From Betaproteobacteria bacterium (GTDB taxonomy: Bacteria; Pseudomonadota; Gammaproteobacteria; Burkholderiales; Gallionellaceae): a DNA stretch of 32,563 bases. A program made the position numbers and the translations under genes. Below, in pieces: positions 1 through 32,563 of this stretch. The stretch lies in contig JAIOPT010000077.1 of NCBI GenBank assembly GCA_021413765.1, forward strand, positions 1 through 32,563. The letters are read 5' to 3'. The number at the start of each line of letters is the position of its first letter. Positions within the stretch are counted from its first letter, which is position 1. The notes beneath the pieces are model-generated. The model saw only the letters and a program-made list of their open reading frames with translations, was not told the DNA's origin and did no database searches.

Positions 1-513
1 TTGCAACACCACGCCGCACATCACCTTATACAAGAAGGGTTAGTATTAGTGCCTGAAGGACGTGGCGTATTCGCGCGGCTAACGGTGGAAGAGAATTTGC
101 AAATGGGTGCATATTGCCGCAATGACAAACCCTCCATTACGCAGGATATGCAGCAAATCTACCAGTTGTTTCCTCGCTTGGCCGAGCGCCAAATGCAATT
201 GGCCGGCACATTGTCCGGCGGCGAACAACAAATGATGGCATTGGGGCGCGCGTTGATGAGCCGCCCCAAACTGTTGATGCTGGATGAACCCAGCATGGGA
301 CTGGCACCGATGATGGTGGCCAAAATTTTTGAAACCATCCGCAACATTTGCGCACAAGGTGTTTCAATTCTGCTGGTTGAACAGAATGCCAAACTTGCTC
401 TCGAAGTGGCGCATCGCGGTTATGTGCTGGAAAGCGGTCTGATTACATTATCCGACAGCGCTGCCAATCTTCTGGGGAGCGCTGTCGTGCGCCGCGCTTA
501 TCTGGGCAGTTAG
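1..513 (+). CDS. livF: Branched-chain amino acid type ABC transporter ATPase (LivF-like), 5'-truncated by window edge
   Basis: C-terminal 170 residues of an ABC ATPase that would power uptake of branched-chain amino acids or similar amides at the inner membrane. The text VPEGRGVF-x-LTVEENL is typical of LivF/UrtE proteins. The ABC signature LSGGEQQ lies at visible residues 71-77, Walker B LLMLDEP at 91-97, and the switch-region text LLVEQNA at 124-130. Walker A and the Q-loop are absent because they lie upstream of the window, and the family is usually about 235 residues. The TTG at base 1 should not be taken as the start. LivF and UrtE cannot be separated without the upstream neighbours. The stop TAG is at 511-513. 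Confidence 0.85.
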   Translation: MQHHAAHHLIQEGLVLVPEGRGVFARLTVEENLQMGAYCRNDKPSITQDMQQIYQLFPRLAERQMQLAGTLSGGEQQMMALGRALMSRPKLLMLDEPSMGLAPMMVAKIFETIRNICAQGVSILLVEQNAKLALEVAHRGYVLESGLITLSDSAANLLGSAVVRRAYLGS

Positions 514-592
514 TTTCTTTAACAGATTGCCTATTGTTGGTACTGCAACGACGCGGAGAATAGTATCCCGACAAAGTGTTGGTACAGCACAT

Positions 593-1000
593 TCAAATGT
601 CAGGCTGTGGACTGTAGTGTGAACCAGGGCTTATCTTGAATTCAGTAAATACCGCTTTTGAATACTCTTCTGCCATAGTCAAATCAAGCTTGCGCAAAAC
701 CTGGTAAATTTCCCGCACCTTTTCCCGCTTACCTTGGAAATAATAAGCCACGCCCATATTAAACCAAGCACTGGCCTTCTCTGGCTCAATACGCACCGCT
801 TCCTCATACGCCAAAATCGCCAGGCCGTACTTTTTTAGATTGCCGTAAGTAATGCCTAAGTTATACCAAGCATCGGCATACTCTGGCTGAAGACGCAGTG
901 CTTGCCGATATGCCTCAATTGCCTCCTCGTATTGTTCAAGATTGTCATAGGATACGCCTTGGGCAAACCAAGCGTTGACATAAAAGTTTTCTGAGTTCAT
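593..1000 (-). CDS. Small tetratricopeptide repeat (TPR) protein
   Basis: A 135-aa protein made almost entirely of three TPR units (about residues 8-41, 42-75 and 76-109), with the usual W/Y-x-x-G-x-x-Y and A-x-x-x-Y/A patterns, for example AWYNLGITYGNLKKY. TPRs form helical hairpins that bind partner proteins, and no partner is evident here. I chose the ATG at 998-1000 because AGGAG lies 5 bases upstream. The reading frame stays open further back to 1075, but without a comparable ribosome site. There is no signal peptide or membrane segment, so it is probably cytoplasmic. It stands alone, convergent with the ABC ATPase gene. It is recognisable only as a TPR protein, so the specific role is unknown. 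Confidence 0.8.
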   Translation of the reverse strand: MNSENFYVNAWFAQGVSYDNLEQYEEAIEAYRQALRLQPEYADAWYNLGITYGNLKKYGLAILAYEEAVRIEPEKASAWFNMGVAYYFQGKREKVREIYQVLRKLDLTMAEEYSKAVFTEFKISPGSHYSPQPDI

Positions 1001-1271
1001 GGTTTCTCCTAGATAGTGCAATATGAGTTCTTTAGTTTCAGGGCAAAAGTATCTGGCCAATTTACAGATTGCCACCCTTCATATTTTTATATTTCAAGAT
1101 CCCAATTTCATTGGTTGTTCAAAATATGATTTTGGATCACAAAATTACTTTGTAATAGCAGCAAAAACATTATGGCATGAGTAGTTCAATACTGATTTTT
1201 AGTATTTTATATTAAATTTTTGTTTGCATTCATCAATTATCTATTTCCCGAGACGAATTTCTACACCGTGG

Positions 1272-1277
1272 TAAAAT
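1272..1277 (+). promoter_or_regulatory. -10 element of rnpB promoter
   Basis: TAAAAT ends 6 bases before the expected mature 5' end of RNase P RNA at 1284, which is the right distance for a sigma70 -10 box. No good -35 hexamer is visible at 16-18 bp upstream, so the element is supported mainly by its position. Confidence 0.5.
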
Positions 1278-1283
1278 CGCTGT

Positions 1284-1634
1284 GAAGCTGGCTAGACAGT
1301 CGCCGCGTCCGCAAGCATGGGCGGGGAGGAAAGTCCGGGCTCCATAGAGCAAGATGCCGGTTAATGGCCGGACACCGTGAGGTGATGAACAGTGCCACAG
1401 AGAATAGTCTGCCTAAGTTCCGCAAGGAAACGGCGATGGTGAAACGGCGGGGTAAGAGCCCACCGCGGACGTGGTAACACGGACGGCACGGTAAACTCCA
1501 TCTGGAGCAAGACCAAATAGGCAGGTAATGACGTGGCTCGCGTCGCCTGCGGGTAGGTTGCTTGAGCGTCAGGTAACGAAACGCCTAGAGGAATGACTGT
1601 CCACGACAGAACCCGGCTTATCGGCTGGCTTCAC
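1284..1634 (+). ncRNA. rnpB: RNase P RNA, bacterial class A
   Basis: Catalytic RNA of RNase P, which removes the 5' leader from tRNA precursors. The 5' segment GAAGCTG-x-CTAGACAGTCGCCGC, the GGGGAGGAAAGTCCGGGCTCC block, GGTAAACTCCATC-x-GGAGCAAG-x-CCAAATAG, and the 3' block TGACTGTCCACGACAGAACC followed by CGGCTTATCGGCTGGCTTCAC match the conserved cores (P4, CR I, CR IV-V) of class A RNase P RNA. The 5' and 3' ends pair (GAAGCTGGC with GGCTGGCTTC-like text) to form P1. About 351 nt is a normal length for proteobacteria. The region has no open reading frame. Ends are estimated from alignment to the E. coli RNA recalled from memory. Confidence 0.97.
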
Positions 1635-1677
1635 TTGATTTCGATACATATTCAAGATTTGATGACCTTGATGGAAA

Positions 1678-1696
1678 CGGCTTTAACAATAAGCCG
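1678..1696 (+). terminator. Possible weak terminator downstream of rnpB
   Basis: A 6-bp inverted repeat, CGGCTT / AAGCCG with a 7-base loop, lies about 45 bases after the end of rnpB. It is followed by A-rich rather than T-rich sequence on the + strand. It is therefore not a convincing intrinsic terminator for rnpB, and is listed only because it is the only hairpin in the interval. Confidence 0.2.
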
Positions 1697-1937
1697 CCGT
1701 AAAAAATATCACTGCCAAAAGAACGCTTCTACCAAGTTTTTGCTTTCATTTGAATGAAACAAAAGCAACCTCAAATACCTTATCCAATTCCGCAGGATTG
1801 ACAGCCCTGCAACCCGCAAAAATATCATAAATAGCTTTAGCCTTTTTGTGCAATCCATTCTTTTTTAAAGAAATTAATGCAACGCCAGCTTTCAGCTCTA
1901 ACTGCTTGTCGCACAAAGAAAAATATTGTTTTATTGC

Positions 1938-1966
1938 TTGACCCAGCCTACATTTTTCAATATAGT
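1938..1966 (+). promoter_or_regulatory. Pmra promoter of the dcw cluster
   Basis: A near-consensus sigma70 promoter: -35 TTGACC at 1938-1943, a 17-bp spacer, and -10 TATAGT at 1961-1966. The expected transcription start is about 1973, some 50 bases before the mraZ ATG. It is the natural main promoter for the long gene chain that follows. The -10 box overlaps the first MraZ repeat by two bases. Confidence 0.8.
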
Positions 1967-1999
1967 GGGCCAGAGTGGGGGAAAGTGGGTTTTTGTGGG
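1965..1999 (+). promoter_or_regulatory. MraZ operator: four GTGGG repeats at 10-bp period
   Basis: GTGGG starts at 1965, 1975, 1985 and 1995, exactly one helical turn apart, each followed by 5 unrelated bases. Direct repeats of TGGG-N with 5-nt spacers are the published binding site of E. coli MraZ, which represses its own dcw operon. Placement between the -10 box and the mraZ start fits autorepression by steric block. Confidence 0.85.
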
Positions 2000-2022
2000 C
2001 AAGCAAGTACAGGGCTGCGATA

Positions 2023-2469
2023 ATGTTTCAGGGAGCTGCACAACTCAGTCTGGATAGCAAAGGTAGGCTCGCGATACCGGCTCGGCATCGCGATATCTTG
2101 CTTGCTCATTTCGCCAGTAAGTTAGTGTTAACTGCTGATGCGGATGGTTGCTTGCTGTGTTATCCGCAGCCCGAATGGCAACCCATACGCGACAAGTTAC
2201 TAAAATTATCCTCTCTTAATCCGCGCATACGCGCACTACAACGCCGCCTGATTGGTTACGCCGAAGATGTCGAAATGGATGCAGCGGGACGCATACTGAT
2301 TTCTCCTGCCTTGCGCAGCTATGCGATGCTGGATAAGCGCGTAATGCTGATTGGCCAAGGCAATAAACTCGAATTGTGGGATGAGTCAAAATGGACAGCG
2401 CAACAGGAAATGGCGTTGTCGTTTGCCCATGGCGAGCTTCCCACGGAACTGGAGGGGTTCACGTTGTGA
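2023..2469 (+). CDS. mraZ: Transcriptional regulator MraZ
   Basis: A 148-aa DNA-binding regulator with two SpoVT/AbrB-like half domains. The diagnostic motifs are DSKGR at residues 11-15 and DAAGR at 86-90, both followed by hydrophobic-x-P text. MraZ forms a ring and binds tandem TGGG repeats to repress the dcw operon. Four such repeats lie 24 bases and more upstream of this gene. I chose ATG at 2023 because the family begins M-F-x-G-x-x-x-L-S-L-D and has about 150 residues. A longer frame from 1975 would run through the operator. The ribosome site is weak (AGGG, 8 bases upstream). First gene of the dcw cluster, overlapping rsmH. Confidence 0.95.
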
Positions 2470-3425
2470 GTGGTTGCTTATCTCACACGCCAAAATTATT
2501 GCATCAGACAGTTTTATTGCACGAAGCCATTGAGGCATTGCAAATTAAACCGGATGGCGTCTATGTGGACGGCACGTTCGGGCGCGGTGGGCACAGTCAA
2601 CTGATACTGCAAAAGTTGAGCGCGAAGGGTCGTTTGATTGCGTTGGATAAGGATCCTGTGGCTGTAGCTGCGGGGCGGACAATTACTGATCCACGTTTTG
2701 TTATGGTGCACAGCGGATTCGCGCACTTGACCGAGTTGCTGGGCAAACTGGCGATTGAAACAGTGGACGGGGTGTTGCTCGATTTGGGGGTATCTTCGCC
2801 GCAACTGGATGATGAGCAACGCGGCTTCAGCTTCCGTTTCGACGCGCCTCTGGACATGCGTATGGACACCAGCAGCGGACAAACCGCAGCGGAATGGCTG
2901 GCCACCGTAGATGAAAATTTTCTAGGAGAGGTGATACGTGACTATGGCGAGGAACGGTTTGCTACACAGATTGCAAGAGCGCTTGTTGCTGCACGCCAAG
3001 AAAAACCTATTACCAGCACACGTCAGCTCAGTGAAATTATTGCTCAGGCCGTGCGCACACGTGAGCCGGGGAAAAACCCGGCGACACGCACCTTTCAAGC
3101 TATACGGATTTATCTCAACCAGGAACTCGAAGAAATCGCGCGGATTCTCCCGCAATGTGTGGATTGCCTAAGGCCAGAAGGACGTATCGTGGTCATCAGT
3201 TTTCATTCGCTGGAAGACCGTATGGTCAAGCATTTTCTGCGTGACATGGCACAGGGCGATAAGTTACCGCGTAATTTGCCGATTCGCGCTGCAGATATAC
3301 CAAAAGGCAAGCTGCGCCTGATTGGCAAAGCAATTCTCGCCTCGTCGCAGGAAGTGGCAATTAACCCACGGGCGCGAAGTGCGGTGATGCGTATAGCAGA
3401 AAGTGCAGGAGAGGCACATGACTAG
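2466..3425 (+). CDS. rsmH: 16S rRNA (cytosine-1402-N4)-methyltransferase RsmH (MraW)
   Basis: A 319-aa SAM-dependent enzyme that methylates N4 of C1402 in the 16S rRNA P site. The SAM-binding loop [12 protein letters not shown] is at residues 33-44. It is followed by [15 protein letters not shown][10 protein letters not shown] and the C-terminal ISFHSLEDR, all hallmarks of the family. The start is GTG at 2466, which overlaps the mraZ stop as GTGA and has GGAGGGG 8 bases upstream. The frame is open further back within mraZ, but that part has no homology to the family. It overlaps ftsL by 8 bases, so translation is probably coupled on both sides. Confidence 0.96.
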
Positions 3426-3708
3426 GGTGCCCCTATTGCTCCTACTTATGGTGATCATTTGCGCGCTGAGTGTTGTGACCTCACAAGATAAGGCGCGCAA
3501 ACTGTTTGTGGAATTACAAAAAGAAAAGGACCGCTCGCAGCAGATGGAAGTGGAATGGGGACAATTACAGCTTGAGCAGAGTACCTGGGCGATGCCGGCA
3601 CGGGTGGAGAAAATCGCTGTCGACAAGTTACAAATGCAGGTGCCGAAAAGCCGACAGATCCAATTTATCAATGCTGAAAAGCTGAGTGAATCTTTACCGC
3701 AACCATGA
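3418..3708 (+). CDS. ftsL: Cell division protein FtsL
   Basis: A 96-aa bitopic inner-membrane protein of the divisome. It has almost no cytoplasmic tail: four residues, then a transmembrane segment at about 5-22, then a periplasmic coiled coil ([30 protein letters not shown]) and a short C-terminal segment. FtsL works with FtsB and FtsQ to activate FtsWI septal synthesis. The ATG at 3418 has AGGAGAGG just upstream and lies inside the end of rsmH. Identification rests on position between rsmH and ftsI, size and topology, as the family diverges strongly in sequence. Confidence 0.93.
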
Positions 3709-5438
3709 GTTACTCCAGCAATATACAGGCCGCAAAGCTTACAACATTACCGCCGTGGCGTTCTCGACTGTTATTTGTGCTGTTGCTATCTGGTATGGGT
3801 GCATTGATCGTACGCGCAGTGTATTTGCAAAGTATCCACAATAATTTCCTGCAGCAGAAAGGGAATGCGAGTTCCAGCCGTGTCATAGACATTAGCGCAC
3901 ACCGCGGCATGATTGCCGACCGTAATGGGGAGCCGCTCGCCATCAGCACACCAGTGGAATCGATTTGGGTCAGCCCGCAAGATGTGGAAGCGACACCAAA
4001 ACAAGTAAATCAGTTAGCGCGGATCATGGGCATGGATATAAAGGAAGTGAAGAGTCGTTTATTCGACACTACGCGAGATTTTGTTTATCTCCAGCGCCAG
4101 TTACCACCTGAACAGGCAGAAAAAATCGTGAAACTGGGCATGCCCGGTGTTTCACTACGGCGTGAATATCGCCGCTATTACCCGGGCGGAGACATAACAG
4201 CGCACCTGCTCGGTTTCACTGACGTGGACGACAACGGTCAGGAAGGACTGGAGCTGGCATTACAAAATCAGCTCGGTGGCAAAACGGGCAGTCAGCGCGT
4301 AATCAAGGATCGCAAAGGCCATATTGTCGAAGACGTCGCCAGCATTCGCACGCCCAAGCCGGGCAGCAATCTGATGCTGAGTATAGACAGCAAAATCCAA
4401 TATTTGGCTTACCGAGAAATAAAGCTGGCGGTCGAACAACATAATGCCAAAGCCGGCTCCATTGTAGTGCTGGACGCTCGCAGTGGCGAAGTGTTGGCGC
4501 TGGCCAATTGGCCAAGTTACAACCCGAATAATCGCGCCAAACCCAGCCTTCAGGTGCTACGCAACCATGCTGTAACTGATCTATTCGAACCGGGCTCCAC
4601 GCTCAAACCGTTCACCGTGGCAGCGGCGCTGGAGACTGGTAACGTGACGCCACAAACCATTATTAATATCGAGAATGGGGTAATGCTAGTCGGCGGACAC
4701 AAAATTCATGACACCCATCCCGAAGAAACACTCACAGTGGCACAAGTGATTCAGAAATCCAGTAATGTAGGCGCGGCTAAAATTGCGCTATCGTTGCCGC
4801 CGGAAAAAATCTGGCAAAGCTTGAACGAAAGCGGCTTTGGTTCGCAGGCCGGCAGTGGCTTCCCCGGTGAAGCCGTAGGTAAATTGCGCGATTATAAGAA
4901 GTGGCGGCCCATTGAGCAGGCCACCCTTTCCTATGGCCACGGCATTTCCGTCAGCCTGTTGCAACTGGCGCGCGCCTATACCATATTTGCCAACCACGGT
5001 GAATTAAAGCCAGTGTCATGGCTTAAGCTGGATACACCCGTGGGCGGCAAAAAAGTATATTCGGATGGCACCGCGCGCGAAGTACTTGATATGCTGGAAC
5101 TGGCAGCTCTGCCAGGCGGCACCGCGCCGTTGGCACAGATCAATGGCTACCGCGTAGCAGGCAAAACTGGTACTGCGCATAAGCTAGAGGGGGGGCGCTA
5201 CATCAATCGTTATATTTCTTCTTTTGTCGGATTGGCGCCCGTATCCAGCCCACGATTGATCGTGGCAGTAATGATCAACGAGCCTAATAACGGCCAGTAT
5301 TACGGCGGGTTGGTCGCAGCACCCGTATTTAGTAATGTGATGGGCGCGACGCTGCGCTTGCTCAACGTGCCTAACGATACACAGCTCGGAAATGTATTAA
5401 TGCCGCCATCTGCCAATATCGTGAAGGAGGAAGTGTGA
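3705..5438 (+). CDS. ftsI: Peptidoglycan D,D-transpeptidase FtsI (PBP3)
   Basis: A 577-aa septum-specific class B penicillin-binding protein, anchored in the inner membrane and acting in the periplasm to cross-link septal peptidoglycan. It has a short cytoplasmic tail, one transmembrane segment at about 21-41 (LLFVLLLSGMGALIVRAVYL), a pedestal domain (HRGMIADRNGEPLAIS), then the transpeptidase domain. Active-site motifs are S298-T-L-K301 (nucleophile Ser298), S352-S-N354 and K487-T-G489. Spacing closely matches E. coli FtsI (S307, S359, K494). Starts as ATGA overlapping the ftsL stop and ends overlapping murE. Confidence 0.97.
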   Translation: MSYSSNIQAAKLTTLPPWRSRLLFVLLLSGMGALIVRAVYLQSIHNNFLQQKGNASSSRVIDISAHRGMIADRNGEPLAISTPVESIWVSPQDVEATPKQVNQLARIMGMDIKEVKSRLFDTTRDFVYLQRQLPPEQAEKIVKLGMPGVSLRREYRRYYPGGDITAHLLGFTDVDDNGQEGLELALQNQLGGKTGSQRVIKDRKGHIVEDVASIRTPKPGSNLMLSIDSKIQYLAYREIKLAVEQHNAKAGSIVVLDARSGEVLALANWPSYNPNNRAKPSLQVLRNHAVTDLFEPGSTLKPFTVAAALETGNVTPQTIINIENGVMLVGGHKIHDTHPEETLTVAQVIQKSSNVGAAKIALSLPPEKIWQSLNESGFGSQAGSGFPGEAVGKLRDYKKWRPIEQATLSYGHGISVSLLQLARAYTIFANHGELKPVSWLKLDTPVGGKKVYSDGTAREVLDMLELAALPGGTAPLAQINGYRVAGKTGTAHKLEGGRYINRYISSFVGLAPVSSPRLIVAVMINEPNNGQYYGGLVAAPVFSNVMGATLRLLNVPNDTQLGNVLMPPSANIVKEEV

Positions 5439-6967
5439 GCTTCCATTCCGACCTCATTACCTCCCTCGGCGTAATGGTCACACGGCTAGTGACGGATAGC
5501 CGCGCGGTTGAGCCAGGCGATACATTTATCGCATACCCCGGCAGCAAAGCAGATGGCCGTCAGTTCATTAAGCAAGCTATCGCAAATGGTGCCAATGCGG
5601 TGATCTGGGAAGCGCGTGGCTTTAGCTGGAACGATGCATGGCAGCTCCCCAATTTGGCAGTTGCCGATCTGCGCCATCATGCCGGAGAAATAGCTGACCA
5701 TGTATATGGCAGCCCTTCGCAAAAATTGTGGGTAGTCGGTATCACCGGTACCAACGGTAAGACCTCTTGCAGCCACTGGATTGCACAATCGTTTTGCGCT
5801 CTGGGCAAAAAAACTGCGCTGATCGGAACCTTGGGCAACGGATTCCAATCTGCTTTACAGCCCACCCTGAACACCACACCCGATGCCATCCGACTGCACG
5901 AATTGTTAGCCAATTATCTCGCACATGGCGCGCAGGCTGTAGCAATGGAAGTGTCCTCTCATGCATTGGAACAGGAACGCGTTAATGGGGTGCAATTCGA
6001 TGTAGCGCTGTTTACCAATCTCAGCCGAGACCATCTCGATTATCACGGTGACATGCATAGCTATGCGGCGGCCAAGCGTCGCTTATTCGATTGGCAACAG
6101 CTTAAATACATTGTACTCAACCTGGATGATGCATTTGGTGCCGAGCTTGCCGAACAACTGCAGGACAAAGGCGTGGAAGTGGTGGGCTACGGCCTAAACG
6201 ACGACGCCTTGGCACTTGCCGAGCGCCTCGGTTTACGCATGGTTTACGGTGGCGCATTGCACATGGATGTGCATGGGCTCAGCCTGCAAATACATTCCAG
6301 CTGGGGTGGTGGTGAGCTGCATAACACACTAATCGGCCGGTTTAATGCTGCCAATCTGTTGGGCGTTATGGCGGTGTTACTGGTGAGCGGAGTGACGTTC
6401 GACAATGCGCTGCACGAATTGTCGAACGTCAGCGCGGTGCCAGGGCGCATGCAAACTTTTGGTGATGGCGGCGATCGCCCCACTGTGGTGGTGGACTATG
6501 CACATACCCCGGATGCACTGGAAAAAGTGTTGCAAGCCGTGCATGAAGTGCTTGGACGTGAACCAGTCGGGACGTGCGGCGGAAAACTGATTTGTGTGTT
6601 CGGTTGTGGCGGCGACCGCGACCGCGGCAAACGCCCGATGATGGGGGCTGTCGCAGCCAAATTGGCGGACGTATCTATTATTACCAGCGACAACCCGCGC
6701 AGTGAAGCGCCGCTCGACATTATCGCAGCCATTGTCTCCGGCATTACATCTGGAAAAAGAAAAACGAACGGTACATATCAAATCATCGAAGATCGCGCCT
6801 CGGCCATCACACAAGCAGTACTCAGCGCGCATGCGGCGGATATCATATTGATTGCCGGCAAAGGGCACGAGTCCTACCAGGAAATCAGGGGTGTGAAATT
6901 TCCATTCAGCGACGCCGAAGTTGCACAGCGCGCGTTATCGGCTTGGCGCGATGGGGGGCGGGCATGA
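5435..6967 (+). CDS. murE: UDP-N-acetylmuramoyl-L-alanyl-D-glutamate--2,6-diaminopimelate ligase MurE
   Basis: A 510-aa cytoplasmic ATP-dependent Mur ligase that adds the third stem residue to UDP-MurNAc-L-Ala-D-Glu. The N-terminal text VTDSRAVEPGDTFIAYPG, the ATP-binding loop G105-T-N-G-K109-T-S, the EVSSHAL-x-Q-x-R-V segment and the D419-N-P-R422 motif are all present. DNPR is the signature for meso-diaminopimelate rather than lysine, indicating Gram-negative type peptidoglycan. The start is GTG at 5435 with a very strong AAGGAGG 4 bases upstream. It overlaps the ftsI stop (GTGA). An ATG 13 codons later is possible but has no comparable ribosome site. Confidence 0.97.
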   Translation: MSFHSDLITSLGVMVTRLVTDSRAVEPGDTFIAYPGSKADGRQFIKQAIANGANAVIWEARGFSWNDAWQLPNLAVADLRHHAGEIADHVYGSPSQKLWVVGITGTNGKTSCSHWIAQSFCALGKKTALIGTLGNGFQSALQPTLNTTPDAIRLHELLANYLAHGAQAVAMEVSSHALEQERVNGVQFDVALFTNLSRDHLDYHGDMHSYAAAKRRLFDWQQLKYIVLNLDDAFGAELAEQLQDKGVEVVGYGLNDDALALAERLGLRMVYGGALHMDVHGLSLQIHSSWGGGELHNTLIGRFNAANLLGVMAVLLVSGVTFDNALHELSNVSAVPGRMQTFGDGGDRPTVVVDYAHTPDALEKVLQAVHEVLGREPVGTCGGKLICVFGCGGDRDRGKRPMMGAVAAKLADVSIITSDNPRSEAPLDIIAAIVSGITSGKRKTNGTYQIIEDRASAITQAVLSAHAADIILIAGKGHESYQEIRGVKFPFSDAEVAQRALSAWRDGGRA

Positions 6968-8424
6968 TGTTGCTATCACAGGCCGCGCAGGTGTTGGGCT
7001 GCGAGCTTGTCGGCCACGATGTATTGTTTACCTCCGTGTCCAGCGATAGTCGAACGATTAATGCGGGCGATCTATTTGTAGCGTTGCAGGGGGAAAATTA
7101 CGATGGCGCTGCATTTGTTGCCAGCGCTACTCAGAGCGGTGCAGTCGCTGCATTGGTAAAAACCACAAGTTATCGGGGCGTTGAGTCCCCATGCCCATTA
7201 CTGCTAGTCGAAGACACGCGCCTGGCATTAGGTCGGCTGGCAGCTCATTGGCGTGCGCAGTTCAAAATTCCCGTGATAGCCGTGACCGGAAGCAATGGCA
7301 AGACCACGGTAAAGGAAATGTTGGCAAGCATATTGCGCGCGGCAACAGGTGATGGTGGTGCAGTGTTAGCAACACTTGGAAATCTCAACAATGACATTGG
7401 TGTGCCACTTACCTTGCTTAAGCTGAGAGCCATGCATCGCTATGCGGTGATCGAGATGGGCATGAACCATATGGGAGAAATTGAATACCTGACCCGGCTG
7501 GCACGGCCGGATGTCGCCATCGTCAACAACGCGGGCAGCGCACACTTGGCCGGTCTGGGTTCGGTGGACGCAGTGGCACGCGCCAAAGGAGAAATTTTCA
7601 TAGGGTTGTCGCCTCAAGGTACCGCAGTCATTAATGCCGATGACGCTTACGCACCACTATGGCGCGAGTTGGCAGACGATCATACGATTATCGAATTCGG
7701 TTTGGAAAAAAATGTGGCGGTACATGCGCAATGGCAGGTGAAGGACTATGGCGTGCATATCGAAGTGAATATGCCACAGGGTAGCTTCAGTGCACAGTTG
7801 CAAGTACCGGGAGAGCACAACGTCCGCAACGCGCTGGCCGCTACTGCTGCAGCGTTGGCCTTACACATACCCTTGCCAGCGATTGTGGCAGGGCTGGAAA
7901 ATTTTTCTGGCGTGACCGCTCGTTTGCAGCGTAAAGCTGCACTGCATGGTGCAATGCTGATAGATGACAGCTATAACGCCAATCCGGCCTCGCTACACGC
8001 CGCGCTCGAGGTACTGGCGCAGAGCGCCGGTAAAAAGATCCTGGTGCTGGGCGACATGGGAGAATTAGGGGAGGACGCCGGACGCCTGCATCGCGAAATT
8101 GGCGCAAAAGCTCTCCGATTGGGAGTGAACCAGTTATTGGCACTGGGCAAATTGACATCTCATGCGGTACGTGAGTTCGGCCCAGGCGCTCGCCACTTTG
8201 AACGCATTGAGGATTTATTAGCAGAGCTGGATAAAAATTTGGATGCTGATAGCACGATACTAGTGAAGGGCTCACGCTTTATGCGCATGGAGCGAGTAGT
8301 GCAGCACTGCACAGAAACAAATAAGGAAAGAGGGGAAAGAAGCAAAGAAGGATCCATGCACAAGCTTCACCAGATTTCCAATCCCCTTAAACGACCGGCC
8401 GAAAGAAACAAAAATGTTACTTAA
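6964..8424 (+). CDS. murF: UDP-N-acetylmuramoyl-tripeptide--D-alanyl-D-alanine ligase MurF
   Basis: A 486-aa cytoplasmic Mur ligase that adds D-Ala-D-Ala to complete the pentapeptide precursor. Visible motifs are [18 protein letters not shown] near the N terminus, the P-loop G109-S-N-G-K113-[31 protein letters not shown] and LGDMGELG. The start ATG at 6964 overlaps the murE stop (ATGA). The catalytic-domain end near [14 protein letters not shown] is followed by a hydrophilic tail of about 40 residues rich in K, R and E. This is longer than usual and reads through what looks like an ancestral spacer up to 11 bases into mraY. Confidence 0.96.
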
Positions 8425-9499
8425 ATTCGCGCAATGGTTATCGCAATATATCAGCGCATTCAGCGTATTCAGCTATATCACACTGCGCGCCGTGCTTGCA
8501 GCAATGACTGCGTTGTCTATTTCCTTCCTAGTCGGACCGATGATGATACGCAAGCTGACTGCCTATAAAATAGGCCAAGCGGTACGGGATGACGGTCCGC
8601 AGACGCATCTGGTAAAAGCTGGCACGCCAACAATGGGTGGCGCGTTAATTCTCACCTCGATAGCCATCACCACGTTATTGTGGGCCGATCTGAGTAATAA
8701 GTATGTATGGGTGGTGTTGCTCACCACATTGAGTTTCGGCGCGATCGGCTGGGTCGATGACTATCGCAAAGTGGTTCATCACAATCCCAAGGGGTTATCT
8801 GCCAAAGTCAAAATATTCTGGCAATCCATCATTGCGGTGATCGTAGCGGCGTACCTATGGCAGCACGCCAGCCTGCCGGCGCATACCGAACTTATCGTGC
8901 CCTTCTTCAAACATCTGGTATTTCCGCTGGCAGCATTCACTTTCATTCTGCTGGCCTACCTGGTTATCGTTGGCACCAGTAATGCAGTCAATTTGACCGA
9001 TGGTCTGGACGGCTTGGCGATCATGCCCACGGTGATGATCAGCAGTGCGCTGGCGATCTTCGCTTATGTTGCGGGTCATGCAGTGTTCGCCAAATATCTT
9101 GGCATGCCACATGTTCCTGGCGCGAGCGAATTGGCGGTGTTCTGCGGCGCAATTGCGGGCGCGGGGTTGGCTTTCTTGTGGTTTAACGCTTATCCGGCAG
9201 AAGTGTTCATGGGAGACGTAGGCGCGCTGGCGCTGGGCGCCGCGCTCGGCACGGTGGCAGTGATCGTGCGTCAGGAAATCGTGCTGCTCATCATGGGTGG
9301 GGTGTTCGTGCTGGAAACGCTGTCGGTGATCATCCAGGTGGCTTCTTTCAAACTTACAGGCAAGCGTATCTTTCGCATGGCACCACTCCATCATCATTAT
9401 GAATTGAAGGGCTGGAAAGAGAATCAAGTAGTTGTTCGGTTTTGGATTATTTCGATGATGTTGGTATTAATTGGATTAACGACACTGAAATTACGATGA
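8414..9499 (+). CDS. mraY: Phospho-N-acetylmuramoyl-pentapeptide transferase MraY
   Basis: A 361-aa integral membrane enzyme with about ten transmembrane helices. It transfers phospho-MurNAc-pentapeptide to undecaprenyl phosphate, giving lipid I on the cytoplasmic face. Conserved features are DDGP-x-TH near residue 60, TPTMGG at 71-76, the catalytic aspartates D115-D116 in [19 protein letters not shown], and the histidine-rich [11 protein letters not shown] loop. Length is normal for the family. The ATG at 8414 lies inside the murF tail, and the end overlaps murD by 4 bases. Confidence 0.97.
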
Positions 9500-10896
9500 T
9501 GAAAATGACAAACAAATCGGTGCTGGTGCTTGGTCTCGGCGAGACAGGGCTATCGCTTATACGCTGGCTGAGTGCGCAGGGTGCGCGGGTGCGCGCTGCC
9601 GACAGTCGTGATTTCCCTCCGTCTACGGATGAATTGCGCTCGCAATTTCCCAAGACGGAATTGCACTGCGGTGTATTTCGCAGCGAATTGCTCAATGATA
9701 TCGACTTGATAGCCATCAGCCCCGGCATACCATTGAACAACCAATTCGTCGTTCAGGCGGCGGCACGTGGTATTCCCATAATGGGAGATATTGAATTATT
9801 TGCGCAATCATTGCCGCAAGACCGGCGCCCGAAAATTATTGCCATCACTGGTGCCAATGGTAAATCCACGGTAACCAGCATGGTCGGTGCGATGTGTCGT
9901 GCGGCAGGTTTAGACACGGAAGTGGCTGGCAATATTTCGCCCGCAGTGCTGGATGTACTATTAAAGCGCCAAGGAAAGCAGCCGGATGTTTGGGTGCTTG
10001 AACTTTCCAGCTTTCAGTTGGAAACCACATCCTCACTCAGTGCGGATGCAGCAACGGTGCTGAACATCAGCGAAGACCATCTCGATCGTTATTCCGACAT
10101 AAATGAATATATAGCCGCCAAGGCGCGCATCTTCCGTAATAATGGACAGAGAAGCGTGCAAGTACTCAATCGCGATGATAAATTCAGTGCAGGCATGGCG
10201 TTATCAGGACGCATACTGAATACATTTGGATTGAATGCCCCGCCTCCCACCGATAGTGACTGGGGCATAGATAGCAGCGGCGAGGATGCATGGCTAATGC
10301 ATGGCCAGCGGCGTGTGATGAATGCCAATGAGCTACGGGTGGCGGGGCAACATAATGTGGCCAATGCATTGGCTGCCCTTGCCTTGTGCCATGCCGTAGA
10401 TTTACCGCTGACACCGTTACTAAATGCGTTACGCGCTTTCGAGGGTTTGCCGCATCGCGTGCAGCCAATCGCAGAAATCAACGACATCATATATTACGAC
10501 GACTCCAAAGGGACTAATGTCGGCGCTACTATAGCGGCGCTGCAGGGTTTAAGACGGCCTACCGTGTTAATCGCGGGTGGAGAGGGCAAAGGACAGGATT
10601 TTGCGCCGCTCTATCCAGTAGTGATGGAACATGCGCGCGCTGTAGTGCTCATCGGACGCGATGCAGACAAGATTGCAGTGGTATTGCAGAATTGCGGCGT
10701 GCCTGTGGTTCATGCACTGGATATGGTCGATGCAGTGCGTCAAAGCGCCTCTCTGGCACAGCCGGGTGACGCAGTGCTGTTATCGCCAGCCTGCGCCAGC
10801 TTTGATATGTTCCGTAATTACAGCCATCGTGCTGAAGTATTTAGCGCTGCAGTGCATGCGTTACAAGGGGATGTGGCATGCTCGCCGCAAGCCTAA
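9496..10896 (+). CDS. murD: UDP-N-acetylmuramoyl-L-alanine--D-glutamate ligase MurD
   Basis: A 466-aa cytoplasmic Mur ligase that adds D-glutamate to UDP-MurNAc-L-Ala. It has an N-terminal Rossmann-like domain ([12 protein letters not shown]), the ATP-binding loop G119-A-N-G-K123-[28 protein letters not shown] in the C-terminal domain, and a final [11 protein letters not shown]-x-NY block. I chose the ATG at 9496, which overlaps the mraY stop as ATGA. Further ATGs at 9499 and 9505 are equally in frame and none has a strong ribosome site, so the exact start is uncertain by three codons. It overlaps ftsW by 19 bases. Confidence 0.96.
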
Positions 10897-12041
10897 CTAG
10901 CCGCCACCATGCCCTGGTGGAATACGACGAGATACTGTCGTGGATAACCATCGCGTTGCTGGCGTTCGGACTAGTAATGGTATATTCGGCCTCTATCGCC
11001 ACTGCCGAAGCAAGCAAGTCCACTGGCTTTCAGCCTGCGTATTATTTGGTACGGCATGGCCTGTATATTTTAGTAGGTGTCGTGGCCGGTGTAATGACGT
11101 TCCAAGTATCGCTAGAGAACTGGCAGAGGCTAGCACCCTACCTGTTTCTGTTTGGCGTGGCACTACTCATTCTAGTGCTTATCCCCGGCATCGGGCGCGA
11201 AGTGAATGGCAGCCGCCGCTGGCTTTCACTGTTCGTCATTAATCTCCAACCATCTGAACTCATAAAATTATTTGCCGTGCTGTATGCAGCCGATTACACA
11301 GTGCGTAAAGGTTTGCTCAAAGATCACTGGGGCCAAGCGTTTCTGCCAATGTTTGCGGTGATGGCGCTGGTCGGAGGCTTGTTATTGCTAGAGCCGGATA
11401 TGGGTTCTTTCGTGGTGATTTGTATTGTCGCGATGTCTATTCTGTTTCTTGGCGGTTTTAATATCAAGGTGTTCGCCGGATTGGTGATTGCCCTGCCTAT
11501 CGCATTAGCATCTCTTATTTTCTCATCGCCCTATCGCATGCAGCGCGTAGTCGGCTTCATGGATCCATGGTCCGACCCTTACGGCAAGGGATATCAGCTA
11601 AGTCATGCACTGATTGCATTTGGTCGAGGCGAGTGGCTCGGCGTGGGGCTGGGCGGCAGTTTGCAAAAGCTATTCTACTTACCAGAAGCGCATACAGATT
11701 TTCTACTCGCGGTAATTGCTGAAGAGCTTGGCCTCGTTGGTGTATGCATGGTTATCCTGTTATTTGCCGGGCTGATCATTCGCGCCTTCGCCATCGGCCG
11801 TCAAGCCGCCAATCTTGATCGCCAGTTTGCCGCGCTGGTGGCACAGGGTATTGCCGTGTGGCTGGGCGTGCAGGCGATGATAAATATTGGCGTAAACACG
11901 GGAGTATTGCCCACCAAGGGGTTAACCCTGCCCTTTCTTAGTTTTGGCGGCAGCAGCGTGGTAGTGAGCTGTATTGCGGCAGCGCTGCTACTCCGTATCG
12001 ATTGGGAAAACCGACGAATGATGAAAGGTCTGCCAATTTGA
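10878..12041 (+). CDS. ftsW: Septal peptidoglycan glycosyltransferase FtsW
   Basis: A 387-aa SEDS-family membrane protein with about ten transmembrane helices. It polymerises lipid II into glycan strands at the septum as partner of FtsI. Family blocks are GLVMVYSAS near the N terminus, [20 protein letters not shown], the large loop with [26 protein letters not shown], and [19 protein letters not shown] near the C terminus. The ATG at 10878 has AAGGGG 8 bases upstream, within the end of murD. The stop shares one base with the murG start (TGATG). FtsW rather than RodA is indicated by dcw position. Confidence 0.96.
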
Positions 12042-13099
12042 TGCGTAAGATCCTGATCATGGCAGGTGGAACGGGTGGCCATATCTTCCCGGCTTTGGCT
12101 GTAGCTGACTACCTGCGCTCGAAAGGCTGGCGCATCATTTGGTTGGGCGCGCCTAGAAGCATGGAAGCAGAGTTAGTGCCCCAGCATGGCTATGAAATGG
12201 CTAGTGTGCGGTTCTCCGGTCTGCGCGGAAAAGGGCTGTTACGCAAATTGATGCTGCCACTAAATCTGCTGCTGGCATTGGGGCAGAGCTGTGCTGCATT
12301 GTTGCGTCATCGTCCCGACGTGGTGCTGGGCATGGGAGGTTACATCACCATTCCTGGCGGAATCATGGCTGCATTGATGCGCCGTCCATTGTTGATTCAC
12401 GAACAAAATTCAATTGCCGGACTGAGCAATAAAGTTCTGGCGCGATTGGCCGCAAGAGTGTTGAGCGGTTTTCCGCACGTACTGCCATCAGCTGAATGGT
12501 GTGGCAATCCAGTGCGCGACAGTATCACCATGCTTCCCGAGCCGCATATCCGCTACGCCGCACGAAGCGGAGTGCTCAACCTATTAGTGCTGGGTGGCAG
12601 TTTGGGTGCGAAGGCAATCAACGAATGCGTGCCGCACGCATTGGCATTATTGCCACAGGCTACACGCCACAATGTGTTGCACCAAACTGGCAAGCAGCAT
12701 TTAGAGGCGGTGCGCACCGCTTACCAGCTGGCGGCAGTAAACGCCGAGTCTCAGCCATTTCTGGATGATATGGCGCAGTACTATGCCTGGGCGGACGTAG
12801 TAATTTGTCGTGCTGGAGCCTTGACTATCGCTGAACTGGCAGCAGCTGGCGTGGCCAGCATACTGGTGCCATTTCCGTTCGCGGTCGATGATCACCAGAC
12901 CAGCAATGCGCGCTTTCTCAGCGAGCGCGGCGCGGCCGCTCTGTTACCGCAGACCGAATTGAAACCGCAGCCCTTGGCCAATTTATTACAGGGAATCACT
13001 AGGGAACGGGCGCTGGGCATGGCGCAAAGCGCGCGCAAACTGGCCAAACCGGAAGCAACACTGTGTGTTGCACAAGTATGTATGGAGTTGGCTGGATGA
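12041..13099 (+). CDS. murG: Lipid II synthase MurG (GlcNAc transferase)
   Basis: A 352-aa peripheral inner-membrane glycosyltransferase (GT28) that adds GlcNAc to lipid I to make lipid II on the cytoplasmic face. It shows the first glycine loop [14 protein letters not shown] at residues 8-21, the second loop [10 protein letters not shown], the invariant HEQNSIAG-x-SN block, and the C-terminal donor site [15 protein letters not shown] and [11 protein letters not shown]-x-NA. The start ATG at 12041 overlaps the ftsW stop by one base. The stop overlaps murC as ATGA. Length and motif order are normal. Confidence 0.97.
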
Positions 13100-14514
13100 A
13101 ACATAAAGTTAAACACATCCACTTCGTTGGCATAGGTGGCTCTGGCATGAGCGGAATAGCTGAAGTATTGCTCAATTTAGGCTATCAGGTGAGTGGTTCT
13201 GACATAGCTGACAATGCGATCACAAAGCGTATGAAACAACTCGGCGCGACGGTGTATTTGGGGCATGACGGTAGTCATTCGGCGAATGCCAATGCAGTGG
13301 TAGTGTCTTCAGCAGTGAATTCAAACAACCCGGAGATCGTAGCCGCGCGCGCGCGCAATATTCCAGTGGTTCCGCGCGCAATGATGCTGGCAGAACTGAT
13401 GCGCCTACGCCAGGGAATCGCCGTGGCCGGTACACATGGCAAGACCACCACCACCAGCCTGATCGCGAGCGTATTAGCCAAAGGTGGTTTTGATCCGACC
13501 TTTGTCATTGGCGGGAAGCTTAACAGTAGCGGCACTAACGCCAAGCTGGGAACGGGCGAATTTATCGTAGTGGAAGCCGATGAATCGGATGCTTCGTTTT
13601 TGTACCTACAACCCATCTTGGCTGTGATTACCAACATAGATGCCGATCACATGGAAACATATGAGCATGATTTCTCGAAGCTGAAGCAGGCATTCGTGGA
13701 TTTCGTCGAACACTTGCCATTCTATGGCATGGTCATGGTGTGCGCGGATGATGCCAACATACGCGACATTCTGCCCAGTATTAGCAAGCCAGTTACCACT
13801 TACGGTTTTACCGAAGACGCGCAAATCCGTGCGGTAAATGTGCGCCATCAAGATGGCAAGATGCGATTCACCGCACTATGCCGACAAAACGGACAGCCAC
13901 GCGATCTGGATATCATACTCAATCTGCCCGGACAGCATAACGTACAGAATGCGCTGGCAGCAATCGCCGTGGGGCTGGAAGTCGGCGTAGCAGATGAGGC
14001 CATCGTTAGCGCGCTAGGTGAATTCGAGGGCGTTGGTCGGCGTTTTCAGCGCTATGGCGAAATTCCACTGGCGGGTAGCGGCACCTTTACTCTGGTCGAT
14101 GATTACGGCCACCATCCCATCGAAATACTGGCAACAATAAATGCTGTGCGCGGGGCATTTCCGGGGCGGCGTTTAGTGCTGGCGTTTCAACCCCATCGCT
14201 ACACGCGTACGCGTGATTTATTTGAAGATTTCGTCAAGGTATTAAGCGGGGTGGATGTGCTATTGCTGGCCGAAGTATATGCCGCAGGCGAGGCGCCCAT
14301 CGTAGCAGCAGACGGACGGGCACTGACTCACGCATTACGTGTGGCCGGGCAAAACAAGGTGCTGTTCGTGGAACAAATTCAAGATATGCCTCAGGCTATT
14401 CTAAATATGGCGCAAGCCGGTGATGTGATCGTAACAATGGGAGCGGGTTCAATCGGTGGTGTAGCGAGCATGCTAAAAAATATAGCCACAAATACTGGCG
14501 CACCTCCTAAATGA
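13096..14514 (+). CDS. murC: UDP-N-acetylmuramate--L-alanine ligase MurC
   Basis: A 472-aa cytoplasmic Mur ligase that adds L-alanine to UDP-MurNAc, the first step of stem-peptide assembly. The UDP-binding loop [15 protein letters not shown], the ATP loop G112-T-H-G-K116-[20 protein letters not shown], the DDYGHHP motif and FQPHRYTRT are all present. The ATG at 13096 has GGAG 8 bases upstream and overlaps the murG stop. It overlaps murB by 4 bases. Nothing unusual. Confidence 0.97.
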
Positions 14515-15494
14515 ACATGCTCGAACCAGCCCAATTTATTACCGAAGAGTTGCGCGGAACGCTACGCAGCAACGTCGCTATGTGCCAGCACACCAGTTGG
14601 CGTGCTGGCGGCCATGCTGAGAGAGTCTATCAACCCGCTGATCTAGCTGACTTGATTGTTTTCCTGCGTACCTTGTCAGTTGATGAGCCGGTAGTCGCAG
14701 TAGGATTGGGCAGCAATCTGCTGGTGCGTGATGGCGGTCTACGCGGCACGGTGCTGCTATTACATGCGGCGCTCACCGAAATGCGTATCGAAGCGGATGG
14801 ATTGATCTATGTGCAGGCCGGTATAACCGGTGCCAAGCTGGCCCGCTTCGCTGCCAAGCATAACTTGAGGGGTGCGGAATTCTTTGCCGGAATACCCGGC
14901 ACACTGGGCGGAATGTTGGCAATGAACGCAGGCTGCTATGGTAGCGAAACGTGGAATGCGGTGGAAATTGCGCAAACGATCATGCGTAACGGGAAATTAT
15001 TGGAACGTGAGCCGGATGATTATGAGATTGGCTATCGACGTGTTGTGTTGCGAAAAAAGGATGCATATCTTGAGCACGACAACGCCCGCATCCCTAATTC
15101 CTTGCCTTTTCACCAAGAGGAATTTTTCGTTGGCGCGAGACTACGCTTGCCAGCTGGTGACGGCGAAATCGCTCGCCGCGAGATTAAGGCGCTGCTATCC
15201 AAGCGCATTGCCTCCAAGCCCTTAAACCTGCCGAATGCCGGCTCGGTGTTCCGCAATCCGCCAAATGATTATGCAGCTCGTCTGATCGAGCAGTGCGGGT
15301 TGAAGGGCTTGCAGATCGGCGGTGCCCGCGTATCGGAACAGCATGCCAATTTTATCGTGAATGTGGGCGGAGCTACGGCAGCAGACATTGAAAATCTGAT
15401 TAACGAAGTGCAGGCACGTGTACAACAACAGACCGGTATTTGCCTGCATCAGGAAGTGCGAATCATCGGGCAGTACGCAAGCAATCATGAATAA
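14511..15494 (+). CDS. murB: UDP-N-acetylenolpyruvoylglucosamine reductase MurB
   Basis: A 327-aa cytoplasmic FAD enzyme that reduces the enolpyruvyl group to give UDP-MurNAc. FAD-binding blocks are [30 protein letters not shown] and [14 protein letters not shown]-x-LAMNAG. The catalytic serine that protonates the enol is S245 in NAGSVFRNP, and the C-terminal HANFIVN-x-GGA-T-A-x-D block with a final glutamate region is present. The start ATG overlaps the murC stop (ATGA) but has no obvious ribosome site, so it probably depends on coupling. It overlaps ddl by 8 bases. Confidence 0.96.
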
Positions 15495-16434
15495 CCAATT
15501 TCATTCCCCACACTCGCTGTCTCCATTGCAACATGGAAAAGTTGCAGTCTTGTATGGCGGGCGCTCTGCCGAGCGCGAAATCTCGCTCAAGAGTGGAGCA
15601 GCAGTACTGACCGCACTACTAAAAAGTGGGGTTGATGCCCATCCATTTGATCCTGCCGAACAGGATTTATACAAGCTGCTGGAGGGTGGATTTAAGCGCG
15701 CCTTCATTGCGCTACACGGACGCTTTGGCGAAGACGGCACGATGCAAGGCGCACTTGAATTGATGAACATACCCTATACCGGTAGCGGGGTATTGGCTTC
15801 GGCGTTAGCCATGGACAAGTGGCGCAGCAAGCTAGTGTGGCAGGCTGCAGGACTGCCTGTTCCGGCTTATGAGATGCTCGATGCAACCAGCGATTTTGCT
15901 GCGATAGTGAAACGACTGGGCTTGCCGCTATTCATCAAGCCAGCCAACGAAGGTTCCAGTGTGGGCATCAGTAAAGTGAAGCAGGCCAATGAAATGCGAG
16001 CTGCCTATGCAGAAGCGGTGAAACACGACAAATTGGTAATTGCGGAGACATTTATTAGCGGGGGCGAATACACGGTTGCCATCCTTGGCGAGCAGGCACT
16101 GCCAGTAATTAAAATAGAACCAGCCAACGAATTTTATGACTATGAGGCAAAGTATTTGCGCAACGATACACGCTATCTGTGCCCCTCTGGTTTGTCGCAA
16201 GCAAAAGAAGCCGAGATGCAACGGCTGGCACTACAAGGCTTTGCACTGATCGGAGGCGCCGGTTGGGGTCGTGTGGATTTTTTGATGGATGAGGCTGGAC
16301 AGCCATATTTACTGGAGATCAATACAGTACCCGGCATGACCGACCATAGCCTGGTGCCGATGGCGGCACGTCAGGCCGGAATAAGTTTCGAACAACTGGT
16401 GCTCACCATACTGGAGTTGACCCATGTGGGATAA
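15487..16434 (+). CDS. ddl: D-alanine--D-alanine ligase
   Basis: A 315-aa ATP-grasp enzyme that makes D-Ala-D-Ala, the substrate of MurF. Motifs seen are [17 protein letters not shown] at the N terminus, the [12 protein letters not shown] loop, [14 protein letters not shown] in the ATP-grasp fold, YDYEAKY over the active site, and the metal-binding [20 protein letters not shown] block. I chose ATG at 15487, inside the murB end. The frame is open further upstream but homology starts at the VAVLYGG strand. Its YDYEAKY loop and downstream text are of the standard D-Ala type rather than D-Ala-D-lactate type, as far as I can judge. Confidence 0.96.
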
Positions 16435-17212
16435 GCCGGAGTCGTTACACATGATTTCCAACGCGCTGTTCGGCATTAGCTTCGTACTGGTTTTATATGG
16501 CGCGTTGCACTATGCGTTGCACATGCCCGTGTTTGCGCTACGCGTCGTATCTGTTAGTAATGCGCCGCGCCAGGTGGTTCCTGCTCAGATTGAGACTATG
16601 GTGCGCAAGGAATTGCGCGGTAATTTTTTCACTGTCGATCTGGAACGAACGCGGCGGGCTTTTGAGAGTATCCCCTGGGTGCGTAAAGTAAGCATACGGC
16701 GCCATTTCCCTTGGCGGCTGGAGATAGGCTTAGAAGAGCATGTAGCGCTGGCGCATTGGAACAACGCAGGGCTGGTGAATTCCCACGGCGAAGTGTTCTC
16801 GGCTGAGACGGACAAGCTATTGCCGAAATTCATCGGGCAGCCTGATGGCGCAGCCGAAGTAACCCAAATGTTTGCCGCATTGACTACTCAGCTTGCACCA
16901 CTTAAGCAGGAAATTACAGAAATCAGCTTATCTCCGCGCCGTTCCTGGCGGTTGCGCCTGAGCAACGGCATGCTGCTGGAATTGGGGCGCGAGCAGTCAA
17001 AGCAGCGCTTGGCGCGCTTTGTAGCGGTGTACCCATACAGCCTGGCGCCCATGCAACAAAATTATGAATTTTTTCATGCGGGAAAAGCACCGCATCAAAA
17101 TGGGCTGCAACGCAGGATAGAGTATGTGGATCTGCGTTATAGCAATGGCTTCGCCGCTTACCTGTCGGATACAGCAAACGGTCTTAGTATGGTCAAGAAA
17201 AAAACGATGTAG
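16424..17212 (+). CDS. ftsQ: Cell division protein FtsQ
   Basis: A 262-aa bitopic inner-membrane protein that recruits FtsL and FtsB and links early and late divisome proteins. It has a short cytoplasmic tail, a transmembrane segment at about 12-33 ([21 protein letters not shown]), a periplasmic POTRA domain around 37-106 (ALRVVSVSN...[17 protein letters not shown]), then the FtsQ/DivIB beta domain. The C-terminal [13 protein letters not shown] is typical. The ATG at 16424 has GGAG 7 bases upstream and overlaps ddl by 11 bases. This is the last gene of the tightly coupled part of the cluster; a 106-bp spacer follows. Confidence 0.94.
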
Positions 17213-17318
17213 GGCGAAGCCAAAAATTCCATAGCGAATTTATTTCATAATTAAACACATATTTTAGTATGGGCATCGTCCATACAACGTAAAAAAGTTT
17301 AGGCAGTGGAGAAATGCA

Positions 17319-18554
17319 ATGAGCAATAGCAGGGAAAACAAGAATTTAATTATAGGGCTGGACATCGGCACTTCCAAAATTGTCACTGTCGTCGCCGAGG
17401 CCAAGCCTGAGGGGAACATGGAAATAATCGGCGTAGGAATGTACGAATCCTCCGGCATGAAGAAAGGGATGGTCGTCAATATTGATGCGACAGTGGCGGC
17501 AATCCAGCGTGCATTGGGTGATGCCGAATTAATGGCCGATTGCAAGATTCGTGAGGTTTACACGGGCATCGCGGGCAGCCATATTAAAAGTTCCAATGCT
17601 AATGGCATGGTCAAGATTAAAGATCGGGAAGTCGCGCAGGCTGACATCGACCGGGCAGTTGAAACCGCCAGCTCGCTAAGCTTGCCTGGCGACCAGCAGA
17701 TATTGCACATTTTGGAACAGGAATTCAGCATCGATGGACAAGGGAATATCAAGAAGCCGCTGGGTATGAGCGGTATGCGCCTTGAGGTCGAGGTACATAT
17801 CGTTACTGGTGCAGTAGCAGCGGCACAAAACATCATAAAGTGCGTGCATCGCTGCGGGCTGGAGGTGCGGGAGATGATTCTGCAACCGCTGGCTTCAAGC
17901 AAGGCGGTATTGTCGGACGATGAGAGAGATTTGGGCGTGTGCTTAGTGGACATCGGCGGTGGTACTACCGATGTGGCGATTTTCACTGGTGGCGCGATTC
18001 GTCATACCGCCGTAATTCCGATTGCAGGCGACCAAATTACGAATGATATCGCAATGGCTCTGCGCACCCCGACTACGGATGCGGAAGACATCAAGATCAA
18101 ATATGGCTGCGCTCTGCGTCAACTTGCTGACGATGGCCCGATCAGCGTTCCTGGAGTCGGTGAGCGAGGTGTACGTATGTTGTCGCGGCAAACCTTAGCA
18201 GAAGTCATTGAGCCACGCGTGGAGGAGCTATATATGCTGGTGCAAGCTGAGTTGCGCCGCAGTGGATTCGAAAACATGCTGTCCTCGGGCATCGTCATCA
18301 CTGGAGGTAGCAGCGCCATGCAGGGCATGGTGGAGCTGGGAGAGGAAATATTCCATATGCCGGTGCGTTTAGGGCTGCCTCGTTATATAGGGGGACTATC
18401 TGATGTAGTGAAAACGCCCCGTTTTTCCACCAGTGTTGGCTTGCTGCTCTATGGCTTAGAGCAATACCAGCACAATCAGACTGCGCGTCAGCGCTCGAGT
18501 TCTTTCAGCGACGTACTGAGCAGCATGAAAGCATGGTTCAAAGGAAATTTTTAG
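17319..18554 (+). CDS. ftsA: Cell division protein FtsA
   Basis: A 411-aa actin-like ATPase that tethers FtsZ filaments to the inner membrane. Phosphate-binding loops of the actin fold are visible (IIGLDIGTSKIVTVV at the N terminus and CLVDIGGGTTDVAIF in the middle). The FtsA-specific 1C domain (residues about 85-165) lies between, and ITGGSSAMQG marks the adenosine site. The C-terminal SSMKAWFKGNF is the amphipathic membrane-targeting helix. The ATG has GGAG 7 bases upstream. The 106-bp AT-rich spacer before it could hold its own promoter, but I cannot define the hexamers. Confidence 0.97.
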   Translation: MSNSRENKNLIIGLDIGTSKIVTVVAEAKPEGNMEIIGVGMYESSGMKKGMVVNIDATVAAIQRALGDAELMADCKIREVYTGIAGSHIKSSNANGMVKIKDREVAQADIDRAVETASSLSLPGDQQILHILEQEFSIDGQGNIKKPLGMSGMRLEVEVHIVTGAVAAAQNIIKCVHRCGLEVREMILQPLASSKAVLSDDERDLGVCLVDIGGGTTDVAIFTGGAIRHTAVIPIAGDQITNDIAMALRTPTTDAEDIKIKYGCALRQLADDGPISVPGVGERGVRMLSRQTLAEVIEPRVEELYMLVQAELRRSGFENMLSSGIVITGGSSAMQGMVELGEEIFHMPVRLGLPRYIGGLSDVVKTPRFSTSVGLLLYGLEQYQHNQTARQRSSSFSDVLSSMKAWFKGNF

Positions 18555-18633
18555 TGGAGCAATTTCTAGCTGAGCACAACCAAGTGGATTATTAAGTATT
18601 TGATTTTATATTGTAAACAACAGGGAGAAAATA

Positions 18634-19791
18634 ATGTTTGAAATTGAGAATGTACAACTTCAGGACGCGGTAATTAAGGTTATCGGCGTGGGCGGCTGCG
18701 GCGGCAATGCAGTGGACCATATGATTGAGAAAGGCGTACAGGGTGTAGAGTTCATCGCCATTAATACAGATGCCCAAGCACTCAATCGCAACAAAGCGCG
18801 AACTCAGTTACAGATAGGCGCCACGATTACCAAAGGGTTAGGTGCGGGGGCAATTCCGGATGTTGGACGTGCTGCTGCCGAGGAAGATCGCGAGCGCATT
18901 GCCGCTTTGATCCAAGGTGCCAATATGATATTTATCACTGCAGGAATGGGCGGTGGCACGGGTACCGGCGCGGCACCCGTAGTAGCCCAGATAGCCAAGG
19001 AAATGGACATCCTCACCGTGGCCGTGGTGACCAAACCATTTCTTCACGAAGGCAAGCGCATGCGTTTAGCACAGGCTGGCATCGAGGCACTGTGCGAGTC
19101 TGTGGACTCACTCATCATCGTGCCAAATGAAAAGCTGATGACCGTACTGGGCGAAGACACTAGTTTACTGGATGCATTCAGCGCCTCCAATAGCGTGTTA
19201 CAAGGCGCAGTGGCAGGCATTGCCGAGGTAATTAATGTACCCGGTCTGATGAATGTAGACTTTGCCGATGTACGCACCCTTATGTCTGAAAACGGCATGG
19301 CGATGATGGGATCAGCTTCTGCTTCTGGATCTGATCGCGCTAAAGTTGCGGCAGAACGCGCCATGTCCAGCCCTTTGCTGGAGGATGTGAATTTAGCAGG
19401 CGCGCGCGGTGTGCTGATAAATATCAGCTCCAGTAGCAAGCTTACCCTGAGAGAATTCAGGGAAATTACCAACAGTGTGCAATTTGCCATTGAAGAGGCC
19501 ACCGTAATAGTTGGCTCTGTATTCGATGAGAGTATGGGTGACGAACTACGAGTGACCATTGTGGCAACTGGCTTGGGCTCGCCGCTGGAACGCAAGCAAG
19601 CCAAACCGGAACTTGTTTATGGGCAACGCACAGGCACGCATAACGAACCAATCTTCGCGGGCAATTATAAAGAGCTTGAAATGCCTGCAGTAATACGTAA
19701 TGGCCGTCACCGTGAAGCAGTCGAGGCGATGAAACAGTCCGGTGTAGATACACTAGACATTCCGTCCTTTCTGCGCAAACAAGCAGATTAA
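18634..19791 (+). CDS. ftsZ: Cell division GTPase FtsZ
   Basis: A 385-aa tubulin homologue that polymerises into the Z ring. Motifs: VIGVGGCGGNAVDHM near the N terminus, the tubulin signature G106-G-G-T-G-T-G112, NEKLMTVLGEDTSLLDAF (the T7 loop lies near NVDFADVRTLMSENG), and the C-terminal peptide DIPSFLRKQAD that docks FtsA and other tethers. The ATG follows AGGGAG, 7 bases away. The 79-bp spacer after ftsA is AT-rich (TATATT around 18607-18612) and may hold a further promoter, as is common before ftsZ. Confidence 0.98.
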   Translation: MFEIENVQLQDAVIKVIGVGGCGGNAVDHMIEKGVQGVEFIAINTDAQALNRNKARTQLQIGATITKGLGAGAIPDVGRAAAEEDRERIAALIQGANMIFITAGMGGGTGTGAAPVVAQIAKEMDILTVAVVTKPFLHEGKRMRLAQAGIEALCESVDSLIIVPNEKLMTVLGEDTSLLDAFSASNSVLQGAVAGIAEVINVPGLMNVDFADVRTLMSENGMAMMGSASASGSDRAKVAAERAMSSPLLEDVNLAGARGVLINISSSSKLTLREFREITNSVQFAIEEATVIVGSVFDESMGDELRVTIVATGLGSPLERKQAKPELVYGQRTGTHNEPIFAGNYKELEMPAVIRNGRHREAVEAMKQSGVDTLDIPSFLRKQAD

Positions 19792-19845
19792 GCCGCTATA
19801 GGAGCGTGAACATTCCACCCTATAAACCGGTGCCAGAATGAACTA

Positions 19846-19854
19846 TGTTAAAAT
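19846..19854 (+). promoter_or_regulatory. Possible extended -10 promoter upstream of lpxC
   Basis: TGTTAAAAT forms an extended -10 (TG-N-TAAAAT) 30 bases before the lpxC ATG, in the 93-bp spacer after ftsZ. No clear -35 hexamer sits 17 bp upstream, which extended -10 promoters can tolerate. It would allow lpxC expression independent of the division genes. Confidence 0.4.
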
Positions 19855-19884
19855 TTTAAATTATTTATGAATTTTTAAAGCAAC

Positions 19885-20796
19885 ATGGTTAAACAACGCA
19901 CATTAAAAAATTCGGTGCATGCTACTGGGGTAGGGCTGCATACAGGTGAGCGGGTTACGCTTACCTTGTCTCCTGCACCGGCAAACAGTGGCATTGTATT
20001 CCGCCGGGTGGATGTTGTGCCTGTGGTGGTGATACGCGCTGAAGCACATGCAGTGCATGATACCCGCTTGTCCACCTGCCTTGAAATAAACGGCACGCGT
20101 ATAGCTACTATTGAGCACCTAATGTCCGCATTTGCCGGGCTTGGCGTGGACAATGCTTTTGTTGACTTGTCTAGCGCAGAAGTGCCAATAATGGACGGTA
20201 GCGCTGGAACATTTATTTTCCTATTGCAATCTGCAGGCATCATCGAACAGTCTGCTGCAAAGAAATTCATTCGCATAAAAAAAATCATAGAGATCAAGGA
20301 TGGTGATAAGTGGGTACGCTTCGAACCATTCAACGGCTACAAACTTAGCTTTACTATTAATTTTTCCCATCCTGTATTTGCCTCTACCAAGCAGAACGTG
20401 ACGATAGATCTGGGGGAGCATTCTTACATCAAGGAAGTAAGCCGAGCCCGCACCTTCGGCTTCATGCATGACGTTGAGAATATGCGAGCTCAGGGATTGG
20501 CGCTGGGTGGCAATCTAGACAATGCCATCGTGATGGATGAATACCGCATCATCAACCCAGATGGATTGCGCTTTGAGGACGAGTTCGTCAAGCACAAAAT
20601 ACTGGACGCCATTGGCGACCTATATTTGCTCGGACATCCGCTGATCGGCGCATTCTCTGGTTATAAATCCGGCCATGCTCTGAACAATGCTTTGCTACGT
20701 ATTTTGCTTGCTGATGAACACGCGTGGGAATTCGTGACTTTCAACAAGACTGAGGAAGCGCCTGCATTCCTGCGCTTACAATTACAGACTGCCTGA
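19885..20796 (+). CDS. lpxC: UDP-3-O-acyl-N-acetylglucosamine deacetylase LpxC
   Basis: A 303-aa zinc amidase that carries out the committed step of lipid A synthesis in the cytoplasm. Zinc ligands are H78 in TIEHLMSA and H237/D241 in [10 protein letters not shown]. The catalytic general acid H264 is in KSGHALNN. The N-terminal TGVGLHTGE and the substrate-loop ARTFGFM are typical. Length is normal (E. coli has 305). It closes the dcw cluster and shows that the cell has an outer membrane with lipid A. The stop lies inside a 7-bp hairpin. Confidence 0.98.
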
Positions 20797-20809
20797 TTCT
20801 TCATCAGGC
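20791..20809 (+). other. Hairpin at the lpxC stop codon
   Basis: A perfect 7-bp inverted repeat GCCTGAT / ATCAGGC with a 5-base loop. The lpxC stop TGA is in the left arm. No T-run follows, so it is not a classical intrinsic terminator. It may stabilise the 3' end or mark a Rho-dependent stop. Confidence 0.45.
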
Positions 20810-20888
20810 AACCTCTATCCATTTCCGACAAGCGGAGTAAGGATTAGGGGAGGTTAAATTCACCTACTCAATTGTCAGGGTAAACACT

Positions 20889-21089
20889 TTGCTTATCTTA
20901 CGTCTGCTGCTCATCCTGGCCGCCCTATTCATTGTCTTTTCCGGCGGAGCGTATATGCTTACCCGCAATCGCCGCTATCTAAGTCTAGCTTGGCTAATAG
21001 TGCGCTTCGTGATTTTTATGCTGTTGATATTTGTCGTGCTGTTTTTATTGGAACGTTATGTTTTGGTGGGTTGGCGCATTTTTGTTTAA
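20889..21089 (+). CDS. Small two-helix membrane protein of unknown function
   Basis: A 66-aa protein with two transmembrane segments (about 2-20 and 32-54) joined by a basic loop, TRNRRYLSLAW, ending near LERYVLVGW. The start is TTG at 20889 with AGGG about 8 bases upstream. The first helix leaves no room for a later start. The pattern (two helices around a TRNRRYL-like loop) resembles small uncharacterised membrane proteins common in betaproteobacteria. I do not know a function. It follows lpxC by 92 bases and may be co-transcribed with it. Confidence 0.65.
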   Translation: MLILRLLLILAALFIVFSGGAYMLTRNRRYLSLAWLIVRFVIFMLLIFVVLFLLERYVLVGWRIFV

Positions 21090-21401
21090 GAATAGCCATC
21101 ACTAAACAACTAGTAAATTTTTGCCTTTATTTGTTCCATGCATAATAAAGCAAAGTGGAATTTGCAAACAAGATTGACTGAAATGGAGCAAAAGAATAAC
21201 TCGTCGACCTGTTCTCGGAAGAAGGCCGCCGACTAAACTGCTTGGTCCTATTAATGGATGGCTACACTATCAGATCCTCTGTAGCCAAGCGGAGCGAGTA
21301 GCATATCGAAGCAGACTAATATTTATTTCTATGAAGAGCAAGGCGCATCTCTAAAACAAATTAAACCGTCGATCAACACGGAAGATAAGGAGTTACAAAG
21401 T
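21090..21401. other. Gene-poor stretch after the dcw cluster
   Basis: I see no convincing gene here. There is an imperfectly supported hairpin, TGGCTAC at 21259-21265 with GTAGCCA at 21281-21287. A short open stretch at about 21310-21410 reads as polar protein text without a start or ribosome site. It may be decayed sequence at a rearrangement point. Confidence 0.4.
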
Positions 21402-21803
21402 TCAATGTATTGAGCTTTCAGAATCTTTGTCAAGATGTTGCACAAATTTTTCAGCAGCCTTAAGCACATCATCTAAAGGAATGATAAATGTTAGTTCAAC
21501 CTCACCCATAAATACCCGTACAGCGCACTCAGTAACGGTTCGACCAATGGCTAATTCGATATGCTGCGCAGGAAGTGCATTTTTAGGACCAGACCAAGAT
21601 TTTACTTTTGAATCCGGTTCTTTTGCCCATTTCGATGCAAGTCCAAGAACTGGATATATCAGAGCATTCAATCCTTCTGGATTGATAATAAATTCAGTTT
21701 CAGCACCATTAGTATCTGTTAATGCAAGACAAACTACGTTACTTGCATCGGTAGGGTATGTACGAACTGAAGCTATCGGCCTTAAAGGTTTTTCGTTTGG
21801 CAT
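21402..21803 (-). CDS. Hypothetical protein, unrecognised family
   Basis: A 133-aa soluble-looking protein without signal peptide or membrane helix. It alternates beta-like stretches (VVCLALTDTNGAETEFIIN, ECAVRVFMGEVELTFIIP) with a C-terminal helix (DVLKAAEKFVQHLDKD). The opposite strand also has a long open frame, but this strand has the more protein-like composition and a sensible acidic C terminus. The ATG at 21801-21803 has no strong ribosome site. I do not recognise it. It is isolated and transcribed towards the dcw cluster. Confidence 0.55.
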   Translation of the reverse strand: MPNEKPLRPIASVRTYPTDASNVVCLALTDTNGAETEFIINPEGLNALIYPVLGLASKWAKEPDSKVKSWSGPKNALPAQHIELAIGRTVTECAVRVFMGEVELTFIIPLDDVLKAAEKFVQHLDKDSESSIH

Positions 21804-22070
21804 TTTTTTCTACGGTAAAAGTGATAGTTTAATCTTTAATATTTAGCAGAATGACACCCCGCTGGGAAAGCAACCGCGAAGAAGCATCACTAGAAGTGAA
21901 ATACTCTAATCAAAATTGAATCGCTAATAGAATCGGTTTCCATTATATTGTCTCTACGTCAAGCACACAATGCTGTTTGTGCGAAATACTTGCGCAATGA
22001 ATGTCTTTTAGATATACTTTTCAAAGAAATAATGATGGTTATTTTAAATAACGATAGAAGGAGTAATACC

Positions 22071-22181
22071 ATGGAAGTATTGGTTCCCATAGTAATTTTC
22101 GGCACTGGCATTATTATAGCCACTACATTGGCTGGCTTAGGTATTCAACGGATTATCGAGGGTGAAAAAGGTAATAAATAA
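22071..22181 (+). CDS. 36-aa single-helix membrane microprotein
   Basis: ATG at 22071 with an excellent GAAGGAG 7 bases upstream. The product has one transmembrane helix (about residues 3-25, VLVPIVIFGTGIIIATTLAGLGI) and a charged end, QRIIEGEKGNK. The frame is open further upstream but that part has no ribosome site. It looks like the single-helix small subunits found with respiratory complexes. It precedes a truncated oxidase-like gene, but a strong terminator separates the two. Function unknown. Confidence 0.65.
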   Translation: MEVLVPIVIFGTGIIIATTLAGLGIQRIIEGEKGNK

Positions 22182-22220
22182 ATATTACTCAACTTCTATT
22201 ACAAATTCTCAGCACTCAAA

Positions 22221-22240
22221 ACGATAAAAATCGTTATCGT
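22221..22240 (+). other. Inverted repeat upstream of the terminator
   Basis: ACGATAA / TTATCGT, 7-bp arms around AAATCG, 12 bases before the next palindrome. It could be the first hairpin of a tandem terminator or an operator for a dimeric regulator. Nothing in the sequence decides between these. Confidence 0.4.
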
Positions 22241-22251
22241 GTTATTCGCAT

Positions 22252-22285
22252 AAGCACGGCCATATATGGCCGTGCTTTCGTTATT
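22252..22285 (+). terminator. Intrinsic terminator after the 36-aa gene
   Basis: A perfect GC-rich palindrome at 22252-22277 (arms AAGCACGGCCAT / ATGGCCGTGCTT) followed by TTTCGTTATT. It should end transcription of the microprotein gene. It lies only 33 bases before the next start codon. Confidence 0.7.
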
Positions 22286-22310
22286 AAAGCATCACACCCA
22301 CACTTCCCCC

Positions 22311-22829
22311 ATGCATTTAAACAACTCTGAATTCCCCCACTTAATTAAATTCTTGGTGGTTTCCACAATTTCTTTTTTTTTCGGTGCAATGCATGGCATG
22401 TTGCAGGTGATTCCATCCATACGAGCTTGGCTGGATTCTATCGGCAGCCCTTACGGTGGCCCTGGGCACATGATAGATCCCTTGGCACATGCACACATAA
22501 ACTTAATCGGAGGGCTAGTAATACTGGCAATGGGAACCATGTATTATTTGCTGCCCATAATTAGCGGAAAAGCAATTTACTCTCTGCGCTTGATAAACCA
22601 TTCATTCTGGTGGACAACTATCGGGGTGTTTTATTTTTATACTACGCAAGTGGTATTTGGCATCCTGGAAGGAAATTTATTGCTAGAGAATAACCTGCAG
22701 GCTATGGCACAAGTGCACCGCTATTATGGACCCATCGTAGCCAGCGCAGGAATGACCATGGCGACGGGTTTTTGCATCTATCTTGCTAACGTCTTATTCA
22801 CCCTTAAAAATAAAGACCGGAATCTTTAA
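22311..22829 (+). CDS. Stand-alone protein resembling the C-terminal quarter of a CcoN/NorB-type heme-copper oxidase subunit I
   Basis: A 172-aa membrane protein with four predicted helices (about 13-34, 61-82, 99-120, 139-163). The second helix opens with AHAHINLIGG, in which H60-x-H62 matches the H-x-H of subunit I helix X that holds the low-spin and high-spin hemes. The text continues GTMYYLLP...SLRLINHSFWWTTIG, like CcoN. The copper-ligand histidines and the first two thirds of a catalytic subunit are missing, so it cannot be a normal oxidase. ATG at 22311 is preferred. An ATG at 22266 lies inside the terminator palindrome, and neither has a clear ribosome site. It may be a heme-binding or assembly protein. 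Confidence 0.7.
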   Translation: MHLNNSEFPHLIKFLVVSTISFFFGAMHGMLQVIPSIRAWLDSIGSPYGGPGHMIDPLAHAHINLIGGLVILAMGTMYYLLPIISGKAIYSLRLINHSFWWTTIGVFYFYTTQVVFGILEGNLLLENNLQAMAQVHRYYGPIVASAGMTMATGFCIYLANVLFTLKNKDRNL

Positions 22830-22842
22830 GAACTGTTTATTG

Positions 22843-23271
22843 CTAGAGCGATAAATTCAACGGGAAGCGCAGAACTCCTTCAGCGCCGTTGCGCTTTATC
22901 TGCACCTGTAATACGGATCTGGTGCCCGGAGCAACTTTCGCTGCCCTGCGGTAAACACCCACCTCCCCATCTTGTATTGCCTGTATCCATTGATCTTGGT
23001 CGTCAGTACGGATCGAAACCATAATGTCATGGATCGGTCCACGTTCACCAGTCACTATCACCAAAAACTCGGTTACTCCAGGACGCGGTGGACTGGGCCT
23101 GGATTCAACTCGTACCTCCGCACCTTGCCATTTTTGCGGTTGGGTATCAGCAACTTGGTCTCTGCCGCATGCTACTAGCAGAACCAATAAAAGCAGCTTA
23201 GTATATTTAACACATGTTCTCCACAGTCGGTGAACTAGGGTATGAAAATTATTTTTCTGCTTTGAGTTCAT
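22843..23271 (-). CDS. Predicted lipoprotein, last gene of the CcoG-like operon
   Basis: A 142-aa protein with a positively charged N terminus, a hydrophobic segment (LLLLVLLVAC) and a lipobox LVAC giving a lipidated Cys35. The mature part looks beta-rich (AEVRVESRPSPPRPGVTEFLVIVTGERGPIHDIMVSIRT). The position after ccoG matches that of ccoH/fixH in canonical clusters, and the beta-rich extracytoplasmic fold would also suit FixH-like proteins, but I see no diagnostic motif. I chose the ATG at 23269-23271. A GTG at 23311-23313 would add 14 residues. It overlaps the preceding gene by 23 bases. Confidence 0.7.
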   Translation of the reverse strand: MNSKQKNNFHTLVHRLWRTCVKYTKLLLLVLLVACGRDQVADTQPQKWQGAEVRVESRPSPPRPGVTEFLVIVTGERGPIHDIMVSIRTDDQDQWIQAIQDGEVGVYRRAAKVAPGTRSVLQVQIKRNGAEGVLRFPLNLSL

Positions 23272-23680
23272 GTGATTGATCTTTATTATTCTTATCTGAA
23301 TCCAGCGTGCCACCTATCGATGATCCATATAGATTAACCATGAAACGAACAAAAGCGCTTCCGGCAGCAACATAAAACAAAGCTATGATGAACCCCCAGT
23401 CCACCCAAGGTCGCTCATCACCCGGACGAAGACCCCAAAAAGGAAAACTCAAACCCACCGCAACCAGTAACACTGCAACAGTCACTCCTATAAACCAATA
23501 GGGTATGCTTTTTTGTGACTCCGGAATGGTTTCTACCAACTCCCAATCTTCAAGTCCACGTTTGGCCATACGTTCTTCATCAGAAGCATAGCCAAAATGG
23601 TCTTCCGGCTTCTCACCCCAGCGCGGCTCATCTACTTTCGATAAGCCTTGAGCTTTTTCATCAATATCGCTGGCTATCAT
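23249..23680 (-). CDS. Two-helix membrane protein with PFWGLRP / PWVDWGFIIALFY signature
   Basis: A 143-aa protein with an acidic cytoplasmic-type N terminus (about 58 residues), a transmembrane segment at 60-80, the short loop PFWGLRPGDERPWVDWGF, a second helix at 95-115, and a polar tail. The loop motif P80-x-W-G-x-R-P86 and P91-W-x-D-x-G-F recur in the 221-aa protein at 31525-32190, so the two are probably related. It starts with a strong AAAGGAG and overlaps ccoG by 4 bases, so co-translation with the CcoG-like protein is likely. No known family name. Perhaps an oxidase accessory subunit. Confidence 0.8.
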   Translation of the reverse strand: MIASDIDEKAQGLSKVDEPRWGEKPEDHFGYASDEERMAKRGLEDWELVETIPESQKSIPYWFIGVTVAVLLVAVGLSFPFWGLRPGDERPWVDWGFIIALFYVAAGSAFVRFMVNLYGSSIGGTLDSDKNNKDQSHELKAEK

Positions 23681-25017
23681 AGTTTTCTCCTTTGTTCGGA
23701 AAAATGTTGAACAGGGAATCGCCCCATCCAGGTATCACCTGCGGTGACTTCCACCACAACAGAATATAAGCCTCGTGGCAAATCCTGCGCGATGGAAAGC
23801 ATAAGCGACTCTCGCCCGACCGGGGATAATTTAATGTCCTTAGCGCTAAGCTGGTAACTACCCGGCGGCAAACCTAACACACGCACATGTAGCTCCGCTG
23901 AGTGATACAGTTTATTGGAAAGCGCAATGCGATATTTTTGTACCGTGTGACCTTGCTGGATATCCGCATTGCCCACTGCTACATGATAAGGTTGATATGA
24001 CCACAATCCCCAAATAAACATCGCCGCACCCATTACTACGAAAGGGGTCGTCCAACCCATTCGGGCAAACAAAGAAATTGCGATGCCACGAAATTTATTT
24101 ACATTTTTATTCGTGCGCTCAAGCATATTAAAACGTAATAGCCCAGGGACTCCTTGCTTTTTATGCAAGCGATTGCAAGCATCAACGCAATCGCCGCAAT
24201 TGATACAACTGTCATAAATATCGGTTTTGCGCGGATCCAGATCGATAAAACAAGAAGTGACGCAATAATTACACTTGGCGCATTCATCGCTGCGACTGGC
24301 ATCGTATGCTATATGCAAAGTTTGCTTGGTTTTAAACGAATGCATCCAAACCCTGTAAATGCAGGCGTAGCGGCACCAAAAATGTCTAATTAACGCAATG
24401 TCTATGAAAATGATCACGACACATACCGCGTAAATCCAATGCAGTGATCCCGCCAACTTGGCATTTTCTTGAAATATTACGAAAGACCATACCACACTTG
24501 GCTGATAGAAATAAAATAATGGGATTAGCGCAAAAAACATAGCCACCCCCAAAAATGCAACCCCTAGCAGCGTCCAATTCATGATCTTATTCTTGGCACC
24601 CGCCACGCGCGGCGCTTCGCCGGTTAAACTTACATCGGCATGCTTGCCTAATAGTTTATGCGTAAGATTGTTAGCCCACTCGGCCATAGTATTCTGAGGA
24701 CAAGCCCAACCGCAAAACACAGTACCTGCTGTCGAGTACAACAACACCAAACTACTCGCCAAAAAAAGCCATGCCCCGGTTACCAAGGAAAAATCAGCCA
24801 GCCAGACCTGCCTATCCAGCACAACAAAGGCTGCCGCACTCGGATCAATACGGAATAGGCCGCTAGCCGGAATAAGTACCACAAGGATCAAGACCAACAT
24901 CTGTACCAACCGGCGCTTCCAACGGAATTCGGAATGGACTGACTTGGAACCTATGGCCGTGCCGATAACCTTTACCGGGATACTGGAAATGGATTTATAT
25001 TTGACGCCGCTGGCCAT
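23677..25017 (-). CDS. ccoG: CcoG/FixG-like polyferredoxin, cbb3 oxidase maturation
   Basis: A 446-aa inner-membrane protein. CcoG family proteins reduce copper for the CuB site of cbb3 oxidases. It has helices at about 37-55 and 77-97, the FCGWACPQ motif (C102, C106), further helices at 148-172 and 195-212, then WCRYAC. Two 4Fe-4S sites follow: C246-x2-C-x2-C-x3-C256 and C271-x2-C-x2-C-x3-C281. A helix lies near 325-341 and a C-terminal immunoglobulin-like domain after it (YRIALSNKLYHSAELHVRVLG). The Cys ending the first site is followed by Phe instead of the usual Pro. It lies 7 bases after the spermidine-synthase-like gene. It could serve another metalloenzyme, but the neighbours favour an oxidase. 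Confidence 0.9.
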   Translation of the reverse strand: MASGVKYKSISSIPVKVIGTAIGSKSVHSEFRWKRRLVQMLVLILVVLIPASGLFRIDPSAAAFVVLDRQVWLADFSLVTGAWLFLASSLVLLYSTAGTVFCGWACPQNTMAEWANNLTHKLLGKHADVSLTGEAPRVAGAKNKIMNWTLLGVAFLGVAMFFALIPLFYFYQPSVVWSFVIFQENAKLAGSLHWIYAVCVVIIFIDIALIRHFWCRYACIYRVWMHSFKTKQTLHIAYDASRSDECAKCNYCVTSCFIDLDPRKTDIYDSCINCGDCVDACNRLHKKQGVPGLLRFNMLERTNKNVNKFRGIAISLFARMGWTTPFVVMGAAMFIWGLWSYQPYHVAVGNADIQQGHTVQKYRIALSNKLYHSAELHVRVLGLPPGSYQLSAKDIKLSPVGRESLMLSIAQDLPRGLYSVVVEVTAGDTWMGRFPVQHFSEQRRKL

Positions 25018-25024
25018 AATTTAG

Positions 25025-27640
25025 TTAGTTTCCTGTCGCATTTGCTTCACGATCAAGCGGGCTCAGCTCCAGCAAGTGCACACGGCTCAATTCCGCGTGT
25101 GCATCACCAGTGTTACGCTCAATTCGCCACAATGCACGCACTGCTTCTACGTGATATGGATTAAGACGCAAAATTTTCTGCAACGCCTCTTTGTCACTCA
25201 AACCATGCTCACGAGCCTGCGCTAAAGATGAAAACATATTATCAGCCAACGCATAAGCAATCCAGCGATCTTTTGCATTCGCCTTATAAGCCAAGTGCGT
25301 CAGCTGGTTAGCCTGTTGCGTTGCGCCACGCGCGGCCGCAAGCCAGCTACGCGTCATCAGCTCGCTTGCTACGTAGGCGCGTTCAAAAGTCTCTTTATCA
25401 TTGTCACGAATGCCCAGCAAATTTGCAGCGGCTTCCATTTTCGGCCTGGTTTTCAGCAAAAACTGTAATAACTTTGCCACATCTAATTCACCAGCGTAGC
25501 GCGCGCGGGGCAGTCGAAACTCAATCACTGGCGACCACTCGTCTTGTACTTGTTCCCGACTAGCCGGCAATGGCCCCCAATAGCGTCCCAGCCATGTCCA
25601 CCCCCCCTCGCCTCCAGTCGCCTCTTCCTGTTGCCCCAATGGCATACGCTGCAGATTATGCAGCAACCCCTGCGCGCCTATAAACTTCTGCCGTGGCCCA
25701 ACTAAGGCTAAATGCATTCCATCAAGGAATATTTGCGCATCTGGAAAAGTCTGCCGAAAGCTGTTAAAAATCACATTTAACGATTTATTGTCGAATTGAT
25801 TGAGCGCCAACCACTGAACAAATAATCCGTTTTCGCTTAGGCGATTACGCACTCGCTGAAATTGCTGCACTGATAATAAAGAACTTGACCCTGCCAAATC
25901 CGGATGAAACACGTCGCCGATTATGACATCGTATTGATCCCGACTCGCGCTTAGGAAATGCCGCACGTCGTCACGTTCCACTTTTGTTTGACGCAGAACG
26001 TTGCGATTTAATGGAGCAAACCAGCTCGCTGCGGAATTAATCGCGCCTTGTGACAATTCAACAGCACTACGCGCTAAATCAGGAAACGCCAGAGAGCCAG
26101 CCACAGAAATTCCGGTGCCCAATCCAAGAAATAGTACTGAGCGAGGCTGTTCATGCAATAGCAATGGTAGCCGCGCTTGATTGGACTGCACGAACACCGC
26201 TGTAGGATCAGTTGAAGCATCCATTCTCTGCAAATCGGTCAGCAACACACGCTGCCCGTCTTGCTGCTCCACCACATGAGTCATCGAAATGGCGTCTTCG
26301 TAAAAATATAAATCCCTGCTTCCCGCTTGCGCCTGCGGCAATAGCATATTGACTGGCGGTAATTTTACAACTGGCCATGCTGCCATTAAAAAAAGCGGTA
26401 CAGCAAGCCATGCGGTACGCGACTGTGCCCAAGTTAAACCCAGGATCAACAATGCCGCAGCCGCCACCACCACCGTAGCAGCACTGCCCCAAACCGGAAT
26501 CAGTACCACCCCTGCAACTACCGCGCCGAGAGCAGCACCCAGTGAATTAGCTCCGTATAACCATACCCCACCGCCATTCGAACGGCTGTTTAACAAAGGC
26601 AACCAGGCTCCGAGTGCCAGTGTAACCGGCAGAGTTACCAGCGCGAGCAATAACCCTTGCATTCTCAATGCTTGAAATAAAGAAGCAAACTCAGCTCGCT
26701 CCACCCATGCCGAAAGTGCTGGCAGCAACCATAGACTTAATACGGTAAATCCTCCGGCAGCAATGGGCAAGATTACAAACCACGCCTGCCTGTGCTGACG
26801 TGGCGCGATCAAGCTGCCTATACCGATGCCCAACAGAAATGACGCCAGAATCACTGTCAGCACATACTCGGTGCGTAGCATCACCATACCGAATAATCGC
26901 GTCCACGCTATTTGCAAGGTCAGACTTGCCGCACCGATCCCGGCATAGGCAAACAGAAAAGCTAAACGTGGTCGACTTACCCTAATGCTTTTCTCAGTAA
27001 CCTGCGCTGCGGTGTATCGCGATGAAAGCAGCAACAGCGCAACAACTCCCAAACAACCAATCACGGCAACCACTCTGACCGCCGAGACCCAACCCATGGC
27101 AGGCAGCAACCAAAGTGGTAACAATGCGCCACAAGCAGCACCTAGCGTATTTAAACCGTAAATCTTCCCCAGCTGCTCCGGCTTATTCCCCAGGGATGCT
27201 AAAATCAACGGAAACCCTGCCCCCATGATGAAAGCCGGGAACAATAGCAAACACAATGCAACGCTAGCAATAAGACCGTACCATTGAAACAGCGAAAGTT
27301 GAGCCGCCGCGCCTTCCATTCCCGCCGATGTCATTTGCAGAATCAGAGGCAGGAGTAGGGCGTAAACAGCAATACCACCTTCCAATGCAGCCAATAACAA
27401 CAACGGCCTTTTGATTTGGATAGCCCGGCGTACCGCAAATAAGCTTCCCGCTCCCAATCCCCCCATAAATGCGGCAACAGTCAGCACCACCGCAAAAATA
27501 CTCACACCAAATTGCAAAGAAAGTATGCGCGCCCACAATACCTCGTATGCCACGCTAGTCAGACCGAATAATCCATACAGTGCTGCCAGCGGCCAATAAC
27601 TGCGCTTTGAGATTAATGATTGTGACTCTTTCACCAGCAT
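25025..27640 (-). CDS. Fused polytopic membrane / spermidine synthase-like protein
   Basis: An 871-aa protein. Residues about 15-425 form a long series of transmembrane helices with two similar halves (GLTSVAYEVLWARILSLQFG near 26 and LTLQIAWTRLFGMVM near 240). Residues about 440-675 form a spermidine synthase-like Rossmann domain with the nucleotide loop G506-L-G-T-G510 and DVIIGDVFHPDLAG. Residues 740-871 are helical, repeat-like. Fused MFS/spermidine synthase-like proteins of this layout are common, but polyamine synthesis has not been shown for most. The catalytic acids of true spermidine synthases are not clearly conserved here. ATG at 27638-27640 has AAGG 7 bases upstream. First large gene of the operon with ccoG. 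Confidence 0.85.
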   Translation of the reverse strand: MLVKESQSLISKRSYWPLAALYGLFGLTSVAYEVLWARILSLQFGVSIFAVVLTVAAFMGGLGAGSLFAVRRAIQIKRPLLLLAALEGGIAVYALLLPLILQMTSAGMEGAAAQLSLFQWYGLIASVALCLLLFPAFIMGAGFPLILASLGNKPEQLGKIYGLNTLGAACGALLPLWLLPAMGWVSAVRVVAVIGCLGVVALLLLSSRYTAAQVTEKSIRVSRPRLAFLFAYAGIGAASLTLQIAWTRLFGMVMLRTEYVLTVILASFLLGIGIGSLIAPRQHRQAWFVILPIAAGGFTVLSLWLLPALSAWVERAEFASLFQALRMQGLLLALVTLPVTLALGAWLPLLNSRSNGGGVWLYGANSLGAALGAVVAGVVLIPVWGSAATVVVAAAALLILGLTWAQSRTAWLAVPLFLMAAWPVVKLPPVNMLLPQAQAGSRDLYFYEDAISMTHVVEQQDGQRVLLTDLQRMDASTDPTAVFVQSNQARLPLLLHEQPRSVLFLGLGTGISVAGSLAFPDLARSAVELSQGAINSAASWFAPLNRNVLRQTKVERDDVRHFLSASRDQYDVIIGDVFHPDLAGSSSLLSVQQFQRVRNRLSENGLFVQWLALNQFDNKSLNVIFNSFRQTFPDAQIFLDGMHLALVGPRQKFIGAQGLLHNLQRMPLGQQEEATGGEGGWTWLGRYWGPLPASREQVQDEWSPVIEFRLPRARYAGELDVAKLLQFLLKTRPKMEAAANLLGIRDNDKETFERAYVASELMTRSWLAAARGATQQANQLTHLAYKANAKDRWIAYALADNMFSSLAQAREHGLSDKEALQKILRLNPYHVEAVRALWRIERNTGDAHAELSRVHLLELSPLDREANATGN

Positions 27641-27822
27641 GGCCGAACCTTAATATGCAGTAATATAATTAAAACAAATGCCGGTAACAGCGCAAGAATG
27701 TGTAATTCAAATTTGTTAGGCAACAACTTAGTATTATCTACAAAAAATGACTTTATCCAGCTAAGCCGGGCGAGAATGCAATCTACTATCGCAACAAATT
27801 TATCGAAGAACCAGCTAGACAA
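27631..27822 (-). CDS. Possible 63-aa leader membrane protein
   Basis: An open frame starting with TTG at 27820-27822, ending in TGA that overlaps the next gene start by 10 bases (CCATGCTGGTGA). The translated C-terminal half holds one good transmembrane helix (LHILALLPAFVLIILLHI) and a basic end. Such overlap is usual for real gene pairs here, but there is no ATG and no ribosome site before the TTG. It may be a small membrane protein or simply the 5' leader of the operon. Confidence 0.35.
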   Translation of the reverse strand: MSSWFFDKFVAIVDCILARLSWIKSFFVDNTKLLPNKFELHILALLPAFVLIILLHIKVRPCW

Positions 27823-27883
27823 TTAGTGGAAGCGGGACAGAGGCATCGTTCAATACGCACAAGCGCAGCGCTAAAACGAACCA

Positions 27884-27889
27884 TAAATA
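27884..27889 (-). promoter_or_regulatory. -10 element of an FNR-dependent class II promoter
   Basis: TATTTA on the minus strand, exactly 22 bp downstream of the FNR box edge. This puts the box centre at -41.5 relative to a start near 27877, the standard class II geometry. The hexamer is only a moderate match to TATAAT, as expected for an activator-dependent promoter. Confidence 0.6.
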
Positions 27890-27911
27890 TCGAAGCATGA
27901 CAAGTGCTTCA

Positions 27912-27925
27912 TTGATTTTTATCAA
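27912..27925 (-). promoter_or_regulatory. Perfect FNR/ANR/FixK-type operator
   Basis: TTGAT-N4-ATCAA, the full consensus palindrome for FNR family regulators, which respond to low oxygen. It lies in the only large gap of the respiratory region, upstream of the spermidine-synthase-like/ccoG operon. cbb3-type oxidase genes and ccoGHIS are classical targets of these regulators. Confidence 0.85.
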
Positions 27926-27984
27926 GCAACAAATACAGGGCTAAGCGTCGACAATCATAAAAGCTATATCGTTCTATAATTATA

Positions 27985-28374
27985 TTAAAAGGGGTAAAAC
28001 CAAATAATGCCCACAATAGCGTGTACAAAAGCTAGCGTGATAGTTAACCCGGCAGAAACCATATGCCACACAAATACTTGCTTACCATAAATTCCCATAG
28101 CGATACCCAGCGCCCCAGTAATTAGAAGCATGATTAACAATGGCACGCCCAATAAAAACATAGTCAAATGCTTTTTTTGGATAGTTGAGGGCCTATCTAT
28201 TTTAATCTGGCTGGCCTGCTTTTCAAATGCCTCCATCACTTTAGCGCTATCGCCCTTCTGACTGTTATCATCAGCTCGCGCAGTTGGTATAGCACAAAAT
28301 ATAAATATCACCGATGCAATCAGCCAGTACACTATTAATTTTAGGTAGAAGTCACCCCTTACACTCGCCATCAT
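27985..28374 (-). CDS. Small membrane protein with H-x13-H helix, possible heme b binder
   Basis: A 129-aa protein. It has an N-terminal signal-like helix (about 12-30, cleavage possible after ARA at 33), a short hydrophilic segment, then two helices at about 73-95 and 99-124. H69 lies at the start of the first of these. H104 and H118 are 14 residues apart in the last helix (WHMVSAGLTITLAFVHAIVG). That spacing is what b-type cytochromes use to hold two stacked hemes from one helix. It ends in WFYPF. Start ATG overlaps the preceding stop (ATGA). Last gene of the seven-gene operon. Heme binding is inference from spacing only. Confidence 0.8.
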   Translation of the reverse strand: MMASVRGDFYLKLIVYWLIASVIFIFCAIPTARADDNSQKGDSAKVMEAFEKQASQIKIDRPSTIQKKHLTMFLLGVPLLIMLLITGALGIAMGIYGKQVFVWHMVSAGLTITLAFVHAIVGIIWFYPF

Positions 28375-28625
28375 TTCTCACTCTCAACTGAAATTGCCTG
28401 CTGCTCTTTCGGATCAGTTTTACTTTCCGCGTAGTGCCATGTCAACACCGCTATCAGAATAAAGGGAACAAAAATAACACCCAGCAGGAATAAAAAAATA
28501 AACCAGAGCGTATCAATATGCACGTGAAGAAAACGGTAGCTATCTACTGCATAGCTACTTTTTATCGAAGACAATGAGAAACCAAGGGCCATTCCCAAAT
28601 ACCGCAAGACTTTAAGCGCTTTCAC
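28371..28625 (-). CDS. Small single-helix membrane protein
   Basis: An 84-aa protein with a basic, hydrophobic N terminus resembling a signal peptide (possible end at SYA, residue 26), the segment YRFLHVHIDTLW, one strong transmembrane helix (about 41-63), and a polar tail rich in K and E. Histidines H34, H36 and H64 lie near the two membrane faces. The start is GTG, overlapping the SUMF1 gene stop as GTGA, and the end overlaps the next gene by 4 bases. Position and topology suggest a subunit or assembly factor of the same complex. No family recognised. Confidence 0.75.
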   Translation of the reverse strand: MKALKVLRYLGMALGFSLSSIKSSYAVDSYRFLHVHIDTLWFIFLFLLGVIFVPFILIAVLTWHYAESKTDPKEQQAISVESEK

Positions 28626-29686
28626 CGCCTTTTATCCTTTTCCCCGGGATTACTTGCACAGCGGAATCCAAAAAAATCGGAGGCATAGTTTGCAAAAGCG
28701 AAATTTCGATGAAATACTGAAGATGAGAATGGATCCCCCTTCCATGAGCCACCACGCAATACCTTGTATTTCCCCCCAGTCGGCACAAGCTCAACCTCTT
28801 TTGTATTTGTCGCCTGCACAATTTTTCCTTTAAACAAATCTGACGGCGCGTCAGATCCTGGATAAGGCGCAAAATCATCCGCCGTCCACTCATTCACATT
28901 ACCCGCCATGTCCATTACTCCATAGGGGCTAACGCCATTTGGATATGCATTCACGTTGGTTGTCGAACCCACGTTGTAATAAGTATTCAACCGCTCCGGC
29001 TCCATCTTGTTACCCCACGGCCAGCGCCGACCATCTGTTCCACGCCCGGACTTTTCCCATTCCGCTTCAGAAGGGAGTCGCTTTCCTGCCCACTTAGCAT
29101 AAGCCGCTGCATCATACCAAGAGACCATAGTAACGGGGCGCAACGCTTCGCCTGAAGGAATTTTTCCATTTTTCCAGTTGAGCGGCGGACGGTGTGAAGT
29201 AGCGACTACAAATTTGGCATATTGCGCATTAGTTACAGGATATTTATCTACCCAGAAGGCGGGTATTTTAACTGTATGCTGAGGACGATTTTGTACATCT
29301 GCACGTTCTAAATCTGTACCCATCGAAAAAGCTCCCTCAGGAACCAAGACCATACTCTCTACTTCGAGCCAATCCTCTTTGGAGAGCAAGCTTTCAATTT
29401 CTTTAGCGCTATATCCTACCGCATGTTTTTTCTCTGCTTCATGCACACTATGCAATACTAAATCCTCACCAGCAGCGCGGATATGGGATGATTCATCCTT
29501 CAATTCGTAGGTTGCGCGTGTGCGCATTTCTCCCATACGATCAAACCCCTGATTCACTACATACAAGGTAATCCCAATTGCTAACAAGACAAAGCAAATT
29601 ACAAAGGTAGCCGATAAGTAACGTTTACGACGCGCATAATCTGTATTAGGAAGCACAGTTTTTCTGTTAGCAGAAGTAACTGTCAT
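28622..29686 (-). CDS. Membrane-anchored SUMF1 / formylglycine-generating-enzyme-like protein
   Basis: A 354-aa protein with a transmembrane anchor at about 24-46, a helical stalk to about 110, and a complete SUMF1-type domain at 112-345. Family text includes VPEGAFSMGTD, KYPVTNAQYAKFV, PVTMVSWYDAAAYAKWAGKRLPSEAEWE, YGVMDMAGNVNEW and VLRGGSW ending GFRC. The fold serves sulfatase activation in true FGE, but here only one cysteine (C343) is present in the domain, so copper-dependent FGE chemistry is unlikely. NirV, encoded beside the nitrite reductase gene nirK, is a SUMF1-type protein in a respiratory setting. AAGGTGA lies 7 bases before the ATG. The gene abuts the preceding stop directly. 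The domain should face the periplasm. Confidence 0.88.
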   Translation of the reverse strand: MTVTSANRKTVLPNTDYARRKRYLSATFVICFVLLAIGITLYVVNQGFDRMGEMRTRATYELKDESSHIRAAGEDLVLHSVHEAEKKHAVGYSAKEIESLLSKEDWLEVESMVLVPEGAFSMGTDLERADVQNRPQHTVKIPAFWVDKYPVTNAQYAKFVVATSHRPPLNWKNGKIPSGEALRPVTMVSWYDAAAYAKWAGKRLPSEAEWEKSGRGTDGRRWPWGNKMEPERLNTYYNVGSTTNVNAYPNGVSPYGVMDMAGNVNEWTADDFAPYPGSDAPSDLFKGKIVQATNTKEVELVPTGGKYKVLRGGSWKGDPFSSSVFHRNFAFANYASDFFGFRCASNPGEKDKRR

Positions 29687-30157
29687 CTATATATCACCTT
29701 CGTTATTACTGGTATGTTGCTTATATAAAATATCTCGCGAACTTCTCCCGTATGTTCCTTTAACCATGATTTCACCCATGACCCCGCCGAAGGCTGCCGA
29801 AGTCATTACTACAGTCACATACAAAGCCCACATGCCAAATGGCATTATCGACGAATCTTCCGGAACTGCATTTCCATAGAGACTTTCCAAGTAACCAATC
29901 GATTTAACTATCAGTGGCGGGAAGTAACACAGCCATTTACCGCCAAGTCCAAAAATAACTGCAACCAATACACCGACGAAAAAAGGTATAACCAACATAT
30001 CGATGACCCACAGGCCATTGAAGTCAAGAATGCCGCGAAATAACTCGATTTTTACTCCAAGTAAGCGGTCGCCAAAGTAATTCAGCGCACAACCCATGAT
30101 AACTGCCACCACCCCGTTGATAAATCGGGCTCTGGTCAAAGGAGACAATTTACTCAT
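29687..30157 (-). CDS. Three-helix membrane protein of unknown function
   Basis: A 156-aa protein with predicted helices at about 12-29, 50-73 and 106-131 and a basic C-terminal tail (GTYGRSSRDILYKQH). There are no cysteine pairs or histidine pairs typical of cofactor binding. The start overlaps the cytochrome gene stop by 4 bases, and its own stop directly touches the SUMF1 gene start. I do not recognise the family. Its place between a cytochrome c and a SUMF1 protein suggests a membrane subunit or assembly factor of the oxidase-like complex. Confidence 0.8.
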   Translation of the reverse strand: MSKLSPLTRARFINGVVAVIMGCALNYFGDRLLGVKIELFRGILDFNGLWVIDMLVIPFFVGVLVAVIFGLGGKWLCYFPPLIVKSIGYLESLYGNAVPEDSSIMPFGMWALYVTVVMTSAAFGGVMGEIMVKGTYGRSSRDILYKQHTSNNEGDI

Positions 30158-30642
30158 GGGCGATACTCTTTACCAGTAAGAATTTCTTGTTCGGCTTTAC
30201 GCGTTTCTTCGAGATACCAGTCTTGTACCTTCAGGCTTGCCATATAGCGCGCCAGAAGTCGCCGTTCACTTTCAGGCAGATGCGCATACGATCGCATTTG
30301 ATATTCTTTCTTTAAGCGAGATGGCAATATTGCCTGAGGATTTGTAGCTGAGAAATACTGGTAAAACCACTCTTCACTTCGCAAGGATCCCATGCCATCT
30401 AATATCGGAGTAGGTACGGCTTTTATAAGATCACGCACCGTCCACAATGAATGGCAGCTTTTACAATTTTGCTGGCGATATATATCCATAGCAGCGCGTT
30501 CCAAAGTAGCAGATGCGGTGCTGTAATAAGGAATACCTTTATCGACTTCATGAATCGTATTGAGCCGCCATAGATTGCGCCCCATAAATCCTACTACCAC
30601 AACTGCAATTACTACAAAAACAATTTTTTCGCCTAGTTTCAT
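30154..30642 (-). CDS. Membrane-anchored monoheme cytochrome c, CcoO-like
   Basis: A 162-aa protein with one N-terminal transmembrane anchor (about 7-21) and a periplasmic c-type heme domain with C60-K-S-C63-H64. The following text LRSEEWFYQYFSATNPQAILPS and YQMRSYAHLPESERRLLARYMASLKV lines up with the CcoO pattern (R-x-x-EW, NP, P-S, M-x-x-Y-x-x-L, L-x-x-Y-x-x-x-L). M116 is the likely sixth heme ligand. It is shorter than CcoO (usually about 200 or more). It overlaps the CcoS-like gene by 4 bases. Probably an electron-donor subunit next to the main CcoO-like protein encoded at the window edge. Confidence 0.88.
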   Translation of the reverse strand: MKLGEKIVFVVIAVVVVGFMGRNLWRLNTIHEVDKGIPYYSTASATLERAAMDIYRQQNCKSCHSLWTVRDLIKAVPTPILDGMGSLRSEEWFYQYFSATNPQAILPSRLKKEYQMRSYAHLPESERRLLARYMASLKVQDWYLEETRKAEQEILTGKEYRP

Positions 30643-30917
30643 TGGTCCTGCTGCTTTTCATTTTCCTGACGCTTTAAAACACGCTCCCGGCTTTGCATCT
30701 GTGCGGCATTAACCTCCCGACTTTTTGCATATTCTTGAGGTGACATTTTTTCTCTATCGCCTTCATCAAATACTAGATACTTGATATCTTCATCGAACTG
30801 CTCATTTTTCAGTCCCCATCTAATCCAATAAATAACAGCAAGAATTATCATCCCTCCAACAACAAGCCAAAGATAAATAGACCATCCATCATCTAACGAT
30901 TGCAAGTAGCTTTCCAT
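30639..30917 (-). CDS. ccoS: CcoS/FixS-like protein with extended C terminus
   Basis: A 92-aa protein with one transmembrane helix at about 16-33 followed by WGLKNEQFDEDIKYLVFDEGD. CcoS proteins have a single helix followed by W-x-x-x-x-G-Q-F-D-D-x-E and a short L-x-D-D/E end, so the match is good although the Gly is Glu here. CcoS is needed for cofactor insertion into cbb3 oxidases. Usual CcoS is 50-70 residues. This one has about 35 extra charged residues (MSPQEYAKSREVNAAQMQSR). It overlaps the cytochrome gene by 4 bases and lies 42 bases after the 106-aa gene. Confidence 0.65.
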   Translation of the reverse strand: MESYLQSLDDGWSIYLWLVVGGMIILAVIYWIRWGLKNEQFDEDIKYLVFDEGDREKMSPQEYAKSREVNAAQMQSRERVLKRQENEKQQDQ

Positions 30918-30959
30918 ATTTTCTCCGTCGGTCGTTAGGTAACCATCCTTGTGGATAAT

Positions 30960-31280
30960 CTAGAATAGATTTCCGCCCAGCATTTGTAATCCGCCAAAAA
31001 TGACTGCAACTATAATGCCTGTAATTATCAAGCCAAACATCACTTTCTCGCCAGTTCTCATTTTTTTTGGCGCGTGGTTTCCGAACATCACCATATAAAC
31101 GATCCCAGAAAACACCACTACGCCCAACAACATGAAAAAAAACACACCCGTGCTAAATTGCTGACTGCGCATCCCTTCTATGCTTAAATCTAATTTTGGT
31201 GAATTAGCTGTGTTAGATAGCACATTAAAGACTGTGCCGGCATTTAATCCATCAAGAAAGGAATAAATAATAACCTCCAT
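30960..31280 (-). CDS. Two-helix membrane protein of unknown function
   Basis: A 106-aa protein with a polar N-terminal part (about 40 residues), helices at about 44-66 and 80-100, and a loop FGNHAPKKMRTGEKV between them. No cofactor motif apart from a lone histidine in the loop. ATG at 31278-31280 is the first possible start, as an in-frame TGA precedes it directly. A ribosome site AAGGA lies rather far (about 14 bases). It opens the seven-gene operon just after a terminator-like hairpin. Confidence 0.7.
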   Translation of the reverse strand: MEVIIYSFLDGLNAGTVFNVLSNTANSPKLDLSIEGMRSQQFSTGVFFFMLLGVVVFSGIVYMVMFGNHAPKKMRTGEKVMFGLIITGIIVAVIFGGLQMLGGNLF

Positions 31281-31301
31281 TCATTCCAAATGAATCCTTG
31301 T

Positions 31302-31332
31302 AAAAAAGATTATGCCGCCCGTACGGCGGCAT
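31302..31332 (-). terminator. Intrinsic terminator or attenuator inside the respiratory locus
   Basis: On the minus strand an 8-bp GC-rich stem (ATGCCGCC / GGCGGCAT, loop of 5) is followed by AATCTTTTTT. This is a strong rho-independent terminator placed after the 44-aa gene and 22 bases before the ATG of the next gene. Confidence 0.8.
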
Positions 31333-31362
31333 ACCTTGTTCATTTAGCTTGCGACAGCAACG

Positions 31363-31497
31363 CTAGCTATTTTTCGACCTTATTTGAGGACTTTTCTTAT
31401 CATAATTATCCACAAAGAAACTATAGAAAAAAGGCGCAAAAAAACCTATTGAAACGACCACCGCAAAGCATATTGGTCCATAATCCAAATCTATCAT
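31363..31497 (-). CDS. 44-aa single-helix membrane microprotein
   Basis: An ATG at 31495-31497 has GGAGG 6 bases upstream, one of the best ribosome sites in this region. The product begins MIDLDYGPICFAVVVSIGFF, continues with a second short hydrophobic-aromatic stretch (APFFYSFFV) and ends in a basic polar tail, DNYDKKSPQIRSKNS. It lies 27 bases after the 221-aa gene and just before the terminator. The position after the CcoO-like gene suggests a CcoQ-like small subunit, but there is no sequence proof. It was found by reading the minus strand directly. Confidence 0.7.
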   Translation of the reverse strand: MIDLDYGPICFAVVVSIGFFAPFFYSFFVDNYDKKSPQIRSKNS

Positions 31498-31524
31498 CTG
31501 ATGCCTCCGTAATATAATTTTAAA

Positions 31525-32190
31525 TTAAGCGTTATGTCGTCTATCACCGTGGCGTGGATCAGCGTCATGATGACGTGGCTGCCAATGGTATGGAGGTAAC
31601 CGCTTCACAGTAATTGTTACACCAAGAAAAAACATCGTAAGATAAAACAAATCAATCGTAAATCCTTTATCCCACCAAGGCTGCTGACGTTCTCGCTTAC
31701 CATTAGACTTAAAATTACCTTCAAAATTGGCAATTTTCACCTGCGGCCCTACAACGGTGTAATCCTTAAGATCCACAGCTGGAAGCTTCATAACTTCCTC
31801 TATTTGTGGCTTCAGCACGCGCAAATCGTCCATACTCACCGGATGTCTACCTTGCTGGGCTTTGAATGGACTGTCTTTATTAATTTCAACAATACGTTTC
31901 ATTGCTGCATCATCACCCTGCGCTTCTTGTATCGACTGGATTTCAGGCGTATCCATAGCCTTAATATAGTCAACGTAGATCGCAGCTGTTGGACGCTGTC
32001 CCCAGAGAGGGATCGTAGTCAGGAAAGCTGTTGCAATCGTTAACGCGACAAGAATAACGACAGGAACCGGCAAACGGTTGTTATCCTCCGTCATCCCTCC
32101 AAGATCTTCAGCTTCCCAAAGAGCTTTGCTTCGTTCACCAGTCTCTGCGTGCGTCAAAGTAACCAACGGCTGATCAAATACCCAAGGCAT
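31525..32190 (-). CDS. Two-helix membrane protein with large periplasmic-type insert, paralogue of the 143-aa protein
   Basis: A 221-aa protein with a polar N terminus, a transmembrane segment at about 42-62, the motif P61-L-W-G-Q-R-P67, a hydrophilic domain of about 100 residues (68-170), P171-W-W-D-K-G-F-T-I-D-L-F-Y183, a second helix at 178-195, and a histidine-rich tail (YHWQPRHHDADPRHGDRRHNA is unusual and could bind metal). The same two motifs sit side by side in the 143-aa protein at 23249-23680. A GGGGGA ribosome site is 5 bases before the ATG, 16 bases after the CcoO-like stop. It occupies the place of CcoQ/CcoP, yet has no CxxCH. No family recognised. Confidence 0.8.
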   Translation of the reverse strand: MPWVFDQPLVTLTHAETGERSKALWEAEDLGGMTEDNNRLPVPVVILVALTIATAFLTTIPLWGQRPTAAIYVDYIKAMDTPEIQSIQEAQGDDAAMKRIVEINKDSPFKAQQGRHPVSMDDLRVLKPQIEEVMKLPAVDLKDYTVVGPQVKIANFEGNFKSNGKRERQQPWWDKGFTIDLFYLTMFFLGVTITVKRLPPYHWQPRHHDADPRHGDRRHNA

Positions 32191-32206
32191 ATCGTTCCCC
32201 CTTAAA

Positions 32207-32563
32207 TTATTTCAGATTTATTACAAAATCAATCAAGTTCCGAATTTCGCTATCCTTAGCGTACATGGGCACATCTGGAGGAGTAGTGATTTTACCTTCC
32301 CGATACTCATCGTACTCAGAACGCCATTTTTTGAAATCAATTTTTTTGCCATCAGCGTCGACTTCACCCCATAAGTAATCAAAACGAGGCATGATGGAAT
32401 GCGGTTGCACTAAACGCGGATTAAAGAAATGTAGCATCATCCACTCTCTAGAGGCATTGCGTGAGCCAACATGCAACAAATCCGGTCCTTTACGGTCAGA
32501 CCCAAATGCTGTTGGCGATTCGCCATTGAAATCACCTAACATAGGAGGGGCGCCAAACACTTG
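32207..32563 (-). CDS. ccoO: CcoO-like cytochrome c subunit of a cbb3-type oxidase, C-terminal part only
   Basis: The visible 118 residues run off the right edge, so the start and the CxxCH heme motif are outside the window. The text KGPDLLHVGSR-x-ASREWMMLHFFNPRLVQPHSIMPRFDYL matches the CcoO/FixO pattern G-x-DL-x-x-VG-x-R-x-x-x-x-W-x-x-x-H-x-x-NP-x-x-V-x-P-x-S-x-MP-x-x-x-x-L. The Met of SIMP is the distal heme ligand. CcoO passes electrons from CcoP or soluble cytochromes to the CcoN catalytic site. A long charged insert (DADGKKIDFKKWRSEYDEYREGK) follows. The ATG at 32558-32560 is internal, because the frame continues to the edge. Confidence 0.85.
   Translation of the reverse strand, partial: QVFGAPPMLGDFNGESPTAFGSDRKGPDLLHVGSRNASREWMMLHFFNPRLVQPHSIMPRFDYLWGEVDADGKKIDFKKWRSEYDEYREGKITTPPDVPMYAKDSEIRNLIDFVINLK

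Follow-up and report, generated by a model that had tools for sequence, protein, structure and literature searches.

A C-family (cbb3-type) oxidase cluster in 'Candidatus Nitrotoga' with a CcoP-anchor-like protein and altered proton-channel residues

Introduction

Canonical (proximal) cbb3 oxidases are encoded by ccoNOQP together with ccoGHIS. A second branch, termed distal cbb3 (Ducluzeau et al. 2008, as cited in PMC8788666, PMC7029218 and PMC10734462), has subunits that differ from those of the proximal form. According to the same three papers, it occurs in Sideroxydans, Zetaproteobacteria and Gallionellaceae, and a Cyc1-type cytochrome lies beside the Sideroxydans cbb3 cluster. The accessible text of these accounts gives no counterpart of the 221-aa protein described below (w221), no channel substitutions, no half-length CcoN and no operon layout. 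In the accessible parts of two related reports, 'Ferrovum' JA12 is described as having subunits I and II only, with co-localised cytochromes proposed as a substitute (PMC4725956), and the Cyc1 region of 'Ca. Tenderia electrophaga' is described as syntenic with Mariprofundus, with polyferredoxin and hypothetical genes. Those parts contain no residue, anchor or operon analysis.

Here we describe a cluster that appears to share with the distal branch a C-family CcoN and CcoO and a different subunit make-up. The two are very probably one and the same, being equated by description and not by sequences.

Results

In 'Ca. Nitrotoga', a genus known for aerobic nitrite oxidation, a C-family (cbb3-type) oxidase cluster of ~20 genes is split over two contigs. 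The window (the whole 32,563-nucleotide stretch analysed) carries its downstream half, and the upstream half, including the start of ccoN, lies on contig C79. An earlier note on this DNA had placed CcoO-, CcoS- and CcoG-like genes, a SUMF1 gene, a spermidine-synthase-like gene and an extra cytochrome on one strand; all are present, on the minus strand. It had also described operons with 4-base overlaps, and 5 of the 12 junctions among the 13 minus-strand genes are of this kind. The cluster is larger than the note proposed, taking in a plus-strand gene at 22266..22829 and continuing on C79.

Only the 3' part of ccoO (32207..32563, minus strand; 118 aa here; PF02433 FixO, 49.6 bits) lies in the window, and its heme motif falls outside because the contig ends within the gene. 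In relatives, with full-length copies in loci L026 and L027, CcoO has 320 aa and one CXXCH heme c motif (C188-x-x-C191-H192, conserved in at least 95% of 86 sequences), preceded by ~110-125 aa of extra sequence. The L027 copy scored 65.9 bits against PF02433 (cut-off 29.6), as expected of a mono-heme FixO/CcoO protein.

The run ccoO-w221-w106-w92-cyt162 was found in all 56 loci of at least 19 kb, the window included (52 of them distinct), and the rest of the gene order was mostly conserved as well. This grouping is more than chance. The 52 distinct loci, with near-identical gene order, came from Nitrotoga, Gallionella, Sideroxydans, Ferrovum and other gammaproteobacteria. The 221-aa, 156-aa, 129-aa and SUMF1 genes, whose co-occurrence the note had proposed to check, were each present in 49 to 52 of the 52, and its counter-case, a full canonical ccoNOQP just upstream with the small genes missing in relatives, was not seen. 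Its description of the oxidase as lineage-specific did not hold, since Gallionellaceae, Ferrovum, Chromatiaceae and other gammaproteobacteria have the cluster, as Zetaproteobacteria probably do too. Two genomes of the genus (91% and 97% completeness) gave no w221 match.

The gene w221 (31525..32190, minus strand) encodes a FixP_N-like anchor helix, a loop of ~115 aa and a second helix, with no heme motif. Its motif E35-x-N-N-x-[LMV]-P has E35, N37 and P41 invariant in 69/69 sequences and N38 in at least 90%. The first helix resembles the CcoP anchor (FixP_N) over ~50 aligned residues, and w221 is proposed as a third core subunit. Alternatively, w221 might have no CcoP ancestry, its motif and helix having converged at the membrane entry, with the cytochrome cyt162 alone replacing both the anchor and the heme of CcoP. 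Such convergence seems rather unlikely to us, although several observations are in its favour. The predicted w221 model matched no PDB fold, the window's own copy matched no Pfam family at E 0.1, and single-sequence FixP_N scores were weak, an ortholog in locus L114 reaching 21.6 bits (E 1.7e-4, below the cut-off). Moreover, cyt162 is a membrane-anchored c-type cytochrome present in 52/52 loci, and the available text of the Ferrovum JA12 paper proposes that a co-localised cytochrome c could stand in for subunit III (PMC4725956).

Against convergence, a CcoP N-terminal profile searched against 10,764 ORFs at E <=10 matched only w221 (46) and w143 (9); the 46 were among 89 w221 sequences, 17 of them at E <=0.01 and the best at 2.7e-4. 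Profile-profile comparison (hhalign) of w221 with FixP_N gave E 9.8e-6 and, in a control comparison, 7e-6, where the other 16 cluster families reached at most 34.3% probability (w84, E 4e-4). An intermediate 114-aa protein, encoded directly after a short CcoO and thus in the same position, exceeded the FixP_N cut-off (26.2 bits against 24.9) and also matched the w221 profile.

The position of cyt162 past a terminator-like gap also speaks against this alternative. A gap of 158-555 bases follows w221 in 85/85 loci, and in the window it spans 244 bases, with a terminator-like hairpin and T run at 31311..31333 (minus strand). Hairpins with T runs occurred in this gap in 50 of the 85 loci, against 5.5 expected, and in 13 of 76 c89-ccoN gaps. 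The hairpin is possibly an attenuator between core and auxiliary genes, and the marked gap suggests that CcoN-CcoO-w221 forms the core. Lying beyond the hairpin, cyt162 is less readily seen as a stoichiometric electron-entry subunit.

The auxiliary genes, all on the minus strand, begin with w106 (30960..31280; 52/52 loci), a two-helix membrane protein with a GEK motif for which profile searches gave no family above cut-off. The one-helix, CcoS/FixS-like w92 (30639..30917; 52/52) matched PF03597 FixS weakly (E 0.006; 16.7 bits, cut-off 23.1). The one-heme cyt162 (30154..30642) is CcoO-related (PF02433 23.2 bits, below cut-off; PF00034 22.5 bits) and carries C60-x-x-C63-H64 in 8/8 sequences. It is followed by w156b (29687..30157; 50/52), a small integral membrane protein to which profile searches assigned no family, and by a SUMF1/FGE-fold protein with an N-terminal membrane helix (28622..29686; PF03781 191 bits; 52/52). 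Next come the one-helix w84 (28371..28625; conserved D28, Y30, R31 and H34; 51/52) and the membrane protein w129 (27985..28374; 52/52), whose H104 and H118 are conserved in 7/7 sequences and in at least 95% of 78 in a larger set. An 871-aa fused MFS/spermidine-synthase-like protein (25025..27640; NF037959 92.1 bits, cut-off 40; 52/52) precedes a CcoG-like membrane ferredoxin (23677..25017; TIGR02745 111.8 bits, below the cut-off of 316.7; 50/52) and w143 (23249..23680; 50/52), a two-helix paralog of w221 (hhalign E 1.6e-6).

The last minus-strand gene, w156a (22843..23313; 49/52), encodes a predicted periplasmic lipoprotein and candidate assembly factor. We read its Cys49, which at least 95% of 67 sequences share, as part of a lipobox, and translation probably starts later than the listed GTG. 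The small membrane proteins of the earlier note were present, but this 156-aa member seems to be a lipoprotein instead.

Convergent to these genes is halfN187 (22266..22829, plus strand; 45/52), a four-helix CcoN-like protein with an H75-A-H77 motif and a PF00115 score of 37.3 bits, over the cut-off. It begins at residue 16 in most close relatives, and its predicted model (pLDDT 84.6) had cbb3 CcoN as its best PDB matches. At the cluster head, on the other contig, lies a diheme cytochrome c whose best NCBIfam model was ccoP (47.8 bits, far below the cut-off of 179.95); its sole helix is N-terminal and signal-like, and FixP_N gave no match. We equate the soluble diheme cytc259 with the Cyc1-like protein described in the literature.

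Searches of 14 genomes of the genus, 13 near-complete and two of these single-contig, detected no CcoP FixP_N domain, no CcoI N-terminal domain (PF12156; found in 11/12 canonical-cbb3 genomes as control) and no CcoH FixH (PF05751; control 8/10). The absence of a diheme CcoP and of CcoI, noted earlier for the window, therefore extends to these genomes. The claim that new subunits replace CcoP held in that no CcoP was found, but w221 is not simply new, given its FixP_N-like first helix.

It is very unlikely that this is an ordinary cbb3 oxidase whose CcoP, CcoI and CcoH are encoded elsewhere and were missed through incomplete assembly. Admittedly, the completeness of the window's own genome is 86%, spread over 172 contigs, general copper ATPases (TIGR01511) occur in 14/14 genomes, and ccoGHIS genes are scattered in other bacteria such as Campylobacter jejuni, as stated in the accessible part of PMC8267372. 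However, the three proteins went undetected in all 13 near-complete relatives, the same models detected them in most canonical genomes, and CcoN (L027 copy) scored only 228.9 bits against the canonical equivalog model TIGR00780 (cut-off 583.15).

Because contig ends interrupt the gene for the window's own CcoN, the metal sites were assessed in relatives and in its N-terminal 160 aa on C79. The His ligands of heme b, heme b3 and CuB and the helix-VII Tyr were kept in 89/89 distal-type CcoN (some duplicates included; one has X at H60) and in 22/22 canonical CcoN. Together with the mono-heme CcoO, this bears out the earlier assignment to the C-family. Distal-type CcoN formed a separate clade (SH-aLRT 99), in organisms that the literature mentions in connection with the distal branch. 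Ser240, Tyr317, Tyr237 and Glu323 (Pseudomonas numbering), of which we take positions 240 and 317 to be the K-channel Ser and Tyr, were present in 22/22 canonical CcoN and replaced by Gly, Ala, His and Gln, respectively, in 89/89 distal-type and 0/22 canonical sequences. The C-type K-channel comprises one Ser and one Tyr besides the active-site Tyr, according to the available part of PMC3084760, which also tabulates that Tyr as a property of oxidase types.

PF00115 matches numbered exactly three (CcoN and two half proteins) in 13/13 near-complete genomes of the genus, and this was the only heme-copper oxidase in each, bd oxidases lying outside the search. Identity as a nitric oxide reductase, or as some other cbb3-like enzyme that does not reduce O2, is highly improbable. 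In favour of that reading, Glu323 is Gln, the usual channel residues are absent and NorB was the sole non-cbb3 protein among six PDB sequences matched by CcoN. Against it, NorB scored 27 bits compared with 215 for cbb3 CcoN, all three CuB His are kept in 89/89, and the 13 near-complete genomes of this genus of aerobic nitrite oxidizers have no other heme-copper oxidase. NorB is not known to have an active-site Tyr, and the presence of this Tyr in 89/89 CcoN also speaks against NorB identity.

Another C-family variant (L208/L209) also has a divergent CcoN with Glu323 replaced by Gln, and a one-heme CcoP-like protein with one anchor helix (FixP_N 22.5 bits in L209, no match in L208). Unlike the present cluster, it keeps Tyr317, Ser240, Tyr237 and the heme on its CcoP-like protein.

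Discussion

The cluster shares with canonical cbb3 the metal sites, the catalytic Tyr, a mono-heme CcoO, a CcoG-like gene, a weakly CcoS-like gene and a FixP_N-like anchor. It differs in that no heme-bearing CcoP with FixP_N, CcoI N-terminal domain or CcoH was detected, in the four replaced CcoN residues, in the CcoO insertion and in ~ten or more additional genes.

Judged from sequence comparison, the cluster probably encodes a distal-type C-family O2 reductase with a CcoN-CcoO-w221 core, an anchor-only CcoP and rerouted protons. The core enzyme would consist of these three proteins, whose genes may be expressed at a higher level because the terminator-like hairpin parts them from the rest. 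Electrons from nitrite would pass through soluble diheme cytc259 or membrane cyt162 to CcoO, and from there via heme c, heme b and heme b3-CuB to O2. In the place of the CcoP anchor, w221 would sit where the proton channel opens to the cytoplasm. With Gly239, Ala316, His236, His240 and Asn320 in place of the usual Ser/Tyr channel inside CcoN, protons may take a different, His-rich route. The CcoS-like, CcoG-like, SUMF1-like and small membrane proteins and the lipoprotein may act in assembly and in copper insertion that does not involve CcoI or CcoH. For the pair of four-helix CcoN-like proteins, a role as heme b membrane proteins partnering the one-heme cytochromes is probable.

The clade and its missing subunit III are already in print; as far as we searched the literature, novelty lies in the proposed anchor identity of w221, the substituted channel residues and the layout of the operon. 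More tentatively, and in our view less likely than not, widespread proton-translocating O2 reductases of lithotrophs may have exchanged the Ser/Tyr channel for a His-rich one and reduced CcoP to a heme-free anchor, with two stand-alone four-helix CcoN-like proteins, resembling one third of subunit I, and CcoO-like cytochromes forming a second redox module encoded in the same cluster.

Oxidation of nitrite or iron yields little energy for the organisms that live on it, and Nitrotoga has this enzyme as its one heme-copper oxidase. Should the enzyme depart from cbb3 in proton channel and electron entry, then figures for energy yield and O2 affinity taken from canonical cbb3 may be wrong for these organisms. 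The conserved gene set offers a subunit list for structural work, and the natural residue exchanges provide a ready test of which residues the C-family proton pump needs. If the enzyme still pumps, the C-family pump would be independent of residues now held essential.

Locus, host and gene order

The genome that holds the window (contig C39) spans 2.53 Mb and is 86% complete. The top named relative of the window's 221-aa protein, w221, is from 'Ca. Nitrotoga' (L062, 95% identity), and the window and its genus are treated here as Nitrotoga. The right end of the window cuts ccoO. The beginning of ccoN, together with the genes upstream of it, lies on contig C79 of the same genome. In a close relative (L027), both contigs match a single continuous cluster, with ~1.6 kb absent between them. 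In transcription order, an upstream module encodes a diheme cytochrome c (cytc259), a one-heme membrane cytochrome (cytO198), a four-helix CcoN-like protein (halfN170), a thioredoxin-like lipoprotein, and c149. This is followed by c89, ccoN (469 aa), ccoO (320 aa), and w221, and then by w106, w92, the cytochrome cyt162, w156b, a SUMF1-like protein, w84, and w129 (small window proteins are named by length in aa). A fused MFS/spermidine-synthase-like protein, a CcoG-like protein, w143, and w156a complete the series, ahead of a convergent gene for a second four-helix CcoN-like protein, halfN187. Some loci carry extra small genes.

A GEK motif directly ahead of a membrane helix is common to cytO198 (L004:5162-5758), cyt162 (window:30154-30642), and w106 (window:30960-31280), despite w106 having no heme motif. 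The window also contains an RNase P RNA gene (1284-1636; RF00010, 308 bits) and, next to the oxidase cluster, a dcw-type cluster of genes for cell division and the cell wall (1975-20796; names read from ORFs), which ends in lpxC.

A putative CcoP-like anchor in w221

The first helix of w221 is preceded by the motif E35-x-N37-N38-x-[LMV]-P41, in which E35, N37, and P41 were invariant in 69/69 sequences. CcoP of canonical cbb3 (ordinary ccoNOQP plus ccoGHIS) mostly has E-x-N-N-P-L-P ahead of helix 2, its Glu, its leading Asn, and its two Pro being present in 16/16. The conserved Glu is presumably the channel-entry Glu of CcoP. In a profile-profile comparison, the first helix of w221 matched CcoP at 82.5% probability (E 9.8e-6, 49 columns), and 16 other cluster families reached at most 34.3%.

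A profile built from 16 canonical CcoP N-termini was then searched against the 10,764 ORFs of the collected loci. At E up to 10, it gave 55 matches, comprising 46 of the 89 w221 sequences and nine w143, and nothing else; 17 w221 reached E 0.01 (best 2.7e-4). The signal is thus specific, yet weak in single sequences. The window's own w221 had no Pfam match at E 0.1, and an ortholog (L114) scored 21.6 bits against the CcoP anchor domain FixP_N, below the cut-off of 24.9. In genome G095, a 114-aa protein encoded directly after a short ccoO (L172) exceeded the FixP_N cut-off and also matched w221. The two helices of CcoP are reportedly enough for assembly of the Vibrio cholerae enzyme, according to the title of a study.

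The locus L172 (G095:C157, 404-7624) is a smaller relative of the cluster, encoding a halfN187-like protein, a distal-like CcoN (distal denoting the present cluster type), a 173-aa CcoO, the 114-aa protein intermediate between FixP_N and w221, a pair of one-heme cytochromes, and a thioredoxin-like protein. Its host additionally has a canonical CcoN.

Operon layout

We surveyed intergenic gaps in 85 loci, with four duplicates left out. A gap of 158-555 bases (median 258) followed w221 in 85/85 loci. Hairpins with T runs occurred in 50 of these gaps, where mononucleotide shuffling predicted 5.5; that of the window lies at 31311-31333. The ccoN-ccoO and ccoO-w221 gaps had medians of 28 and 15 bases, respectively, and no such hairpin, most being too short for one. 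A further long gap separates c89 from ccoN (median 217) and had a hairpin in 13/76 loci (4.2 expected). We read this layout as suggesting that ccoN-ccoO-w221 may form a core transcript, with weaker auxiliary genes after the gap, which would count against cyt162 as a stoichiometric subunit.

Catalytic subunit CcoN

We compared 89 distal CcoN, 81 from the clusters (76 distinct) and eight from other genomes (two identical), with Pseudomonas stutzeri CcoN (3mk7), whose ligands were all retained. H60, H207, H257, H258, H345, H347, and Y251 were present in all 89, barring one X at H60. All 89 also carried E323Q, Y317A, S240G, and Y237H, with His at position 241; canonical CcoN had E323, Y317, S240, and Y237 in 22/22, with Ile or Val at 241. 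S240 and Y317 are those we take to be the K-channel Ser and Tyr of C-type enzymes. The exchanged stretches aligned without gaps to the adjacent ligands. The C-type K-channel is described as the active-site Tyr plus one Ser and one Tyr (PMC3084760).

A quick tree with 57 rows, which drew on 25 of the 81 cluster sequences, set distal CcoN apart by a branch with SH-aLRT 99 and canonical CcoN by another with 100. A third C-family variant (L208, L209) had E323Q with the channel residues retained, and the two changes are therefore separable. In these third-variant loci (L208:2061-4886 and L209:2540-5452), CcoO has a single heme, as does a CcoP-like protein that has one anchor helix.

Conservation and distribution

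Gene content was assessed in 56 loci that span 19 kb or more, the window among them; 52 of these are distinct. Stretches ending at ~10 kb lack genes through truncation. w221, w106, w92, cyt162, SUMF1, w129, the 871-aa protein, and ccoO were present in 52/52, although the count for w221 is no test of conservation, as loci were picked for its presence. ccoN and c89 were found in 51 (absent only where the window ends), w84 in 51, w156b, CcoG, and w143 in 50 each, w156a in 49, halfN187 in 45, and the upstream module in 31-33. Order varied: w156a and halfN187 lay upstream of c89 in several loci, w84 and w129 were swapped in one, and one locus (L078) was without the genes downstream of the 871-aa protein. 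Inverted within the cluster at L004:1293-2762 is a gene for a 489-aa membrane protein that weakly resembles PMT_2; it occurred inside or close to the cluster in 31/52 loci.

The w221 profile matched 36 of 369 genomes in the class-level set: 32 strongly, counting our own, one through a fragment, one as an intermediate, and two probably by chance. In the phylum-wide sample, it matched 44 of 398: 40 strongly, again counting our own, one as two fragments, and three with weak or fragment matches only. Among relatives, 21 of 61 genomes matched, including 15 of 19 in the genus, own counted; two of the four genus genomes without w221 are 97% and 91% complete. The earlier note had called the cluster lineage-specific. 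This did not hold, as the best 80 of 152 confirmed named relatives included Nitrotoga fabula, Gallionella, Sideroxydans, Ferrovum myxofaciens, and Chromatiaceae. Our own genome aside, there are 43 carriers at the phylum level; 39 of them belong to one family, which we infer to be Zetaproteobacteria because distal cbb3 is reported there (PMC7029218).

Undetected subunits and oxidase count

FixP_N was found in 0/14 genus genomes searched (13 near-complete) and in 0/4 w221 carriers (G081, G082, G096, and G112), and in 25 of 56 class genomes; G069 had both w221 and FixP_N. The CcoI N-terminal domain was likewise found in 0/14 and 0/4 of these genomes, and in 11 of 12 genomes having canonical cbb3. 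FixH was found in 0/14 genus genomes and in 8/10 canonical genomes, with a below-cut-off match in one of the four carriers (G096). As general copper ATPases were present in 14/14 genus genomes, copper export as such may still be in place. One copper ATPase match, in a genus genome assembled as a single contig, is broken by a TGA (G006:C1:2371622-2373429).

PF00115 gave exactly three matches in 13/13 near-complete genus genomes, namely ccoN and both half proteins, and the same three in our own genome, where ccoN is cut. Judged from these matches, the cluster enzyme is therefore the sole heme-copper oxidase in these genomes. Bd oxidases are reported in 15.4% of nitrite-oxidizing Gallionellaceae (PMC10734462).

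Relation to known enzymes

Within the portions covered, distal and proximal cbb3 forms are described in PMC8788666, PMC7029218, and PMC10734462, a missing subunit III with a neighbouring cytochrome as a possible substitute in PMC4725956, and synteny around Cyc1 in PMC5371394. The variant has specific, testable features; in the open-licence full-text passages covered, neither the link between w221 and CcoP, nor the channel exchanges, nor the layout of the operon is described. The clade is probably already known, and the variant is neither categorically new nor lineage-specific. The cluster encodes a real variant within a known enzyme family, and this variant is well conserved.
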